Assembly: GCA_018830565.1 (NCBI GenBank)
Contig: JAHJRX010000056.1
Coordinates: forward strand, 1 to 64,000
Direction of reading: 5' to 3'
Length of the DNA: 64,000 nucleotides
Origin: a bacterium
GTDB lineage: Bacteria > UBA9089 > JAHJRX01
Within the stretch, counting starts at the first letter, position 1. The number at the start of each line of letters is the position of its first letter. Positions 1-64,000 of the stretch are shown here, piece after piece. A model generated the notes under the pieces. That model searched no databases. It was not told the origin of the DNA and worked only from the letters and a program-made list of their open reading frames with translations. Both the position numbers and the translations under genes were made by a program.

Positions 1-654
1 AAGAGTTATAATAATCTTTCTCCTGCTTTAACTAAGATTAATATTAAATTTGATCGAGGAGACTTTGCGATAATTTATGGACCCTCTGGAGCAGGCAAGA
101 CCACTTTACTTAAAATTATTTATCGGGATGTTCTTCCAGAAAAAGGCTATTTATTATTTAATGGAAAAAATGTAATGAAGATGCCTTTTCGAGAGATTCC
201 TTATTACCGTCGTAAGATAGGATTTATTTTCCAAGAAACTAAACTTATCGATAATAAGACTGTCTTTGAGAATATTTCTATTATGCTTCGCATTTGCAAC
301 TCTTCGGAAGATGAAATATATAAAAAGACCAATCATATCTTAAGTTATATGGGCTTAAGTCATAAAAAGCTTTGCTTTCCTGGCCAACTATCTCAAGGAG
401 AGCAACAAAAGATAGTTATTGCCCGAAGTGTGATTAATGATCCTTGTTTAATATTAGCCGATGAACCAGTCTTGGATTTAGACAAAGAATTAACCAAGGG
501 AATGATGAATTTATTTCAGGAAATGAATAAAAACGGAACAACCATTTTATTTGTTACTAATCAAGAATTTTTAATAAATGAATATGGTTATCTTTCTAAT
601 AAAATAGTCTATTTGGAAAATGGCAAGATACAGAAGATTCAATCGAATAACTAA
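1..654 (+). CDS. ftsE: Cell division ATP-binding protein FtsE (5' end outside window)
   Basis: FtsE is the cytoplasmic ATPase of the FtsEX complex, which transmits ATP-driven movement across the inner membrane to activate septal murein hydrolases. The frame is open from base 1, so the start codon lies upstream of the window. Visible ABC signatures in order are Walker A (GPSGAGKTT, about bases 79-105), a Q-loop (FIFQETKL), a variant ABC signature (LSQGEQQ instead of LSGGQQ) and Walker B (LILADEP). The Q-loop context resembles FtsE and the next gene is ftsX, which makes this FtsE rather than a generic exporter ATPase. The end overlaps ftsX by about 35 bp, suggesting translational coupling. Confidence 0.93.
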   Translation, partial: KSYNNLSPALTKINIKFDRGDFAIIYGPSGAGKTTLLKIIYRDVLPEKGYLLFNGKNVMKMPFREIPYYRRKIGFIFQETKLIDNKTVFENISIMLRICNSSEDEIYKKTNHILSYMGLSHKKLCFPGQLSQGEQQKIVIARSVINDPCLILADEPVLDLDKELTKGMMNLFQEMNKNGTTILFVTNQEFLINEYGYLSNKIVYLENGKIQKIQSNN

Positions 655-1567
655 AAAAAATCAAGTTTTTAGCTCTTTAAGATATCAATTTTTAGAAGTA
701 ATTAAAAATATTAATAGCTATAAATTTGTAAATTTTTCTTCCTTAGTAAGTATTGTGGTTATATTTCTAATCTTAGGTGGATTTTTACTATTTATGGTTA
801 ATATTAATAAATTTATAGCTGATTTATCTTCCAAGGCTTCTATGGTTGTTTATCTAAAGAAGAGTTTAAATAAAGGAGTATTAGAAGACTTAATTAAAAA
901 AATTAAGGTAATTAAAGGAGTAAAAGAGATAAAGTATGTTTCCAATCAAGAAGCATTAGAGGAGTTAAAGGAGTCTTTTGGAAAAGAGGTTAGTGTTTTT
1001 AAAGTCTTATCTAAGAATCCTTTGCCAGACTCCTTGAATCTAAAGTTAGAAAATATAGGAAAACGTAACCTAAAAGATAATAAGCACATTGCTAAAATTT
1101 CAGCTTTAATTAGCGAGATACCTGGGGTAGATGAAGTAGATTATGGCTATAAAATCTTTGATCTCATCCTTAAAACAATAAAGATTATTAAAATGACTTT
1201 TATTGGAATGATGCTTATTCTTTCTTTTTTTACTATTTTACTCCTGACCAATACTTTAAAGCTTACTCTTATTGCCCGAAGAGATGAGTTTGGGGTGATG
1301 AAGCTAATTGGAGCTACTAATTGGTATATTCGTCTTCCTTTTTTGGTAGAAGGAATTATTCTTAGCTCTTTAGGTTGTATCTTATCTTTAGTCTTACTTT
1401 GGTTTCTCTTTAATATTATCCTGCCAAGGTCAGAGATCTATCTTTTAATTTCTCAGATCCTTGTTTTTTTATCTTGGAAACATTGCTTAGGAATGATGGC
1501 GCTGAGCTTATTTTTTGGTTTTGTTTCAAGCTACATGGCTTCATTTAGTATAATTAAACAAAGATGA
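620..1567 (+). CDS. ftsX: Cell division protein FtsX (permease-like)
   Basis: FtsX is the inner-membrane partner of FtsE; its large extracytoplasmic loop binds EnvC- or PcsB-type hydrolase regulators. The 315-aa protein has the expected topology: one membrane segment near residues 34-57, a periplasmic domain of about 130 residues, then three more segments at about 190-212, 233-268 and 285-310. The stretch AIL/ARRDEFGVMKLIGATNW after the second segment is the typical FtsX cytoplasmic coupling region. The ATG start lies inside ftsE with only a weak GGA ribosome site, so the exact start is less sure. The stop overlaps the next start as ATGA. Confidence 0.93.
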   Translation: MARYRRFNRITKKNQVFSSLRYQFLEVIKNINSYKFVNFSSLVSIVVIFLILGGFLLFMVNINKFIADLSSKASMVVYLKKSLNKGVLEDLIKKIKVIKGVKEIKYVSNQEALEELKESFGKEVSVFKVLSKNPLPDSLNLKLENIGKRNLKDNKHIAKISALISEIPGVDEVDYGYKIFDLILKTIKIIKMTFIGMMLILSFFTILLLTNTLKLTLIARRDEFGVMKLIGATNWYIRLPFLVEGIILSSLGCILSLVLLWFLFNIILPRSEIYLLISQILVFLSWKHCLGMMALSLFFGFVSSYMASFSIIKQR

Positions 1568-2745
1568 CTATCGCTAATAGATATTTCTTCTTAATGCTTT
1601 TTGGTCTCTTATTTTTTTCATCAAGTGGTAGATGTTATAATATTCAAAGTCGAGAAATAGAAAGACAGATTATTAAGGAAGAAAAACATCTTAAAGAGAT
1701 TAGTAAAAATATTCAAAAAAAGACTAAGACTGTTGATAAATTAAAAAAAAAAGAGGAAGTAACTTTAGCTAACTTAGGGGCAGTTAGAGAAGAAATTATT
1801 AAAGATGAAGATACTATTTGGCGATTAAAAAAAGAGATAGAAGAGAAAAATAGAGAAATAGAAAAAGATAAAAAGAAAATATCCCTATCCAATAAAAAAT
1901 TGAGAGTATACAAAAGTGATCTTTCTTGCTTCATGGTGAATATATATAAGTATAAGAATCGAGGATATTTAGAATATCTAGTTACCGCTAAAGATGGGTG
2001 TGATCTTTTAAAAAGATATAGATTTTTAACTGTTTTAGTGACCAGTTTTGCTCATCTGGTGAAAGATATTGAATATCAAAAGAATATTATCTTAATTGAA
2101 AAAAAGAATTTAGAGATAAAATGTAGTAATTTAAAAACCTTAAAGGATCAAACAGATCTAGTTTATCAGAAAAAGATAGAAAGAGAAAGAAAAGAAAAGA
2201 GACTATTAGCTGAGACTCAAGAGAATAAAGATCTTTGCTTGAGGGATATTGAATACCTAAAAAAAGCTTCTTTAAATATTAAGAAGTTAATTGAAAAATT
2301 AGAGGTGCAGAAGAAGAAAAGAAAGGATGAAAACTTTACTTTAACTCATTCAAGATTTCAAACAGATCAAGGAAGATTAAGATGGCCAGTAGATTCTAGA
2401 GAAATTTTACGTAATTTTGGAAAAAGTAAACATAAAAACTTTAATGCTTATGTTTATAACCAAGGAATTGATATTTCTGTGGAAAATAAGTCTTCTGTCC
2501 GTAGCGCTGAAGCAGGAAAGGTGGTCTTTTCAGACTGGTTTAAAGGATATGGTCAGATGGTGATGTTAGACCATGGCGGTGGTTGTTATACTTTATATAG
2601 CAACTTAAACCAGATCTTGGTTGCTGATAATAGTAATGTTAACAAAAATGTACCTATTGGTATTATTGAAAATAGTTCTTATCTTCATTTTGAAGTAAGG
2701 ATAAATGGAAATCCCATAAATCCATTGATTTGGTTAGAAAGATAA
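1564..2745 (+). CDS. EnvC-like murein hydrolase activator (degenerate LytM domain)
   Basis: Predicted periplasmic coiled-coil protein acting directly downstream of FtsEX. Residues 1-24 form a signal peptide, about 28-255 are Lys/Glu-rich coiled coil, and about 270-390 form an M23/LytM domain. The metal-binding positions of active M23 peptidases are altered: the HxxxD motif reads NQGID (299-303) and the HxH motif reads YLH (373-375). Loss of these ligands is the hallmark of EnvC/NlpD proteins, which activate amidases instead of cutting peptidoglycan. The ATGA overlap with ftsX supports a FtsE-FtsX-EnvC module. An active endopeptidase is unlikely from these residues. Confidence 0.85.
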   Translation: MTIANRYFFLMLFGLLFFSSSGRCYNIQSREIERQIIKEEKHLKEISKNIQKKTKTVDKLKKKEEVTLANLGAVREEIIKDEDTIWRLKKEIEEKNREIEKDKKKISLSNKKLRVYKSDLSCFMVNIYKYKNRGYLEYLVTAKDGCDLLKRYRFLTVLVTSFAHLVKDIEYQKNIILIEKKNLEIKCSNLKTLKDQTDLVYQKKIERERKEKRLLAETQENKDLCLRDIEYLKKASLNIKKLIEKLEVQKKKRKDENFTLTHSRFQTDQGRLRWPVDSREILRNFGKSKHKNFNAYVYNQGIDISVENKSSVRSAEAGKVVFSDWFKGYGQMVMLDHGGGCYTLYSNLNQILVADNSNVNKNVPIGIIENSSYLHFEVRINGNPINPLIWLER

Positions 2746-2763
2746 AAAGAAAGGTTGTTAAAA

Positions 2764-4134
2764 ATGAAGTTTCTTAGAAAGAAAAATCTTTATCTCATAG
2801 CTTTAATCTTACTTTTAAGTCTAAGTATTGGTATAAGTACTTCTATTGTTAATTCTAAAAATGAAAATAATACTACTTACGAATGTTTAGAATTATTTAG
2901 TAAATCTTTAAATCTCATCAAAAATAATTATGTAGATTCTACTAAATTAGAGGATGAAAAGTTAATTTATGGAGCGATAGAAGGTTTAATAAAAAAATTA
3001 GATGATCCTTATTCCCGCTTTATGGACCCTGAAGAATACAAAGAAATGAAGGTGGAAACTTCAGGAAGCTTTGGAGGGCTTGGAATTGTAATTGGGATTA
3101 AAGATGAAAAACTTACCGTAATTTCACCTATTGAAGATACTCCTGCTTATAAAATTGGAATTAAAGCTGGAGATATCATTACTCTGATAGAAGATAAAAA
3201 CACTAAGGGGATTACTCTCTCTGAAGCGGTGCGGATGCTTAGAGGACCTAAAGGAAGTAAAGTTACGATGACTATTCAAAGAGAAGGAGAAAAAGATCTT
3301 CTCAATTTTACTATTATTAGAGATATCATCAAGATTGATAGTGCCAAGTCTGATTTAATTCAAGAAAAGGTAGGTTATTTAAGAATTATAACTTTTAACC
3401 AAAATACTCCTTTTGAGTTAGATCGAGAGATAAGCAAATTAAAAGAACATCAAGATTTAGTAGGAATGATCTTAGATTTAAGAAATAACCCAGGAGGATT
3501 ACTTAATTCAGCAGTAGAAGTAAGTAATCGTTTTATTAAACAAGGTTTAATTGTTTTTACCAAAGGGAGAAATCCCCAGGACAGTTCTCAATATTTTTCA
3601 GATAGAAGTAAAACTACCGTCAACTTACCCCTGATTGTTTTGATAAACGAAGGAAGTGCCAGTGGCTCAGAAATTGTCACTGGAGCTATTCAAGATAGTA
3701 AAAGAGGTATTATTTTAGGCAAAAAAAGCTTTGGTAAAGGGTGTGTTCAAACTATATTTCCCCTACCCCATAACGCCGCGGTAGCTTTAACTACCGCTAT
3801 GTATTATACCCCTTCTGGTCGCTCTATTCATGATAAAGGTATTATTCCAGATAAAGAAGTAGAATATTCTAATTATTCAAAAGAAGACTTAAGCTTACTT
3901 TTAAAGGCTCGAGAAGGAGAGTTTATTAAAAAATTTGTTAAAAATCATAACCAAAGCGAGGTAGAGATTTTATCAAATGAATTAGCAAAAAATAAGATTA
4001 ACTTAAGTCAAGAGATAATCTTAAAAGAGATTAAAAAAGAAAAACATTATTTAAGCCGGGGGAAAAAACCTATTTATGATTTAGATATTGACCAGCAGTT
4101 AAAAGTAGCGGTGGAGATGCTGATAAGCAAATAA
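2764..4134 (+). CDS. ctpA: Carboxy-terminal processing protease, S41 family
   Basis: Periplasmic serine protease that trims or degrades envelope proteins. It has an N-terminal membrane anchor or signal (about residues 8-30), a PDZ domain (about 95-180) and the S41 catalytic domain. Counting from an upstream TTG at 2755, the nucleophile would be Ser303 in the GSASGSE motif and the general base Lys328 in SFGKG, 25 residues apart as in CtpA and Prc. I prefer ATG 2764 because the AAGG ribosome site ends at 2754, which leaves proper spacing to 2764 but none to the TTG. The last codons of the gene are the first unit of a five-copy 77-bp tandem repeat. Confidence 0.93.
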   Translation: MKFLRKKNLYLIALILLLSLSIGISTSIVNSKNENNTTYECLELFSKSLNLIKNNYVDSTKLEDEKLIYGAIEGLIKKLDDPYSRFMDPEEYKEMKVETSGSFGGLGIVIGIKDEKLTVISPIEDTPAYKIGIKAGDIITLIEDKNTKGITLSEAVRMLRGPKGSKVTMTIQREGEKDLLNFTIIRDIIKIDSAKSDLIQEKVGYLRIITFNQNTPFELDREISKLKEHQDLVGMILDLRNNPGGLLNSAVEVSNRFIKQGLIVFTKGRNPQDSSQYFSDRSKTTVNLPLIVLINEGSASGSEIVTGAIQDSKRGIILGKKSFGKGCVQTIFPLPHNAAVALTTAMYYTPSGRSIHDKGIIPDKEVEYSNYSKEDLSLLLKAREGEFIKKFVKNHNQSEVEILSNELAKNKINLSQEIILKEIKKEKHYLSRGKKPIYDLDIDQQLKVAVEMLISK

Positions 4135-4459
4135 CATCAGCCTTCACTACCAATAGCAACCATTGACCAATGGTAGAAATAGTAGCGGTGGAGATGCTGA
4201 TAAGCAAATAACATCAGCCTTCAGCCGTCAATAGCAACATTGACCAATAGTAGAAATAGTAGCGGTGGAGATGCTGATAAGCAAATAACATCAGCCTTCA
4301 GCCGTCAATAGCAACATTGACCAATAGTAGAAATAGTAGCGGTGGAGATGCTGATAAGCAAATAACATCAGCCTTCACTACCAATAGCAACCATTGACCA
4401 ATGGTAGAAATAGTAGCGGTGGAGATGCTGATAAGCAAATAACATCAGCCTTCAGCCGT
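4105..4459 (+). repeat. 77-bp tandem repeat containing the 3' end of ctpA, about 4.6 copies
   Basis: Units start at 4105, 4182, 4259, 4336 and 4413 with an exact 77-bp period. The first unit is the last ten codons and stop of ctpA; the others are non-coding copies of that gene end plus its 3' flank. Units 1 and 4 share one sequence variant and units 2 and 3 another, so the array has diverged and been shuffled since it arose. Variant A units contain a 7-bp palindromic stem (ACCATTG / CAATGGT). Together with the following inverted repeat it fills the 458-bp gap before the next gene; I see no gene in the gap. Confidence 0.95.
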
Positions 4460-4572
4460 CAACCATTAGCAGTCAGCTAAGGCTAATAAAATCAAGTAAT
4501 AACGTCTCAAATATTCCTCTCTCTTGGCCTTAAACAGACTTATTGCTAATAAAGCTGATAGATGAAGGCTGA
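4445..4572. repeat. Intergenic inverted-repeat element (family 2)
   Basis: A 128-bp stretch bounded by perfect 10-bp inverted ends (TCAGCCTTCA at 4445-4454 and TGAAGGCTGA at 4563-4572). The internal segment AGTCAGCTAAGGCTAAT (4471-4487) recurs with changes near 27111 and 32794 and inverted near 49315, and the right part resembles the inverted copy at 54891-54960. It overlaps the last unit of the 77-bp array. Confidence 0.6.
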
Positions 4573-4592
4573 CACTAAATGAGGGGTATTTT

Positions 4593-5762
4593 TTGAAGAA
4601 GAAGAAGGATAAAAAGAAAGAATCAACTTTAAGATTATCTATCTATTTATTTCTTTTAACAATCTTATTAGTCTCTTTGATTGGTCTTCTCTATTACTTA
4701 AAAGAAAAAAAAGGAAGATTGGTTCTCGATAATAAAAAATTATTAGAAATTTCTCAAGACATTGGAGGAATTTTAAAAGAAGACTTAAAAAAAGTAGGTT
4801 TTACCGAAGAATCTCTGGGTAATGTCCTCTCTGTAAAGCAGATAAAAGATGGTTTGAGTTGGAATTTAGATCTTCTAAAGTTAGAGATCCCTAAAGGAAC
4901 TCCTTTAGAAAGCTATGAAAAAGTAATCTTTACCTCTCTAAGAAAGACCAAAGGTAAGATTTTTAACTTCTTTAAAGAAGAAGATCAAGAGCAGATTTCT
5001 TTAAACTTTGAGATTGGGGTTTTAAAATATCAAACCCACAAAATTATCTTACTAAGATCAAAAAAGTTAAAATTAAAGAAGCTACCTACCGTGGGTAGGC
5101 CTAAGGTAGCTATTATTATAGACGATGTAGGAAATAATTCAGATCTACCTGCTTTACTTAAGTTAAATAAACATATTACTCTTTCTATCTTACCCTTTCT
5201 TTTAAGGAATGAAAAGATTGATAGTCTCCATAAGGAAGGATTTGAGTTAATGCTTCATCTTCCTTTAGAGCCACATGGCTATCCTTCTTCAGGTAAAAAC
5301 CCAGGTAAAGGAGCTATATTGGTGGATATGTCCGAAGAAGAGATAGTTGATCAAGTGGAAAAGGCTTTAAAAAATGTTCCTTTTACTAAAGGAGTTAATA
5401 ACCATATGGGGTCCAAAGCTACTGAAGATGAGAGAGTGATGACTACTATCTTAAAAAAAGCCAAAGAATATAATTTATACTTTATTGATAGTTTAACGAG
5501 TCCTCATTCTATTGTTAAAAAAGTAGCTCAGAAAGAAGCTATATCCTTTGCTGGTCGAGATGTTTTTATTGATAACAACATGGAGTTAGAAAGGATTAAA
5601 GGTCAAGTTAATAAGCTGATTAACTTAGCTAAAAAGAAAGGAAGAGCGATCGGTATTGGCCATGCTCAATCTAAAAATACTCTTTTAGTCTTACAAGACA
5701 TCGATTCTTGGTTAAAAAAAGAAGAAGTAGAGTTAGTCTCGGTTTCTAAAATTGTAAAGTAA
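4593..5762 (+). CDS. Divergent polysaccharide deacetylase family protein
   Basis: Membrane-anchored protein of the divergent polysaccharide deacetylase family (DUF610/YibQ-like), presumed to act on envelope polysaccharide or peptidoglycan; the substrate is unknown. A basic N-terminus precedes one membrane segment (about residues 14-36), followed by a linker and the NodB-like domain from about 165 to the end. Visible family motifs are IIIDDVGNN, the HLPLEPHG segment, NNHMGS and YFIDSLT. The start is TTG at 4593, six bases after GAGGGG, and no ATG is nearby. In many genomes this family sits next to ctpA and envC, which fits here. Confidence 0.85.
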   Translation: MKKKKDKKKESTLRLSIYLFLLTILLVSLIGLLYYLKEKKGRLVLDNKKLLEISQDIGGILKEDLKKVGFTEESLGNVLSVKQIKDGLSWNLDLLKLEIPKGTPLESYEKVIFTSLRKTKGKIFNFFKEEDQEQISLNFEIGVLKYQTHKIILLRSKKLKLKKLPTVGRPKVAIIIDDVGNNSDLPALLKLNKHITLSILPFLLRNEKIDSLHKEGFELMLHLPLEPHGYPSSGKNPGKGAILVDMSEEEIVDQVEKALKNVPFTKGVNNHMGSKATEDERVMTTILKKAKEYNLYFIDSLTSPHSIVKKVAQKEAISFAGRDVFIDNNMELERIKGQVNKLINLAKKKGRAIGIGHAQSKNTLLVLQDIDSWLKKEEVELVSVSKIVK

Positions 5763-5785
5763 GAATTTAAGAATGGTTGTTGGTG

Positions 5786-6904
5786 ATGTTAGGATTTGGT
5801 AAAAAAACAGCGATTGGGTTAGACATTAGTTCTGACTCGGTAAAGTTAGTAGAATTAATGAAGAAAGGGAATAAGATTGTCCTTTTAAATATTGGCATGG
5901 CAAAGATTCCAAAACCAGAAACTCTTTCAGAAAGTAAGACTTTAAAATTTGACCAAGAAAATACTATCCCTATCATTTCTAATCTTCTCAAGAGATGTAA
6001 AAGCAGATATGTTGTAACTTCTGTCCCTTGTGGAGAATTTGTGGTCATTAAACACCTCAAATTACCAGTAGCTACAGAAAAAGAATTAAGAGAAAGTATA
6101 AAATTTGAAGCAGATGAACATATTCCTTTTTCTGCTGAAGAAGTAGAGATTGATTTTGAAATTATTGGTGAAGTTTACGAAAATAAAGAGACCCTGATGG
6201 AAGTCTTGTTAGTGGCAGTGAAAAAAGATATTGTTAATCAGTATCAAGAAATAATAAAGAAGGTTGGTTTTAAGACCGATATAATAAGCGTGGATACTTT
6301 TTCTTTAAGAGATACCTGGGATTTTCAAAAAGGTGTTAATGATAATGAAGTTGTAGCTTTAATTGACATCGGGGCAAAGACTACCAGCATCAATGTTGTG
6401 GAAAAAAGTAAATCGCATTTTAATCGAGTCATTCACTTGGGAGGTAATGACTTTACTGAAGCTTTAGCCAGAACTCTTCGATTAAGTCTTGAGGAAGCAG
6501 AAGACTTGAAGATTTCTAAGGGTAAGGTTCCTTCTCCTTTTGAGGACGTTGAGGTAGCGGCCATGAATATTTCTGTAATTACCGAAGATGAATCTATGCT
6601 CTTATTTAGTGCTATTAACTCTGTAGTTAATAGACTGATGAATGAAATTATGCGGTCTTTTTCTTATTACTATACGCAGTTAAAAAAAGAGGGAATAGAA
6701 AGAATAATTTTAGGTGGTGGAGGGGCAAAACTTCTTAATATTGATGATTACTTAGCTAATGGGTTAGGAATGCCAGTTGATAAGATTAGTTTTTTTGATA
6801 AATTAGAGATTGACTTTGACCAGATCAAGAAAGATGAGGTTTATCTCCAAGATCCAATTTATGCAGTTAGTTTTGGTTTAGCACTAAGAGGGCTAAACTT
6901 ATGA
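5786..6904 (+). CDS. pilM: Type IV pilus assembly protein PilM
   Basis: Cytoplasmic actin-like ATP-binding protein that caps the N-terminus of PilN and links the inner-membrane alignment complex of the type IV pilus. Actin-fold signatures are visible: GLDISSDSVKLVEL near the N-terminus, a second phosphate loop region (ALIDIGAKTTSINVV) and the adenosine motif IILGGGGAK near the C-terminus. TTG at 5777 and GTG at 5783 are in frame just upstream; ATG 5786 gives the usual short N-terminus (372 aa). The stop overlaps pilN as ATGA. Confidence 0.94.
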   Translation: MLGFGKKTAIGLDISSDSVKLVELMKKGNKIVLLNIGMAKIPKPETLSESKTLKFDQENTIPIISNLLKRCKSRYVVTSVPCGEFVVIKHLKLPVATEKELRESIKFEADEHIPFSAEEVEIDFEIIGEVYENKETLMEVLLVAVKKDIVNQYQEIIKKVGFKTDIISVDTFSLRDTWDFQKGVNDNEVVALIDIGAKTTSINVVEKSKSHFNRVIHLGGNDFTEALARTLRLSLEEAEDLKISKGKVPSPFEDVEVAAMNISVITEDESMLLFSAINSVVNRLMNEIMRSFSYYYTQLKKEGIERIILGGGGAKLLNIDDYLANGLGMPVDKISFFDKLEIDFDQIKKDEVYLQDPIYAVSFGLALRGLNL

Positions 6905-7440
6905 CTAAGATTAATTTATTAATTAATAAGTTAATCGAAATAAGAAGAAAGAGAAGAATTGTTATCTTTGTAGCAACCACAGCCGTAGTCATCTTATCTT
7001 TTATGTTAGGCATCTTTTTAGAAAAATGGTGGCAATATCAAGGTTTAAGACAAGAATTAACTTCATTAGAAGGACAATTCTTAGAAATAGAAGAAGTAGT
7101 TGTTCAAGTAGAGACATTGAAGAAGGAAAAAGAATTAATGAAGAAGAGAATTGATATTATTAAAGCTCTCCTGAAGACTCAAATGCTTTGGACTCGTATA
7201 TTAGAAGAGGTTAATCAATCTATTCCGGCGGGTTTATGGCTTAGAAATTTTGGATTTCAAGAAGAAGGTAAGGTGGAATTAAAAGGAAGTTCGTTAGGAA
7301 ATTATCCCATTGTTAATCTAATGATCAACTTAAAAAAATTTCCTCTTTTCAAGGAAGTAAGTCTAAAGAGTATTGAAAAAACCTCAAAGGGTAAAGAAAG
7401 AATTCAAAATTTTCATCTGGAGTTTAAAGTAGGAGGGTAA
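6901..7440 (+). CDS. pilN: Type IV pilus assembly protein PilN
   Basis: Bitopic inner-membrane protein of the PilMNOP alignment complex. The 179 residues show the PilN plan: a short cytoplasmic N-terminus starting with the conserved INLL motif (residues 4-7) that docks on PilM, one membrane segment at about 20-40, a short coiled coil (about 45-85) and a periplasmic ferredoxin-like domain containing IPAGLWLRNF. It overlaps pilM by four bases and is followed after eight bases by an unexpected lipoprotein gene rather than by pilO. Confidence 0.92.
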   Translation: MTKINLLINKLIEIRRKRRIVIFVATTAVVILSFMLGIFLEKWWQYQGLRQELTSLEGQFLEIEEVVVQVETLKKEKELMKKRIDIIKALLKTQMLWTRILEEVNQSIPAGLWLRNFGFQEEGKVELKGSSLGNYPIVNLMINLKKFPLFKEVSLKSIEKTSKGKERIQNFHLEFKVGG

Positions 7441-7448
7441 AAATATTT

Positions 7449-8117
7449 ATGGCCAGAAGTAAGAAAGCTAATCTATGGCTAATCATCCTTAACCTTATTA
7501 TTATTTTTATCTCTTCTTGCGGCAGGGTTGATTACTACGAAGCGCCCGTATATCTAAATATTATTAGCACCGGGAGTTTAGACCCGCAAGGTGGTGAGAC
7601 TAAAGGAGCAGATATCGCTCGGTGGTACAAACCAGGGGCTACGGCTGTTTATTATCCTATGAAAGCTAACTTTACTATAGAAGCGATTAGCGCTTATGAG
7701 CCAGCTATAGACTCTATGAAGCCAAAAGGAGTAACCTTAAACAAGATTATTATGAAGTATTACCCTCAAAGTAATGCCGAGCTTGGAAATCCTGCCTTTG
7801 TTATTACTAAGTGGGTAAGTTACTTTATTCCAGTAACTAAAGAAGCTAACGGCGGAACGACGGCTTCTTCTCAAATTAAGATGCAACAAGAAGAAGGAGC
7901 GGGAGAAGAAAAAGGAGTTTCTTTTGCTTTAGAGGTAGGAGATGAAGGGACCGAGAGATTATTTACTTCTGGCATAGGTGGAGTACCTCGAGATGGTCAA
8001 TATTACTGGATCTTAAAGTGTGAATTAGAAGGGATAGACGAAAGAGGTAATCAAGTAAGAGCCGAAAAATATTTATATTTAAATTGTAATGCTCGTATAT
8101 TTGAAGAAGAAGAATAA
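7449..8117 (+). CDS. Lipoprotein of unknown function inside the pil operon
   Basis: I do not recognise this 222-aa protein. It has a lipoprotein signal: basic residues 3-6, a hydrophobic core and a lipobox ending ISSC (Cys24). The mature part is rich in beta-strand-like segments and has no motif I can name. It lies between pilN and pilO, eight bases after pilN and two bases before pilO, so it is almost certainly co-transcribed and co-translated with the pilus alignment complex. Local base composition is slightly less AT-rich than its neighbours in the first 200 bases. A structural or pilotin-like role in the pilus trans-envelope complex is inference from position only. Confidence 0.75.
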   Translation: MARSKKANLWLIILNLIIIFISSCGRVDYYEAPVYLNIISTGSLDPQGGETKGADIARWYKPGATAVYYPMKANFTIEAISAYEPAIDSMKPKGVTLNKIIMKYYPQSNAELGNPAFVITKWVSYFIPVTKEANGGTTASSQIKMQQEEGAGEEKGVSFALEVGDEGTERLFTSGIGGVPRDGQYYWILKCELEGIDERGNQVRAEKYLYLNCNARIFEEEE

Positions 8118-8119
8118 AG

Positions 8120-8869
8120 ATGTTTAATCTAACTAAAGAACAACAATATATTGTCGTTACCATTACGATGATGGTTATGTTGGGAGCTATATTTTATAGC
8201 TACCTTTATTCTCCTTTATCTTCTAAGACAGAAATCTTAAAAGAAGATCTTTGGGCAAAGAGAGAAGTATTAGGAAAAAACAAACTTATTGCTAATAAGA
8301 TGAATATCTTAAAAGCAGAACATAAAAAACTAAGAGATGAGTTATTTTACATTGAAGAAAGATTACCCAAAGAAAAAGAGATGGCCAGCTTATTAAAACA
8401 AGTGAGTGAGATAGGTCTAATGTCGGGAGTAGAATTTACTATTTTTAAACCCTTAGAGATTAAGAAAGAAGTTTATTATGAAATAATGCCTATTGAAGTA
8501 AACATGGAAGGAACTTATCATAATTTAGGAAATTTTTTAAGTAAGATAGGGAATTTACCTCGGATTATTACTCCTCATATCAAGGAAATTACTGCTTTTA
8601 CCGAAACTATTAAAGAAGAGACCCCATCAGGAAAGACTTCTTCTTCACCAGCTTCTCAGGAATCCGCAGTCAAGGCAGCTTTAGAAGGAAATTCTAGCGA
8701 AGAAGAGATGGCTACTACCTCTAAAAGAGAAAGGAAATCCCCTTATACCCTAACTTCAAAATTAATAATGGAGGCCTATATCTTTAAAGAAGAACCTAAA
8801 GAAGAGAAGAAAGAAACATCTTCCTTAATTTCCAAAGGGTCCCCTAAGGAGGGGGAAGAATATTTTTAG
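8120..8869 (+). CDS. pilO: Type IV pilus assembly protein PilO
   Basis: Inner-membrane partner of PilN. It begins with an ATG at 8120 and has one membrane segment at about residues 13-33, a periplasmic coiled coil (about 40-90) and the PilO ferredoxin-like domain (about 90-160) with GTYHNLGNFLSKIGNLPRI, a typical PilO stretch. From about residue 165 there is a Ser/Thr/Glu/Lys-rich, probably disordered insertion before a final beta segment (LTSKLIMEAYIF) that belongs to the fold, then a charged tail. Gene order and topology make the assignment firm although the sequence family is divergent. Confidence 0.88.
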   Translation: MFNLTKEQQYIVVTITMMVMLGAIFYSYLYSPLSSKTEILKEDLWAKREVLGKNKLIANKMNILKAEHKKLRDELFYIEERLPKEKEMASLLKQVSEIGLMSGVEFTIFKPLEIKKEVYYEIMPIEVNMEGTYHNLGNFLSKIGNLPRIITPHIKEITAFTETIKEETPSGKTSSSPASQESAVKAALEGNSSEEEMATTSKRERKSPYTLTSKLIMEAYIFKEEPKEEKKETSSLISKGSPKEGEEYF

Positions 8870-8872
8870 ACG

Positions 8873-9427
8873 ATGAAGAAGATTAATACTTTATTCTTGA
8901 TGATCTTAGTCTTAGGATTTCTTGGTTGTAGCCCTCAAAAAGAGATGGCTGATCTCGAAGAGAAAGAAGAAGTTTCTCTTCTGCCCCAGACAAAAGAATT
9001 ACTTTTGCCAGCTACGGAGATAAAGGGGATAAAACCTAACGTGAATACTTATCAATCTTATCAAAAGAGAGATCCATTTGTTCCTTTAATTGAAGAACTT
9101 GGTCTTGAGTATGGTAAAAAAGAAGAAAAAACAGAGGCCACCAAGGCAGGAAAAATGCCCATTGATATAAAAAGTATTTCTCTGATCGGTATTATTACCG
9201 ATAAAAAAGAGAGTTTGGCCTTACTTTATGACAGCAAAAAAAATGGTTATATCTTAAAACGGGGCGAACTTTATGACGATCACAATAATAAAATAGCCGG
9301 AATTAGTGGGGCAATAAGACAAGATCATGTGATTATTAGTCATCAGCAAAAGGACTACAAGGTAACTTTAACCAAGGGCGAAGTTAAGAAAGAAGAAGAT
9401 AAATCCCAAAAAACGGGAGGTGAATAA
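8873..9427 (+). CDS. pilP: Type IV pilus lipoprotein PilP
   Basis: Inner-membrane lipoprotein linking PilNO to the N-domains of the PilQ secretin. The signal peptide ends with lipobox GFLGC (Cys19). After a flexible charged region comes the family motif RDPFVPL (about residues 65-71) and a small beta domain (about 95-170) containing SLIGIITDKKES, as in PilP and GspC-like proteins. The gene sits between pilO and pilQ and overlaps the longest pilQ frame by a few bases. Confidence 0.9.
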   Translation: MKKINTLFLMILVLGFLGCSPQKEMADLEEKEEVSLLPQTKELLLPATEIKGIKPNVNTYQSYQKRDPFVPLIEELGLEYGKKEEKTEATKAGKMPIDIKSISLIGIITDKKESLALLYDSKKNGYILKRGELYDDHNNKIAGISGAIRQDHVIISHQQKDYKVTLTKGEVKKEEDKSQKTGGE

Positions 9428-9431
9428 TTCC

Positions 9432-11660
9432 TTGAAACACAAATACTTAAATTATACTACATTTTTAATGCTTTTAATTTCTTTGCTTTTGCTAATAGGA
9501 GTGAGAATAAACGCCGAGATAAAGAGGGAAAAAGAAAAAAGCACTCAAACACCTCAAATTCCCATGGTGGAATATAGCTTAAATAATATAAAAGTAGTCG
9601 AGGATAAAGAGACGATTAAGATAGTTTTAGAAAATTCTCACCTTCCTCAATATATTACCTTTCTTCTTTCTAATCCTCCTCGTTTGGTGATTAATATAAT
9701 TAATGCTAATTATCAATGTCCGGAGAGAAATATCTTAGTAAATAAAGACCAGATTATTTGTGTTCGTTCTTCTCAATTTCAACTAACACCAGTTAAGATT
9801 TCAAGAGTGGTTATTGATTTAGGGAAAAGATTAAAGCATCATCTTTCGAGCAGAGACAATAATATCATTGTCTCTTTTAAGAAAGGGGAGTTAGAAGATC
9901 TTTGTGAAATAAGTTCGGTGGAACTTAAAGAAGAGAAAAGTTGGATTTCTTTAAATATACCTGCTTTTAAGGGGATAAAATATGATATTCATAAGTTATC
10001 TAATCCAGATAAGATTGTCGTGGATTTAAAAAAAGCTATCTTAAATTTAAAACAACAAGAGATTAAGGTTAATCAGGCAGGTGTTGATAAAATTCGCCTT
10101 TCTCAATATCAAGATCAACCAGAAGAAATTGTCCGGGTGGTATTTGATTTAACAAAAGAAGTTTCGTCTAAAGTTATAGAAAGAGATGGTCAGCTTCAAA
10201 TTTTAGTAGGAGATGTAGAAGAAACTAAGAAAGACCAAGAGAAGTTTGCAAAAGAAATGGTAACAACCAAACAAGAGACAATTTCTTTATCAAAAGAAAT
10301 GGTGAGAAATAAAGTTTCTCTATTGGAAAGAGCTGAAAAAGATAAAGAAAAACTAATAGCAGAAAAAGCAGAAAAAAAGGTATTACCTCAAGAAATAACT
10401 GAGGTAGAAAAACCAAAAGAAGTAAAAGTTAAAGAAATACCCGAAGTTGACAAGAAAGAAGAATTAACTAATTTTAAAAAACCAACCAGTGAAGTAGTAA
10501 GCAAAAAAGAAGAAACAACTTCTCCTGATTTAATCTCTTTAGATTTTAGGAATGCTGATATTATTGATGTGCTAAGAGTTATCTCCCATAAAACAGAAAT
10601 TAATATTGTGGCTAGTAAGAATGTTAAAGGCACGGTGACTATTAAGTTAGATAATGTTACTTGGAGAAATGCCTTGTCAGTTCTTTTGCAAGCCTATGAT
10701 TATAACTATGTAGAAGAAGGTGAAGTCATTAGAGTAGATACCAAAGAAAAACTTATGAAAGAAGCCTTAATGACTAAAGTATTTACCCTTAAATATGCTG
10801 AGTCAACTAAATTAGCTGCTTCTTTAAAAGATATGCTAACCATAGGAGTGGGGAATATAAGTGTTGATACTCGATCCAATGCGATTATTATTACTGATAA
10901 CTTTAAAGTAATTAATTTTTTAGATAGTGTCATTAAGGAACTTGACACCAAGACTTCTCAAGTAATTATCGAAGCTAAAATTATAGAAGTTACTCTTTCT
11001 AATGAAGAAAGATTAGGCATTAATTGGGATGTTAAACCTTTAGGAGTCAAAGAAGATGTTTCCGGTGAGGTGGGAGTAAGTCTCTCGGCAACTGTTCCTT
11101 ATAAAGAATCAAGAGGTTATCTTAATTTAGGGACTATCCAGAAAGGATTTAATATCAATGCTCAAATTTCAGCCATGATGGAAGAAGGAAAATTAGATAT
11201 CTTATCTAATCCTCGGATTGTAGCTTTAAATGGCCAAGAAGCTAAAATTATCGTAGGAGAGGAAGTTCCTTATAAAACTACCACCGTGGGCACAGGGGGT
11301 ACTTCTACGGAACAAGTTTCTTTTAAAGAAGTAGGTATCAAGTTAATAGTTACTCCAACCATTAATACTAATAATTATATTACTTTAAAGATTCACCCTG
11401 AGGTTTCGGATGTCAAAGAGTGGAAATATGAGATGCCTATTATTTCTAAAAGAGAGAGTGATTCTTTAATCTTAGTTAAGGATAAAGAGACTATTGTCAT
11501 CGGAGGGTTAATAAAAGATAAAAAGATTATTACTGATTACGGTGTCCCTTATTTAAGAAGAATCCCTCTTCTCGGTCGACTCTTTAAAAGTAAGTTTACA
11601 GAAACAAAGAAGACAGAATTATTGATATTCATTACACCTACGATAATAGCTGATAAATGA
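9432..11660 (+). CDS. pilQ: Type IV pilus secretin PilQ
   Basis: Outer-membrane secretin through which the pilus passes. After a signal peptide there are two AMIN domains (about residues 45-135 and 155-265), a charged low-complexity linker (about 270-365), a secretin N0/STN-like domain (LDFRNADIIDVLRVISH), a NolW-type domain (VFTLKYAESTKL) and the C-terminal secretin barrel with SNPRIVALNGQEAKI and VPYLRRIPLLGRLFK. The frame is open from GTG 9420, but the strong GGAGG covers 9416-9420, so TTG 9432 is the likelier start. The 3' end is duplicated together with the start of the next gene. Confidence 0.94.
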   Translation: MKHKYLNYTTFLMLLISLLLLIGVRINAEIKREKEKSTQTPQIPMVEYSLNNIKVVEDKETIKIVLENSHLPQYITFLLSNPPRLVINIINANYQCPERNILVNKDQIICVRSSQFQLTPVKISRVVIDLGKRLKHHLSSRDNNIIVSFKKGELEDLCEISSVELKEEKSWISLNIPAFKGIKYDIHKLSNPDKIVVDLKKAILNLKQQEIKVNQAGVDKIRLSQYQDQPEEIVRVVFDLTKEVSSKVIERDGQLQILVGDVEETKKDQEKFAKEMVTTKQETISLSKEMVRNKVSLLERAEKDKEKLIAEKAEKKVLPQEITEVEKPKEVKVKEIPEVDKKEELTNFKKPTSEVVSKKEETTSPDLISLDFRNADIIDVLRVISHKTEINIVASKNVKGTVTIKLDNVTWRNALSVLLQAYDYNYVEEGEVIRVDTKEKLMKEALMTKVFTLKYAESTKLAASLKDMLTIGVGNISVDTRSNAIIITDNFKVINFLDSVIKELDTKTSQVIIEAKIIEVTLSNEERLGINWDVKPLGVKEDVSGEVGVSLSATVPYKESRGYLNLGTIQKGFNINAQISAMMEEGKLDILSNPRIVALNGQEAKIIVGEEVPYKTTTVGTGGTSTEQVSFKEVGIKLIVTPTINTNNYITLKIHPEVSDVKEWKYEMPIISKRESDSLILVKDKETIVIGGLIKDKKIITDYGVPYLRRIPLLGRLFKSKFTETKKTELLIFITPTIIADK

Positions 11661-11790
11661 TAGTAAAAAATCTCTTTCCTGAGTACATTCAAAATAAATT
11701 TATTTAAATTATTACGCCTACGATAATAGCTGATAAATGATAGTAGAAAATTCCTCTCCTGAGTTTATTCAAATTATAAGATTATTTAAG
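11631..11790 (+). repeat. 80-bp direct duplication of the pilQ/udg junction, with udg remnant
   Basis: The segment from 11631 repeats at 11711 with an exact 80-bp offset. Unit 1 holds the last codons and stop of pilQ overlapping an ATGA start (ATG 11657) of a truncated glycosylase copy of 16 codons that ends at TAA 11705-11707. Unit 2 holds a copy of the pilQ end followed by the intact glycosylase start (ATG 11737). The original arrangement was therefore a four-base pilQ/udg overlap. The two units differ by several substitutions, so the duplication is not recent. Confidence 0.92.
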
Positions 11791-12408
11791 CAACATCTAG
11801 AAGATATTATGGCTTCCCAGGGAGATATCTTAATAAATAGCAAGATGACCTGCGAAGAGGAGAATTTGGATGAAACAAGAAGAGGAATTGCCGGTTGTGC
11901 TAAATGTGAGCTATTTCAGCACCGAACCAATATTGTTTTTGGAAAAGGCAATGAAAAAGCAAAGCTTTTAATCATTGGGGAAGCACCTGGACATGAGGAA
12001 GATATTCAAGGGGAACCTTTTGTAGGCAGAGCAGGGCAGCTTTTAACTCGGATGTTAAAAGCTATTAATATTGAAAGAGCTGAAGTTTATATCACTAATA
12101 TCGTTAAATGTCGGCCTCCTAATAATCGCAATCCACTGCCTGAAGAAATTAAAAACTGTAAACCATATTTACATAAACAGTTAGAGATTATTAATCCCAA
12201 GATTATCTTAACTTTGGGTAATTTTGCTGCTCAGGCTTTACTTAATACCACTACTGGGATAAGTAAATTACGAGGTAAGTTTTATCTTTACGGCCAGATA
12301 AAACTACTTTCTATCTTTCATCCGGCCGCTATCTTAAGAAATCCTAATTTAAAAAAAGCTACCTGGGAAGATCTTAAACTCTTAAGAGATGAGTATGACC
12401 AAACTTAA
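11737..12408 (+). CDS. Uracil-DNA glycosylase, family 4 type (4Fe-4S)
   Basis: Removes uracil from DNA as the first step of base excision repair. The family motif GEAPGHEEDIQGEPFVGRAG is at residues 81-100 and the second active-site motif is the HPAAILRNP segment near the C-terminus. Four cysteines suitable for an iron-sulfur cluster are present (C54, C57, C125, C141). The 223-aa length is typical. A truncated copy of its first 12 or so codons lies 80 bp upstream. The N-terminal extension before residue 45 is not part of the conserved domain. Confidence 0.93.
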   Translation: MIVENSSPEFIQIIRLFKQHLEDIMASQGDILINSKMTCEEENLDETRRGIAGCAKCELFQHRTNIVFGKGNEKAKLLIIGEAPGHEEDIQGEPFVGRAGQLLTRMLKAINIERAEVYITNIVKCRPPNNRNPLPEEIKNCKPYLHKQLEIINPKIILTLGNFAAQALLNTTTGISKLRGKFYLYGQIKLLSIFHPAAILRNPNLKKATWEDLKLLRDEYDQT

Positions 12409-12468
12409 TCTTTTTTCTACCACTAACCCATATTTAAATTCATTCTAAGACTATTGCCTAAATCTCCA

Positions 12469-12510
12469 TATAGTAGTTATTTCCTATGTAAGGTTTTTGG
12501 AATAGTAACA
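12469..12510. repeat. Deletion derivative of the 116-bp MITE-like element
   Basis: TATAGTAGTTA at the left matches one terminus of the element found at 35394, 47290 and 53020, and it runs directly into TTATTTCCTATGT and a TTTTTGG stretch that match the opposite end. The middle is missing. It lies in the 232-bp gap between the glycosylase and infC. Confidence 0.5.
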
Positions 12511-12529
12511 ACAAAAAATAGAAAATTTG

Positions 12530-12575
12530 TTGACATTAAAAAAAATTATGGTATTTTAATATAAAATGTTATAAT
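12530..12575 (+). promoter_or_regulatory. Probable sigma-70 promoter(s) for infC-rpmI-rplT
   Basis: TTGACA at 12530-12535 is followed after 16 bases by TATTTT (12552-12557). Slightly downstream, TGTTATAAT at 12567-12575 is a perfect extended -10 box. Either would start a leader of about 55-80 bases before infC, too short for a complex L20-type attenuator. Confidence 0.6.
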
Positions 12576-12640
12576 TTAATAGCATTAAGTTTAAATTTGG
12601 TTGTTCAATAGAGAAAGAGATTTAAAGGAGGAGGTTAGTT

Positions 12641-13150
12641 ATCTTAAAAGAAGTTCGGGTTAATAAAAAGATTAAAGCAGTTACAGTAAGGTTAATCTCT
12701 AATAAAGGGTCCCAAGTGGGGATTGTTTCTATTGAAGAAGCTTTAAGACAAGCTGAAGAGGAAGGCTTAGATTTAGTAGAAATTGCTCCGCAGGCAAATC
12801 CGGTAGTTTGTAAATTAATAGATCTTAGTAAATATATCTATGAGCAGAAAAAGAAAGCTCGGGAGAATAAAAAACACCAAAAAATTATTCATGTAAAAGA
12901 GATTATTATGAGATCTACGATTAGTGAACATGACTATCAATTTAAATTTAGAAATTTACAAAAATTTTTAAAGGCTGGCGATAAAGCTAAAGTTAGTATC
13001 AGGTTTAAAGGAAGAGAAATTGGACATCCAGAACTTGGAAGAAGAGTATTAGAAAAGATAATTGAAGAATCTGTTGACTTTGCCACAGTAGAGCAATCAC
13101 CAGTGATGACTGGTAAAAGTATGAGTATTGTTTTAATACCAAAAAAGTAA
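12641..13150 (+). CDS. infC: Translation initiation factor IF-3 (rare ATC start)
   Basis: IF-3 binds the 30S subunit and proofreads initiation codons. The first standard start in this frame is GTG 12716, but this would remove the conserved N-terminal RVNKKIKAVTVRLI segment, which is encoded in frame upstream. The frame is closed by TAA at 12623-12625, and between it and 12716 there is no ATG, GTG or TTG. ATC 12641 lies nine bases after GGAGG in an AAAGGAGGAGG site and gives a 169-aa protein, the normal IF-3 length, with GLDLVEIAPQANPVVCK and the C-terminal domain intact. Rare AUU/AUC starts are known for infC and allow IF-3 to repress its own translation. Confidence 0.92.
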   Translation: MLKEVRVNKKIKAVTVRLISNKGSQVGIVSIEEALRQAEEEGLDLVEIAPQANPVVCKLIDLSKYIYEQKKKARENKKHQKIIHVKEIIMRSTISEHDYQFKFRNLQKFLKAGDKAKVSIRFKGREIGHPELGRRVLEKIIEESVDFATVEQSPVMTGKSMSIVLIPKK

Positions 13151-13180
13151 AGCCCAGAGGATGATGGAGGAATATAAACA

Positions 13181-13378
13181 GTGTTAAAGCTAAAGACTAA
13201 AAAAGGAGTAGCTAAGAGATTTAAATTAACAGCTAATGGTAAAGTTAAAAGGAAGATGGCTTTTAAAAGCCATCTCTTGACTAAGAAGTCATCTAATCGA
13301 AAGAGAAGGTTAGGAAAGATGGAAGTAGTTAGTTCTTCTGAGGTAAAAAAGATCAAGAAAATGCTTCCTTATGCTTAG
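13181..13378 (+). CDS. rpmI: 50S ribosomal protein L35
   Basis: 65-aa basic protein of the large subunit. KTKKGVAKRFKLTANGKVKR is the diagnostic N-terminal region. The start is GTG 13181, about ten bases after GGAGG; there is no in-frame ATG. It is the middle gene of the conserved infC-rpmI-rplT operon. Confidence 0.95.
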   Translation: MLKLKTKKGVAKRFKLTANGKVKRKMAFKSHLLTKKSSNRKRRLGKMEVVSSSEVKKIKKMLPYA

Positions 13379-13405
13379 TTTAGACGGTTAAAGAAGGAGA
13401 AAAAT

Positions 13406-13750
13406 ATGCCAAGAGTTAAGACAAATGTGGCTAGTCAAGCAAGAAAAAAGAAAACTCTAAAGAAAGCTAAAGGGTATTACGGAACAAGAAGTAAATGTTA
13501 CCGAATAGCCAAAGAAGCGGTAATGAGAGCGGGAGCTTTTGCTTATCAGCATCGAAAGGCTAAAAAAAGAAATATGAGAAGCTTGTGGATCTTAAGAATT
13601 AATGCAGCTGTTCATCAATACGGACTTTCTTATAGTATATTTATGAATAAGTTAAAGAAGGCTGGCCTTAATTTAAATAGAAAAATATTATCTAATTTAG
13701 CGATTAATGATAATTTAGCTTTTAAACAATTAGTAGAAGCAGTAAAATAA
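13406..13750 (+). CDS. rplT: 50S ribosomal protein L20
   Basis: 114-aa early-assembly 23S rRNA-binding protein, beginning [16 protein letters not shown] and containing [19 protein letters not shown] and [15 protein letters not shown]20 often also represses its own operon by binding mRNA. Ribosome site AAGGAG precedes ATG 13406. Confidence 0.97.
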
Positions 13751-13781
13751 TTTACTGGGAGGGTTACCTAATTAAAGGAGA

Positions 13782-15155
13782 GTGAGGGAAAGTTTTATCG
13801 ATTATCAATTATTTAAAAAAGAGTTAACCCCAGCTCAAATATTAGTTTTGAGCTTTTTTGTTTTAATTACCATAGGTACAATTTTATTAAAATTACCCTG
13901 GGCAGTGCACGGTTCTTCTTTGCCTTTCATAGATTGTTTATTTACCGCTACTTCTGCTTCTTGTGTTTCGGGGCTTAGTGTTTGTGACATAGGAACTAGA
14001 TTTACTTATTTTGGCCAGTTAGTGATCTTGTTGCTAATGCAATTAGGTGGATTAGGAATAATGACCTTCTCTTCTTTATTTGTTGTTCTTTTGCACCAGA
14101 GGTTTACTTTTAAAAATCGCATGTTAGTTAAAGAATCTCTAAACACACTTGAAGTAGAAAGCATAAAGGATCTTTTAAAAAATTTATTTATTTTTACCTT
14201 TTTAGTTGAATTTTTAGGTACTTTAGTCTTATATTTTTACTGGAGTAGAAGTGAAGTAAAGTTTAATCCTTTATTTTGTTCTGTCTTCCATTCTATTTCT
14301 GCCTTTTGTAATGCGGGGTTTTCATTATTTACTGACAATTTAATGAGCTATCAAGAAAGTTGGCTTATTAATTTAACCATTACTTCTTTAATTATTATAG
14401 GAGGTCTTGGGTTTTTTACCATAAGTAATCTAAAAGATTTTTATAAAGGCAAAGAAGATAAAAAGATTAAGATAATTTCTTTGCAAGCAAAAATAGTAAT
14501 TTCTTTTACCATCTTTTTAATATTTTTTTCTACCCTGGTAATCTTTATTTTAGAGAGTAATCATGCATTTTTAGATTTTTCTCTGATTGATAAATTAAAA
14601 GCAGCTTACTTTCATGCTATTGTGCCGAGAACAGCAGGTTTTAATACGGTAAATGTAGCTACCTTTACTTCAGCCAGCTTATTTTTTATGATTATCTTAA
14701 TGTTTATAGGGGGGGGATCAGGTTCTACGGCAGGGGGGATAAAGGTTAATACATTAGGAGTGGTTTATGGAATAATTAAATCTATCTTTAAAGGAAGAGA
14801 TGAGATAGAATTATTTTATCGAACCATACCAAGAAATATTGGCTATAAAGCTATCTTAATCTTAATATTGTCTATTTTGGTGGTCATTATAGGCACCATT
14901 TCTTTATTAATTTTAGAAAGTGGAAGAGGAGATGATTTTTCTTTTCTTAATATCTTGTTTGAAGTCGTTTCAGCTTTTGGAACTGTTGGTCTTTCAGTAG
15001 GAATTACTTCCAAGTTATCTTTCTTAAGTAAGGTAGTAACGATCTTCCTTATGTTTATAGGACGTCTGGGACCTTTAACTTTAGCTTTAGCGATCAAGGA
15101 AGAAAGGCTTAAAGCTGAATATCATTATCCAGAAGAAAGAGTTAGTGTGGGATAA
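13782..15155 (+). CDS. TrkH/KtrB-type potassium uptake channel subunit
   Basis: Inner-membrane K+ channel of the Trk/Ktr superfamily, with four repeated M1-P-M2 units in 457 aa. The filter-region segments are visible: ATSASCVSGLSV, SAFCNAGFSLF, PRTAGFNTVN and SAFGTVGLSVG. The length and short N-terminus are closer to KtrB than to E. coli TrkH. GTG 13782 is the only start before the first helix, but the GGAG ends just two bases upstream, so initiation may be inefficient. The gating partner follows after five bases. Confidence 0.92.
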   Translation: MRESFIDYQLFKKELTPAQILVLSFFVLITIGTILLKLPWAVHGSSLPFIDCLFTATSASCVSGLSVCDIGTRFTYFGQLVILLLMQLGGLGIMTFSSLFVVLLHQRFTFKNRMLVKESLNTLEVESIKDLLKNLFIFTFLVEFLGTLVLYFYWSRSEVKFNPLFCSVFHSISAFCNAGFSLFTDNLMSYQESWLINLTITSLIIIGGLGFFTISNLKDFYKGKEDKKIKIISLQAKIVISFTIFLIFFSTLVIFILESNHAFLDFSLIDKLKAAYFHAIVPRTAGFNTVNVATFTSASLFFMIILMFIGGGSGSTAGGIKVNTLGVVYGIIKSIFKGRDEIELFYRTIPRNIGYKAILILILSILVVIIGTISLLILESGRGDDFSFLNILFEVVSAFGTVGLSVGITSKLSFLSKVVTIFLMFIGRLGPLTLALAIKEERLKAEYHYPEERVSVG

Positions 15156-15160
15156 GGGCG

Positions 15161-15853
15161 ATGAAAAGACAGTTTGCAGTAATAGGTTTAGGGCAATTTG
15201 GAATGAGTGTCGCCAAGACTTTAGCTACCGAAGGTGGGGATATCATTGCTATTGATATTTCAGAGGAAAAAGTAAAAGAAGCAAGTGAATTTGTTTCTCA
15301 TGCGGTGGCGATAGATGCTACCGATGAAAAAGCTTTACGGATGATAGGAATTTCTGAGGTAGATGTAGCCATAATAAGCGTAGGTCAGGATATTCAAGCG
15401 AGTATTCTGATTGTTTTAGTTCTAAGAGAAATGGGAATAAAGATGATTGTTGCTAAAGCGGTAAATGAACTTCATGGAAAAGCCTTAGAGAAGATTGGTG
15501 TTTTTAAAACTATTTACCCAGAAATAGATATGGGGGTAAGGGTAGCGCGTAGTTTAATCTCTAGTAAAGTCTTAGAGCAAATAGAAGTTTCTTCTAAGCA
15601 TAGCATCGTGGAAGTTTTAGCTCCTCTGAATTTTACAGGAAAGACATTAAAAGAGATTGATGCCCGACGTAAATATGGAATAAATATTATTGCTATTAAA
15701 AGACAATATCTGAATGTTAATGACGAGGGAAGTATTCTTCATAAAGATACCTTTGATATTGCTCCAGATGCAGATGATAGTATAGCTAAAGATGATATCT
15801 TATTAGTTTTTGGTAGCAATGAGGGTATAATTAAATTAAGAAGTTTAAAATAG
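15161..15853 (+). CDS. TrkA/KtrA-type potassium channel gating subunit (RCK)
   Basis: Cytoplasmic regulatory ring for the preceding channel. RCK_N Rossmann domain (about residues 3-120) carries the nucleotide motif VIGLGQFG and the downstream acidic AIDISEE; RCK_C covers about 140-225. A single RCK_N plus RCK_C at 230 aa is the KtrA plan. It overlaps nothing but is only five bases after the channel gene, so the two form a unit. Confidence 0.94.
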   Translation: MKRQFAVIGLGQFGMSVAKTLATEGGDIIAIDISEEKVKEASEFVSHAVAIDATDEKALRMIGISEVDVAIISVGQDIQASILIVLVLREMGIKMIVAKAVNELHGKALEKIGVFKTIYPEIDMGVRVARSLISSKVLEQIEVSSKHSIVEVLAPLNFTGKTLKEIDARRKYGINIIAIKRQYLNVNDEGSILHKDTFDIAPDADDSIAKDDILLVFGSNEGIIKLRSLK

Positions 15854-15860
15854 TTGATTT

Positions 15861-16403
15861 ATGGATCTCAGAAAGATTAGTATTGAGGAGATTAAGAAGA
15901 AACCTTTTTTTCCAAAAAGAATAAGTAGAGAGATTAATTCTGAAGTATTAAAGATAGATCCTTTAAAAATTATTGGTAGTATTAAAGTAAGCTTGATCTT
16001 AAAAGGCTTAAAGGGCAGAGATGATATTATAAATTTATCTGGAAAGATTAAGGTTACGGCCACGTTAGAATGCACTCGTTGTTTAAAGTATTTTAACTAT
16101 CCTTTAAATATCATGGTTAGTAATAATTTTGTGGAAGAAGGGGAGATAGCTGAAGGGTGTGTAGAGCTAAAGAGAGATAATCTGACTAACTTGTATTTTC
16201 GAGGAGAGTATCTAGATTTATTAGAAAACATTCGAGAAGAAATTTTATTAAATATTCCAGATTATCCAATGTGCCAAGAAGACTGTTTAGGGCTTTGTTC
16301 TATTTGTGGGATGGATTTAAATGATAAGGCTTGTCATTGTAAAGATAAAAAAGAAGGTCCGTTTAGGATGTTAAAAAAATTAATTAATCAAGAGGAGAAC
16401 TAA
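15861..16403 (+). CDS. DUF177/YceD family protein
   Basis: Family of small proteins found almost always immediately upstream of rpmF and implicated in 23S rRNA accumulation. The 180-aa protein has the family core LECTRCLKYFNYPL (about residues 69-82) and a Cys-rich C-terminal region with CQEDCLGLCSICGMDL and CHC that could bind metal. It starts at ATG 15861, seven bases after trkA, and is followed one base later by rpmF. Confidence 0.9.
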   Translation: MDLRKISIEEIKKKPFFPKRISREINSEVLKIDPLKIIGSIKVSLILKGLKGRDDIINLSGKIKVTATLECTRCLKYFNYPLNIMVSNNFVEEGEIAEGCVELKRDNLTNLYFRGEYLDLLENIREEILLNIPDYPMCQEDCLGLCSICGMDLNDKACHCKDKKEGPFRMLKKLINQEEN

Positions 16404-16404
16404 A

Positions 16405-16584
16405 ATGCCAAATCCAAAAAGAAGACATTCTAAGTCTAGAAGAGATAAAAGAAGAACTCATTGGAAGTTAAAACCACCTACTTTAGCTACCTGTCAAAAT
16501 TGCCAAGAGGTTAAATTAGCTCATCATCTTTGTTTGAACTGTGGATATTATCATAAAAAAGAGATTATCAAGGTTGCTGTTTAA
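16405..16584 (+). CDS. rpmF: 50S ribosomal protein L32
   Basis: 59-aa zinc-ribbon ribosomal protein: starts MPNPKRRHSKSRRDKRR and has the Cys pairs CQNC and CLNC. AGAGGAG precedes ATG 16405. The stop TAA overlaps the plsX start by one base (TAATG). The gene is short and easily missed; the yceD-rpmF-plsX order is classic. Confidence 0.96.
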   Translation: MPNPKRRHSKSRRDKRRTHWKLKPPTLATCQNCQEVKLAHHLCLNCGYYHKKEIIKVAV

Positions 16585-17597
16585 TGAAGGTCATTGTTGA
16601 TGCCATGGGGGGAGACAAGGGTCCTTCCGTAGTAGTTAAAGGTGTTGTTGATACTTTTTTAGAAAAAAGAAGTAAAATTAAAGAAGTTTTATTAGTAGGC
16701 AGAGAAGAAGTACTTTTATCAGAGTTAAATAAGTATCAAGAATATAATCTACCGATCCAAGTTGTTAACGCTTCAGAGGTGATTACCATGGAAGAGTCAC
16801 CTGCTTTAGCGGTTCGCAGTAAAAAAGATTCTTCTATGGTGGTAGCCATGAACTTATTAAGAGAAAAAAAAGCAGATGCTTTAATTTCTCCTGGCAACAC
16901 GGGAGCAGTTATGACTTCTGCTTTGTTTATTTTAGGGCGAATTAAGGGGGTAAGTCGTCCCGGTATCACTACTTTAATTCCTACCAATAAAGGGATGTCT
17001 GTTCTTCTTGATGTAGGAGCTAATGTAGATTGCAAACCTAAACACCTCGCTCAGTTTGCTCTGATGGGACATGTATATGCTAAGTATATCTTGGGGATTA
17101 AAGATCCAAGTGTAGGGCTATTAAGCATAGGAGAAGAAGAAGGCAAGGGAAATATACTTACTAATGATACTTACCGCTTACTAAAGAAGAGTTCTATTAA
17201 CTTTATTGGTAATGTTGAAGGTCGAGACATTATCAACGGTCAAGTTGATGTCATAGTATGTGATGGTTTTGTAGGCAATACCATCTTGAAGTTTGCTGAA
17301 AGTTTAATAGAAATGATCATGGAATTTTTAAAAAGAGAGATCTCTAAAAGTCTTGGGCAGAAATTAGGAGCTTTCCTTTTGAAACCTGCTTTCAAAAATT
17401 TAAAGAAAAGATTAGATCATCAAGAGTATGGAGGGGCCCCACTATTAGGCATAAAAGGAAATTGTTTAATTTGTCATGGCAGTTCTACTTCTAAATCTAT
17501 CCAAAGTGCTTTAAAGATGGCTTCAATCCTTATTGAACAGAAGGTAGATATTCATATTGAGGAAATCATCAAAGAACATAGCGGGGTATTTAATTGA
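16584..17597 (+). CDS. plsX: Phosphate acyltransferase PlsX
   Basis: Converts acyl-ACP to acyl-phosphate, the first step of phospholipid synthesis by the PlsX/PlsY route. Family motifs are DAMGGDKGPSVVVKGV at the N-terminus, SPGNTGAVM, LLDVGANVDCKP and CDGFVGNTILKF. The 337-aa length is normal. It overlaps rpmF by one base and the fabH start by four bases (TTGA). Confidence 0.96.
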   Translation: MKVIVDAMGGDKGPSVVVKGVVDTFLEKRSKIKEVLLVGREEVLLSELNKYQEYNLPIQVVNASEVITMEESPALAVRSKKDSSMVVAMNLLREKKADALISPGNTGAVMTSALFILGRIKGVSRPGITTLIPTNKGMSVLLDVGANVDCKPKHLAQFALMGHVYAKYILGIKDPSVGLLSIGEEEGKGNILTNDTYRLLKKSSINFIGNVEGRDIINGQVDVIVCDGFVGNTILKFAESLIEMIMEFLKREISKSLGQKLGAFLLKPAFKNLKKRLDHQEYGGAPLLGIKGNCLICHGSSTSKSIQSALKMASILIEQKVDIHIEEIIKEHSGVFN

Positions 17598-18601
17598 AGT
17601 CGGTGGGTATTATTGGCATAGGGACTTATCTTCCAGAGAAGATTATTACTAACCATGATTTAGAAAAGTTAGTTGATACTTCTGATGAGTGGATTACAAC
17701 TCGAACAGGTATTAAAGAAAGAAGATTTGCTGATAAGGAAATGGCAGCTTCTGACTTAGGAACTATAGCCGCTTCAAGGGCTATCTTAGATGCTCATATT
17801 AAGAAAGAAGAGATTGATCTTTTAATAGTAGCAGCTATGGTGCCTGATATGCTTTTTCCTTCCACGGCTTGTCTTGTTCAAGGTAAATTAGGGTTGAGAA
17901 AAGATATCATAGCTTTTGATCTTTCTGCGGCTTGTTCTGGTTTTATTTATGCCTTAGAAGTAGGAAGGCAGTTTGTCTTAAGTGGCAACTGTAAGACGGT
18001 ATTAATTATAGCTTCTGAAGTTATTTCTAAAATTATTGATTGGGAAGACCGAAATACTTGTGTCTTGTTTGGAGATGGAGCAGGAGCAGTAATTTTAAAG
18101 GAAGTTACTTCTGGATCTGGGATCATAAGTTCTTATTTTGGATGTGATGGAGAGCTGGCTAATTTGTTAGAAATGCCGGCCGGAGGGAGTAGATTTCCAG
18201 CAAGCAATGAGACAATAAGAGAACGGTTTCATTACCTAAAGATGAAAGGCAATGAGTTATTTAAGATAGCCGTGAAGATGATGTTTCATTCAGTCAAAGA
18301 AGCGTTAAAGAGAGCTGAAATAAGTCATAAAGATGTAGATTTATTAATTCCTCATCAAGCTAACATTAGAATTATTGATGCCGTGGCCAAGATGTTAAAA
18401 TTTCCTAAAGAGAAAGTCTTTATTAATTTAGATAAATATGGAAATACTTCAGCAGCTTCTTTGATTATTGCCCTTAAAGAAGCTAGGGAAGAAGGGAGAT
18501 TAAACGAAGGCGATACTTTAGTTACTACAGCTTTTGGCGCCGGTTTAACTTGGGGGGCAAATGTAATTAAATGGGGTGGCTTAAATAATAGACCCAAATA
18601 A
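17594..18601 (+). CDS. fabH: 3-oxoacyl-ACP synthase III FabH
   Basis: Initiates fatty acid synthesis by condensing acetyl-CoA with malonyl-ACP. The catalytic triad is visible as Cys114 (SAACSGF), His254 (IPHQANIRI) and Asn284 (GNTSAAS). The TTG start at 17594 overlaps the plsX stop. The last codons and stop are duplicated 47 bp downstream. Confidence 0.96.
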   Translation: MKSVGIIGIGTYLPEKIITNHDLEKLVDTSDEWITTRTGIKERRFADKEMAASDLGTIAASRAILDAHIKKEEIDLLIVAAMVPDMLFPSTACLVQGKLGLRKDIIAFDLSAACSGFIYALEVGRQFVLSGNCKTVLIIASEVISKIIDWEDRNTCVLFGDGAGAVILKEVTSGSGIISSYFGCDGELANLLEMPAGGSRFPASNETIRERFHYLKMKGNELFKIAVKMMFHSVKEALKRAEISHKDVDLLIPHQANIRIIDAVAKMLKFPKEKVFINLDKYGNTSAASLIIALKEAREEGRLNEGDTLVTTAFGAGLTWGANVIKWGGLNNRPK

Positions 18602-18654
18602 ATTTTAATGTAATTAAATGAGATGGTTTAAACAATAGACCCAAATAAATTTTT
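18561..18654 (+). repeat. 47-bp direct duplication of the fabH 3' end
   Basis: The segment from 18561 (last codons and stop of fabH) recurs from 18608 with a 47-bp offset and a few substitutions. The copy is non-coding. It is followed by a short imperfect duplication of TAGGATTAGATTTTT just before fabD. Confidence 0.88.
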
Positions 18655-18682
18655 AGGATTAGATTTTTCAGGATTAGATTAA

Positions 18683-19630
18683 ATGAAAAAGATAGCTTTT
18701 GTGTTTCCCGGTCAAGGTTCTCAATATGTAGGAATGGGCAAAGATATTTACGAGGGCTATAAAATAGTTAAAGAAACCTTTGATAATGCCCAAAAGATAT
18801 TAGGTTATAATCTTTCTTATCTATGCTTTAATGGACCTAAAGGAAAGTTAAATGAGACTATTTATACCCAAATAGCTGTATTAGTGACTAGTATGGCTTT
18901 TTTAAAAGTTATAAAGCAAGAAAGAAGAGAGCTAGTTCCAGAAGTAGTAGCCGGTCATAGCTTAGGAGAATATACAGCCTTATTTGCGGCAGAAGTCTTA
19001 AACGAGCAAGAGGTGATAGAGATAGTAAATTGTCGAGCGAGATATATGCAACAAGAGGCCAAAAAATATATAGGAGGTATGGCCGCTATCTTAGGAATGA
19101 AGAGGGAAGAAGTAAGAGAGATCTGCGAAGAAGTAAAAGCTAATTGTTTTAAAAAGAGAGAGATTATCCAGGTAGCTAATTTAAACTGCCCCTTACAGGT
19201 AGTGATTTCAGGAACGACCGAAGCTCTTAATTTAGCTATAGATTTAGCCAAAGAAAGAGGATCCAAGAGAATAGTTTCTTTATCAGTAAGTGGTCCCTTT
19301 CATTCTTTAGCTATGAAGAAAGTAGCTGATAATTTAAGTTATCTTTTAAAAGTTATAGAATTTAAAACTTTTAAAATGCCTATCGTCGCTAATTTTACAG
19401 GTGAATATGTCCAAGATTTGGAATTAATGAGGAGATGTTTAATAGAACAAGTTAAAAGTTCTGTTCTTTGGGAAGATAGCATCAGAAATATGATAAAAAG
19501 AGGAATAAATACTTTTGTAGAGATTGGTCCAGGTAAAATCCTTAGAGATTTGATTAATAGGATAGACAATTCTGTAGAAATAATAAATGTTAATAATTTA
19601 ACTAGTTTACAAAAGTTTATAGAGAGTTAA
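18683..19630 (+). CDS. fabD: Malonyl-CoA:ACP transacylase FabD
   Basis: Transfers malonyl groups from CoA to ACP. Active-site Ser93 lies in VAGHSLGEY, with Arg118 and His207 (GPFHSLAM) completing the site; the oxyanion loop is PGQGSQYVGMG. 315 aa, normal length. ATG 18683; the spacer from fabH contains only duplicated fabH end. Confidence 0.96.
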   Translation: MKKIAFVFPGQGSQYVGMGKDIYEGYKIVKETFDNAQKILGYNLSYLCFNGPKGKLNETIYTQIAVLVTSMAFLKVIKQERRELVPEVVAGHSLGEYTALFAAEVLNEQEVIEIVNCRARYMQQEAKKYIGGMAAILGMKREEVREICEEVKANCFKKREIIQVANLNCPLQVVISGTTEALNLAIDLAKERGSKRIVSLSVSGPFHSLAMKKVADNLSYLLKVIEFKTFKMPIVANFTGEYVQDLELMRRCLIEQVKSSVLWEDSIRNMIKRGINTFVEIGPGKILRDLINRIDNSVEIINVNNLTSLQKFIES

Positions 19631-19721
19631 AAATAGGTGGTGTCCGACAATAGCTTAGTTATAGTGAGACATCTGAAAAAGATATAAAAAAGGGATTATT
19701 CATTACAAATTTATCATTACG

Positions 19722-19760
19722 AATTGTAAATTTTAAATTTAAAACGTTAAATTTGCAATT
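19722..19760. other. AT-rich palindrome in the fabD-fabG spacer
   Basis: AATTGTAAATTT at 19722-19733 faces AAATTTGCAATT at 19749-19760, 11 of 12 positions complementary. The 213-bp spacer (19631-19843) has no gene. The site could be an operator or a hairpin; there is no T-tract making it a clear terminator. Confidence 0.35.
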
Positions 19761-19843
19761 TAAAATGAATTTATCCCCATCCTACACAAGCCTTACGCAA
19801 GTTAGCTATTCACAGACACTACCAAAAAATAAAGGAGAAGATT

Positions 19844-20590
19844 GTGGGACAATTAGAAGGTCAGGTAGCTATAGTTACGGGCGGAGGAAGAGGCATTGGC
19901 AAAGCGATTAGTAAAAGATTAGCCCAAGAAGGTGCTCAGGTGGTAGTTTGCGATATAGATAAAAAGTTAGCTGAAGAAGTAGCTGGGGAGATTAAAGACC
20001 AATTTAAGAAAGAAACCTTGGCTTTAGAAGTTAATGTAGCTGATATAACTTCCGTGGAGGAGATGGCAAGTCAGACTCTTTCCAGATTTGAAAATACGCA
20101 TATCTTAATCAATAATGCTGGTATTAATAGAGATACTCTATTAATTAGGATGAGTGATGAAGATTGGCATAAGGTGATTGAAGTAAATTTAACGGGAGTG
20201 TTTAATTGCACTAAAGTGGTGGCTAAAAAGATGATTAAACAAAGATATGGTAAAATGGTAAATATTTCTTCGGTCATAGGAATAATGGGTAATGCTGGTC
20301 AAGTTAATTATGCGGCATCTAAGGCAGGTATTATTGGTCTCACCAAGTCAATAGCTAAGGAACTTGCTTCTCGGAATATAACGGTAAATGCCATTGCTCC
20401 TGGTTTTATTGAAACAGAGATGACTAAAGTTTTGTCCCCAGAAATAAAGGAAGAATTATTAAAACGAATTCCGTTAAATCGATTTGGAAAACCTTCGGAT
20501 GTAGCTGAATTAGCCTTATTTCTTTCTACATCTGCTTCGGAATATATCACCGGTCAAGTAATAGTAATTGATGGAGGAATGATTATGTAG
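19844..20590 (+). CDS. fabG: 3-oxoacyl-ACP reductase FabG
   Basis: NADPH-dependent reduction of 3-oxoacyl-ACP. SDR signatures: TGGGRGIGK cofactor loop (12-20), NNAG (90-93), Ser142, Tyr156 and Lys160 (YAASK). Starts at GTG 19844, six bases after AAAGGAG. 248 aa is the normal length. Confidence 0.95.
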   Translation: MGQLEGQVAIVTGGGRGIGKAISKRLAQEGAQVVVCDIDKKLAEEVAGEIKDQFKKETLALEVNVADITSVEEMASQTLSRFENTHILINNAGINRDTLLIRMSDEDWHKVIEVNLTGVFNCTKVVAKKMIKQRYGKMVNISSVIGIMGNAGQVNYAASKAGIIGLTKSIAKELASRNITVNAIAPGFIETEMTKVLSPEIKEELLKRIPLNRFGKPSDVAELALFLSTSASEYITGQVIVIDGGMIM

Positions 20591-20696
20591 TTAATGCTTT
20601 ATTGGGCAATGAGTCTAATGGACAAAGTTAAGATTCTGGTTATTAATTACCAGTGACAATTTTTAATTTATACTAAGGAGGTTAAGAGAATAAAAG

Positions 20697-20933
20697 ATGA
20701 ATGATCTAGGAGCAAGAATAAAGGAGATTATCGCAGAACAGTTAGGAGTAAACAAGGAAGAGGTAGTAGAAAGTGCTTCTTTTGTAGATGACTTAGGAGC
20801 TGATTCTTTGGATACAGTGGAGTTAGTGATGGCCTTTGAAGAAGAATTTAACGTGGAAATATCTGATGAACAAGCTGAAAAGATTACTACCGTAGGTGAG
20901 GCTATTAAGCACATAAGTGAGCAGACAAATTAA
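20697..20933 (+). CDS. acpP: Acyl carrier protein
   Basis: 78-aa acidic carrier; the phosphopantetheine attachment site is Ser37 in [10 protein letters not shown]. Strong AAGGAGG upstream in a separate 106-bp spacer that also has a small hairpin (CTGGT/ACCAG, 20636-20653). Located between fabG and fabF as usual. Confidence 0.97.
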
Positions 20934-20992
20934 AAATAAAGACTTAAATTAAAATAAAGACTTAAATAAGAAATTATTTTAAATAAGTCTTT
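20933..20992 (+). terminator. 18-bp duplication plus stem-loop after acpP
   Basis: AAAATAAAGACTTAAAT occurs at 20933 and again at 20951. The second copy pairs with a downstream segment (AAAGACTTA 20956-20964 with TAAGTCTTT 20984-20992) to form an AT-rich hairpin. It may act as a weak terminator or mRNA 3' stabiliser for the abundant acpP transcript. Confidence 0.4.
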
Positions 20993-21119
20993 AGCCATCA
21001 GGTATCAGCAGAAAGCCCAGACCATAAAAATTAAGGCAAAAGAAATTTTTCTAATTTTTATGCTTTCTTACTTTCATGATACTAACACCTTATAAAAATT
21101 GAAGGCTGACTGCTTACTA
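20993..21119. repeat. Intergenic repeat, family 2 type
   Basis: Stretch with CATCAGGTATCAGCAG at the left and TGAAGGCTGACTGC at the right, both words shared with the ends of the elements near 4445, 27099 and 53139. It also contains CTTTCTTACTTT, which is present inverted near 54950. It fills the spacer between acpP and fabF. Confidence 0.45.
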
Positions 21120-21163
21120 ATTTAGAATATTTTTAGAAATTTATTTTTATTAAAGAGGTGTAA

Positions 21164-22411
21164 GTGCAAAAAAGAGTAGTAATTACAGGAAGAGGAATTA
21201 TTTCTCCTCTTGGGCACAATTTAGAAACTATCTGGGAATCTTTAATTAAGGGAAAAAGTGGGGTAAATAAGATTACTTCTTTTGATACGAGTGGTTATTC
21301 TTCTCGTATAGCCGCTACTATAGATAACTTTGATCCTACTCTTTTTATGGATAAAAAAGATATTAAAAGAACAGCTCGTTTTGCTCAATTAGCTATAGCA
21401 GCTAGTGTTAAGGCTATTCAAGAGGCCAGATTAGATTTAGAGAAAGAAGACCTTGATCAAATTGGAGTTTATATAGGATCGGGGATTGGGGGCTTAGATG
21501 TCATAGAAGAAGAACATAGGATTTTATTAGAGAAAGGGCCCAAGAGAGTAACTCCATTTTTTATTCCGATGTTGATTATTAATATAGCTTCTAGTTGGGT
21601 TTCCATTATTTATGGATTCAAAGGCCCGAATTCTGCGGTCGTTACCGCTTGTGCTTCTGGATCTCATGCCATTGGAGATGCGGCTAGTATCATTAGACGA
21701 GGGGATGCCGAAGTAATGATTGCTGGAGGAACTGAGGCAGCCATTACTCCGTTGAGTTTTGCTGGATTTTGCACCGCCAGAGCGCTTTCCACTCGAGATG
21801 TTTCTCCAGAAAAAGCTAGCTGCCCTTTTGATTTAAAAAGAGATGGATTTGTGATGGGTGAAGGAGCAGGTATTGTAGTTCTGGAATCTTTAGAACATGC
21901 TCTAAAGAGAAACGCTTCTATTTACGGAGAAATAATTGGTTACGGGTTAACTGGCGATGCATATCATATTACCTCTCCTTCACCTGATGGAAAAGGAGCT
22001 GTTAGAGCTATGGAGATGGCTTTAAGAAATGCCAATGTTAGTCCAAAAGAAGTAGATTATATAAATGCCCATGGTACTTCTACTAAGTTAAATGATCAAG
22101 GTGAAACATTAGCCATTAAAGAGGTTTTTAAAGAGCATGCTTATCACATTCCTATAAATTCAACTAAATCGATGATTGGACATTTATTAGGTGCAGCTGG
22201 AAGTGTAGAATTTATAGTGAGTTTAATGTGCATGGAAAAAAAGATGGTTCATCCAACTATAAATTATGAAGATCCTGATCCGGAATGCGATTTAGATTAT
22301 GTGCCTAATAAACCACGAGAGGTAGAAATAAAAATATTTCTTTCTAATTCTTTTGGATTTGGTGGGCATAATGTCTGCTTAGTTGGAAAAAAATATGAAG
22401 ATGAGGGTTAG
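21164..22411 (+). CDS. fabF: 3-oxoacyl-ACP synthase II FabF
   Basis: Chain-elongating beta-ketoacyl-ACP synthase. Catalytic Cys163 ([11 protein letters not shown]), His303 ([11 protein letters not shown]) and His340 ([12 protein letters not shown]) are present, with Lys335. GTG start at 21164. The last part of the gene is duplicated downstream as part of a 195-bp unit. Confidence 0.96.
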
Positions 22412-22744
22412 TAATGATTACCGAAGAGAGAAAGAATTAGAAAGAAGTTAGAAGAAAAAATTGAGTATAGTTTCCAAAATAAAGATTATTTAGATTTATC
22501 TTTGGTTTATAGTTCTTTTACTTGCGAGAAAAATATTTCTTTTGCTTATGGATTTGGTGGGCATAATGTCTGCTTAGTTGGAAAAAAATATGAAGATGAG
22601 GATTAGTAATGATTATCGAAGAGAGAAAAAAAGAATTAGAGAAGTTAGAAGAAAAAATTGAGTATAGTTTCAAAAATAAAGATTATTTAGATTTAGCTTT
22701 GGTTCATAGTTCTTTTGCTTACGAGAAAAATAGCTACTCTCAAA
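22355..22744 (+). repeat. 195-bp direct duplication of the fabF/rnc junction with gene remnants
   Basis: Unit 1 (22355-22549) holds the true fabF end followed by a decayed rnc start: ATG 22414, stopped after eight codons by an indel, with further substitutions. Unit 2 (22550-22744) holds a non-coding copy of the fabF end (to TAG 22606) followed by the intact rnc start at ATG 22609. Both the fabF stop-rnc start spacing and the 195-bp period are the same in both units. The unit carries many differences between copies, so it is old. Confidence 0.95.
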
Positions 22745-23322
22745 ATGAGAGGTTGGAATTTTTAGGAGATGTAGTTTTAAACTTAATTATAAGTGAATAT
22801 ATTTATCATCTTTATCCAAAGAAGGTGGAAGGTGATTTAGCTAAGATTCGTTCTTCTTTAGTTAATAAGAATGTTTTAGCTAAGGTTGCTAAAAGATTGT
22901 TTATTGGAAAGCATTTATTATTAGGAAAAGGAGAAGAATCGACGGGAGGAAGAAATAGAAACTCAATCTTAGGTAATACCTTAGAAGCAATTATTGGAGC
23001 AATTTATTTAGATGGAGGGTTTAAAGAGGCACAAAGATTTGTTATTCTTCAAATAAAAGGGGATATTGAATTACTCGAAAAAGATGATAAGTATAATTTA
23101 GATAGCAAAACCACCCTTCAGGAAATTACTCAAGAGAAGTTTAAAGTATTACCAGAATACAAAGTAGTAAGCATTAAAGGACCTGATCATAAAAAAATGT
23201 ACGAGGTGGATGTTTTAATTGATAATAAAATTTTTGGATTTGGGGTTGGTCGAAGTAAGAAAGAAGCGGAACAAAAAGCAGCTTTGATGGCTATCAAAAA
23301 ATTTGAAAAAGGAATTAATTAA
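22609..23322 (+). CDS. rnc: Ribonuclease III
   Basis: Double-strand-specific endoribonuclease for rRNA and mRNA processing. The RNase III signature NERLEFLGDVVLNLI lies at about residues 46-60 and a second acidic motif in NTLEAIIGAIYLDGG; a dsRNA-binding domain covers about 160-237 with GFGVGRSKKEAEQKAA. 237 aa, complete. A degenerate copy of its 5' end lies 195 bp upstream. Confidence 0.96.
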   Translation: MIIEERKKELEKLEEKIEYSFKNKDYLDLALVHSSFAYEKNSYSQNERLEFLGDVVLNLIISEYIYHLYPKKVEGDLAKIRSSLVNKNVLAKVAKRLFIGKHLLLGKGEESTGGRNRNSILGNTLEAIIGAIYLDGGFKEAQRFVILQIKGDIELLEKDDKYNLDSKTTLQEITQEKFKVLPEYKVVSIKGPDHKKMYEVDVLIDNKIFGFGVGRSKKEAEQKAALMAIKKFEKGIN

Positions 23323-23323
23323 A

Positions 23324-24976
23324 ATGGTCTTAAAAAAAATAATCAATAAGTTTAAAGACGCTAAAAGTGATAAAGGGATTGATAATGGCCAATACCATTA
23401 TCAGAAAGCTTTTGATTTAGTGAAGATAAAAAATTTTGGCCAAGCTATTTTGTCTTTTGAGGCTGCTTCTCAAAAGTTTAAAAAAGAAAAAGACCAACTT
23501 ATGGAAAAGAGATCTTTTGCTAATGCTTTAATCTATAAGTATTTAAATGCCAAAGATGGAGATGAACAAGTAGGCTTAATTAAGGAGATTGTTCATAATT
23601 TAAAAGGTTTTGATGAAATTGAAAGAATGAGCTTTCCTTATGATTTAATATTGTCTGGGGAGTTAATTGAAGAGTTAACCAATAAGAGGAATGAACTCGT
23701 AGCTTCTGTTTCTAGTCAAGCTTGGCAAACTCGGAAACAGGAAGAAAAAGTGGAAGAAGAAGCAAGTGAAGAAAGGATTGGAGAAATTGGAAGGTCTTTA
23801 GAAGAAGAAATAGTAGAAGAAGTAAGGGAAGTAAGGTTTACCGAGATCGAAGAGTCTTTAAAAGAGCCAGAAAAGAAGGATAAAATTATTGAGGTAACTA
23901 ATGAATTAATAAAGGCTTACTTATCTTCCAAGGATCAAGAACGTCAATTAAGATATAGCGAAAAGATAATAGAAATCCTTAAAAAATTACCTCCTATTGC
24001 CCAAATAGGAATACTTGGAGGAAAAGTAGAAATAGAGGGAGTAATTTTAGAAGTAGAAGCCCGAAGATATGAAAATTTAGCCGACTTAAATAAGGATCAC
24101 GGAGAGAAGGTAAAATTGTATCTAGATGCGGCTTCAACCTTTAAAGAAATAGAAAAGAAGAAATTACTTACTTTTAAATATTTAGTTACTGATGGCCATA
24201 CTAATAATGGAGAAGAAAGATATTTATACAATTCTGCTTGTGCTATTTTTTATGAAGCTGTTCGTGAAGCTAAGGGAACTTTTAATTTTGAAGGGGTAAT
24301 AAAAAAGTTAAAAGAAGCCTCCAGGTTATTCTCTAATTGTGGCGATGAAAAATGGCGAGTTCGTTGCGAAAAGATGATTGAAAATTTAGAGAAAGGAGCT
24401 ACTTGTTGGATCTGCAAGAATAATTTTAAAGGCTATAGAGTAAACTATTATGAATATTTTGTTGATATTTCTCCATACTTTAAGCATTTTGTTATAGAAA
24501 ATAAATTAAGTAGTTCGGTAGATATTGAGGAAAATACGGTAGTCTTGTGTAGGTTGTGTATTTTACTACTCCAGGACATAGTGATGGAATGTTCTAACAA
24601 GATTATAAATAAAAGACTTGAGGAGCCTGAAGATAAGAAAGATGATTTAAAGTTATATTTAGAAGAAGTTATTAAGGAAGGAAAGAGTGAGATAGAAAAA
24701 CTAAGGAATGAACTTTCTGAAATAAAAGAAGTAGTCTTAAAAAGGTTAAATAGTGTTAAAGATGTTGATGCTGAAATAGACGCTGAAATAGACGCTGAAA
24801 TAAATGCTGAAATAAAAAAATTAGCTGAAATAAATTTAAAAAATAGATCTGAATTAGAAGACATGATTGAAGATAAGGAAGATTTAAGTTTTGATCAAGG
24901 GTTAAAAAATTTAACGGAGATAGATTTAGAGGAAATATCTGAAGATAAAGGAGGTTTTAAGAAAGATGAACTTTAA
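23324..24976 (+). CDS. Large unrecognised protein with TPR-like N-terminus and CxxC pairs
   Basis: I do not recognise this 550-aa cytoplasmic protein. Helical, TPR-like text (YHYQKAFDLVKIKNFGQAIL, SFEAASQKF) covers the first 90 residues, followed by a very acidic linker and a second helical repeat region (about 190-360). At about 365-425 two Cys pairs (CWIC and CRLC) flank a 50-residue insert and look like a zinc-binding site. The C-terminus is coiled coil with a 12-bp coding repeat (24767-24814) giving four D/N-A-E-I units. ATG 23324 follows AAGGA by ten bases; a TTG seven codons earlier is less likely. The stop overlaps the next gene by 11 bases, linking it to acyl-CoA dehydrogenase. Confidence 0.8.
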   Translation: MVLKKIINKFKDAKSDKGIDNGQYHYQKAFDLVKIKNFGQAILSFEAASQKFKKEKDQLMEKRSFANALIYKYLNAKDGDEQVGLIKEIVHNLKGFDEIERMSFPYDLILSGELIEELTNKRNELVASVSSQAWQTRKQEEKVEEEASEERIGEIGRSLEEEIVEEVREVRFTEIEESLKEPEKKDKIIEVTNELIKAYLSSKDQERQLRYSEKIIEILKKLPPIAQIGILGGKVEIEGVILEVEARRYENLADLNKDHGEKVKLYLDAASTFKEIEKKKLLTFKYLVTDGHTNNGEERYLYNSACAIFYEAVREAKGTFNFEGVIKKLKEASRLFSNCGDEKWRVRCEKMIENLEKGATCWICKNNFKGYRVNYYEYFVDISPYFKHFVIENKLSSSVDIEENTVVLCRLCILLLQDIVMECSNKIINKRLEEPEDKKDDLKLYLEEVIKEGKSEIEKLRNELSEIKEVVLKRLNSVKDVDAEIDAEIDAEINAEIKKLAEINLKNRSELEDMIEDKEDLSFDQGLKNLTEIDLEEISEDKGGFKKDEL

Positions 24977-26117
24977 TCTTACTGAAGAACAAGAACTAAT
25001 AAGAAAGACGGCCTCAGAAATTTGCCAGGAGGAGTTTGCCCCAAGAGCAAATGAAGTTGATGAAAGAGGAGAGTTTCCGGTAGAAAATGTCAAAAAATTA
25101 GCGGCTTATGATTTAATGGGTATTCCTGTTCCTGCGGAATATGGAGGGTTAGGTTATGACTTTGTAACCTGGACTTTAGTGGGGGAAGAGATTTCTAAGG
25201 CTTGTGCTACTACGGGAGCTATCTTTGGAGCTAATATGCTTTGTCTTTATCCTATTATGTTATTTGGAAGCGAGGAACAAAAAAGAAAGTATCTTGTTCC
25301 TTTAGCCAAGGGAGAAAAGATTGGCGCTTTTGGTCTTACCGAACCAAATGCTGGCTCAGATGCTGGGAGCATCCAAACTAAAGCCGTAAAGAAAGACAGT
25401 AGTTATATTCTTAATGGAACTAAGATCTTTATTACTAATGCCGGAGAAGCAGATATTTATGTGATCTTAGCTAAGACTGACCAGGAACGGGGAGCAAGAG
25501 GAATGAGTGCTTTTATTGTAGAGAAAGGAACACCTGGTTTTACTTTTGGTAAAAATGAAAATAAGATGGCCTATAAAGCCTTGCCTAATAGAGAACTTAT
25601 TTTTGAGAATTGCCAAATACCCCAAGAAAATTTACTTTATAAAGAAGGAAGAGGTTTTAGGGTAGCGATGCAGACTTTGGATCTAGGAAGAATAGGCATG
25701 GGTATTGGAGCAGTGGGATTAGGCCAAGCAGCATTTCATGAAGCGGTGAAGTATGCTAAAACCAGGATCCAATTCGATAAACCCATTTCAAGCTTTCAAG
25801 CTATCCAATTTATGTTAGCTGATATGGCTACTGAAATTGAAGCAGCTAGGCTTTTAATCTTAAAAGCTGCTTTTTTAAAAGATCAAGGTCAAAAGTTTGA
25901 AGATATAGCGGCCATGGGAAAGTTATATGCTTCTGAAGTAACCATGAGGGTAGTAAACAAAGCCGTTCAGATTCATGGAGGATACGGTTATTGTAAGGAA
26001 TATCCTGTCGAACGATATTTTCGAGAGGCTAAGCTTTTTGAAATAGTAGAAGGAACCTCAGAAATTCAAAGAGGAGTAATTGCTAATTATATCTTAAGAC
26101 AAAAAGGTGGAGAATGA
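24966..26117 (+). CDS. Acyl-CoA dehydrogenase
   Basis: FAD-dependent enzyme introducing the alpha-beta double bond in acyl-CoA, passing electrons to ETF. 383 aa with FGLTEPNAGSDAGS (substrate/FAD region), GGYGYCKEYPVERYFREAK and the catalytic glutamate Glu362 in VEGTSEIQR, the short-chain (butyryl-CoA) arrangement. The gene is followed by etfB and etfA, its electron acceptor. The original junction with etfB is an ATGA overlap, now at the first of three tandem copies. Confidence 0.94.
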   Translation: MNFNLTEEQELIRKTASEICQEEFAPRANEVDERGEFPVENVKKLAAYDLMGIPVPAEYGGLGYDFVTWTLVGEEISKACATTGAIFGANMLCLYPIMLFGSEEQKRKYLVPLAKGEKIGAFGLTEPNAGSDAGSIQTKAVKKDSSYILNGTKIFITNAGEADIYVILAKTDQERGARGMSAFIVEKGTPGFTFGKNENKMAYKALPNRELIFENCQIPQENLLYKEGRGFRVAMQTLDLGRIGMGIGAVGLGQAAFHEAVKYAKTRIQFDKPISSFQAIQFMLADMATEIEAARLLILKAAFLKDQGQKFEDIAAMGKLYASEVTMRVVNKAVQIHGGYGYCKEYPVERYFREAKLFEIVEGTSEIQRGVIANYILRQKGGE

Positions 26118-26377
26118 ATATTATTGTCTGTATTAAACAAGTTCCAGATACTTCAGAAGTTAAGATAGGTAGAGAGACTAATACTATTAAAGACAAAAAG
26201 GTGGAGAATGAATATTATTGTCTGTATTAAACAAGTTCCAGATACTTCAGAAGTTAAGATAGATAGAGAGACTAATACTATTAAAGACAAAAAGGTGGAG
26301 AATGAATATTATTGTCTGTATTAAACAAGTTCCAGATACTTCAGAAGTTAAGATAGATAGAGAGACTAATACCTTAA
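26096..26377 (+). repeat. 94-bp tandem triplication of the acd/etfB junction
   Basis: Three units begin at 26096, 26190 and 26284. Each contains the end of the dehydrogenase gene, its ribosome site GGTGGAG and an etfB start (ATG 26114, 26208, 26302). The first two etfB starts read about 38 codons and stop in the next unit because 94 is not a multiple of three; only the third continues into full etfB. The copies are nearly identical (one GGT/GAT difference seen between units 1 and 2), so this expansion is recent. Confidence 0.96.
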
Positions 26378-27084
26378 TTCGAAAAGGTGTGCCCAGCATC
26401 ATTAATCCCTTTGATAAAAATGCCCTTGAAGAAGCCTTGAGGTTAAGAGAAAAGCATGGAGGAAAGGTGACCGTTGTTTCGATGGGACCTCCTCAAGCTC
26501 AGGAAGCCTTAAGAGAAGCAATAGCCATGGGTGCAGACGAAGCTATTTTGTTATCAGATAAAGCCTTTGCAGGAGCAGATACTTTTGCTACTTCGATTAC
26601 CTTAGCTACGGCTATAAAAAAGATAGGTAGTTTTGATTTAATCTTATGTGGAAAACAAGCCATTGATGGCGATACCGCTCAAGTAGGACCAGAATTAGGA
26701 GAGATCTTAAATATTCCAGTTATACCTTATGTCCGTAAAATAACGATTGAAGATGGTAAGGCTATGGTAGAAAGTGTCATGGAAGATGGTTATGAAGCAG
26801 TAGAAGTAGATTTGCCTTTATTAATTACGGTGAATAGAGAGATTAACGAACCAAGACATCCTTCTCTAAGAGGAGTTTTAGTAGCTAAGAAGAAAGAGAT
26901 ACCAATTTGGGGTGTGGAAAAATTAGAAGTAGACAAAGAGAAAGTTGGTCTTAAAGGTTCACCTACTCAGGTAATCAAGGTATTTACCCTACCTCCCAAG
27001 GAAGGAAGTAAAATTCTTCAAGGAGACCCAGGAGAAGTAGTTAAGGAATTAATTGGAAATTTAAAAGAGACAAAAATAATATAA
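26302..27084 (+). CDS. etfB: Electron transfer flavoprotein beta subunit
   Basis: Small subunit of ETF, binding AMP or a second FAD and accepting electrons from the dehydrogenase. Family text: IIVCIKQVPDTSEVKID at the start, INPFDKNALEEAL, and the signature region VNREINEPRHPSLRG. 260 aa. Two truncated duplicate starts lie upstream with the same ribosome site. Confidence 0.95.
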   Translation: MNIIVCIKQVPDTSEVKIDRETNTLIRKGVPSIINPFDKNALEEALRLREKHGGKVTVVSMGPPQAQEALREAIAMGADEAILLSDKAFAGADTFATSITLATAIKKIGSFDLILCGKQAIDGDTAQVGPELGEILNIPVIPYVRKITIEDGKAMVESVMEDGYEAVEVDLPLLITVNREINEPRHPSLRGVLVAKKKEIPIWGVEKLEVDKEKVGLKGSPTQVIKVFTLPPKEGSKILQGDPGEVVKELIGNLKETKII

Positions 27085-27098
27085 AAACAAGGTAAGTT

Positions 27099-27216
27099 TT
27101 TAGCAATCAGCAGTCAGTTAAGTCTAACAAAATCAGGAAATAGGTGTTATTTCCTATGTCTAATTTTCGTTAATAACTAATAGATTAAAAACTGATGGCT
27201 GATACCTGAATGCTTA
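27099..27216. repeat. Intergenic repeat between etfB and etfA (family 2 with a MITE end)
   Basis: Left part AGCAATCAGCAGTCAG and right part CTGATGGCTGATACCTGA are imperfect inverted ends of family 2. Internally, 27147-27183 matches the right terminus of the 116-bp MITE-like element (TTATTTCCTATGTC, then TTTTCGTTAATAACTA). The stretch separates two genes that are normally adjacent. Confidence 0.55.
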
Positions 27217-27242
27217 CCAAATAAGGTGGCGAGGTTAAATAG

Positions 27243-28250
27243 ATGAATATTTCGGAAGAACTAAATAATTATCAAGGAATTTGGGTATTTGCCGAACAGC
27301 GGGAAAGAAAGATTCAAAATGTAGTCTACGAGTTATTAGGCAAAGGAAGAGAATTAGCTGATAAGTTAGAGACAGAGCTTAGTGTAGTCTTAATGGGAGA
27401 TGGCTGGGAAGATAAGTGCTTGGATTTAATTACTCACGGAGCAGATAAAGTTTATTTAGTCCAACATTCAAGATTAGAGAATTATACTGGTTGTATTTAT
27501 CCGAAGATGATGGCAGAACTTATTAGTCAATACAAGCCAGCGATGGTCTTAATAGGGGCTACCAGCATAGGACGAGCTTTTGCTCCTCAAGTAGCCGCTA
27601 AACTTAAGACCGGACTTACGGCTGATTGCACTGGTTTAGATCTTACGGAAAGTGGAGAGTTAGCCCAGACGCGCCCTGCTTTGGGAGGTAATATTATGGC
27701 TACCATTTTGTGTAAAAGTCGTCGTCCGGTAATGGCTACCGTTCGCCCTAAGGTAATGAAGAAGATAAAGGAAGATTTAAAAAGAAGAGGTGAAGTAGTT
27801 AAGATATTTCCAGAAATCAAAGAAGAAGATTTAAGAATAAAGATATTAAAGATAGTCAAGGAATTAGAGAGCAAAGTTAATATAGAAGAAGCAGAGGTAA
27901 TTGTTTCTGGAGGAAGAGGAATAAGGGAGGCCAAGAATTTTGCTTTATTAGAAGAATTAGCTAAAGCTTTAGGAGGAGTAGTCGGTGCTTCTCGGGCCGT
28001 TATAGATGCAGGCTGGATTTCTCATTATCACCAAGTAGGGCAGACAGGTAAAACGGTATCACCTAAACTTTATATTGCTTGTGGAATTTCTGGGGCTATT
28101 CAACATCTAATAGGTATGCAGACTTCAAAATGTATTGTGGCAATCAATAAAGACCCTCATGCTCCTATCTTTCAAATAGCTGATTATGGAATAGTAGGTG
28201 ATTTATTTGAAGTGGTTCCATTATTAACTAAGTCTTTAAAGGAAGGATGA
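27243..28250 (+). CDS. etfA: Electron transfer flavoprotein alpha subunit
   Basis: FAD-binding large subunit of ETF. The C-terminal FAD domain is recognisable by SGGRGIREAKNF, GASRAVIDAGWISHYHQVGQTG and the KLYIACGISGAIQHLIGM segment. 335 aa, complete. Starts at ATG 27243 behind AGGTGGCGAGG. Confidence 0.95.
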   Translation: MNISEELNNYQGIWVFAEQRERKIQNVVYELLGKGRELADKLETELSVVLMGDGWEDKCLDLITHGADKVYLVQHSRLENYTGCIYPKMMAELISQYKPAMVLIGATSIGRAFAPQVAAKLKTGLTADCTGLDLTESGELAQTRPALGGNIMATILCKSRRPVMATVRPKVMKKIKEDLKRRGEVVKIFPEIKEEDLRIKILKIVKELESKVNIEEAEVIVSGGRGIREAKNFALLEELAKALGGVVGASRAVIDAGWISHYHQVGQTGKTVSPKLYIACGISGAIQHLIGMQTSKCIVAINKDPHAPIFQIADYGIVGDLFEVVPLLTKSLKEG

Positions 28251-28347
28251 TAAAACTTCAGCCATTCTAATGATGGAATTTTATGGAACTAAATATTAGG
28301 AATAGGGGCTTGCCCTGAGATTATAATATCAAAATCAAAGAAATTCC

Positions 28348-28376
28348 TTGACAGTCTTAGACAGTCTTAGTAAATT
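28348..28376 (+). promoter_or_regulatory. Probable promoter of the Gld-type ABC operon
   Basis: TTGACA (28348-28353), 17-base spacer, TAAATT (28371-28376). The spacer contains the tandem CAGTCTTAGACAGTCTTAG. It lies 67 bases before the first gene of the exporter cluster. Confidence 0.55.
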
Positions 28377-28442
28377 TTAATAAGTTTACTAATTTAGTAG
28401 ACTAGAAAGTTAAATTTTAGAGATATTTAAAAATTAATTATA

Positions 28443-29399
28443 ATGATTAACGTCAAAAATATTACTAAAAGATTTGGGAATACTATAGCGATAGATAATA
28501 TCTCTTTTGAAGTAAACAAAGGAGAAGTTTTAGGTCTTTTGGGTCCCAATGGGGCAGGAAAGACCACCACCATGAGAATCTTAACTTGTTTCTTTCCTCC
28601 CAATAACGGAACAGCTACTTTAGCTGGTTATGATATTCTTGAAAACCCCCTTCAGGTAAAAAAGATAGTCGGTTATCTTCCAGAAAATGCACCTTTGTAT
28701 TTAAATATGAGTGTTCTGGATTACTTAGACTTTATCGCTAAAATTAGAGGATTTAAAGAGTTAGAAAGCAAGAAAAAGATTAAAGAGATGATTGAAGTTT
28801 GCAGCCTCCAAAAAGCAATAAGCAAAGATATTGGTGAGCTTTCTAAAGGTTATCGCCAAAGGGTGGGGTTAGCTCAAGCCCTGATTCATGACCCAGAAAT
28901 TCTCATCTTAGATGAACCCACGGCAGGGTTAGATCCAAGTCAAATTATAGAAATTCGTAAACTCATTAAAGAGATTGGAAAGAAGAAGACGGTTATTTTA
29001 AGTACTCATATCTTACCAGAAGTTTCGGCTACTTGTAGTCGAGTCTTAATCATTAATGAAGGAAAGCTGGTAGCTAGTGGCAGTCCTAGTGAGCTTATTA
29101 AGAAAGCTAAAGGAAAAGAAAATATTTATCTTACCATAAGAGGTCCCAAAAAGGAAATTAAAGATAAAATAGCTTTAGCAAAGGATGTCCTTACAGTAGA
29201 AGAGGTTAGCGAAAAAGATGATCTAACTACTTTTTTAGTTCAGGGTAAAGTTGGGGCTAATTTAAGTGAAGATTTATTTTTTTTAGCCAGAGATAATCAT
29301 TGGAGTCTTACTAGCCTTCATAAAGAAGAGTTAAATTTAGAAGATTTATTCTTACAGTTAACCACCAAGGAAGCTAATACGAGAGAAAATTATGAATAA
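28443..29399 (+). CDS. ABC transporter ATPase, GldA-like
   Basis: ATPase of an ABC-2 type exporter. Walker A GPNGAGKTTTM (about residues 35-45), signature LSKGYRQRVGLAQAL, Walker B ILILDEPTAGLDP, and H-loop STHILPE. The C-terminal extension after residue 220 is typical for GldA/NatA-like proteins. The neighbours are a GldF-like permease and a GldG-like protein, so this is the cluster's ATPase. In Bacteroidetes GldAFG is needed for gliding; elsewhere the substrate is unknown. No good ribosome site precedes ATG 28443. Confidence 0.9.
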   Translation: MINVKNITKRFGNTIAIDNISFEVNKGEVLGLLGPNGAGKTTTMRILTCFFPPNNGTATLAGYDILENPLQVKKIVGYLPENAPLYLNMSVLDYLDFIAKIRGFKELESKKKIKEMIEVCSLQKAISKDIGELSKGYRQRVGLAQALIHDPEILILDEPTAGLDPSQIIEIRKLIKEIGKKKTVILSTHILPEVSATCSRVLIINEGKLVASGSPSELIKKAKGKENIYLTIRGPKKEIKDKIALAKDVLTVEEVSEKDDLTTFLVQGKVGANLSEDLFFLARDNHWSLTSLHKEELNLEDLFLQLTTKEANTRENYE

Positions 29400-30105
29400 C
29401 ATCTTTATTATTCTTAAAAAAGAATTTAACAGTTACTTTAATTCCCATATTGCTTATATCTTTATCACTGTCTTTTTAGTTTTATCTGGTTGGTTATTTT
29501 TAAGGGGATTCTTTATTATCAACCAAGCTACTATGCGCGAGTATTTTGAGATCTTACCTTGGTTGTTTCTTTTCTTTGTCCCAGCAATTACCATGAGATT
29601 ATGGGCCGAAGAAAGTAACTTAGGAACTTTAGAAATCTTATTTACTCTTCCTTTGAAAAATTACGAAATTGTTTTAGGAAAATTCTTAGGTAGTCTCTTA
29701 TTCTTAATCTTAAATCTTTGCTTAACCTTCACTATTCCCTTAATAATAACCCTGGTAGGAGATCCAGACTTAGGACCTATCATTGGAGGTTATTTAGGAA
29801 CAATCTTGTTGGGAGGAGCTTATCTATCCATTGGCTTATTTGCCTCGGCTCTTACTAAAAACCAAATTATAGCTTTTATTATAGGAGTGGTTATTTCTTT
29901 CGCCTTATTAATCATTGGAGAAAACTTTATTCTCTTGTTTCTTCCCGATTCTTTAATCTTTATCTTTAAGTATTTAGGATTAGGAGTTCATTTTGACAGC
30001 ATGGGACGAGGGGTAATTGATAGCCGAGATATCATATGTTATCTTTCTTTCATTGCTTTCTTCTTATATCTTAATATTCGATTCTTAGAAAGTAAAAAGA
30101 ATTGA
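29392..30105 (+). CDS. ABC-2 permease, GldF-like
   Basis: 237-aa inner-membrane protein with six predicted helices, overlapping the ATPase gene by eight bases. The segment FVPAITMRLWAEESNLGTLE is the ABC-2 family loop seen in GldF-type permeases. The last codons are the first unit of a 47-bp tandem repeat. Confidence 0.9.
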   Translation: MNNIFIILKKEFNSYFNSHIAYIFITVFLVLSGWLFLRGFFIINQATMREYFEILPWLFLFFVPAITMRLWAEESNLGTLEILFTLPLKNYEIVLGKFLGSLLFLILNLCLTFTIPLIITLVGDPDLGPIIGGYLGTILLGGAYLSIGLFASALTKNQIIAFIIGVVISFALLIIGENFILLFLPDSLIFIFKYLGLGVHFDSMGRGVIDSRDIICYLSFIAFFLYLNIRFLESKKN

Positions 30106-30252
30106 TAGTCAAGACATAATATCTTATTTTTTTAGAAAGTAAAAAGAATTGATAGTCAAGACATAATATCTTATTTTTTTAGAAAGTAAAAAGAATTGAT
30201 AGTCAAGACATAATATATTACTTTTTCTTAGATCTTAGATCTTAGAAAGTAA
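30085..30252 (+). repeat. 47-bp tandem repeat of the gldF-like 3' end
   Basis: Units begin at 30085 (last codons and stop of the permease), 30132 and 30179, period 47 bp, with a partial fourth copy at 30242 after an interrupting TTAGATC repeat. All but the first are non-coding. They separate the permease from the next gene by 162 bp. Confidence 0.94.
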
Positions 30253-30267
30253 AAAGTAGGAATAAAG

Positions 30268-31821
30268 ATGGTCAGCCTTAAAAAACTTCAACATAAAATT
30301 AATTCTTTAACTTTAATCTTTATTTTCTTAGGCTTTTTAGGAGTCATTAATTATTTTTCTACAAAGTTATTCTTTAGATTAGACCTTACTGAGAATAAGG
30401 AATTTACGATATCTAAATCGACTAAAGAAGTCTTAAAGAACCTAGATGATCTAGTGAATATTAACCTCTACTTTTCTAAGAAATTGCCCCCTTATTTAGT
30501 AAACTTAACTCAAAAAGTAGATGATCTTTTAAAGGAGTATCAAATTTACTCTAAGGGAAAGATAAAGTTTAATTATTTAGATCCTTCCAAAGACCTAAAA
30601 TTAACGCAAAGTGCTCAACTGATGGGTATTCCTCAAGTCCAATTTAATATTATTGAGAAAGATAAAGCCCAAGTAGTCAATATTTACTTGGGTATAGCTA
30701 TTTTATATGAAGATAAGAAAGAAGTAATTCCTTTAGTTAAAGATACGGATAATTTAGAATATGAGCTTACTTCTAAGATTCTTAAATTAACTTCTCCTCA
30801 AATAAAGACAATTGGATTCTTAACTGGCCACCAGGAACATAGCATTTACCAAGATTATAATGAAATTAGAAATTTACTTGAAAAACAGTATAAAACTTGC
30901 GAGGTAAAGGTAGAAAATAACAAGACTAAAATTAATGTAAATACTTTAATTATTCCAGGACCAAAGGAAAAAATTCCAGAAGAAACAGCTTTAAAAATAA
31001 ACCAATTTATTATGGAAGGAGGGAAGGTTGTCTTTTTACTTGATGCCATTAAGATAGCCGAAGACTCCTTAAATGTTACCCTTAACAATGATGGTCTTGA
31101 CTTCCTTTTAAAAAACTACGGCGTAAGATTAAACAAAAATTTAATTTTAGATCGTAGTTATGCTTTAGCTTCTTTTTCTTCTGGGTTTGCTTACTTTACT
31201 TTACCTTATCCTTTATGGATTAAAATTTTAGCCGAAAATACAGCCTTAAATCATCCTATCATAAGTAAATTAGGTTCTTTAGTCTTTCCTTGGAGTGCCT
31301 CAGTAGAAATACTGCCTTCTTTGGATAAAAAGATAAAAGCTGTAGAATTAGTTAAAACTACAAAACATGCTTGGATTCAAGAAGAATCCTTTAATCTTAA
31401 TCCCCAACAATCTTTTATAAGTCCAAAGACTTCTCAAAGTACCTTAGCCCTGATGCTTAAGGGAAGATTTAAGAGTGCCCTTAAAGAAAAAGATAATATA
31501 ATTAAAGAATCTTCCCCGGAAGCTCAAATTGTCCTTATTGGAAATTCTAATCTTATTACTGATAATTTTATAAGACAATTTAATTTTAATAGTATCTTCT
31601 TCTTAAATATTATAGATTGGCTAAACTTAGGTGATAAATTAATAGACATTCGTTTAAAAGAAGTAATTGACCGTCCCTTAAAAGAGATAAGCGAATACAA
31701 TAAGTCTCTCTTTAAATTTATAGTTATGTTCTTAGCTCCTTTAGGAGTAATTATTTATAGTGGGATAAGATTTTATTTAAAAAACAAGACTAAGAAGTTA
31801 TTAGAGGTATACGAGAAATGA
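30268..31821 (+). CDS. GldG-like ABC-associated membrane protein
   Basis: 517-aa protein with one N-terminal membrane segment (about residues 14-36), a large periplasmic domain of the GldG/ABC_transp_aux type (from about 40; FTISKSTKEVLKNLDD, then VVFLLDAIK) and a C-terminal membrane segment (about 480-502). It accompanies GldA/GldF-type exporters. The stop overlaps the next gene as ATGA. Confidence 0.87.
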   Translation: MVSLKKLQHKINSLTLIFIFLGFLGVINYFSTKLFFRLDLTENKEFTISKSTKEVLKNLDDLVNINLYFSKKLPPYLVNLTQKVDDLLKEYQIYSKGKIKFNYLDPSKDLKLTQSAQLMGIPQVQFNIIEKDKAQVVNIYLGIAILYEDKKEVIPLVKDTDNLEYELTSKILKLTSPQIKTIGFLTGHQEHSIYQDYNEIRNLLEKQYKTCEVKVENNKTKINVNTLIIPGPKEKIPEETALKINQFIMEGGKVVFLLDAIKIAEDSLNVTLNNDGLDFLLKNYGVRLNKNLILDRSYALASFSSGFAYFTLPYPLWIKILAENTALNHPIISKLGSLVFPWSASVEILPSLDKKIKAVELVKTTKHAWIQEESFNLNPQQSFISPKTSQSTLALMLKGRFKSALKEKDNIIKESSPEAQIVLIGNSNLITDNFIRQFNFNSIFFLNIIDWLNLGDKLIDIRLKEVIDRPLKEISEYNKSLFKFIVMFLAPLGVIIYSGIRFYLKNKTKKLLEVYEK

Positions 31822-32774
31822 AGTTTAAGGGAACTTACTTCTCTTTAATGGTCTTAATTACTTTAGTCCTGGCTATCTTTATTACTAAAAAATGCTTTAA
31901 GGAAAAAGAAAGCTTACTTTTTCCAAACTTAGAAGTAGCTGAAATTTCTAAGATTACTATTTTAACTAAAGAAGATAAAGTAATTTTGGAAAAGAAAGCT
32001 AATGAATGGTTAGTTACTACTTCTTTAAATTATCCTGCCAATCCCCAGCAAGTAAAAGATCTTATTGATAAAATCAAGCATCTTTCTAGTAAGAATGTAG
32101 TCTCTATTAATCCTAAGAAAAAAGCCTTTTATGGATTAGATAAAGATTATCTAGAAGTAAGAGTTAGTAAGGCAAAAGATAAAGATATTTCTTGTTTTTT
32201 TATTGGTCAGAATGCTCCTGATTTTTACAGCACCTATATTCAAAAAAAGGATAGCCAAGAGGTAATCTTAATTAATGAAGACCTAAGAGGCATCTTTAAT
32301 AAAGGCAATACTTGTTGGCGAGATCGGACTATACTTAGTTTTAATCCTTGGGAAGTAGATCAACTTATCTTAAATAAAGAAGGAAAAGAAACTATTATCT
32401 CTTCAAAAAAAGAAGGTAAATTTAAAGATGGTAAATTTGAAGATGGTAAATTTGAAATAATTAAACCTGAAAAAATAGAAGCTAAAGAAGAAGTAGTAAA
32501 ATCTATCTTAGATGAACTCTCTAAACTTAAAACAGACAACTTTTATTTAGAAGATAACTTAAAAGTTTGTGGGTTTGACCGTCCCTGTTCTTTTATAAAA
32601 GTGATCTTTAAAAATAAATTAGAAAAGACACTTCTTGTTGGAAATGAGAATAAGAATGATCAAGCTTATTTAAAGAGAGAAGGCAGTTCTACTATCTTTT
32701 TAGTTTCAAAGTATCGTCTCAGTGACTTATTTAGGGAAATAAAAGACTTAAGAAAGGATCTTAAAAAAGAATAA
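31818..32774 (+). CDS. DUF4340 domain protein linked to the Gld-type exporter
   Basis: 318-aa protein with an N-terminal membrane anchor (about residues 7-24) and DUF4340-type beta repeats (ANEWLVTT, YPANPQQVKDLIDKI, YGLDK). DUF4340 proteins are the usual last gene of gldAFG-like operons outside Bacteroidetes; their role is unknown. A 15-bp coding tandem repeat (32415-32456) gives GKFKD-GKFED-GKFE in the middle of the protein. Confidence 0.85.
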   Translation: MKFKGTYFSLMVLITLVLAIFITKKCFKEKESLLFPNLEVAEISKITILTKEDKVILEKKANEWLVTTSLNYPANPQQVKDLIDKIKHLSSKNVVSINPKKKAFYGLDKDYLEVRVSKAKDKDISCFFIGQNAPDFYSTYIQKKDSQEVILINEDLRGIFNKGNTCWRDRTILSFNPWEVDQLILNKEGKETIISSKKEGKFKDGKFEDGKFEIIKPEKIEAKEEVVKSILDELSKLKTDNFYLEDNLKVCGFDRPCSFIKVIFKNKLEKTLLVGNENKNDQAYLKREGSSTIFLVSKYRLSDLFREIKDLRKDLKKE

Positions 32775-32793
32775 CTAAGTCGTAAGCACTTCG

Positions 32794-32820
32794 CTGTCAG
32801 CTAAAGCTAACAAAATCAGG
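32794..32820 (+). repeat. Fragment of family 2 intergenic repeat
   Basis: CTGTCAGCTAAAGCTAAC followed by AAAATCAGG, closely matching the internal segments at 4471 and 27111. Confidence 0.5.
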
Positions 32821-32870
32821 ATAGTTGATAATATAGCTTTAACCCTTAATTTTGAGAGGAGGAAGTTGTA

Positions 32871-33069
32871 ATGCCTATTGGACAAAAGGTGATGATAGGA
32901 TTTGTCCTGTGGGATAAAGAACTGCTCTGGCATCGGCCATAAGAAAGAATAAAGAACTCGAGGAAAGAGAGGAAAGGATAGAAAGGAAAGGATAGAGAGG
33001 GCTTTAAGGGAGATTGCCCTTAAAGACCAGAATGTTACAGAGGCATTAAAGCATGTAGGACTATTATAA
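32871..33069 (+). pseudogene. Probable decayed gene remnant between DUF4340 gene and gap
   Basis: A good ribosome site (GAGAGGAGGAAG) precedes ATG 32871, which encodes only 23 residues before TAA 32940-32942. In another frame the following bases read ERIERALREIALKDQNVTEA and end at TAA 33067-33069, which looks like the C-terminus of a real protein. The composition is more GC-rich than the surrounding spacer. A perfect 9-bp palindrome (CTTTAAGGG / CCCTTAAAG) lies inside. I read it as the two ends of a deleted and frameshifted gene; identity unknown. The rest of the 370-bp gap holds a repeat fragment and the gap promoter region. Confidence 0.4.
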
Positions 33070-33096
33070 GTTATAAAAGGCCAAGCCTATTTTATT

Positions 33097-33102
33097 TATA
33101 AT
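33097..33102 (+). promoter_or_regulatory. Possible -10 box before gap
   Basis: TATAAT at 33097-33102, 43 bases before the gap start, in a very AT-rich stretch; no convincing -35 at the expected distance. Confidence 0.3.
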
Positions 33103-33135
33103 ATTTTACATAATAATTACATAATAAATATCTAA

Positions 33136-34152
<1,017 letters not shown>

Positions 34153-34198
34153 CTTTATTGATTTTTCTAATCTTAATCAAGTTAAAAGGAGGTAAGGG

Positions 34199-35386
34199 AT
34201 GTTTGAAAAACTTACTATTAATGAGGTAGATCTTTTAGGAAAAAAGGTACTCATTCGAGTTGACTTTAATGTACCCCAAGATAAAGATGGTCACATCACT
34301 GATGATCGTAGAATTAGAGAAACTTTACCTACTATTAACTACGTTCTTTCTCAAAAAGCAAGAGTTATCTTAATTTCTCACTTAAGCCGACCAGAAGGTA
34401 AGGTAGTAGAAAGTATGCGGCTTAATCCTATTGCTAAAAGATTAAGCGAACTTTTAGGTAAAGAAGTTAAAAAGCTAGATGATTGCATAGGAAAAAAGAT
34501 AGAATTAGAGATTGATAAGATGGAAGAAGGAGAAGTTATCTTATTAGAAAATGTGCGGTTTTATAAAGAAGAAACTAAGAATGACCAAGTCTTTGCTCAA
34601 AAATTAGCTGCTTTAGGAGATATCTTTGTAAATGAAGCTTTTAGCGCTTCTCATCGAGCTCATGCTTCCGTGGCAGGAATTACAAATTTTGTTCAAAAAG
34701 CAGTAGCGGGGTTTCAAGTAGAAAAGGAGATTGAGTATTTAGGTAAAACCTTAATTCGCCCCAAAAGACCTTTTTTAGCTATTTTAGGAGGAGCTAAAGT
34801 TTCTACTAAGATAGGGGTAATAGACCATCTCTTAGAAAAAGTTGATGCGATCTTAGTTGGCGGAGGAATGGCTTACACTTTCTTAAAAGCCTTAGGTAGT
34901 TCTATCGGTAATTCATTATTTGAAAAAGCTGAGCTAGATGTGGCTAAAAAGATTTTGGAAAACAGCAAAAAATTAAGCACCCCTGTTTATCTTCCTGTGG
35001 ATCACTTAATAGTTAAATCAATTGATTCTTCCGAATACGGCAAAATAACAGAAGAAATACCAGATGGTTGGATGGGAGTAGATATTGGTCCGCAGACCAT
35101 CGATAATTATATTGCTAAGATACATAAAGCCATGACTATTGTCTGGAATGGACCGATGGGCGTATTTGAAGTAGAAGCATTTTCTAAAGGAACTTATGCC
35201 ATTGCCCAAGCTATCGCTAACCATAAACCTGCCACCACTATTGTTGGTGGTGGAGATTCAGGTGCCGTCATAGATAAATTAGGGATAGCAGATCAATTTA
35301 CCCATGTTTCTACTGCTGGAGGAGCTCGTTTAGAACTATTAGGAGGAAAAGAGCTTCCCGGAATTGTCGCTTTAACTAATAAGTAA
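34199..35386 (+). CDS. pgk: Phosphoglycerate kinase
   Basis: Makes ATP from 1,3-bisphosphoglycerate. RVDFNVPQDKDG near the N-terminus, SHLSRPEGK, ENVRFYKEE, GGAKVSTKI, and the nucleotide loop GGGDSGAVIDK near the C-terminus. 395 aa, with KNK-free C-terminus ending GIVALTNK. Follows gap by 46 bases with AAAAGGAGG. Confidence 0.97.
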   Translation: MFEKLTINEVDLLGKKVLIRVDFNVPQDKDGHITDDRRIRETLPTINYVLSQKARVILISHLSRPEGKVVESMRLNPIAKRLSELLGKEVKKLDDCIGKKIELEIDKMEEGEVILLENVRFYKEETKNDQVFAQKLAALGDIFVNEAFSASHRAHASVAGITNFVQKAVAGFQVEKEIEYLGKTLIRPKRPFLAILGGAKVSTKIGVIDHLLEKVDAILVGGGMAYTFLKALGSSIGNSLFEKAELDVAKKILENSKKLSTPVYLPVDHLIVKSIDSSEYGKITEEIPDGWMGVDIGPQTIDNYIAKIHKAMTIVWNGPMGVFEVEAFSKGTYAIAQAIANHKPATTIVGGGDSGAVIDKLGIADQFTHVSTAGGARLELLGGKELPGIVALTNK

Positions 35387-35393
35387 ACCTTAT

Positions 35394-35509
35394 TATAGCA
35401 CTTATTAATGAAAATTTGACATAGAGCAAATTAATTTGAGGGCAAACAAGTTTATCTTTTATTGCTCGGTATTATTTCCTATGTCCGGTTTTCGTTAATA
35501 ACTACTATA
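35394..35509 (+). mobile_element. 116-bp MITE-like element, copy A
   Basis: Termini 35394-35424 and 35479-35509 are imperfect inverted repeats of about 31 bp (about 25 matches), both beginning TATAG and ending GACATAG. The element carries no ORF. TA at both borders suits a TA target duplication as used by IS630/mariner-type transposases. Copies B (47290) and C (53020, inverted) are the same length within one base. Confidence 0.85.
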
Positions 35510-35578
35510 GATGTTTACTATCTAATAAGATAAAGATAAATTACGGTTACAAATTATTCTTAAGTTTTTCTTTTTTGA

Positions 35579-35847
35579 TATATGCAAACCATTAATTAAG
35601 TTGACATACCTCGTAGGGAAAATCCACCCCCTAACCCCCGCCAGCGGGGGACAGCCTCGTGGATGTCCGTTGGTTTCGTTGCCTTTTCGGACAAGGACAA
35701 GCCTATCCCCCGCCAGCGGGGGACAGCCTCGTGAATGTCCGTTGGTTTCGTTGCCTTTTCGGACAAGGACAAGCCTATCCCCCGCTGGCGGGGGTTAGGG
35801 GGTGGAAATACAACTATTATGTCAAATTATTTATCAGATTGCATATA
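35579..35847. repeat. GC-rich inverted-repeat element upstream of tpiA
   Basis: The core has perfect 28-bp inverted arms (35623-35650 and 35779-35806), each containing the hairpin CCCCCGCCAGCGGGGG, and two 72-bp direct units starting at 35635 and 35707 plus the final arm at 35779. The AT-rich flanks are also inverted: TATATGCAA and TTGACATA occur 13 bases apart at 35579-35608 and, complementary, at 35818-35847. The whole 269-bp block is thus one large palindromic element. G+C is far above the genome. The 497-bp gap between pgk and tpiA is filled by this and the MITE copy. Confidence 0.85.
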
Positions 35848-35883
35848 GTAACTATCATTGCTATCAAAAGAAAGGAAAAGGTT

Positions 35884-36639
35884 ATGCGAAAGCCTATCAT
35901 GGTTGGTAATTGGAAAATGAATTATCCTGTTTCTGAATCTTGTCATTTAGCTTTCCAGTTAGTAAAATCTCTATCTTCTGTAGAAGATGTAGAAGTAGTC
36001 ATCTGTCCTTCTTTCACTTCTCTTGATCCAGTAGCCAAATTAATTAAGAAAACTAACATTAAATTAGGTGCTCAAAATGTCTATTTTGAAAAAAAGGGAG
36101 CTTACACTGGAGAAATATCTCCTCTGATGTTAAAAGATCTAGGTTGTGACTATGTAATTGTGGGACATAGTGAACGAAGAAAGTACTGCCAGGAAGATAA
36201 TCCGATGATTAATCTTAAGATTAGAGCAGCTATTGAGGCTGATCTTTTCCCTATTTTATGTGTAGGGGAAAATTTAGAAGAACGAATAAGAGGAGTTCAT
36301 GAAGAGATTGTTTATATTCATATTACTGGAGGCCTTTTAAGTTTAAGTAAAAAAGAAGTCGAAAGAGTAACCATTGCTTACGAACCAGTATGGGCTATTG
36401 GCACAGGAAATACGGCTACCCCGTCCGATGCTCAAGCTATCCATAAATTTATCCGAGAAACATTAGCTAAGATTTATGATCAAGAATTAGCTAATCATGT
36501 TCGTATTCAGTATGGAGGAAGTGTCACTCCTGAAAATATCAGTAGTTTAATGGCTCAACCAGACATTGATGGAGCTTTGGTTGGCGGAGCAAGTTTAAAT
36601 GCTTCTTCTTTTGAAAAGATTGTCCAATATAAAGGGTAG
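35884..36639 (+). CDS. tpiA: Triosephosphate isomerase
   Basis: Interconverts the two triose phosphates. Lys11 (NWKMN), His95 (VIVGHSERR) and Glu167 (AYEPVWAIGTG) form the active site; YGGSVTPENI binds phosphate. The frame stays open upstream through the GC-rich repeat, but ATG 35884 with MRKPIMVGNWKMN and an upstream GAAAGG site is the true start (251 aa). Confidence 0.96.
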   Translation: MRKPIMVGNWKMNYPVSESCHLAFQLVKSLSSVEDVEVVICPSFTSLDPVAKLIKKTNIKLGAQNVYFEKKGAYTGEISPLMLKDLGCDYVIVGHSERRKYCQEDNPMINLKIRAAIEADLFPILCVGENLEERIRGVHEEIVYIHITGGLLSLSKKEVERVTIAYEPVWAIGTGNTATPSDAQAIHKFIRETLAKIYDQELANHVRIQYGGSVTPENISSLMAQPDIDGALVGGASLNASSFEKIVQYKG

Positions 36640-36666
36640 GTAAGCGAAGGATAGAAAGGAAAAAGT

Positions 36667-37866
36667 GTGCTGCAAGAGATTATAAAGAAACTTTCCTTAA
36701 AGAATGAAGCTAAGATTATCTTAATAGTCATTGATGGATTAGGAGGAATACCTAATGCTGAAGGAAAGACAGAATTAGAGACGGCTTGGACACCTAATTT
36801 AGATCAATTAGCTCAAAAGTCTATTTGTGGATTGACTTATCCTCTTTCTATGGGCATTACCCCTGGAAGCGGACCAGCCCACTTAGCTTTATTTGGTTAT
36901 AACCCTTTTAAGTATGAAATTGGTAGAGGCATCTTAGAAGCTTTAGGAACTGATTTTCCTTTAGAATCAAATGATTTAGCCGCAAGGGGTAATTTTGCTA
37001 CTATTAATCAAGAAGGAATAATCGTGGATCGTCGAGCCGGAAGAATTTCTACCGAAATTAATCTAGAAGTTTGCAAGCTTTTGCAAGGAATAACCATTAA
37101 AGGAGTAAAGGTATTTGTTACGGCGGTAAAAGAACATCGTTTCTTAGTTGTTTTTAGAGGAGATAACTTAATGGAGAAGGTTAGCGAGTCAGATCCTCAA
37201 AAGACTGGTTTATCAGCTTTAGAAGTTAGACCTTTGGATTCTACGGCTAAATATACCGCTGAAGTTATTAATGAGTTTGTCAAGATAGCTAAAGAGAGGT
37301 TAAGAGACTCTTATCCTGCCAATATGGTGCTCCTGAGGGGTTTTGCTAATAATATAAAACTTCCTTCTCTGCAAGAAGTTTATAAATTAAATCCCGCTGC
37401 CATTGCTATTTATCATATGTACAAAGGATTAGCTCGTTTAGTAGGGATGAAGATTTTAGATAGTGGCGAAACATTAGAAGATCAAATAAAAACTTTAGAA
37501 AAAAACTTAGCTATTTATGATTTCTTCTATTTTCACTTTAAAAAGACCGATAGCTTTGGCGAAGATGGTAATTTTAGTCAAAAAGTAACTATGATAGAAA
37601 AAATTGACTCTTTATTGCCCAAAATACTAAATTTAAACCCGGAAGTCCTTGTTATTACTGGGGATCATAGCACTCCAGCTATACTTTCAGGCCATAGTTG
37701 GCATAGTGTCCCTATCCTTATTCATTCTAAAACTACAAGAAGGGATGGAGTAGATAAATTTTCTGAAAGTAGCTGTATTTTTGGAGGTTTAGGTAAATTT
37801 GAAGCGATAAATGTTATGCCGCTTGCCTTAGCCCATGCCTTAAAGTTATCAAAATTTGGCGCTTAA
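36667..37866 (+). CDS. apgM: Cofactor-independent phosphoglycerate mutase, archaeal (ApgM) type
   Basis: Converts 3- to 2-phosphoglycerate with two metal ions. Belongs to the alkaline phosphatase superfamily: Asp23 in VIDGLGG binds metal, the nucleophile region is GITPGSGPAHLALFGY, and GDHSTP near the C-terminus gives further ligands. The length (399 aa) and NPFKYEIGRGILEALG segment are of the archaeal ApgM family, not the 510-aa bacterial GpmI. GTG start at 36667, six bases after AAGGA. Completes lower glycolysis in the cluster. Confidence 0.93.
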   Translation: MLQEIIKKLSLKNEAKIILIVIDGLGGIPNAEGKTELETAWTPNLDQLAQKSICGLTYPLSMGITPGSGPAHLALFGYNPFKYEIGRGILEALGTDFPLESNDLAARGNFATINQEGIIVDRRAGRISTEINLEVCKLLQGITIKGVKVFVTAVKEHRFLVVFRGDNLMEKVSESDPQKTGLSALEVRPLDSTAKYTAEVINEFVKIAKERLRDSYPANMVLLRGFANNIKLPSLQEVYKLNPAAIAIYHMYKGLARLVGMKILDSGETLEDQIKTLEKNLAIYDFFYFHFKKTDSFGEDGNFSQKVTMIEKIDSLLPKILNLNPEVLVITGDHSTPAILSGHSWHSVPILIHSKTTRRDGVDKFSESSCIFGGLGKFEAINVMPLALAHALKLSKFGA

Positions 37867-37892
37867 GCAAACTATGGTCTTAGTAAGATTTT

Positions 37893-39242
37893 ATGGTTAA
37901 AACTTATCTAAGGTTCTTTCTCTTGATCGTGATCTTAGAGATGAACTTTGTTACTACCTTATATTCCCAAATAACACCCCTTCATTGGAAAATTTATGAA
38001 GATATCTTTTTAGAAAAGGTAGAAGAAACTACTTCTAAAAAACCTAAAGAAGATCACCTGAATAATAAAGAAAGCCAAGAAATAATTCTTCCCAAGAATA
38101 AAGAAGAAAATATCCTACTCCAGGATTACTATCAAGAAGATAGAAAAAAAGATCTCGGAGAAGAAAAAGAAGAAGAAATAGATGAAAAAGAGATCATCTA
38201 TGTAGAGCCCCCTTATAGTCAAGGTAAAGTTATTAAGGATGAGGCGGTGGATAAAAAAAGAGATCTTATTCCTCCTGAATATCCTGAATATATTTACCAT
38301 CCAAAAAGAGTAAGGGAGCCTTTAAGCTGGAGAGAAATTCCTTTAGAAAAGCGGCTTAAGTTTTTAGATTACCTGGCTGAAAGGTATACTCCAGGCATAG
38401 GGGTTGGAATAGGGTATGCTTTTTTTTCTCCCCAAGAAGTAAAGAACTCTTTAGAGAGATGGGCAAATAATATTTATAGCTATTTTTCAAAAAATTACTC
38501 AGAAGATTTACCTGAAAGAGAAAAAGAAGATATCTTTGTAATACCTAAAGATACAGAAGGAAAAGAGATTATTGAAAGGGCAGTAAATAAATACCAAGGT
38601 TTAGCTAAAGAAAGAGTGATTCGTCCATTAGGAAGTGCTTTTTACAACCTTAATCTTTCTTTTCAAGTAAAGCCAAATTTTTTTCTTGGATTGGGTCTTG
38701 GGAATATATCTTATCTAAGTTCTGCTATGGTAAATTATTCTCAAATAAAAGACGAGCGAGATAATAAACTTACCGATGATTCCGATGACACAGAGATTTA
38801 TACTATGTATTCTGGGGATTTTGCTTTTAAATATTCGATAGAAGCTAATGCTTTTCCTTTAAGGATAAATGGCTTTCTTAAGTATCCTTATCTGAAGTTT
38901 AAAGATACTCATCTCTATACAGGAATAGGGCTATTGATTATTCCTACTATTTTAAAGGTAAATTCTGGGACTACTAAGGACCAAGAAGAAGTATATTCTG
39001 AGGCTAAGTTAAAATTTTTTAAAGTAGGCTATGGGGTCTTGTTTTTTCAAGGTTTCAAATTAGATATCACTGACTGGCTTGGTCTTGAGGGAGTAGTTGA
39101 TTATAAAATAGCTTCGGCTAAGAATTTTAAAGATGACCAAGGAAATTATGAAGCTAATAAGATTTGGTATTTCAAGCCTTCTTCTTTTGGTATGGATTTT
39201 ACAGGTTTTGGATTTAATCTTAGTTTAAACATGGCTTTTTAG
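37893..39242 (+). CDS. Predicted outer-membrane beta-barrel protein
   Basis: I do not recognise a named family. Signal peptide at about residues 1-26, then a highly charged, proline-containing linker (about 45-165) and, from about 210, alternating amphipathic strands typical of an outer-membrane barrel, ending in LNMAF with C-terminal phenylalanine. That plan, periplasmic linker plus barrel, suggests an envelope anchor or porin-like protein. It lies between apgM and secG with a close spacing to both and no promoter seen. Confidence 0.7.
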   Translation: MVKTYLRFFLLIVILEMNFVTTLYSQITPLHWKIYEDIFLEKVEETTSKKPKEDHLNNKESQEIILPKNKEENILLQDYYQEDRKKDLGEEKEEEIDEKEIIYVEPPYSQGKVIKDEAVDKKRDLIPPEYPEYIYHPKRVREPLSWREIPLEKRLKFLDYLAERYTPGIGVGIGYAFFSPQEVKNSLERWANNIYSYFSKNYSEDLPEREKEDIFVIPKDTEGKEIIERAVNKYQGLAKERVIRPLGSAFYNLNLSFQVKPNFFLGLGLGNISYLSSAMVNYSQIKDERDNKLTDDSDDTEIYTMYSGDFAFKYSIEANAFPLRINGFLKYPYLKFKDTHLYTGIGLLIIPTILKVNSGTTKDQEEVYSEAKLKFFKVGYGVLFFQGFKLDITDWLGLEGVVDYKIASAKNFKDDQGNYEANKIWYFKPSSFGMDFTGFGFNLSLNMAF

Positions 39243-39250
39243 GAGGAAAA

Positions 39251-39604
39251 ATGGTCACATTTTTAATCATTACTCATATTTTAGCTTGTTTTTTATTAAT
39301 TACCCTTATTTTATTGCAATCAGGCAAAGGAACAGATTTAGCTTCTGTCTTTGGCGGTGGAAGTAGTCAGAGTGCTTTTGGTCCTCGTCGAGGAAATATT
39401 TTAACTAAGATCACCACCAGCATAGCGATTATCTTTATGATTACTTCACTGTCTCTTACCATATCTTCTTCTCGTCAAGGTTCTATTGCTAAAGAAAAAG
39501 GAATAGTAAAAGAGAAAGTAGAGAAGAAGATAGAAAAAAAGGCTGGATCTAAAAAAGAAGAAGTCAAAAAAGGAAAAGAAGAAAAGAATAGTTCAAAGAA
39601 GTAA
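39251..39604 (+). CDS. secG: Protein-export membrane protein SecG
   Basis: Accessory subunit of the SecYEG translocon. Two membrane segments (about residues 3-22 and 52-71) flank the family loop LLQSGKGTDLASVFGGG. A Lys/Glu-rich tail of about 40 residues extends beyond the usual C-terminus. AGGAGG precedes ATG 39251. In many bacteria secG also follows tpiA or gpm genes. Confidence 0.94.
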   Translation: MVTFLIITHILACFLLITLILLQSGKGTDLASVFGGGSSQSAFGPRRGNILTKITTSIAIIFMITSLSLTISSSRQGSIAKEKGIVKEKVEKKIEKKAGSKKEEVKKGKEEKNSSKK

Positions 39605-39645
39605 CCTAAGATTTACTTTAAGCTTGGGAGATCTTCTCTAAAAAA

Positions 39646-40275
39646 TTATTCCTTTTCTATTACATAGTTAATAAGACTTCCAATTTTCTCAATCTTAACT
39701 TCAACTTTATCTCCTATCTTCATTGGACCTATACCAGCAGGGGTTCCGGTAGCAATTATGTCTCCAGGAAGAAGAGTCATAATCTGGGAGATAAAACTTA
39801 TTAGATAAAAGGGAGAAAAGATCAAATTAGAAGTATGAGAAGACTGCTTTAATTCTCCATTGAGATAAAGAGCAATATCAAGATTGGTCGGATCTAAGTC
39901 AGAAATAATTTTTGGCCCAAGAGGAGAAAAAGTATCAAATGATTTAGCCCTTGTCCACTGGCCATCTTTCTTTTGAAGATCCCTCGCCGTCACATCGTTA
40001 AAACAAGTATATCCTAAAATGTAATTTGGAGCTTCCTTTACCGAAACATTCTTTACTTTGTCCTTAATCACCAAAGCTAATTCTGCTTCATAGTCCACTT
40101 GATTAGCCATTTTTGGATAAATAATTGGTTCTAAATGGCCAATTATCGATGTAGAAGGCTTAAGAAAAATGATTGGCTTTTTGGGAATATCCATCTTAAG
40201 TTCATTAACGTGGTCTAAGTAATTTAAACCACAAGCTATGATCTTAGTGGGTTTAAAAAGAGGTAATTTTTTCAA
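39646..40275 (-). CDS. Fumarylacetoacetate hydrolase family protein
   Basis: Metal-dependent FAH-fold hydrolase, decarboxylase or oxaloacetate tautomerase-like enzyme; the exact substrate cannot be told. 209 aa with the family motifs GLNYLDHVNE, FLKPSTSIIG, VDYEAELALVI (metal-binding glutamates), GYTCFNDVTARDLQ and TGTPAGIG. TTG start at 40275. Convergent with secG, 41 bases between stops. Last gene of a minus-strand trio. Confidence 0.88.
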   Translation of the reverse strand: MKKLPLFKPTKIIACGLNYLDHVNELKMDIPKKPIIFLKPSTSIIGHLEPIIYPKMANQVDYEAELALVIKDKVKNVSVKEAPNYILGYTCFNDVTARDLQKKDGQWTRAKSFDTFSPLGPKIISDLDPTNLDIALYLNGELKQSSHTSNLIFSPFYLISFISQIMTLLPGDIIATGTPAGIGPMKIGDKVEVKIEKIGSLINYVIEKE

Positions 40276-40299
40276 GTGTCAGTCACCATTCTTCCCAAA

Positions 40300-40416
40300 T
40301 CAGACTTGCTTTAGCATCTCGACTAGTTCCTGATCCAACGCAGCCGGCGTGCTAATCCACTCGTTTTCGCTGCGAGGAATCACCCTGCCGAATAGCCCTT
40401 GTAGGTTTCCAACCAT
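40300..40416 (-). CDS. 38-codon GC-rich ORF, possible gene fragment
   Basis: ATG 40416 starts two bases after the stop of the tRNA-binding-domain gene and reads 38 residues (MVGNLQGLFGRVIPRSENEW, continuing with helix-like text to TGA 40300). Its G+C and codon use (CTG/CTA, GGC, CGC, ACG, CCG) differ sharply from the AT-rich neighbours and the translation looks like real protein C-terminal sequence. I do not recognise it. Either a tiny gene or a transferred gene end. Confidence 0.4.
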   Translation of the reverse strand: MVGNLQGLFGRVIPRSENEWISTPAALDQELVEMLKQV

Positions 40417-40417
40417 C

Positions 40418-40738
40418 CTATGTTACGTTTAAACCATTCTTAACTTGCTTGTCCATTACGACCATCGATAATGTTTCTTCATCCTTAGCGGCTAAGATCA
40501 TGGCCGAACTTTTTATTCCTCTTATGGTAACAGGTTCTAAATTTGTTATCACGGCTACTTGTTTACCTACTAACGTCTTTTTTTCGTAATATAATCTCAC
40601 TCCCGCCACACACTGCCTTTCTTCATCACCTAAGTCTAAAGTAAGCACATAAAGTTTATCTGCATTAGGATGCTCTTTTACTTCTTTAATGATCGCGGTC
40701 TTAATTTCTATCTTTTTAAAATCATCAAAGGTAATCAT
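40418..40738 (-). CDS. tRNA-binding domain protein (MetRS C-terminal/Trbp111-like)
   Basis: 106-aa OB-fold protein of the Trbp111/CsaA/MetRS-beta family. Typical text: ITFDDFKKIEIKTAIIKEV, NADKLYVLTLDLGDEERQ, VAGVRLYYEKKTLVGKQV and NLEPVTIRGIKSSAMILAA. Such free-standing domains bind tRNA as dimers, or supply the domain in trans to a short MetRS. ATG 40738 is preferred over an in-frame TTG at 40762, with GGTG placed upstream. Confidence 0.88.
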   Translation of the reverse strand: MITFDDFKKIEIKTAIIKEVKEHPNADKLYVLTLDLGDEERQCVAGVRLYYEKKTLVGKQVAVITNLEPVTIRGIKSSAMILAAKDEETLSMVVMDKQVKNGLNVT

Positions 40739-41001
40739 TTGAGTGTCACCAAAATAGAACAAAAGCTACTTATTCATATGAATATTAGTTTATTTTCCCA
40801 AGACAATCAAGTAGAAAAATTGCCCGATTGTTCGATAAGTTATAAGGTGTGATTAAAAAAGCTGGACTAGAATCAAATTAAGCTTCTTTTTAATTCAAAC
40901 TTGGGGAAAATTCATTAATGTTTCTATGAAAATCGTAAAAATTAAGTTAATCTGTTTCTGCTATCTTTTTACAAAGTTGGGGAATTTGTAAAATAAAGAG
41001 G

Positions 41002-41030
41002 TTGACCTTGACCAGGGGTTTACTTATTAT
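41002..41030 (+). promoter_or_regulatory. Probable promoter of the SprA-like gene
   Basis: TTGACC (41002-41007), 17 bases, TATTAT (41025-41030). A second overlapping pair, TTGACC 41008-41013 and TATGAT 41030-41035, is also acceptable. Transcription would begin near 41037-41042, after the ATG at 41031, supporting ATG 41076 as the start of the next gene. Confidence 0.6.
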
Positions 41031-41075
41031 ATGATAGGATCTAAAAGTTTAATCCTTAATATTGATGAGCTAAAG

Positions 41076-44000
41076 ATGAAAAAATTTTCTAAGAATAACT
41101 TAGTCATAATCTTGCTTTTAATCTTCCTCATAACTTCTCTAAAAAATGGTTTTTCAGAAGAAGTTTTTCCTCAAAAAGAGACGGTTCAGTCTTTTTTGGC
41201 AAGCTCCCAAACCAAGGAAGTAAAAAAAGACCCTAAAGATGAGAAAGGAGAAGGGGACAAAACTCCTGATGATGAATTAGATCTTAAAAAATTTTTTGAG
41301 AGAGATATTTCTGCCATAGAATCACACATTAATTTCCAAGGAAGAAAGATGATCGAAGCTAAGTTAGGAAATTCTTATTGGGTTAAAGATAAGGAACGAA
41401 AAGATAAGCCTCCTTCTGGAGGATTAGCTGCCGGAGTTGATATTAATCAAGAACTACAAGTAAGAGTCTTAGGAAATATTCAAGATCGAATCTTTACTGA
41501 TATTGATTATGATGATACCGTTACAGATACTCAAACAAGACAAAAATTTCATATAGAGTATAAAGGCAAAGAAAAAGAAGTCGTTAAGGAAGCTGCTTTT
41601 GGAGACTTGCAATTATCTCTTCCTAATACCGAATTTGTTTCTTATAATAAAAATTTATTTGGAATTAAAGCAGCAGTTAATTATAAAAAACTAAGTGTTA
41701 TAGCGGTAGCGAGCCGTACCAAAGGAATTCCTGAAAGTAAGACCTTTAAAGGATATTCCGAACAAAGAACGATCGATATAAGCGATACAAATTTTATGGA
41801 AAGAAAATATTACCAAATTTTAGCTTATTTGCCTTATTTGTCACCACCAAAGGAGATAGGTAAGACTTTGCCCCTCGAAGTTGGGTCAGTTAAGATTTAT
41901 TTAGATAATAGAGTAGGTAGTGATAACCAGAAGGCAACTACGGCGGCAGGAAAAAGTTTTAATAACCAAAATTATTATCGAGGTGAAAATAGCTTTGATG
42001 AGCTTTATCCTATCAGTGATTATGTCATAGACCACCAAACTGGAATGGTTAGTCTTCGTAAAAATATAGGCCAGGACAATATTATCTTAGTGGCTTTTAA
42101 GTCAACTTTAGAAAAAAGAGGATATGATGATCTTGGTAATTTAAATAAAGAAGACCTTCTAATGATTAAAGCTGCTTCAGATATTCCTACGAAAGAAGGC
42201 TATAGCTCTTATAATAAAGAATATTATAAATTTTTTGAACAAAATGGTTATTACTCCTTAGAGATGAATAGTATTAATTTAGATGATAAGGATTTCTTGT
42301 TAGAGATTAGAGATTTAAACAATAAAAATTATGATGATAAGAATAATAATAATGTTAGAGATGGGGATGAGGATGCTTATCTATTTATCTTTGGTCTGGA
42401 TAAGAATAAAGATAATTTAGTAGATTATGAATATATTGACGTTGATTTTGGATTACTCCATTTTCCAAGCTTCACTCCCTTTCTTTTAACAGACGATGAC
42501 CAGCGCTCTAATAAAGACTTATATGATACCCCTAATAAAAAGCCTAAATATAAGATTCATGTAGAATATAAGAGTAAAAAAAAGGAGTTTTTTTTAAGTC
42601 GAATTAATATAGTGATTGATAGTGAAAGAATATACTTAGATGGAAAACTACTTAAAAAAGATCAAGATTACCTTATTGATTATTTTTCTGGTTGGATAAC
42701 TTTTTTAAGAGAAGAAGAGATTGACAAGCAAAGCGAAATTAAGGTTGATTATGAATATATGCCTTTTGGGGGATTATTTAGGAAGAATTTATTAGGGGTG
42801 AGAGGAACATTAGATCTTAGTAAGAATATTTGCCTTGGATCTACTTATATCTACGAAGGAAGTAGTCAAGTTAGGGAGATTCCTGAGATTACTTCTTCTC
42901 CTGAAAGCTTAAGTCTGATCGATATAGATACTAAGATTAATATTTCTTCTATGATCGGGGATCTCTTTAATCTTCCTTCTAAAGATTGGCAGATGGCTAT
43001 CTCTGGAGAGATAGCTAAATCTCAACGTAATTGGAATACTTTTGGAAAAGCAATAATTGATAATATGGAAGGAAACAAAATAAGCTACCATGTTTCTTTA
43101 GATGAAGATTCTTGGAATTTAGGATGGCTTTCTTCTGGTGAAAAAAGAGGAAAGTTGCTTTATAAGTTAGAGTCATATAATGAAAGAGCAGGTCCTTATA
43201 ATGAAGAAGTGGGTCATCTAAACGATGAAGAAAAAAAGAATTCTTTGGTTTTAAAGTATGAAAATACTTTAGAGCAGAGGATAAGTATTGTCAATAGCCT
43301 TTCTAACCCAGGAGTTGACCTTTCAGGATATAAGTATTTAGAGATTTGGGCAAAGATACCAAAACAAGCAAGACTTTATCTAGATTTAGGAATGGTTTGT
43401 GAAGATGCTGATGGGGATGGAATATTGGATAGTGAAGACAAAAATAAAGACCTCTTACTAAATTCTGGAGAAGATACAGGATGGGAGTTTAATGAAGGAA
43501 AGGAAGTTATAACTAAGGTAGGAAAAGGAAATAGTAAGATAGATAGTGAAGATTTAGATAAAGATGGAATCTTAGATACCCAAGAGAAATATTTTACCGT
43601 AGAAGTAAAAGATACTTACCAATCTACCTCTCTTCCAGAAAAGACTAACCCGGAGTGGAAGTTTTATTTAATTCCTTGTTTGGATATAGAGAAGACCATA
43701 GAGGGAAGTAATGAAGAAAAGAAAAAGCTGTGGGAGGTGATTAAGCATCTTCGCCTTAGAGTAGAAGGAGGTGAAAGTGGTGAAATTAACATCGATCAGA
43801 TCTCTTTTGTGGCTAATAAATGGCAAGGAAAGGATATCATCGTTAAATCTTTAAACAGTCAAGACAATCCAGAGTATAAGTCTCTAAAAGATGACCTTCA
43901 ATATGGTAAAGACTTTAAGGATCTCTATAAATATGTAGATCTTGAAAAAGAAGAAGCTTTAGTCTTAAATTATGACTTAGAAAAAAATAAAGAAGGATTT

Positions 44001-46115
44001 GCTTTTTATAAATATAAGAAGGCTCAAAATTATACTGGTTATAAATACCTTAATTATTTTGTTTATGGAGATGGAAAGGGAGAAGAGTTTTTTATTTGGT
44101 TAGGAAACGATGATCAAAACTATCTTAAATATAAGAGTAAGATGGACTTTACCGGCTGGAAGTTAATAAAGGTAGATCTAATAGAGCTTAATCGACATCT
44201 TCTTAAGCTTCAGTTAGGAGGTTCCCCTCCTTATTCTTTCCAAGAAGGTTCTTATGAGATTAAAGGTAATCCTTCTTTAAGTAATATTAATGAAGTTAGA
44301 TTAGGGATAAGAGGAGATGGACAAAAGGGAGAAATTTGGGTTAATGAAGTCTTTCTATCAGAGAATATGATTAAAGAAGGCCAGGCAAAAAGAGTTACTA
44401 TTAATACTAACTATAAAGATTTTTTAAACTTAAAATGGAGTAAAAAAGAAATCGATAGAAATTTTGAAAACATAGACCGTGTTTCTCCTTTACAAGATAA
44501 AGAATGGCAAAATTTTGATGCTTCCCTAAGTATAATTAAATGTCTACCTATGAATTATAGCTTTCAAAAGGAAAAAACTTTGACTGATCCGGCAGAAGAT
44601 CCCGTAAGGAGTGAAAATATAACTATCTCCAACTTTGGCCAGAGAATCTTTAGGCAGCATAACACCGGGGTAAAGTTTTCTTTACCCAAGCTACCTACGG
44701 TTAAGGCTAATTATGTTACCAGTAAGAATAAAAATGATTATCAAAATGAAGAAAGAATGGAAGATAGTAAAGCCTTATCAGTTAATATGAATTATCAATA
44801 CCAATTTCCTTTGAAAATTTGGATTATTCCAACTGGAGAAAGTCTTAGTGTTTCATTAGTCTGTAAATATAATGGGGAGATTAGAAAGACTGAGTATCCC
44901 AGAGAAGCCAGTAAAGATTCTTACCTAAGAGAGAAAGGCTTAGGAAACTCTATCACTATCAATTATACGCCTATCTCCATCTTAGGAATTAATACTTTAT
45001 TTAACTTCGAGAGAAAGGATCAAAAAGAAAGAGAGAGTTATTATCCTAAATTTAGATTAATTGAAAATAACTATGATTTAAACATCTATAAGATTAAAGG
45101 TTTAGCACCTAAAGTTGGTCTTAAATCTTTCCTGAGTGAAGATTACTTAATTAAAGAAAGATACAAGAATGTCAAGACTAATCTTTCTTTTAATGTAGGA
45201 AGTAACATTGCATTAGGAGAGTGGTGGTTACCACTAAAGTTAGTAGTCTTTAATCCAAGTTATAGTTTATCCCTTGCCGCAAGTTATGATAAGATTAGTG
45301 GAGATTTAAACACTAAGGATACCCTTAAAGAAATTTATAGAGATTATTACCTTGATAAACTTTTATTTAATCATTCTAAATCAAGATCATCTTTAGAGAG
45401 CCTTAGAAAGAGTGCTTCTAAAAAAGCAACTTATGATCTTTCTAGCAATTGGTACTTATGGAAACCATTGGATTTATCGATTACTTCTACTTTAGAAAAG
45501 AATACTCAGCAAACTTTAAGCTCAATAAGATACCAAGAATCTATTACTTATCGAGGCACGTCAAGATTTAACTTAATGAAGATATTTTCCAAGTTAAAAG
45601 ATCTAGCTGAAAGTTCGTATCTAATCCTTAACTATAGTCGAAATAAAATTACCGAGCCAGCAATTTCTACTTTTATTTCAATTAACCCTGATACTCTTTG
45701 GAGCGTGAATTGGAATAAAAGTTTTCGGAGCAGTCTCTCTATGAACTATAAAGAAAGTAAGAAGATCTATCCTAAAAATACTACCCTTAGCAAGACAGTA
45801 ATGCCCAAGCTTTTATTAAATTATACTGTTTTAAAACCTAAGAAAATAAAGATTTTATTTACTAAAAAGTATGTTTATTTAAAGAATAGGTTAGAAAATA
45901 AGTTAAGTCTAGACGGTGTCTTAAATAAAGAAGATACTGGCCAAACCAAGAAAGAGACCAGGCAATATAATTTAGGCTTAGGGTGTGATTATAAAGTAAA
46001 AGATACCGTTATCGTAGAAGTATGGACTAAGAGTGCTTATTTTCAAGATAAGATTGAGAAATATAAAGATTATTTTTCTTATGAAGCTTCAGTAAAAGTA
46101 GAATTTAGATTTTAA
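41076..46115 (+). CDS. SprA-like giant outer-membrane protein
   Basis: 1679-aa exported protein. A signal peptide (MKKFSKNNLVIILLLIFLIT) is followed by a short acidic linker and text closely resembling SprA, the outer-membrane translocon of the Bacteroidetes type IX secretion system: FGDLQLSLPNTEFVSYNKNL then FGIKAAVNYKKLSVIAVASR, and later LFRKNLLGVRG, GWITFL. Around residues 775-845 there are Asp-rich calcium-type repeats (DADGDGILDSED, DLDKDGILDTQE). The C-terminal third is strand-rich and ends VKVEFRF, as in outer-membrane barrels. It is shorter than typical Bacteroidetes SprA (about 2400 aa). An in-frame ATG at 41031 lies inside the promoter, so 41076 is preferred. Identity as SprA family is recognition by pattern, not search. 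Confidence 0.78.
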   Translation: MKKFSKNNLVIILLLIFLITSLKNGFSEEVFPQKETVQSFLASSQTKEVKKDPKDEKGEGDKTPDDELDLKKFFERDISAIESHINFQGRKMIEAKLGNSYWVKDKERKDKPPSGGLAAGVDINQELQVRVLGNIQDRIFTDIDYDDTVTDTQTRQKFHIEYKGKEKEVVKEAAFGDLQLSLPNTEFVSYNKNLFGIKAAVNYKKLSVIAVASRTKGIPESKTFKGYSEQRTIDISDTNFMERKYYQILAYLPYLSPPKEIGKTLPLEVGSVKIYLDNRVGSDNQKATTAAGKSFNNQNYYRGENSFDELYPISDYVIDHQTGMVSLRKNIGQDNIILVAFKSTLEKRGYDDLGNLNKEDLLMIKAASDIPTKEGYSSYNKEYYKFFEQNGYYSLEMNSINLDDKDFLLEIRDLNNKNYDDKNNNNVRDGDEDAYLFIFGLDKNKDNLVDYEYIDVDFGLLHFPSFTPFLLTDDDQRSNKDLYDTPNKKPKYKIHVEYKSKKKEFFLSRINIVIDSERIYLDGKLLKKDQDYLIDYFSGWITFLREEEIDKQSEIKVDYEYMPFGGLFRKNLLGVRGTLDLSKNICLGSTYIYEGSSQVREIPEITSSPESLSLIDIDTKINISSMIGDLFNLPSKDWQMAISGEIAKSQRNWNTFGKAIIDNMEGNKISYHVSLDEDSWNLGWLSSGEKRGKLLYKLESYNERAGPYNEEVGHLNDEEKKNSLVLKYENTLEQRISIVNSLSNPGVDLSGYKYLEIWAKIPKQARLYLDLGMVCEDADGDGILDSEDKNKDLLLNSGEDTGWEFNEGKEVITKVGKGNSKIDSEDLDKDGILDTQEKYFTVEVKDTYQSTSLPEKTNPEWKFYLIPCLDIEKTIEGSNEEKKKLWEVIKHLRLRVEGGESGEINIDQISFVANKWQGKDIIVKSLNSQDNPEYKSLKDDLQYGKDFKDLYKYVDLEKEEALVLNYDLEKNKEGFAFYKYKKAQNYTGYKYLNYFVYGDGKGEEFFIWLGNDDQNYLKYKSKMDFTGWKLIKVDLIELNRHLLKLQLGGSPPYSFQEGSYEIKGNPSLSNINEVRLGIRGDGQKGEIWVNEVFLSENMIKEGQAKRVTINTNYKDFLNLKWSKKEIDRNFENIDRVSPLQDKEWQNFDASLSIIKCLPMNYSFQKEKTLTDPAEDPVRSENITISNFGQRIFRQHNTGVKFSLPKLPTVKANYVTSKNKNDYQNEERMEDSKALSVNMNYQYQFPLKIWIIPTGESLSVSLVCKYNGEIRKTEYPREASKDSYLREKGLGNSITINYTPISILGINTLFNFERKDQKERESYYPKFRLIENNYDLNIYKIKGLAPKVGLKSFLSEDYLIKERYKNVKTNLSFNVGSNIALGEWWLPLKLVVFNPSYSLSLAASYDKISGDLNTKDTLKEIYRDYYLDKLLFNHSKSRSSLESLRKSASKKATYDLSSNWYLWKPLDLSITSTLEKNTQQTLSSIRYQESITYRGTSRFNLMKIFSKLKDLAESSYLILNYSRNKITEPAISTFISINPDTLWSVNWNKSFRSSLSMNYKESKKIYPKNTTLSKTVMPKLLLNYTVLKPKKIKILFTKKYVYLKNRLENKLSLDGVLNKEDTGQTKKETRQYNLGLGCDYKVKDTVIVEVWTKSAYFQDKIEKYKDYFSYEASVKVEFRF

Positions 46116-46182
46116 TGGAATAAAAGGAAATGGGGTGTCCCGGTCTTTTCTTAAGAAAAAACAATTATAGTGGAGGTAAAAA

Positions 46183-47241
46183 ATGAATCTTGGGATAATT
46201 GGCAGCAGGTATTCTGGCAAAACCAGCTTGTTTAATGCTCTTACCAGCTTAAATGTAGATATATCCGGGTATCAGAAGAGTGGGGTAAATATTGGTGTGG
46301 TTAAGGTTCCGGATGAACGAATGGAAAGGCTGATTAAGATGTATCAGCCCAAGAAGATAAGCCATACCTCAATTGAATTTATAGACATTGCCGGCTCGCC
46401 TGATTTAAATGAGATTGGAACACAAAAATTGGGACAACTTCGTGAAGTTGATGCCCTTGTCCAAGTTGTCTGCTTTTTTAAAAACCCTGCCTCTAATGCT
46501 CTTGAAATTAACCCAGCTGAAGAGATAGAGTCTATAGGATTGGAATTAGTATTAGCTGACCTGGATTCTATCCAGCGGAAGATTGAACGATTGGAAAAGC
46601 AAGCAAGATCAGGAGATGTCAAAATTCGGGAGCAGATCAAGACTCTTGAAGGCTTAAAGGAAGCACTCGATAATAATCTTCCCCTTAGAAATAAAAAACT
46701 TACCCCTCAAGAAGAAGCCATAATTAATGAGCTTCAATTATTAACTCCTAAACAAATCTTATTCGTAGCTAATATTGCTGAACAAGATATTCCTGGCGAG
46801 GTATTTGTAAAGAAGATTCGCGAAATTACAGGAGAAAAGGCGAAGATTATTGCCGTTTGTGCTAAAATAGAGGCAGAGCTTGGCCAGCTCGAAGAGGAAG
46901 AAAGAAAGGAATATATGAAAGAGCTTGGCATAGAGAGCTCCGGGCTAAATAAGCTGATTAATACTTGTTATAACTTGCTTGATCTGGTAACTTTTTTTAC
47001 TTGCGGGCCAAAGGAGGTCAAAGCATATCCTGTACCAAGGCATACCAAAGCTCCCCGTGCCGCCAGCAAGGTCCACTCAGACATAGAAAGGGGATTTATT
47101 CGGGCAGAGGTGATGAATTATAAGGATTTAATTGCCCTTGGCGACGAGGCAGCGGTTAAAGAAAAGGGGTTATTTCGGATTGAAGGCAAGGAATACGAGG
47201 TCCAAGATGGGGATATGTTTTGTTTCAGGTTTAATGTCTAG
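46183..47241 (+). CDS. YchF-type GTPase/ATPase with divergent P-loop
   Basis: Obg-superfamily P-loop protein related to YchF (OLA1), which binds ribosomes. The C-terminal TGS domain is clearly YchF-like (SDIERGFIRAEV, KEKGLFRIEGKEYEVQDGD, FRFNV). The P-loop reads GSRYSGKTS instead of GLPNVGKST, and the G3 region is FIDIAGSPD followed by GTQKLGQLREVDALVQVV, lacking the usual KGASKGEGLGN stretch. Codon use is visibly more GC-rich than the neighbours, hinting at transfer. Probably a YchF paralog subfamily; a housekeeping ychF may exist elsewhere. Confidence 0.85.
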   Translation: MNLGIIGSRYSGKTSLFNALTSLNVDISGYQKSGVNIGVVKVPDERMERLIKMYQPKKISHTSIEFIDIAGSPDLNEIGTQKLGQLREVDALVQVVCFFKNPASNALEINPAEEIESIGLELVLADLDSIQRKIERLEKQARSGDVKIREQIKTLEGLKEALDNNLPLRNKKLTPQEEAIINELQLLTPKQILFVANIAEQDIPGEVFVKKIREITGEKAKIIAVCAKIEAELGQLEEEERKEYMKELGIESSGLNKLINTCYNLLDLVTFFTCGPKEVKAYPVPRHTKAPRAASKVHSDIERGFIRAEVMNYKDLIALGDEAAVKEKGLFRIEGKEYEVQDGDMFCFRFNV

Positions 47242-47289
47242 CTTTACTTTTGCTTTTTTAGAGAGTGAACATCTTAAAACTAGTTTGTT

Positions 47290-47405
47290 TATAGCACCTA
47301 TTAATGAAAATTTGACATAGAACAAATTAATTTAACTACAAGCAAGTTTATCTTTTATTACTCGGTATTATTTCCTATGTCCGGTTTTTGTTAATAACTA
47401 CTATA
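47290..47405 (+). mobile_element. 116-bp MITE-like element, copy B
   Basis: Same length, orientation and termini (TATAG...CTATA) as copy A at 35394, differing at scattered positions, mostly in the middle. Sits in the 274-bp gap between the YchF-like gene and the GAF gene; flanking bases are different from those of copy A, so the borders are real element ends. Confidence 0.85.
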
Positions 47406-47455
47406 TTTACACCTTTTAGCTACTGATTCAAAAACCCTATTATAGTTAAAAAGTA

Positions 47456-47484
47456 TTGATAAATTATCCAATTTAAGTCATAAT
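47456..47484 (+). promoter_or_regulatory. Probable promoter of the GAF-pilT pair
   Basis: TTGATA (47456-47461), 17 bases, CATAAT (47479-47484), 31 bases before the GAF gene start. Confidence 0.5.
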
Positions 47485-47515
47485 GAAAGAAAGTAATTAA
47501 TAAAAGGGAGAGAAG

Positions 47516-48130
47516 ATGGAGGTTAAAGATTATCAAAAAGATTTAGCAGAACAATTAAAAGAGTTTTCTGTCTTAGCTAAAGCTTTTAGTGAAACTGGAC
47601 AGAAAATAAGTTTACTTCAAAAAATATTTGGGCTTTTAAATACAAGTTTTAATCTCCATAACTTATTAGACAAAATATTAGACTATATTATTGAAGTAAT
47701 TAATGTAGAAGCAGGGTCTATTCTTTTATTCGATAAAGATAATCAAGAACTTTACTTTGAAGTAGCTAAAGGCTCTAAGGCTTCAGAGGTTATAAATTTT
47801 AAATTAAAACCAGGAGAAGGAATTGCTGGTTCTGTATTTTTAAGTCAAAAGTCTGTGGCGGTGTCAGAAGTAGATAAAGATGAAAGATTTAAACGAGAAA
47901 TAAGTGAAAATATTGGATTTGAGACAAAGTCTATCGCTTGTATCCCTATTATCTTGATGAATAAATCTATTGGGGTGATTGAATTAATTAATAAAAAAGA
48001 TAATAATATCTTTTCTCTGGCTGACATGGAAATTCTTTCTCTGGCCTCTTTTTATCTGGTGAAGATTATTCAAAACACCAAGATTATAGAGAATTTAAAG
48101 AATAAACGAAGAGATAGGGAGGGTAGATAG
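47516..48130 (+). CDS. GAF domain protein
   Basis: 204-aa cytoplasmic protein. A helical N-terminus (about residues 1-45) leads into one GAF domain (about 45-190): ILDYIIEVINVEAGSILLFD, LKPGEGIAGSVF, IACIPIILMNKSIGVIELIN. No output domain is present, so it is a stand-alone ligand-binding or scaffold protein. Its stop shares a base with the GTG start of pilT (TAGTG), so the two are translationally coupled and a role in regulating pilus retraction is a reasonable inference. Confidence 0.88.
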   Translation: MEVKDYQKDLAEQLKEFSVLAKAFSETGQKISLLQKIFGLLNTSFNLHNLLDKILDYIIEVINVEAGSILLFDKDNQELYFEVAKGSKASEVINFKLKPGEGIAGSVFLSQKSVAVSEVDKDERFKREISENIGFETKSIACIPIILMNKSIGVIELINKKDNNIFSLADMEILSLASFYLVKIIQNTKIIENLKNKRRDREGR

Positions 48131-49221
48131 TGAATATCGAAGAACTACTTAATCTTTTAATAGAGAGAAAAGGTTCTGATTTGCATCTTAAAGTAGGTCG
48201 ACCTCCTCTTATCCGAGTCTATGGTAAATTAATTCCTACGGAACTTAAAATATTAACTTTTGAAGATACTAAAGAATTAATTTATTCTATGCTCAACTCT
48301 GCCCAAGTTCAAAGATTTGAAAGAGACTTAGAATTAGATTTTTCATATTCTTATAAAAATATAGCTCGTTTTAGAGTCAATGTTTTTCGTCAGAGAGGAG
48401 CAGTTGGTACGGTTATTAGAATGATTTCCTATAAGATTCCAACTATAGATGAGCTGGGTTTACCTTCGGTGCTTAAGGATCTATCTATTAAAGATAAAGG
48501 TCTGATCTTGGTTACTGGCCCCACTGGGTGTGGCAAGTCTACTACTTTAGCGGCTTTAATTAATTATATTAATAACAATAGAGAAGGCCATATTATCACG
48601 ATTGAAGATCCTATTGAATTTGTATACCAAGATAACCTAAGTGCCATTAATCAGAGAGAAATAGAGTTAGACACTAAATCATTTAAATATGCTTTAAAGC
48701 ATATTTTAAGACAAGATCCTGATGTTATTTTAATTGGAGAGATGAGAGATTTTGAAACAATGTCCATTGCGATGACTGCTGCCGAAACAGGACATTTAGT
48801 CTTTAGCACTCTCCATGCTAATGATGCTACTCAAGCTGTAGATCGGATAATTGATTCTTTTCCTGTCAATCAGCAACCACAAATTCGACTTCAGCTTTCT
48901 TTAGTTCTTCAGGGGATAATTTCTCAAAGATTACTAAATAAAGCAGATGGCTCAGGAAGAATAGCTGCAGTTGAGCTTTTGATAAATTCACCTACCATTA
49001 AGAAACTTATCGAAGAAGGAAAAACCTCCGAAATTCATAAAGCCATTGAATCGTCAGTTCTTTATTATAGGATGCAGACTTTAGATCAATCATTAGTAGA
49101 ATTATATAATAAAGGATGGATTGCTTTTGACGAAGCTTTAAGTATCAGTCCAAATCCTGAAGGATTAAAGCGTATGTCCAAAGGTATTGATACAGGAGCA
49201 TCTCAATACTACAATTTATAA
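48130..49221 (+). CDS. pilT: Type IV pilus retraction ATPase PilT
   Basis: Hexameric ATPase that depolymerises pili. Walker A GPTGCGKSTT at 130-139, Asp-box ITIEDPIEF, Walker B DVILIGEMRD at 198-207 and His-box GHLVFSTLHAND at 221-232. 363 aa. GTG start. PilT carries AIRNLIRE-type C-terminal motifs; here that region reads MQTLDQSLVELY, so PilT versus PilU cannot be fixed from sequence alone. The assembly ATPase and the major pilin are not in the window. Confidence 0.93.
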   Translation: MNIEELLNLLIERKGSDLHLKVGRPPLIRVYGKLIPTELKILTFEDTKELIYSMLNSAQVQRFERDLELDFSYSYKNIARFRVNVFRQRGAVGTVIRMISYKIPTIDELGLPSVLKDLSIKDKGLILVTGPTGCGKSTTLAALINYINNNREGHIITIEDPIEFVYQDNLSAINQREIELDTKSFKYALKHILRQDPDVILIGEMRDFETMSIAMTAAETGHLVFSTLHANDATQAVDRIIDSFPVNQQPQIRLQLSLVLQGIISQRLLNKADGSGRIAAVELLINSPTIKKLIEEGKTSEIHKAIESSVLYYRMQTLDQSLVELYNKGWIAFDEALSISPNPEGLKRMSKGIDTGASQYYNL

Positions 49222-49239
49222 TGTTTAAGCTGTCAAGTA

Positions 49240-49352
49240 CCAGTCAAAAACTTTAGTTTCTAAGTTAATTAGCCCCCAAAGATAAAAGCCGTAAATCATA
49301 AAGTTATTTTTGTCTTGATTTTGCTGGATTTAGCTGATGACTGACACCCGAT
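49240..49352 (-). repeat. Intergenic repeat, family 2 (inverted copy)
   Basis: TTGATTTTGCTGGATTTAGC at 49315-49334, followed by TGATGACTGACA, is the reverse complement type of the segment at 4471, 27111 and 32794. It occupies most of the pilT-CDF spacer and even supplies an in-frame ATG at 49337 that I do not take as the gene start. Confidence 0.45.
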
Positions 49353-49360
49353 GTAAGCTG

Positions 49361-50233
49361 ATGAAGACTAATCGAACTTATTATTACCTAAGTGAACGTT
49401 GCGCTTGGGTAGGAATGGTGGTTAATTTTTCTTTATGCTTCATTAAACTATGGGCTGCTTATTTTGGAAATAGCAAAGGGATGATGGCTGATGCTATTCA
49501 CTCTCTTTCAGATTTAATCTCTTCAGGAATTATCATTGTCGGACTTAAAATTGCCAAAAAGCCGGCTGACGAAGAACATCCTTATGGTCATGCCAGAGCA
49601 GAGGCTATTTTTGCTAAGGTAGTAGCTATCCTTTTAATCTTGTTTGGATTGGAAGTAAGTTATGTGTCCCTAAAAGCTATCTTTGTTTCAAGTTTAAAAC
49701 CACTTCACCTGATTGCCTTAATGGCAGCCATTTTTTCTATTGTGGTCAAGGAAAGTTTGTTTAGGTATACCTTGCAAATTGGCAATAAACTTTCTAGTAC
49801 TATCTTAATAACCAGTGCTTGGGATCATCGTTCCGATGCTCTTTCTTCCTTAGCTGCTTTAATTGGAATTTTATTGACTCTGGCTGGCTATCCTCTTTTT
49901 GATCCTTTGGCTGGTATCTTTGTCTCTGGATTGATTATCAAGACTGGAATTTCTATGTTTCACCAAGCTTATGATGAACTAATGAATGGCGTGATTGAAG
50001 ACGAAATTATGGACAAAATAAGAAGAATAATTGGAGGCATTTCAGAAATAAAAAGCATTAGGGGGCTTAAAGCTTATAAGGCAGGTTCTGAGATTAACAT
50101 AGATTTAACTATTAGTATTAATGGTAAGATTACTGTAGATGAAGGCCACAAAATTTGTAATTCAATAGAAAAGACGCTTAAAAAAGAGATAGGTTTTGTT
50201 AATCAGATTATGATTCATGTTCATCCTTATTAA
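49361..50233 (+). CDS. Cation diffusion facilitator (CDF) family transporter
   Basis: Proton-coupled efflux of divalent metal (Zn, Fe, Mn or Co). Six membrane segments plus a C-terminal cytoplasmic domain. Metal-site motifs are ADAIHSLSD in the second helix and DHRSDALSS in the fifth, with HPYGHARAE between helices, as in CzcD/FieF. ATG 49361 (290 aa) is preferred over ATG 49337, which lies in a repeat. The specific metal cannot be told. Confidence 0.9.
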   Translation: MKTNRTYYYLSERCAWVGMVVNFSLCFIKLWAAYFGNSKGMMADAIHSLSDLISSGIIIVGLKIAKKPADEEHPYGHARAEAIFAKVVAILLILFGLEVSYVSLKAIFVSSLKPLHLIALMAAIFSIVVKESLFRYTLQIGNKLSSTILITSAWDHRSDALSSLAALIGILLTLAGYPLFDPLAGIFVSGLIIKTGISMFHQAYDELMNGVIEDEIMDKIRRIIGGISEIKSIRGLKAYKAGSEINIDLTISINGKITVDEGHKICNSIEKTLKKEIGFVNQIMIHVHPY

Positions 50234-50249
50234 GACAGACAAAAGATAA

Positions 50250-52211
50250 ATGAGTATTCAAGATATTTTAGAAAAAGTAAAAGAATATCATCCCTTAGCT
50301 GATCTAAGATTAGTAGAAAAAGCTTACTTATTTGCTGAGCTTGCCCATCGAGGAACAAAAAGAGCTTCAGGTGAACCTTTTATTATCCATCCGGTATGTG
50401 TGGCTGAAATCTTAACTGATTTAAAGTTAGATCTTTATTCTATTGTCTGTGGACTTCTTCATGATACCTTAGAAGATACCAAGGTTACTCTTAAAGACCT
50501 AAAAGTAACTTTTGGTGAGGTAATAGCCGAATTAGTAGAAGGGGTTTCTCATCTTAAAAAGATTACCGATCAAAGCCATGAAGAAAGAAAAATTGAAAAT
50601 CTAAGGAAGCTATTATTAGCTACGGCTAAAGATATTAGAGTAATCTTAGTTAAATTAGCTGATAGATTACATAACATTAGAACTTTAGAATACTTAGAAA
50701 GGGAAAGACAATTAAAAGTAGCTCATGAAACTTTAGAAATATATGCTCCTTTGGCTAATAGATTAGGCATGGGAAAGATAAAATGGGAATTAGAAGATTT
50801 ATCCTTTCGTTGTTTAGAGCCAGAAATTTATGATCAAACAATAAAAAGATTAGATCAATCTCAAGAAGAACGAGAAAGATACATAGAAAATATAAAAAAA
50901 GTTTTAGATCAGGAATTAAAGAAGGCTGAAATAAAAGCAGAGATTACGGGACGACCAAAACATATTTATAGTATCTGCCAGAAAATAAAGGCTCAAAATA
51001 TAGAGATGAATAAGATTTATGATTTACAAGCTTTTAGAATAATTACGGAGAGTATTAAAGATTGTTATGCTATCTTAGGGATTGCTCATACTCTTTTTAA
51101 ACCTATTTCTCACAGATTTAAAGACTTTATAGCTATACCTAAATCAAATATGTATCAATCCATTCATACTTCAGTTATAGGACCAGAGGGTAGATTAATG
51201 GAGATTCAGATAAGAACCTGGGAGATGAATAAGATTACAGAAGAAGGTATTGCTGCCCATTGGATGTATAAAGAAAAATTGAAGATAGACAAGGAGTTTA
51301 ATAAAAAGATTAGTTGGTTACAAGATTTAATAGAGATTCAAGAAACACTAAAAAGTCCTAAAGAGTTTATGGAAAATTTAAAGATGGAGCTCTTCTTTGA
51401 TGAAGTATTTGTTTTTACTCCTAAAGGAGAAGTAAGATCTTTACTCAAAGGTTCTACGCCGATTGACTTTGCTTATTTAGTTCATACTGATATTGGACAT
51501 ACTTGTATTGGAGCTAAGATAAATAACCAGATAGTACCTTTAAGCTATCAACTAAATAGCGGTGATATTATTCACATTATGACTTCCTCTAAGCAAAGGC
51601 CCCGTAGAGACTGGTTAAAAATAGTTAAAACTCCCAAAGCTAAAAGTTGTATTAGGCATTGGTTCAAAGAAAGAGAGAAGGAAGTCGAAAAAAAAGAAAC
51701 TGTAAAAACAACGCCAAAGAAAGAAATTTCTAAAGAAAAATTAGGAATTTCCAAAAAGAAAGAAGAAATTAAATCTAACGTTATTATTCCTGAAATTGAA
51801 GGAGAAGTAGAAACTTACTTTGCTAAATGTTGTAATCCTATCCCGGGGGACGAAATTACAGGTTATATTACCCAAGGACGAGGTGTTTCTATTCACCGAA
51901 CTACTTGCCATAGTATTATGGCAAGTAAATTTTCAAAGGAACATTTTATCAAAGTAAAATGGTTGGTAAAAGATGGAAGTACCTTTGAAATCTCCCTTTT
52001 CATTTTAGCTTACAATCGAGAAGGATTATTAGCGGATATCTTAAATATTGTTCATGAAAGTTCCACTGTTGTTAATGAAGCTTATGCTAAGCACACCAGT
52101 AAAGGCATGGCCACAGGAAAATTAGTTATGATGATTAAAAATGTTAATCATTTAAGGGAGATAACAGAGAGGATAGAAAAAGTTTCTAATGTTATAAAAG
52201 TTTATCGGTAA
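50250..52211 (+). CDS. Bifunctional (p)ppGpp synthetase/hydrolase, Rel/SpoT type
   Basis: Stringent-response enzyme. An HD hydrolase domain (about residues 25-175) has the H...HD...ED set with HDTLEDTKVT, so hydrolysis should be intact. The synthetase domain (about 220-350) has KDFIAIPKSNMYQSIHTSVI and the RFKD catalytic loop. A TGS domain (about 385-450), a charged linker and a C-terminal ACT domain (about 575-650) follow. At 653 aa it is shorter than the usual 720-740, mainly through a reduced region between TGS and ACT. Confidence 0.95.
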   Translation: MSIQDILEKVKEYHPLADLRLVEKAYLFAELAHRGTKRASGEPFIIHPVCVAEILTDLKLDLYSIVCGLLHDTLEDTKVTLKDLKVTFGEVIAELVEGVSHLKKITDQSHEERKIENLRKLLLATAKDIRVILVKLADRLHNIRTLEYLERERQLKVAHETLEIYAPLANRLGMGKIKWELEDLSFRCLEPEIYDQTIKRLDQSQEERERYIENIKKVLDQELKKAEIKAEITGRPKHIYSICQKIKAQNIEMNKIYDLQAFRIITESIKDCYAILGIAHTLFKPISHRFKDFIAIPKSNMYQSIHTSVIGPEGRLMEIQIRTWEMNKITEEGIAAHWMYKEKLKIDKEFNKKISWLQDLIEIQETLKSPKEFMENLKMELFFDEVFVFTPKGEVRSLLKGSTPIDFAYLVHTDIGHTCIGAKINNQIVPLSYQLNSGDIIHIMTSSKQRPRRDWLKIVKTPKAKSCIRHWFKEREKEVEKKETVKTTPKKEISKEKLGISKKKEEIKSNVIIPEIEGEVETYFAKCCNPIPGDEITGYITQGRGVSIHRTTCHSIMASKFSKEHFIKVKWLVKDGSTFEISLFILAYNREGLLADILNIVHESSTVVNEAYAKHTSKGMATGKLVMMIKNVNHLREITERIEKVSNVIKVYR

Positions 52212-52308
52212 GATTACCTAATGAAAATTAGTTGGCAAAAATTTTAGATAGACTAGAGCCTAACAGTTTTTTCATCATGAGAATTGCTAACACAGGGCTT
52301 ATTTTTTC

Positions 52309-52336
52309 TTGACCTCAAAACTTAAATATGATAGTT
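52309..52336 (+). promoter_or_regulatory. Possible promoter of frr
   Basis: TTGACC (52309-52314) with a TGATAGTT -10-like region about 16 bases downstream. The window separates frr from any pyrH or tsf, so a local promoter is expected. Confidence 0.35.
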
Positions 52337-52368
52337 TTTAATAAAACTTAAGTTTAAAGGAGGGGACC

Positions 52369-52929
52369 TTGCCTTTAGAAGAGATATATGCCACTAGTAA
52401 AGACCACATGAAGAAGGCTATTGAGGCAACTAAACATGAATTTACCAGCATTAGGACAGGAAAAGCCTCATCATCTTTATTGGATCATATCAAGGTGGAA
52501 TACTTTGGAAATTTGATGCCCATAAACCAAGTAGCTACAGTTAATGTTCCAGAGCCTCGGTTAATTATTATTCAACCGTGGGATAGGTCTACCCTGGATA
52601 GCATTTCTAAAGCTATTTTTAAGTCAAATTTAAGTCTTACCCCCACAAATGATGGTCATTTAATTCGCATTACTATTCCTCCTCTAACTTCTGAAAGAAG
52701 AGATGAATTAGATAAGGTAGTTAAAAAGAAAGCAGAAGAAGGAAGAATAGCGATTAGAAATATTCGACGAGAAGCCATCCATCAAATAAAAAATCTAAAA
52801 GATAAAAAAGAAGTTTCAGATGATGAAGCTAAAAAAGCCGAGGATGAAATTCAAAAGATAACTGATGAAACTATTAAAGAAATTGATAAAATCTTATCTC
52901 TAAAAGAAAAAGAAATTTTAGAATTTTAA
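52369..52929 (+). CDS. frr: Ribosome recycling factor
   Basis: Splits post-termination ribosomes with EF-G. 186 aa, with FTSIRTGKASSSLLDHIKVE, PEPRLIIIQPWDRSTL and the C-terminal coiled coil RRDELDKVVKKKAEEGRIAI. TTG start at 52369, five bases after AAGGAGG. The usual upstream neighbour pyrH is absent; the next gene downstream is uppS as usual, although separated by a terminator and repeats. Confidence 0.96.
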   Translation: MPLEEIYATSKDHMKKAIEATKHEFTSIRTGKASSSLLDHIKVEYFGNLMPINQVATVNVPEPRLIIIQPWDRSTLDSISKAIFKSNLSLTPTNDGHLIRITIPPLTSERRDELDKVVKKKAEEGRIAIRNIRREAIHQIKNLKDKKEVSDDEAKKAEDEIQKITDETIKEIDKILSLKEKEILEF

Positions 52930-52962
52930 GGTTATTTAAGAGTAAAAGCAAAAGAGAATGAG

Positions 52963-53004
52963 ATTAATGGGTAATAGGTAACACCTATTACCCATTAATT
53001 TTTG
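52963..53004 (+). terminator. Rho-independent terminator after frr
   Basis: Perfect 17-bp inverted repeat, 52963-52979 with 52983-52999, three-base loop (AAC), followed by TTTTT. The stem is AT-rich but fully paired. It ends the frr transcript. Confidence 0.85.
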
Positions 53005-53019
53005 AATAAAACTTTTAAA

Positions 53020-53134
53020 TATAGTAGTTATTAACGAAAACCAGCCATAGGAAATAATACCGAGCAATAAAAGATAAACTTGTTGGTACTCAATTAATTT
53101 GCTCTATGTCAAATTTTCATTAATAAGTGCTATA
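53020..53134 (-). mobile_element. 115-bp MITE-like element, copy C (inverted)
   Basis: Reverse-complement copy of the elements at 35394 and 47290, with TATAG/CTATA ends and one base shorter. It lies right after the frr terminator. Opposite orientation to copies A and B shows that it moves independently of gene direction. Confidence 0.85.
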
Positions 53135-53138
53135 AAAC

Positions 53139-53230
53139 TTCAGGTATCAGCAATCAACTGGAAGAAGAGATAATATCTATCAGTTTTTAGTTGATTTTAT
53201 GAGCTAACTACTAATCTCCTGATAGCTGAA
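53139..53230. repeat. Intergenic inverted repeat, family 2
   Basis: TTCAGGTATCAG (53139-53150) faces CTGATAGCTGAA (53219-53230), 11 of 12 complementary, with further inner pairing (CAATCAACT with AGTTGATTT). It adjoins MITE copy C and completes the 351-bp gap between frr and uppS, which holds no gene. Confidence 0.6.
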
Positions 53231-53280
53231 CAATTACAAATGGCAAGGCTTAAAAGATGAGGTAAAAAATATCGCTAAGT

Positions 53281-54048
53281 ATGAATGCTAAAGAACTTGA
53301 TCCTTTAACCGAAGAAGAGTTATTAAGTTTAATCAATAAAGATAAGTTGCCTAAACATATTGCTATTATCATGGACGGTAATGGTCGCTGGGCAAAGAGA
53401 AGAAAAAAGCCTCGTTTATTTGGCCATCGAGAAGGAATGAAGACCGTTAAAAAAATGATAAGATTATGTAATCATTTAAAAATAGAGGTCTTATCATTAT
53501 TTGTCTTTTCTATTGAAAATTGGCTTCGTCCGCCAAAAGAAGTAAATGGTTTAATGATTTTATTAATGGAGTTTTTAAAAAGAGAGATTAAAGAACTCCA
53601 CAAAGGTGATGTAAGGATAAAAGCAATGGGACGATTAGGCCAGCTTCCTATGAAAGTCCAAAAAGAGATAAATTCTGCTTTAAATTTAACTAAGGATAAT
53701 CAAGGATTAATCTTAAATGTAGCTTTAAATTATAGCGGTCGTGTAGATATTATTGAGGGTATTAAAAACTTGTTAAAGGATCATCAAGAAAATTTATTAG
53801 AGATAGAAAAAAAACTAAACGAAGAATACTTTAGTCAGTATTTATATTCCAAAATGTTACCTGACCCTGACCTGCTAATTAGGACCAGTGGAGAATTTAG
53901 GATAAGTAATTTTATGCTTTGGCAGATTGCTTATACTGAAATTTGGATTACTGATGTTCTTTGGCCGGATTTTCAAGATAAAGATTTACTAAAAGCTATA
54001 ATAAGTTTTCAAAATCGAAGACGTAGATTTGGAGGACTAAAAGAATAA
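53281..54048 (+). CDS. uppS: Undecaprenyl diphosphate synthase (cis-prenyltransferase)
   Basis: Makes the C55 lipid carrier for cell-wall synthesis. Catalytic Asp32 in IIMDGNGRWAKRR, FSIENWLRPPKEV, and the C-terminal RTSGEFRISNFMLWQIAYTE signature. A 20-residue N-terminal extension is present. Its stop is directly followed by the cdsA ATG. Confidence 0.96.
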   Translation: MNAKELDPLTEEELLSLINKDKLPKHIAIIMDGNGRWAKRRKKPRLFGHREGMKTVKKMIRLCNHLKIEVLSLFVFSIENWLRPPKEVNGLMILLMEFLKREIKELHKGDVRIKAMGRLGQLPMKVQKEINSALNLTKDNQGLILNVALNYSGRVDIIEGIKNLLKDHQENLLEIEKKLNEEYFSQYLYSKMLPDPDLLIRTSGEFRISNFMLWQIAYTEIWITDVLWPDFQDKDLLKAIISFQNRRRRFGGLKE

Positions 54049-54849
54049 ATGCTTCTAAAAAGAATTACGGTTAGTTTAATATTTATTCCTATCTTACTTT
54101 ATACTATATTTTTTAAATACGATTTCTTATTTTATCTTTTGATTCAAGGTATCATTATTTTAGGAATGTTAGAATTTTACAATTTTTCTAAAATAAAAAA
54201 GATAAAATCTCAGAATTATTTAGGTATTTTGGGAGGAATATTTTTAGCTTTAAGCTTTTATATCTTTTCAGAAATTAATTTAATCATCTTAGTTGCTTCG
54301 ATAACTTTTTTTGCCATATCCTTAAATGGCTTGCTAAAAAAAGAGGTTGAAGGGGCTATCTTAAGCGTAGCGGTAACTATTTTAGGAATAATTTATATCA
54401 GCTGGAACTTATCTTTTCTTTTCTGGCTTAAGAAGTTATCTCAGGGAAAGGAATATTTACTTCTTTTATTTATGATTACTTGGATGAGTGAAGTATTTGC
54501 TTATGGATTTGGAACTTTTCTGGGTAAGCACAAGTTATCTTTACGTATTAGTCCTAATAAAACCATCGAAGGTTTTATAGCTGGAATAATAGGAAGCGTT
54601 GCCTTTTCGCTGGTTACTAAATCCTTTTTTCTTAAGGATGTATCCTTTCTTAATATAATTATAATAGGAATAGCCTTAGGAATATGGGGTCAGTTAGGTG
54701 ATTTGGTAGAATCTTTTTTTAAGAGAGATGCGAATTTAAAGGATTCTGGCAGCACTATTCCTGGACATGGAGGTATTTTAGATATATTTGATGGGGTTAT
54801 TTTCAACGCGCCCTTCCTTTACGGCTATCTTTATCTAACTACCATATGA
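54049..54849 (+). CDS. cdsA: Phosphatidate cytidylyltransferase
   Basis: Makes CDP-diacylglycerol from CTP and phosphatidate in the inner membrane. 266 aa, about eight membrane segments, with the CDS signature SFFKRDANLKDSGSTIPGHG followed by GILDIFDG. The usual LDR(x)D part reads LDIFD, that is, an Arg to Ile change at a conserved position. Zero spacing after uppS. Confidence 0.92.
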   Translation: MLLKRITVSLIFIPILLYTIFFKYDFLFYLLIQGIIILGMLEFYNFSKIKKIKSQNYLGILGGIFLALSFYIFSEINLIILVASITFFAISLNGLLKKEVEGAILSVAVTILGIIYISWNLSFLFWLKKLSQGKEYLLLLFMITWMSEVFAYGFGTFLGKHKLSLRISPNKTIEGFIAGIIGSVAFSLVTKSFFLKDVSFLNIIIIGIALGIWGQLGDLVESFFKRDANLKDSGSTIPGHGGILDIFDGVIFNAPFLYGYLYLTTI

Positions 54850-54890
54850 ATGTTGATCTTTGATCTTGTTAAAGAGTAAGAAAACGTTCC

Positions 54891-54960
54891 GGTATCAGCT
54901 TGCGGCTAGCAATTTTATTAGGAATAAGTCCATTAAGGCAAGAATTACCAAAGTAAGAAA
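54891..54960 (-). repeat. Intergenic repeat, family 2 fragment
   Basis: Read on the minus strand it gives CTTTCTTACTTT, GCCTTAATGGACTTATTC, CTAATAAAATTGC and GCTGATACC, matching the right half of the element at 4445-4572 and part of 20993-21119. Confidence 0.45.
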
Positions 54961-54988
54961 GAATTTATAGTCTTGAGGGTGAAGCTGG

Positions 54989-56158
54989 TTGGTGAAAAGA
55001 TTATCAATCTTAGGTTCGACGGGCTCTATAGGCAGAAGTACTTTAAAAGTAGTTGATAATTTACCTTCACAATTTAAGGTTTATGGACTGACTACTTTTC
55101 AAAACATTGAGCTTTTAGAAGAACAAATAAAGAAATACCAGCCTAAAGCAGTGGCGGTAACAAGTAAAGAAAAAGCAAATCTTTTAAGAAAGAAGTTAGG
55201 TAAAATCTCCCAGGTAGAAATTTACGAAGGTCTGGCTGGAGTCTGTGAAGTAGCTTCTCTCAAAGAAGTTAACTTAGTAATTTCAGGTATAGCTGGGTCA
55301 ATAGGCTTAATGCCTACTTTAGAAGCCATTAAATGTAATAAAGATATAGCTTTAGCCAATAAAGAAGTCTTAGTAATGGCTGGTAAGATTGTCATGAATT
55401 TAGTTAGACAACACCAGGTAAACTTACTACCATTGGATAGCGAGCATAGTGCTATCTTTCAATGCTTAATGGGACAAAAGATAGAAGAGGTAAAAAGATT
55501 AATCTTAACAGCTTCAGGAGGTCCTTTTAGAAAAAAAGATAAAAATTTCTTTGATCGAATTACTCCTTTTCAAGCCTTAAATCATCCTCGGTGGAAAATG
55601 GGAAAGAAGATATCTGTCGATTCAGCAACTTTGATGAATAAAGGATTAGAAGTTATTGAGGCTACTCATTTGTTTAATATGCCCGCTTCTAAAATTTCGG
55701 TCTTAATTCATCCTCAATCCATAATTCACTCTTTAGTTGAATTTATAGATGGAACAGTTTTAGCTCAATTAGGTATTCCTGATATGCAAATTCCTATTGC
55801 TTTTGCTTTAACTTATCCTAAAAGATATAAGACTAACTTGCCCGATTTAAACTTAACTCAAGTCAAAGAACTTACCTTCTTTGAGCCAGACTTTGAAAAA
55901 TTTCCAGCCTTGAAGCTTTGTTTAGAAGTAGCCAAGATTGGAGGAAGTCTTCCTTGTGTCTTAAATGCTGCCAATGAGGTTTGGGTGGAAGAATTTTTAA
56001 ACCACAAGATTAGTTTTAAAGAAATACCTAAAGTTATTGAGAAAGTTTTGTCTTTTCATCAAACGATAGAAAATCCTGATCTTGACGAGATACTAAAGAC
56101 TGATCAATGGGCAAGAGAAAAGACGGCTGAAATAATTAAAAAACTAAAGGAGAGATAA
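54989..56158 (+). CDS. dxr: 1-deoxy-D-xylulose-5-phosphate reductoisomerase
   Basis: First committed step of the MEP isoprenoid pathway. NADPH motif GSTGSIGRST at the N-terminus, ALANKEVLVMAG, the metal/substrate region PLDSEHSAIFQ, and LTASGGPFR. 389 aa. Start is TTG 54989 or GTG 54992, both compatible with GAGGGT at 54975-54980. Confidence 0.96.
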   Translation: MVKRLSILGSTGSIGRSTLKVVDNLPSQFKVYGLTTFQNIELLEEQIKKYQPKAVAVTSKEKANLLRKKLGKISQVEIYEGLAGVCEVASLKEVNLVISGIAGSIGLMPTLEAIKCNKDIALANKEVLVMAGKIVMNLVRQHQVNLLPLDSEHSAIFQCLMGQKIEEVKRLILTASGGPFRKKDKNFFDRITPFQALNHPRWKMGKKISVDSATLMNKGLEVIEATHLFNMPASKISVLIHPQSIIHSLVEFIDGTVLAQLGIPDMQIPIAFALTYPKRYKTNLPDLNLTQVKELTFFEPDFEKFPALKLCLEVAKIGGSLPCVLNAANEVWVEEFLNHKISFKEIPKVIEKVLSFHQTIENPDLDEILKTDQWAREKTAEIIKKLKER

Positions 56159-56159
56159 T

Positions 56160-57461
56160 GTGATTATTACTATATTAGCTACTTTACTTACATTAGGTCT
56201 AGTCATCTTTTTTCATGAATTAGGCCATTTTATTATGGCTAAAAAGGTGGGTGTAAAGGTCGAAAAATTTTCTATAGGGTTTGGGCCAAAACTTTTAGGA
56301 TTTAACTATAATGGCACTCAATATCTCATTTCAGCTATCCCTTTAGGTGGATATGTAAAAATGAAAGGAGAAGAAAGGAGTGAAGAACTTACGGGCGAAG
56401 TGGATGAATTTTATTCTCGACCAGTAGGAGATCGAGCTAAAATTGTCTTCTTTGGACCACTTTTGAACTTTATCTTAGCTTTCTTATTCTTTATCATGGT
56501 CTTTATGATTGGTCTGCCTGTTCTTAAACTAGACAATAAAGTTGGCTTAGTAGAAAAAGGCAGTTTAGCTTGGAAAGAAGGGGTTCAAAAAGGGGATGTT
56601 ATCACCCAGGTAAATGGCAAAAAAGTAGAAGAGTGGGAAGATGCAGAAGAAGCTTTCTTGAAAGGAAGTTTAAAAGGAAAAATTGTCATAGAAGTAGTCA
56701 GGGAAGATAAACTATTAAAAAAAGTATTGATTATTTCAGAAGAAGATCAAAGTAAGTTCTTAGGCATCCATCCTTTTATCCCTCCGGTGGTTGGAAAATT
56801 AGAAAAAGGATCTCCAGCTTTAAAAGCTAAAATGGAAGAAGGAGATGAGATCTTAAAGATTAATGAGAAAGATATTAGTTGTTGGAGTGAAATGTCTGAA
56901 ATTATTCATCATTCAAAACCTACTCCCCTAAAAATCTTAGTTAAAAGAAAAGATCAAGAAATTTTATTTAAAATTACTCCTATCCTTAAGGAGATTCAAG
57001 GAAAAGAAGGAGTAATTCAGGTAGGGGCGATTGGGATTTCTCCTAAGACCAAGATTCAAAGGTATGGACCAATAGACTCTATTAAAAAAGCATTTACCCA
57101 ACTTGTTATTTCTATTCAGTATGTCTTCTTTGTTTTATGGAAATTAATTAGTGGAGGAATTTCTGTAAAATACTTAGCTGGTCCCTTAGGTATTGCTCAA
57201 ATAGCAGGCCAACAAGCTCAAGGTGGTCTAATGAGCTTGTTATTCTTTATTGCTTTTTTAAGTGTTAATTTAGGGGTCTTAAATCTCCTTCCTATTCCAG
57301 CTTTAGATGGAGGGCATCTCTTATTTTTTGCTCTGGAAAAACTCCGCGGTAAGGCTCTTAGTGGAAAGACTCAAGAAATAACTTCTCAAGTGGGATTTAG
57401 TATCTTAATTGCTCTTATTTTATTTGTCACTTTTAATGATATCTTGAGAGTAGTTAAGTAA
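56160..57461 (+). CDS. rseP: Site-2 intramembrane metalloprotease RseP
   Basis: Zinc protease cleaving membrane anti-sigma factors and signal peptides. The HELGH motif (His19, Glu20, His23) lies in the first helix and LPIPALDGGH supplies the third ligand. Two PDZ domains (about residues 120-195 and 205-275) sit between the membrane halves. GTG start at 56160, one base after dxr. Confidence 0.95.
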   Translation: MIITILATLLTLGLVIFFHELGHFIMAKKVGVKVEKFSIGFGPKLLGFNYNGTQYLISAIPLGGYVKMKGEERSEELTGEVDEFYSRPVGDRAKIVFFGPLLNFILAFLFFIMVFMIGLPVLKLDNKVGLVEKGSLAWKEGVQKGDVITQVNGKKVEEWEDAEEAFLKGSLKGKIVIEVVREDKLLKKVLIISEEDQSKFLGIHPFIPPVVGKLEKGSPALKAKMEEGDEILKINEKDISCWSEMSEIIHHSKPTPLKILVKRKDQEILFKITPILKEIQGKEGVIQVGAIGISPKTKIQRYGPIDSIKKAFTQLVISIQYVFFVLWKLISGGISVKYLAGPLGIAQIAGQQAQGGLMSLLFFIAFLSVNLGVLNLLPIPALDGGHLLFFALEKLRGKALSGKTQEITSQVGFSILIALILFVTFNDILRVVK

Positions 57462-58541
57462 GTGAAGCGAAGAATTTCTAAAAAGATTAAAGTAGGAAGC
57501 CTTATTATTGGAGGTGGTTTTCCTATTGTTGTTCAGTCTATGACTAAGACGGACACTAAGGATTTAAAGAAAACAATTGATCAAATTAAAGAATTAGAAG
57601 AGGCTGGTTGTGAGATAGTAAGGGTTGCTTTGGTAGATAAAGAAGCAGCTTTAAATATTTCTAAGATCAAGAAAGAGATTGAGATTCCATTAGTAGGGGA
57701 TGTTCACTTTAATAGTGAAATTGCAGAAATTGCCCTAAAAGAAGGAGTAGATAAGCTTCGTTTAAATCCAGGCAATATAAGAGATGGCTATAAATTAAAG
57801 AAAGTCATTAATTTAGCTAAAGAATTAAAGACTCCTATTAGAATTGGAGTTAATGCTGGTTCTATGCCCAAAAAGGATAAACTTCTTACGGCTAAAAACT
57901 TAGTGAAGTTAGCCTTGGAATATGTATCTTTTTTTGAGGATTTAGGTTTTTTTGAAATAGTGATTTCTTTAAAAGCTAATGATATTTATACAACCGTGGA
58001 AGCTTATCAATTAATGGCCAAAAAAGTAAGTTATCCTTTTCACGTAGGCATTACCGAAGCTGGTATTTCAAATTATGGTCTTATTAAGTCAGCGGTAGGA
58101 TCTGGTATCTTAGCTTTTTTAGGATTAGCTGATACTATTCGGGTTTCTCTTACTTCTACCCCTACTGAAGAAGTAAGAACGGCTTATCAAATCTTAAAAG
58201 CACTTTCACTTAGAGATTATGGTCCAGAGATCATATCTTGTCCTACCTGCGGCCGGTGTAAAGTTAGCTTAATTCCTATGGTGGAAAACCTTGATAGGAG
58301 TTTACAAAAAAATTATTCTTATTTAAGATCTAAGATTAAAGGCTCTTTTAAAATTGCCGTGATGGGTTGTGAAGTAAATGGGCCTGGGGAAGCGAGGATG
58401 GCCGATATAGGCATAGCTTGTGGAAAAAAAGTAGCTTTATTATTTAAAAAAGGAGAAATAATTAAGAAGATTTCACCGGAGAAGATAGTAGAAGTTTTGT
58501 TAAAGGAAATAAATAAGATGGTGGAAGATAATGGCGAATAG
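57462..58541 (+). CDS. ispG: 4-hydroxy-3-methylbut-2-enyl diphosphate synthase IspG
   Basis: Penultimate-stage MEP enzyme with a 4Fe-4S cluster. Cluster ligands Cys260, Cys263 and Cys303 lie in CPTCGRCKV and MGCEVNGPGEAR, with Glu310 in the latter. TIM barrel begins with KKIKVGSLIIGG. 359 aa, the short bacterial form. GTG start touching the rseP stop. Confidence 0.96.
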   Translation: MKRRISKKIKVGSLIIGGGFPIVVQSMTKTDTKDLKKTIDQIKELEEAGCEIVRVALVDKEAALNISKIKKEIEIPLVGDVHFNSEIAEIALKEGVDKLRLNPGNIRDGYKLKKVINLAKELKTPIRIGVNAGSMPKKDKLLTAKNLVKLALEYVSFFEDLGFFEIVISLKANDIYTTVEAYQLMAKKVSYPFHVGITEAGISNYGLIKSAVGSGILAFLGLADTIRVSLTSTPTEEVRTAYQILKALSLRDYGPEIISCPTCGRCKVSLIPMVENLDRSLQKNYSYLRSKIKGSFKIAVMGCEVNGPGEARMADIGIACGKKVALLFKKGEIIKKISPEKIVEVLLKEINKMVEDNGE

Positions 58542-58547
58542 ATAAAA

Positions 58548-59357
58548 ATGAGCAATGAACCCATAGGTATCTTTGATTCTGGACTGGGAGGGTTAACAGT
58601 ATTATCTGAAATAACTAAGATCCTTCCTAAAGAAGATCTTATATATTTTGGAGATACCGCTAGAACTCCTTATGGTTCTAAGTCAAAAGATACCATTATT
58701 AAGTATTCCTTAGAGATCTCCAAATTTCTACTTAATCAAGGAGTAAAAACTTTAGTAGTAGCTTGCCATACAGCTACTTCTTATGCCTTAGATACCCTCC
58801 AAGAAAGATATCAAATTCCTATTATTGGGGTGGTAGAACAAGGAGCAAAAGAGGCGGTTAATGCTACTAAGAATGGGAGAATTGGTGTCATTGGCACAGA
58901 AGGGACAATTAGTAATAATCTTTACGCTAAGATTATTAAACTCTTAAATAGTGAGGTTCAAATAATTAGCCAGCCTTGTCCTTTGTTTGTTCCTTTAGTA
59001 GAAGAAGGTTGGATTGAAACAGAAGTTACTTACTTAATTGCTAAAGAATACCTATCTCCTTTAAAAGAAAACCAGGTAGATACTTTAATCTTAGGTTGCA
59101 CTCATTATCCTTTAGTTAAAAAAGTTATTCAAGAGGTCATGGGCAATGAAGTAACTTTAATTGATGCTGCTACGGTGGTAGCTAATAAAGTTAAGGATGT
59201 TTTAGAAAAGTTAGGCCTTTCTTCGGCTAAGGAAAGTTATGGTCACCTAAGATACTATGTTAGTGATGAACCAGCCAGATTTACTAAAATGGGTGAACGT
59301 TTTTTGCATAAAGAAATGCGAATAATTACTCAAGTAGATGTGAGTGGTTACATATAG
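58548..59357 (+). CDS. murI: Glutamate racemase
   Basis: Makes D-glutamate for peptidoglycan. N-terminal IFDSGLGGLTVL with Asp10, first catalytic Cys73 in VVACHTATS, second Cys184 in LILGCTHYPLV with His186. The residue after Cys73 is His where most MurI proteins have Asn. 269 aa. Six bases after ispG. Confidence 0.94.
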   Translation: MSNEPIGIFDSGLGGLTVLSEITKILPKEDLIYFGDTARTPYGSKSKDTIIKYSLEISKFLLNQGVKTLVVACHTATSYALDTLQERYQIPIIGVVEQGAKEAVNATKNGRIGVIGTEGTISNNLYAKIIKLLNSEVQIISQPCPLFVPLVEEGWIETEVTYLIAKEYLSPLKENQVDTLILGCTHYPLVKKVIQEVMGNEVTLIDAATVVANKVKDVLEKLGLSSAKESYGHLRYYVSDEPARFTKMGERFLHKEMRIITQVDVSGYI

Positions 59358-59370
59358 GAAGGTAAAAACT

Positions 59371-59736
59371 ATGTATGAATTAATGGTAGAAGAATATTTT
59401 AGTGCGGCTCATTATTTAAGAGAATATGTAGGTAAATGCAGTAAACTTCATGGGCACAACTGGAAAGTTCAGGTTTTTATTACTACTAATTCTTTAGATA
59501 GTCTTGGCATGGTTGTTGATTTTAATAAACTTAAAGGGATCCTTAAAAAGGTTTTAGAGAAATTAGATCATTATTGTTTAAACGACTTGGAAGTCTTTGC
59601 TTGGAAAAATCCTACCTCTGAAAATATTGCTGGCTTTATCTTTCATGAAATAGAGAAACAAGAGATGCCAGGTCAAATTAGTAAAGTAGTTATTTGGGAG
59701 TCCAATTCCGCTTGCCTAACATATGATAACAAATAA
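59371..59736 (+). CDS. queD: 6-carboxytetrahydropterin synthase QueD
   Basis: Early step of queuosine (7-deazapurine) synthesis. Zinc ligands His14 (FSAAHYL), His27 and His29 (KLHGHNW), catalytic Cys23 (GKCSK). 121 aa from ATG 59371; an earlier GTG in frame at 59344 overlaps murI and would add nine residues not seen in the family. Its 3' end is copied 137 bp downstream. Confidence 0.93.
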   Translation: MYELMVEEYFSAAHYLREYVGKCSKLHGHNWKVQVFITTNSLDSLGMVVDFNKLKGILKKVLEKLDHYCLNDLEVFAWKNPTSENIAGFIFHEIEKQEMPGQISKVVIWESNSACLTYDNK

Positions 59737-59875
59737 TCAGAAACAAGTATGATTACCTTGAGGATTTGTTGATTGTTGGTAATATATTGATTGTTGGTAA
59801 TATATTGATTGTTGGTAATATAATTATTGTTGGTAATATAATTTTCGCTTGCCTAATATATGATAACAGGTAATT
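59709..59875 (+). repeat. Duplicated queD 3' end plus 18-bp tandem repeats
   Basis: CGCTTGCCTAACATATGATA at 59709 (end of queD) recurs as CGCTTGCCTAATATATGATA at 59846, offset 137 bp. Between them, from about 59769 to 59842, an 18-bp unit (ATTGATTGTTGGTAATAT type) is repeated about four times. No coding potential. Confidence 0.88.
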
Positions 59876-59912
59876 AAGAATAAGAGAAAAAGGAGGGTTA
59901 GCAAATAGATCT

Positions 59913-60470
59913 ATGAAAAATAAATTCATCGAAGAAGAAATTATTTATACTGGTGGTCAGTTAAGTTCTAACTGGATTTATAAAAACTTTGATATTTTAG
60001 GTGATGCCATCATTGCTTTTTGTGGACCGGCTGAAGTAAAGACAGAAGATTTAATTGATTTACAAGATTTTAAGCAAAATTTATTTATCTATAGTGAAAA
60101 GATGCTCCATTTTTTAGTAGAGCATTTTGATATTGATTTAGAGAAAGCTATTTATCGACAACGACTACTGATTTGTATTATCTTTGAGGAATTAAGGAGT
60201 AGGGCTAATAAAGGGATCAAAATTGAAAGAATAGGTGATGATATCTTTGTCAATAATAAAAAACTTACCGTTTCTATTGCTACTAACACCTTAGTTTCTA
60301 CTTTAATCCATGCAGGAATTAATATTATTAACGAAGGCACCCCTATTCCTACTGAAGGATTAAATAATTTAAAGATTGAGATAAAAGAGTTTGCTCTTAA
60401 AGTTTTATCTCGGTATGGTGATGAAGTTGAGGAGATTAATCTGGCTCGCTGTAAGGTAGCTGGTAGGTAA
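59913..60470 (+). CDS. DUF366 family protein
   Basis: 185-aa cytoplasmic protein with the DUF366 pattern: IIYTGGQLSSNWIYKNFDIL, GDAIIAFCGPAEV, MLHFLVEHFDID, and RQRLLICIIFEEL. Biochemical function is not established; the family is found in several thermophiles and archaea, where it is often near queuosine genes, as here after queD. Start ATG 59913 is preceded by AGGAGGG but at a long distance (about 17 bases). Confidence 0.75.
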   Translation: MKNKFIEEEIIYTGGQLSSNWIYKNFDILGDAIIAFCGPAEVKTEDLIDLQDFKQNLFIYSEKMLHFLVEHFDIDLEKAIYRQRLLICIIFEELRSRANKGIKIERIGDDIFVNNKKLTVSIATNTLVSTLIHAGINIINEGTPIPTEGLNNLKIEIKEFALKVLSRYGDEVEEINLARCKVAGR

Positions 60471-60511
60471 TAGAAATTATTCTTCAAATTCATAAAAAGG
60501 AGTTTATCTTG

Positions 60512-60829
60512 ATGATGGAAAAAGATAATAAAAAAGTTCCCCAAATTTCTATTGAAATTAGTAAAGAATTAGAGAGAGGAATTTATTCAAATGTAGCCAG
60601 TATTATTCATTCTCAAGATGAATTCATATTTGATTTTGGAATCCTTATGCCTAATCGCTCCACAATAGTAGTTCAATCTCGAATAATAACTAATCCTTCG
60701 CATGCTAAGAAATTTGTGTTAGCTTTACAAGATAATATAAATAAGTATGAAATGAAATTTGGGACTATTAAAACAGAAGACTCTTTTTCTGAGGTTCAGA
60801 CTACTCAAACTTTAGATAAGATCCATTAA
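60512..60829 (+). CDS. DUF3467 family protein
   Basis: Small conserved protein (105 aa). The core reads YSNVASIIHSQDEFIFDFG, then ILMPNRSTIVVQSRIITNP and HAKKFVLALQDNINKYE, the DUF3467 pattern. Function unknown. ATG 60512 lies nine bases after AAGGAG; ATG 60515 and TTG 60509 are alternatives. Confidence 0.82.
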   Translation: MMEKDNKKVPQISIEISKELERGIYSNVASIIHSQDEFIFDFGILMPNRSTIVVQSRIITNPSHAKKFVLALQDNINKYEMKFGTIKTEDSFSEVQTTQTLDKIH

Positions 60830-60919
60830 TCTTAATCTGGGCTGTAATACCTTGTCTAAGCTGAAAGTTGACTGCTAGATAACTGACGGTTTATTTTAAA
60901 AGAGGAGAAGATAAAAATA

Positions 60920-61645
60920 GTGCGAAATGATGGAAGATCCAACGAAGAAATGAGAAAAATAAAAATTACCAGAAATTATATAAAACATCAAAAAGGCTCG
61001 GTTTTAATTGAATTTGGGGGTACAAAAGTAATATGTACGGCCTCTTTAAATGACCGGGTTCCACCTTTCTTGAAAGGTTCAAATGGAGGGTGGATTACAG
61101 CTGAATATTCTATGATTCCTTGTTCTGCTCCTATAAGAATACCGAGAGATTCCGTGAAGGGAAGGATAAGTGGTCGGAGTCATGAAATTCAAAGATTAAT
61201 TGGTCGTTCTTTAAGAGCGGTCTTTAATACTAAAATATTAGGAGAACGAACTATTATTATTGATTGTGATGTTATTCAAGCTGATGGAGGAACTCGAACT
61301 GCTTCTATTACTGGGTCTTTTATTGCTCTCTATGATTTAGTCCAAGAGTTAATAAAAGAAAGGATTATTCTTCGAAATCCTATCTTAGCCTTTGTAGCGG
61401 CCATTAGTGTGGGCATTGTAAATGGCGAAATACTTTTGGATTTAAACTATGAAGAAGATGTTAATGCTTATGCTGATATGAATGTGGTCATGACCTCAAG
61501 TGGTAAATTTATAGAAGTGCAAGGAACAGCTGAAAAAGCTCCTTACTCTGAAGAAGAGTTAATTAAATTGTTAAAATTAGCTGAGAAGGGGATTAGCGAA
61601 TTAATAGAAGTTCAAAAACAAGCCTTAGGAGATATAATTGATTAA
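60920..61645 (+). CDS. rph: Ribonuclease PH
   Basis: Phosphorolytic 3'-5' exoribonuclease that trims tRNA ends. Starts [14 protein letters not shown], the diagnostic N-terminus, at GTG 60920. Further motifs: [48 protein letters not shown], and [11 protein letters not shown]. 241 aa. Overlaps rdgB by eight bases. Confidence 0.96.
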
Positions 61646-62222
61646 GGAGATTGTCTTAGCTTCAAAGAATCAAGGAAAATTAAAGGAATTAAGAGAAATG
61701 GTCTCAGATTCAAAGATAAAGATTCTATCTTTGGATGATTTTCCAGAAATACCTGAAATCATAGAGGATGGAAAAACTTTTAAAGAAAATGCTTTTAAAA
61801 AAGCTTCTCAGGTGGCTAACTACACAGATAAAATAGCTCTATCTGATGATTCAGGTTTAGAAGTTTTTGCCTTAGGAGGCTCTCCTGGGGTTGAGTCTGC
61901 CCGTTTTGCTAAAAATGACCAAGAGAGAATTGAGAAGCTTTTAAAAATAATGGAAGGAGAGAAAGATAGAAGAGCTAAATTTTGTTGTGTTATTGCCGTA
62001 GCTAAACCTAAGGGAGAAGTAAAAGCAGTAGAAGGAGAAATAAAAGGATTTATCTCAGAAAGACCCCAAGGATTTTATGGATTTGGGTATGATCCTATCT
62101 TTATTCCAGATGGCTATTACCAAACATTTGCTGAAATGACGGCAAAAGAAAAGAATAAGATCAGCCATCGGGCTAAAGCTTTAGCTAAGGCAAAAGAAGT
62201 TTTAAAGGAGATGCAGAGATAA
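61638..62222 (+). CDS. rdgB: dITP/XTP pyrophosphatase RdgB
   Basis: House-cleaning hydrolase for non-canonical purine nucleotides. [36 protein letters not shown], and [12 protein letters not shown] are diagnostic. 194 aa. TTG start 61638 inside rph, with AGGAG upstream. Confidence 0.96.
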
Positions 62223-62296
62223 AAACTGTCATGAAAAGATACTGTTTCTTTAAGTGTTGCTATAAAGTGAGATGATAATCTCAAATAGGACATTTT

Positions 62297-62328
62297 CCTT
62301 GACATTTTTTAGTCAAGGTGGTTATAGT
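62297..62328 (+). promoter_or_regulatory. Probable promoter of rny with overlapping palindrome
   Basis: TTGACA (62299-62304), 18 bases, TATAGT (62323-62328). The -35 box is inside a perfect inverted repeat, CCTTGAC (62297-62303) and GTCAAGG (62312-62318), which could be an operator. Confidence 0.55.
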
Positions 62329-62400
62329 GTTAAGATAGTTTTATAAGTTAAGTTTTAATTTAACCCAAAAAATTTTACAAAAGGAGGGTAAGCAATTTAA

Positions 62401-63942
62401 TTGACACAATTTGAAGTATTAATTGTAACTTTAGTTGTAGCTATATGTGCTTTTGTTGGTTATGGATACCGTAAATATTACATAGATAAGCTTAAAATTA
62501 CCTCAGCTGAAGAGATGGCTAAAAAGATCACTGAAGATGCTCAAAATCAGGCTCAATCATTAAAGAAAGAAGCTATCTTGGGAGCCAGAGAAGAATTACA
62601 TAAAGAAAGAACAGAATTTGAAAGAGAGAATCGGCTTCAAAGAAATGAACTCCAAAAAATGGAAGCACGGTTTTTGCAAAAAGAGGAAATTTTAGATAAA
62701 AAAGTAGTCATATTAGAAAAAAAAGAAAAAGAAATTTTAGAGATAAAAGATAATCTTTTAGAGAAAGAGAAAGAAATTGAGAAAATAAAGCAACAACAAA
62801 GAGAAAGGTTAGAAAGAATTTCTGGAATAAATGCCGAAGAAGCTAAAAAAGAATTAATTGCCGAAATGGAAAGTATTGCCAAACACGAAGCCGCTAAGAT
62901 GATAAAACAAGTTGAAGATGAAGCAAAAGCTGTTGGAGAAAGAAAAGCTAATCATATTATTAGCCAATGTATTGAACGTTGCGCAGCTGAACGAACTATT
63001 GAATCAACCGTATCCGTGGTCTCTCTTCCTAATGATGAAATGAAAGGAAGAATTATTGGAAGAGAAGGAAGGAATATTAGAGTTTTAGAAACTCTTACCG
63101 GCATTGATTTAATAATTGATGACACTCCTGAAGCTGTTCTTCTTTCTGGTTTTGATCCTATTAAAAGAGAGATTGCGAGAGTTTCTTTAGAGAGATTAAT
63201 CTTAGATGGTCGTATTCATCCAGCAAGAATAGAAGAGATAGTAGCAAAAGTACAAAAAGAAATGGAAGAAAATGTTCGTCAAGTAGGCGAGCAAACTACT
63301 TTTGATTTAGGTATTCATGGCATTGCTCCTGAAATTATTAACTTAATGGGTAAATTAAAATTTCGGACTAGTTATGGCCAAAATGTTCTTCAGCATAGCA
63401 TAGAAGTTGCTTATTTAGCTACTGTTATGGCTGGGGAACTTCATGCTGATATTCATTTAGTAAAAAGAGCGGGGCTTTTACATGACATTGGAAAAGCATT
63501 AGATTCCGAAACAGAAGGTTCCCATGCTAAGATTGGCGCTGATATAGTTCGTAAGTATAATGAATCAGCGGCAATTGTTTGCGCTATTGCTGCTCATCAT
63601 AATGAAGAAGAAGCTAAAACTATTGAGGCTATTTTAATTCAAGCTGCCGATGCTATTTCTGCGGCAAGACCTGGTGTTCGCCGTGAAGCACTGGAAAGTT
63701 ATATTAAAAGATTAAATAAGTTAGAGGCCGTAGCCTTGTCATTTCCCAAGATAGAAAAAGCTTACGCTATTCAAGCGGGAAGGGAAGTGAGAGTTATTCT
63801 TAAAAGCGAGGAAACAGATGATGCGGAGACTTTTTTAATTGCCAAGGATGTGGCTCGAAAGATAGAGAGTGAGCTTGAATATCCTGGTCAGATAAAAGTA
63901 ACTATGATTCGAGAAACCAGAGTAGTCGAATATGCCAAGTAA
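62401..63942 (+). CDS. rny: Ribonuclease Y
   Basis: Membrane-anchored endoribonuclease initiating mRNA decay. N-terminal membrane segment (about residues 3-22), long coiled coil (about 35-190), KH domain (GRIIGREGRNIRVLETLTGI), and HD domain with HDIGKA. 513 aa. TTG start at 62401, about 12 bases from AGGAGG, longer than ideal. Followed by ymdB as in many genomes. Confidence 0.95.
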   Translation: MTQFEVLIVTLVVAICAFVGYGYRKYYIDKLKITSAEEMAKKITEDAQNQAQSLKKEAILGAREELHKERTEFERENRLQRNELQKMEARFLQKEEILDKKVVILEKKEKEILEIKDNLLEKEKEIEKIKQQQRERLERISGINAEEAKKELIAEMESIAKHEAAKMIKQVEDEAKAVGERKANHIISQCIERCAAERTIESTVSVVSLPNDEMKGRIIGREGRNIRVLETLTGIDLIIDDTPEAVLLSGFDPIKREIARVSLERLILDGRIHPARIEEIVAKVQKEMEENVRQVGEQTTFDLGIHGIAPEIINLMGKLKFRTSYGQNVLQHSIEVAYLATVMAGELHADIHLVKRAGLLHDIGKALDSETEGSHAKIGADIVRKYNESAAIVCAIAAHHNEEEAKTIEAILIQAADAISAARPGVRREALESYIKRLNKLEAVALSFPKIEKAYAIQAGREVRVILKSEETDDAETFLIAKDVARKIESELEYPGQIKVTMIRETRVVEYAK

Positions 63943-63957
63943 AATTGGGAGCAATAA

Positions 63958-64000
63958 TTGAAAGTTTTGTTTATTGGAGATGTAGTAGGAGAGTGTGGTC
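63958..64000 (+). CDS. YmdB-type phosphodiesterase (3' end outside window)
   Basis: TTG 63958, six bases after GGAG, reads MKVLFIGDVVGECG before the window ends. This is the start of the YmdB/TIGR00282 metallophosphoesterase family (usual FIGDIVG), which typically follows rny. Confidence 0.75.
   Translation, partial: MKVLFIGDVVGECG

Follow-up and report, generated by a model that had tools for sequence, protein, structure and literature searches.

The question raised by this locus is why a lipoprotein gene stands between pilN and pilO, and whether its product belongs to the pilus machine or is only carried in its operon. Here we surveyed the gene, its ortholog and its neighbours, starting from the window, that is, the whole stretch of 64,000 nucleotides that was analyzed. 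We give about an even chance to the reading that the lipoprotein is a lineage-restricted periplasmic accessory of the type IVa PilNOPQ complex.

The lipoprotein gene and the pil operon

The preliminary description had placed a lipoprotein gene of 222 codons between pilN and pilO. Its position proved exact, and the pilM-pilN-pilO-pilP-pilQ neighbours were identified by Pfam and NCBIfam (Table 1), PilP being named from a weak Pfam match, its place and its alignment with the other PilP of the phylum. The same description had proposed to look at this position in relatives, and an ortholog is indeed found there in G001, which belongs to a different genus and is the only other genome of the family (f1) that was examined. 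The spacings given earlier, 8 bases on the pilN side and 2 bases on the pilO side, hold in the window; in G001 the spacing to pilO is again tight (6 bases), but the gap to pilN is 77 bases. This 77-base gap carries a palindromic repeat with ACCTGAGTTCGA arms (L035:9206-9262), which recurs elsewhere in that genome (L065:7090-7146 and L035:19616) and is absent from the window.

Table 1. Coordinates of the pil operon, the lipoprotein gene and related features in the window
Feature	Positions	Strand	Basis
pilM	5777..6904	+	TIGR01175, E=2.4e-69
pilN	6901..7440	+	PF05137, E=2e-14; without family-specific addition
Shine-Dalgarno AGGAGGG	7431..7437	+	read in the sequence; overlaps the end of pilN and precedes the lipoprotein ATG
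orphan lipoprotein gene	7449..8117	+	ORF with ATG start, 222 aa
type II (lipoprotein) signal peptide	7449..7517	+	n-region KK, hydrophobic core, ISS before the Cys in both orthologs
best conserved lipoprotein block, residues 78-100, EAISAYEPAIDSMKPKGVTLNKI	7680..7748	+	20 of 23 residues identical to the G001 ortholog
pilO, 249 aa	8120..8869	+	PF04350, E=1.6e-25
family-specific PilO loop, residues about 168-208	8621..8743	+	between the last two conserved strands
family-specific PilO C-terminal tail	8795..8866	+	ends EEYF (EKYF in G001)
pilP, itself a lipoprotein gene	8873..9427	+	PF04351, E=0.0013, below the Pfam cut-off; position; RDPF motif common to PilP of the phylum
pilQ secretin	9420..11660	+	TIGR02515, E=4e-80, just under cut-off; PF00263 above cut-off
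second pilT-like ATPase gene (presumed name)	48130..49221	+	sequence

The signal sequence reads MARSKKANLWLIILNLIIIFISS followed by C24 in the window and MLKNKKVNLIIFLVIFATISISS followed by Cys in the G001 ortholog, and both orthologs have the charged n-region, the hydrophobic core and the invariant lipobox Cys of bacterial lipoproteins. The lipobox is ISSC24, and the codon of the Cys24 that is predicted to be lipidated lies at 7518-7520. The mature protein is acidic, with a high content of Gly and Tyr, and its two further cysteines, C191 and C213, are also kept in the ortholog. Judged from its sequence, 7449-8117 is a true gene and not a chance ORF, because the ortholog of the second genus (217 aa) keeps 53% protein identity over 216 aligned residues, with pN 0.28 vs pS 0.63. 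Conservation along the protein is uneven, the block of residues 78-100 included, and this is suggestive rather than strong: when the columns of the mature alignment were shuffled in 20000 trials, an identical run of 13, which is the longest between the two orthologs, was reached in 2% and a 20/23 block in 3%.

Structure prediction of the lipoprotein alone, which had also been proposed, was done by AlphaFold with two-sequence alignments for the precursor and for the mature part, and gave mean pLDDT values of only 34.7 and 34.4. These low-confidence models show strands and not helices. A Foldseek search with the second of them gave a best E of 0.05 at a TM of about 0.2 and was discarded as meaningless.

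The remaining pilus genes of the genome were tracked as well. A pilB-pilT-pilC cluster is present on contig C20, with PilC identified by PF00482 and single in the genome; the names pilB and pilT, as well as that of the pilT-like gene of the window, are presumed from motifs. Because this single PilC lies beside pilB and pilT, the pilMN-X-OPQ operon looks like the one serving an apparently complete pilus system.

Distribution of the lipoprotein and of genes at the pilN-pilO junction

The gene had been described as unrecognised and possibly lineage-specific, and both statements hold. A profile built from the two proteins matches two of 386 genomes at E <= 0.01, both of family f1, so that the lipoprotein was not detected by profile search in any of the 17 other genomes of the phylum or in 367 genomes beyond it; the 386 genomes were sampled outward from the window and include 19 of the phylum. 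A second sample of 385 genomes overlaps the first in many genomes and adds no independent count. When the single protein was used as query, 4 of 61 genomes matched at E <= 0.1, the two additional ones being L003 and L004 with E values of 0.06 and 0.08, and these two are not among the results of the profile search at E <= 0.01. When the profile limit was relaxed to E <= 10 among the 19 genomes of the phylum, two more matches of chance level appeared (L058 and L059, E 0.13-0.18). The match of L058 is to the N-terminus of a membrane protein that we take to be ResB-like and was put down to chance.

No usable match was found in Pfam (no family at E <= 1), NCBIfam (none), PHROGs or PDB sequences, where Scabin alone was returned at E 0.58-1.4. 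No relative was found by pattern scans, a method limited to close relatives, when the single protein was run against the GTDB 220 contigs and the alignment against IMG/VR. An origin as a paralogue or as a duplication of PilP or PilO was considered and received no support from sequence and profile comparison: no Pfam T2SSC or PilP family matches the lipoprotein, and its profile similarity to PilP reaches an hhalign probability of 1.3 and is limited to the signal peptide and the residues that directly follow. By these sequence searches the lipoprotein is family-restricted and otherwise unknown.

The junction itself was then compared. Among the 19 genomes of the phylum searched for pilM and PilO, 16 gave a readable pilN-pilO locus, and pilN and pilO adjoin in 12 of them (G003, G005, G006, G008, G009, G010, G011, G012, G013, G016, G017 and G018) with a gap of -4 to 153 bases. 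Two genomes have no PilO match (G004 and G014), and the junction of G015 is unreadable because the contig breaks off there at a repeat. The lipoprotein occupies the junction in both f1 genomes. Beyond the phylum, a PilN-like ORF lies directly upstream of PilO in 29 of 29 loci, 26 recognised by pattern and three by eye (L077, L088 and L090); these loci are the best-scoring PilO matches for which a locus was given, G002 excluded, and favour canonical operons, so the absence of insertions holds for canonical operons only. Among the papers listed by the literature search, none concerned an insertion between pilN and pilO in type IV pilus loci.

The last two readable loci, those of both genomes of family f2 (G002, locus L036, and G007, locus L037), hold other genes at the junction. 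Here the gene of a giant fibronectin/FlgD-Ig protein, 2236-2479 aa long and matching a type IX sorting domain, is followed by that of a PorV/PorQ-family barrel; the NCBIfam scores of the sorting domain and the barrel come from G002, and the giant protein of G007 is split across two ORFs. The junction thus accepts unrelated genes in this phylum. The preliminary description had argued from the insertion to a pilus role, and this argument is weakened because f2 has a cargo of type IX secretion and a barrel of the PorV family at the same junction.

A protein resembling a type IX translocon is also encoded in the window, at 41031-46115 on the forward strand. This SprA-like protein of a small uncultured phylum has 1694 aa, and its match to the Sov/SprA translocon model TIGR04189 (E 2.3e-55) scores 187.6 bits, slightly below the cut-off of 200 bits.

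Selection on the lipoprotein and the family-specific parts of PilO

Between the window and G001 the pN/pS of the lipoprotein is about 0.45, which indicates purifying selection of the strength seen in PilO. The latter has 56% identity (pN 0.27, pS 0.63), PilP has 47% (pN 0.33, pS 0.57) and PilM has 67%, and the identity of the lipoprotein falls between those of PilM and PilP. The two genera are separated by many synonymous-site changes (dS 0.9-1.6).

PilO carries additions in the same two genomes. In an alignment of 11 PilO, a loop of about 40 residues and a C-terminal tail of some 25-35 residues ending in E(E/K)YF are present in both f1 proteins and absent from the nine others of the phylum. 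In one part of the loop, 12 of 18 positions are conserved between the two f1 genera (SQESAV..AL.G..S.EE). No comparable family-specific addition was seen in PilN or PilP. The loop comes about 20 residues after the segment matching LPRIVTL, which in the cited passages on P. aeruginosa is the most conserved segment of PilO, placed in a largely unstructured region, and within which R169D and I170A lower piliation and motility (PMC5805733). Counted from LPRI to the end, the f1 PilO have 102 and 106 residues and are the longest of 38, the other 36 having 34-91. The upper value belongs to L071, outside the phylum and without such a lipoprotein, and therefore a long PilO tail alone is not diagnostic.

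Possible roles of the lipoprotein

Taken together, the position, the selection and the PilO arm suggest a role in the pilus at about even odds or a little better. Such a role is favoured because the gene keeps the same position with tight pilO spacing in both f1 genomes, because the selection on it resembles that on PilO and PilP, because insertions at the junction are rare (none in the 29 loci outside the phylum or in the 12 other readable loci of the phylum) and because PilO, rather than PilN or PilP, is altered in the same two genomes. The single PilC beside pilB and pilT, with its seemingly complete pilus system, and the precedent of the Thermus PilW also speak for it. It is disfavoured by the small number of genomes, two, by the low confidence of both structure models, from which neither a fold nor a contact could be predicted, by the unrelated-looking junction genes of f2, by the long PilO of L071 and by the 77-base gap of G001. 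The earlier suggestion of a part of the alignment complex is plausible, through operon retention, PilO-like selection and the PilO extensions, and remains an inference. The stronger form of it, a new structural subunit of the type IVa alignment complex that is known so far from one family of an uncultured phylum only and has co-evolved with the long C-terminal arm of PilO, we regard as rather unlikely.

The same facts bear on the main rival, in which the gene is a passenger. In this reading it encodes an envelope lipoprotein with a function of its own; it would have been inserted at a tolerant junction and retained because it is expressed from there, and the protein would not be physically connected to the pilus. 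Lipoprotein genes are often found as short operon insertions, and the 2.2-2.5 kaa type IX protein and the barrel at the junction of both f2 genomes show a comparable arrangement; two points speak against a passenger, namely that both genera have retained the gene close to pilO, despite the divergence seen in PilM and in dS, and that PilO is altered in exactly these two genomes. We hold this explanation to be possible, with well under an even chance. If it is right, the f1 and f2 insertions would mean that in this phylum the pilN-pilO junction is not as rigid as supposed and can take up other genes.

The other role that had been offered is that of a pilotin, which as a lipoprotein of the outer membrane would guide the PilQ secretin or stabilise it, and we consider this role improbable. 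The lipoprotein is encoded in the pilQ operon and, like the TPR pilotins PilF, PilW and Tgl (TIGR02521), would be a lipoprotein linked to the PilQ system; unlike them it has no TPR match, is predicted to be beta-rich, its low-confidence models showing strands and no TPR helices, and is encoded inside the alignment operon. It shows no similarity to the TPR pilotin model or to any other pilotin family, and the proposal finds no support there. The genome has no TPR pilotin above the TIGR02521 cut-off, which says little as none of 14 control genomes passed it either, and an ordinary pilotin could be among its 46 TPR matches below threshold. In E. coli, Gly at position +2 of a lipoprotein goes with the outer membrane, and the f1 lipoprotein has Gly there. 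The rule is undiscriminating here because PilP, with Ser or Ile at +2, would also be sent outward.

With the lipoprotein taken as an accessory of the PilNOPQ complex, the following mechanism may be proposed. It would be expressed together with PilN and PilO as part of the pilMN-X-OPQ operon. Sec would then export it, and the precursor would be cut in front of Cys24 and receive its lipid; the signal is observed, and processing is predicted. The periplasmic domain, probably beta-rich to judge from the sequence pattern and the low-confidence models, would dock on the periplasmic PilNOPQ column. PilO would be the likeliest partner, with its family-specific loop and tail as a putative binding arm, and the docked lipoprotein may link the PilNO(P) ring of the inner membrane with an envelope membrane or with the secretin, or keep both in register. 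The matching PilO arm would then be a specific candidate interface.

Among known systems the nearest likeness is PilW of Thermus thermophilus (pilMNOWQ), which the cited passages describe as an orphan envelope protein of one lineage, a machine part without sequence similarity elsewhere that is encoded inside the pilMNO-Q operon (PMC6325625, PMC13039148). According to the passage cited, the gene of that PilW takes the place of pilP, between pilO and pilQ, and the C-terminal domain of the protein resembles the GspC homology region (PMC13039148). The f1 lipoprotein, unlike it, lies between pilN and pilO with pilP present and has no profile similarity to PilP. Because the place and the neighbours differ and PilP is present, it is by this comparison not a PilW, and the likeness would be one of logic and not of ancestry. 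It also resembles PilP, another lipoprotein of the operon with a comparable length, from which it differs by the separate PilP gene downstream and by the lack of a profile match. Should the lipoprotein prove to belong to the pilus, a lineage-own periplasmic component in an otherwise conserved machine would be known for the second time, the Thermus PilW being the first.

Repeats were also recorded in the window. Many short tandem duplications of 47-197 nt in 2-4 copies occur at gene junctions (4101-4462, 11631-11776, 18560-18653, 22341-22732, 26096-26377, 30082-30226 and 35630-35773), and several of them repeat part of the adjoining gene, either its end or its start; the beginning of the gene at 26302, for example, is found in three copies. 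Four 77-nt units follow ctpA in the window, and the ctpA junction of G001 is only 18 bases. A dispersed intergenic repeat of about 117 nt is present in both orientations at 35393-35509, 47289-47405 and 53007-53136.

What the first reader, a model, noticed from the sequence alone, without database searches (positions are those of the whole stretch)
41076..46115. SprA-like protein with Gld-type exporter genes in a genome otherwise unlike Bacteroidetes
The 1679-aa protein has the SprA N-terminal pattern and barrel-type C-terminus. SprA is the translocon of the type IX secretion system and of gliding in Bacteroidetes. Here it stands alone with its own promoter, 700 aa shorter, with calcium-type Asp repeats, and a GldA/GldF/GldG-like exporter lies 9 kb away. 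This could be a reduced or ancestral T9SS-like outer-membrane export channel that works with a Gram-negative lineage carrying type IV pili.
Basis: partly seen in the sequence, partly recalled or inferred. Interest (0 to 1): 0.75.

Follow-up and report, generated by a model that had tools for sequence, protein, structure and literature searches.

The report
Type IX secretion channel outside Bacteroidetes
This bacterium, from an uncultured phylum far from Bacteroidetes, carries the giant outer-membrane channel, the carrier proteins and the tagged cargo of the type IX protein secretion system but none of the usual motor parts that could be looked for, so the system is more widespread, and perhaps simpler, than the literature says.

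Summary
The gene at 41076-46115 encodes a genuine SprA homologue. It matches the NCBI SprA profile (TIGR04189, E 2e-55, 187.7 bits, just under the 200-bit equivalog cut-off). Profile-profile comparison with canonical SprA gives E 1e-80 over 1109 columns. AlphaFold models of both halves find the four solved SprA chains as the top four PDB matches (down to 4e-47). The genome belongs to the candidate phylum Desantisbacteria. All 19 genomes held for that phylum have one, the gene tree makes them one clade, and relatives occur in Elusimicrobiota, Aerophobetes and others. The same genome encodes about 8 PorV/PorQ-family carrier genes (7 above the family cut-off) and about 10 secreted proteins ending in type IX sorting domains. 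Cargo and carrier genes sit side by side: 4 of 8 carriers here, and 18 of 23 carrier loci in sister genomes. GldM, GldN, GldL and the C25 (PorU) peptidase are not detected; controls were positive for GldM and GldN. I conclude it is the translocon of a type IX-like system outside the FCB superphylum, a new variant with cargo-specific carriers and an unidentified energy source. The "Gld" exporter nearby is a generic ABC-2 cluster; links to it or to type IV pili are not supported. Export itself is inferred, not shown.

The parts
41076..46115 (+). SprA-like giant outer-membrane beta-barrel (translocon), 1679 aa
   Evidence: TIGR04189 E 2.2e-55; hhalign to canonical SprA E 1.2e-80; Foldseek top four = SprA chains for both halves
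41076..41159 (+). predicted Sec signal peptide (about residues 1-28)
   Evidence: sequence directly: MKKFSKNN-LVIILLLIFLITSLKNGFS; inference
41253..41816 (+). SprA profile stretch 1 (TIGR04189 positions 75-255)
   Evidence: E 1.7e-17
41934..43124 (+). SprA profile stretch 2 (positions 349-785)
   Evidence: E 1.2e-28
43371..43568 (+). Asp-rich, calcium-type repeats (EDADGDGILDSED...DSEDLDKDGILDT), shared with canonical SprA
   Evidence: (invariant D770, G772, E776, D779, E787, D788, D823, E825, D826)
44241..44561 (+). SprA profile stretch 3 (positions 1387-1502)
   Evidence: E 9.1e-12
41002..41030 (+). sigma-70-like promoter TTGACC-17-TATTAT upstream of ATG 41076
   Evidence: consensus match only, not enriched over shuffles
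28443..32774 (+). generic ABC-2 exporter cluster (ATPase, permease, PF09822 GldG-like, DUF4340), judged NOT part of the system
   Evidence: neighbourhood not conserved

Best explanation
The protein is the SprA/Sov translocon of a type IX-like secretion system native to Ca. Desantisbacteria. Large secreted proteins (among them a subtilase, a GH39-like protein and Ig/PKD-rich adhesin-like proteins) cross the inner membrane by Sec, carrying a C-terminal sorting domain. Each enters the SprA barrel, where its sorting domain is caught by a PorV-family barrel docked at the lateral opening. The cargo then leaves sideways with its carrier and stays on the cell surface, bound to it. Unlike Bacteroidota, where one PorV serves all type A cargo, many cargo genes here come with their own PorV-family gene next to them, so carrier and cargo would be made as a pair. 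What pulls the loaded carrier off SprA is unknown: GldL/GldM/GldN are not recognisable. An ExbB-ExbD-TonB-type motor in the genome is a candidate but has no direct support. Shown here: homology, fold, co-occurrence, pairing, failure to find the listed parts. Inferred: actual export, carrier docking, surface retention, energy source.
For: SprA profile; profile-profile match to canonical SprA; fold matches to SprA with E-values many orders of magnitude better than any other outer-membrane protein. PorV_fam genes in the same genome (NF033709, best 3.4e-60, 7 genes above cut-off plus one fragmentary) and 11 TIGR04183 matches on secreted-type proteins. Adjacent cargo-carrier pairs: own contigs C6, C3 and C52 directly, C62 with one ORF between; sister genomes 18 of 23 PorV loci (binomial 1e-23). 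SprA, PorV and CTD co-occur across 42 genomes outside the phylum (Fisher 5e-7 to 1e-9). Elusimicrobiota/Aerophobetes loci carry cargo-PorV pairs within a few genes of the SprA-like gene. Mechanistic template: SprA-PorV-substrate structures (PMC10994853) and cognate cargo-shuttle pairs for type B cargo (PMC12618676).
Against: No experiment. SprA score is under the equivalog cut-off. GldM and GldN, essential in Bacteroidota T9SS, are not found although positive controls ring; GldL not found, without a control. No C25/PorU peptidase in this genome. Sorting-domain matches are weak individually (best 1.6e-8) and resemble FlgD Ig-like domains. sprA is not itself beside a PorV or cargo gene in this genome.
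Confidence: 0.82

Rival explanations
1. The gene is a full, conventional T9SS translocon and the motor and ring (GldL, GldM, GldN, GldK) are present but too diverged for the profiles, so this is an ordinary T9SS in an unsampled phylum.
For: GldM and GldN also fail in other SprA-positive non-Bacteroidota genomes with strong SprA hits (G019, G021, G025), so the profiles may be Bacteroidota-specific. GldK, SprE and SprT were not tested.
Against: No GldM match in any of 19 phylum genomes (E<=0.1), while true Bacteroidota-like genomes give 1e-108 and 1e-118; GldN the same.
Confidence: 0.4
2. A SprA-derived giant barrel with a different job (for example lipid, LPS or glycan export), the PorV-like barrels being FadL-type transporters and the CTDs FlgD-like Ig domains unrelated to secretion.
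For: sprA lies divergently beside LPS-export permeases LptF/LptG in 27 of 71 related loci; CTD scores are modest.
Against: Tight cargo-PorV gene pairing and SprA/PorV/CTD co-occurrence fit secretion and are not expected from this reading.
Confidence: 0.12
3. Contamination or recent horizontal transfer from Bacteroidetes.
For: Metagenome-assembled genome.
Against: G+C uniform along the window; present in all 19 phylum genomes; Desantisbacteria sequences form one clade, support 97/94.
Confidence: 0.02

Closest known systems
T9SS translocon SprA/Sov with PorV (Flavobacterium johnsoniae, Porphyromonas gingivalis; PDB 6H3I, 8GL6, 8GL8)
   Same: Same family over more than 1100 columns, same predicted fold in both halves, Asp-rich motif, PorV-family partners and C-terminal sorting domains in the genome.
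   Different: About 700 aa shorter; no recognisable GldL/GldM/GldN or C25 peptidase; several PorV genes instead of one; outside the FCB superphylum, to which the literature confines T9SS (PMC12421860, PMC11285876).
Type B cargo with dedicated PorP/SprF shuttle encoded next door (PMC12618676)
   Same: Cargo gene adjacent to its own outer-membrane carrier gene, usually carrier downstream.
   Different: Here the carrier is PorV/PorQ family (NF033709) and the sorting domains score mostly as type A (TIGR04183), which in Bacteroidota all share one PorV.
T9SS reported or suspected in other FCB phyla (Gemmatimonadota, Cloacimonadota, Fibrobacterota, cited in PMC11285876)
   Same: SprA, PorV and CTD set outside Bacteroidota.
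   Different: Those phyla are FCB; [quoted passage not shown]

Membership tests
SprA/Sov (T9SS translocon) family | Sequence homology to SprA | tested here: met
   TIGR04189 E 2.2e-55 but 187.7 of 200 bits; hhalign E 1.2e-80
SprA/Sov (T9SS translocon) family | Pfam SprA_N (PF14349) | tested here: not met
   no match at E<=1; superseded by the full-length profile and fold results
SprA/Sov (T9SS translocon) family | SprA fold (giant barrel) | tested here: met
   Foldseek top four PDB matches are SprA for residues 70-760 (3.4e-32) and 480-1679 (4.1e-47); modelled as two fragments, TM-scores 0.3-0.5
SprA/Sov (T9SS translocon) family | Lateral opening that docks PorV | not testable with these tools
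   needs a full-length complex model or structure
Type IX secretion system | PorV-family carrier | tested here: met
   NF033709 up to 3.4e-60, 7 genes above cut-off
Type IX secretion system | Cargo with C-terminal sorting domain | tested here: met
   11 TIGR04183 matches at E<=0.01, best 1.6e-8, 7 above cut-off on their own
Type IX secretion system | GldM of the GldL/GldM motor | tested here: not met
   absent in 19 genomes, control positive in two others; profile sensitivity is the limit
Type IX secretion system | GldL of the GldL/GldM motor | tested here: inconclusive
   no match in the phylum, but no positive control rang
Type IX secretion system | GldN ring component | tested here: not met
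   absent in 12 phylum genomes searched; control positive
Type IX secretion system | GldK, SprE/PorW, SprT/PorT | not tested
Type IX secretion system | C25-family sortase PorU | tested here: not met
   no PF01364 match in this genome; C25 proteins occur in 9 of 18 sister genomes, not shown to be PorU
Bacteroidete gliding machinery | GldA/GldF/GldG exporter linked to sprA | tested here: not met
   generic ABC-2, PF09822 and DUF4340 cluster; no conserved linkage

The most novel reading that the evidence does not exclude
A type IX-like translocon that works without the GldLM motor and GldKN ring, each cargo being extracted by its own co-encoded PorV-family carrier and powered another way (for example an ExbBD-TonB-type motor or cargo folding); this would be an early or minimal form of T9SS shared by Desantisbacteria, Elusimicrobiota and Aerophobetes.
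Probability: 0.35. Interest if true: 0.82.

Novelty: new variant of a known kind. Interest (0 to 1): 0.64.

Why it matters
Current papers state that T9SS is exclusive to the Bacteroidetes-Chlorobi-Fibrobacteres (FCB) superphylum. A translocon, carriers and tagged cargo in several phyla outside it would move the origin of the system back, give a stripped set of parts against which to ask what the rotary motor is for, and predict which proteins uncultured lineages put on their surface. Elusimicrobiota include cultivated members, so the question may be testable at the bench.

Tried and rejected
A single-sequence scan of genome contigs found no relatives; the alignment query found 371. phmmer against PDB sequences found nothing useful; only the fold comparison did. 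The first GldM search had no positive control and was repeated on 290 genomes. A full-length tree timed out and was replaced by residues 70-760. Conserved gene neighbourhood of sprA in Desantisbacteria: none found. Contamination or recent transfer rejected. The 'Gld' exporter rejected as a functional partner. ExbB-ExbD-TonB operon noted as a candidate energy source only. Literature searches found no report of T9SS in Desantisbacteria or Elusimicrobiota in the held open-access library; subscription papers and preprints were not searchable.

Full report
Observation. The frame 41076-46115 (+) is intact and encodes 1679 aa with a signal peptide. The NCBIfam SprA equivalog profile TIGR04189 matches at E 2.2e-55, 187.7 bits against a cut-off of 200. 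Pfam gives only a weak CBM_11 stretch and no SprA_N. In the genome-wide search the match falls in three blocks along one frame (profile 75-255, 349-785, 1387-1502). So the similarity is real and spans the protein, but the protein lies outside the profile's equivalog range.

Which organism. The window is nearly all of a 64-kb contig of a 1.7-Mb, 99% complete genome. Genomes of the same phylum include one whose sprA contig is letter for letter MNYI01000094.1, Candidatus Desantisbacteria CG2_30_40_21. The host is therefore a member of Ca. Desantisbacteria (NCBI: Desantisiibacteriota), not of the FCB group. The genome has flagellar genes, and the window itself has a type IV pilus secretin and a PilT-family ATPase.

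Distribution and descent. All 19 genomes held for the phylum have a match. Sixteen members align along their length and end in a barrel-type aromatic residue or nearly so (1653-2486 aa). Using the alignment, 371 relatives were found in genome contigs, the best 80 labelled mainly Elusimicrobiota, Aerophobetes and Desantisbacteria, with single records labelled Mcinerneyibacteriota, Sumerlaeota, Caldiserica and Bacillota, some of which may be mislabelled bins. A maximum-likelihood tree on residues 70-760 puts the Desantisbacteria proteins in one clade (97/94) apart from the canonical SprA rows. Together with uniform G+C this argues for old, vertical inheritance within the phylum and against contamination or recent transfer. 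The deep branching order is not resolved.

Fold. Two overlapping fragments were modelled on alignments of about 70 sequences. Residues 70-760: pLDDT 80.7; the four solved SprA chains are the top hits (8gl6 3.4e-32, 8gl8, 6h3i, 6h3j 4.9e-17), the next match, a porin, at 1.9e-4. Residues 480-1679: pLDDT 82.3; again the four SprA chains (4.1e-47 to 4.2e-36), then 2.1e-6 for an unrelated OMP. Profile-profile comparison with two canonical SprA proteins gives probability 100%, E 1.2e-80 over 1109 columns. TM-scores are modest (0.3-0.5), probably because each model is part of one giant barrel, so the lateral opening itself could not be checked.

Partners. In the same genome NF033709 (PorV/PorQ family) finds about 8 genes, seven above its cut-off, and TIGR04183 (type A sorting domain) finds 11 matches, seven above cut-off on their own. 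Most of the proteins that bear the domains start with signal peptides, and they include a subtilase, a GH39-like protein and Ig/PKD/cadherin-type proteins. Cargo and carrier genes are neighbours: contigs C6, C3 and C52 directly, C62 with one ORF between, where the cargo may be split by a frameshift. In 18 of 23 a CTD gene lies on the same strand next to, or within about 0.8 kb of, the PorV gene. With a 3% chance per locus that has probability 1e-23; the 3% is my estimate, and the sample is not phylogenetically independent. In Elusimicrobiota and Aerophobetes, cargo-PorV pairs lie within a few genes of the SprA-like gene (L061, L065, L112, L114, L099). Across 42 genomes outside the phylum, SprA, PorV and CTDs co-occur (Fisher 2e-8, 5e-7, 1e-9).

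What is missing. GldM is not found in any of the 19 genomes, while two other genomes in the same search give 3e-108 and 5e-118. GldN behaves the same way in 12 phylum genomes. GldL found nothing in the phylum but no control rang. This genome has no C25 peptidase, the family of the PorU sortase, though 9 of 18 sister genomes have C25 proteins. GldK, SprE/PorW and SprT were not tested. Other SprA-positive genomes outside Bacteroidota also lack GldM and GldN matches, so either the profiles are Bacteroidota-specific or many such systems use another motor. The genome has an ExbB-ExbD-TonB operon (contig C79), which is a candidate and no more.

Mechanism. In F. johnsoniae, PorV docks at SprA's lateral opening, binds the cargo CTD inside the pore and is pulled away with it (PMC10994853). 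Type B cargo there uses dedicated PorP/SprF shuttles often encoded next door, while all type A cargo shares PorV (PMC12618676). The gene arrangement here suggests the same route with dedicated PorV-family carriers for type A-like domains. Homology, fold, co-occurrence and pairing are shown; export, docking, surface retention and energy input are inferred.

Known or new. Recent papers state that T9SS is exclusive to the FCB superphylum (PMC12421860; [quoted passage not shown] No open-access paper found here reports it in Desantisbacteria or Elusimicrobiota. I file the gene as a member of the SprA family and the system as a new variant of T9SS. It is not filed as a conventional T9SS, because two defining components (GldM, GldN) were tested with working controls and not found.

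The SprA reading and the phylum argument hold. The Gld-type exporter is a generic ABC-2 cluster, sprA has no conserved neighbours in the phylum, and no evidence ties it to type IV pili or gliding.

Noticed in passing
L045, L065, L079, L082-L101 and others, directly upstream of the SprA-like gene: Two LptF/LptG genes (PF03739, LPS export permeases) lie divergently next to sprA in 27 of 71 loci that have an upstream neighbour (both genes in 22), in Elusimicrobiota and also in a genome with a canonical SprA (G019), suggesting an old linkage of SprA and LPS export.
   Followed up: partly
L229:1272-4736, L230:1543-5118 and about ten other genomes: A second family of roughly 1100-1200 aa proteins matches only SprA profile positions about 600-714; it occurs in several Desantisbacteria and in a Bacteroidota-like genome but was not found in the window's genome.
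   Followed up: partly
window 37893-39242 +: 449-aa protein with a signal peptide and a barrel-like C-terminus, no match in Pfam or NCBIfam.
   Followed up: partly
L164:7596-10351 - (own contig C62): A CTD cargo gene seems split into two overlapping frames of 447 and 483 aa, either a frameshift in the assembly or a broken gene.
   Followed up: no
genome G080: Has strong GldM and GldN matches but no SprA match.
   Followed up: no
records L050, L052, L058, L105: Titles such as Nitrospira sp., Marinifilum sp., Clostridia and Bacillota on contigs with SprA-like genes; L050 and L052 correspond to Desantisbacteria-phylum genomes here, so the public labels are probably wrong.
   Followed up: partly
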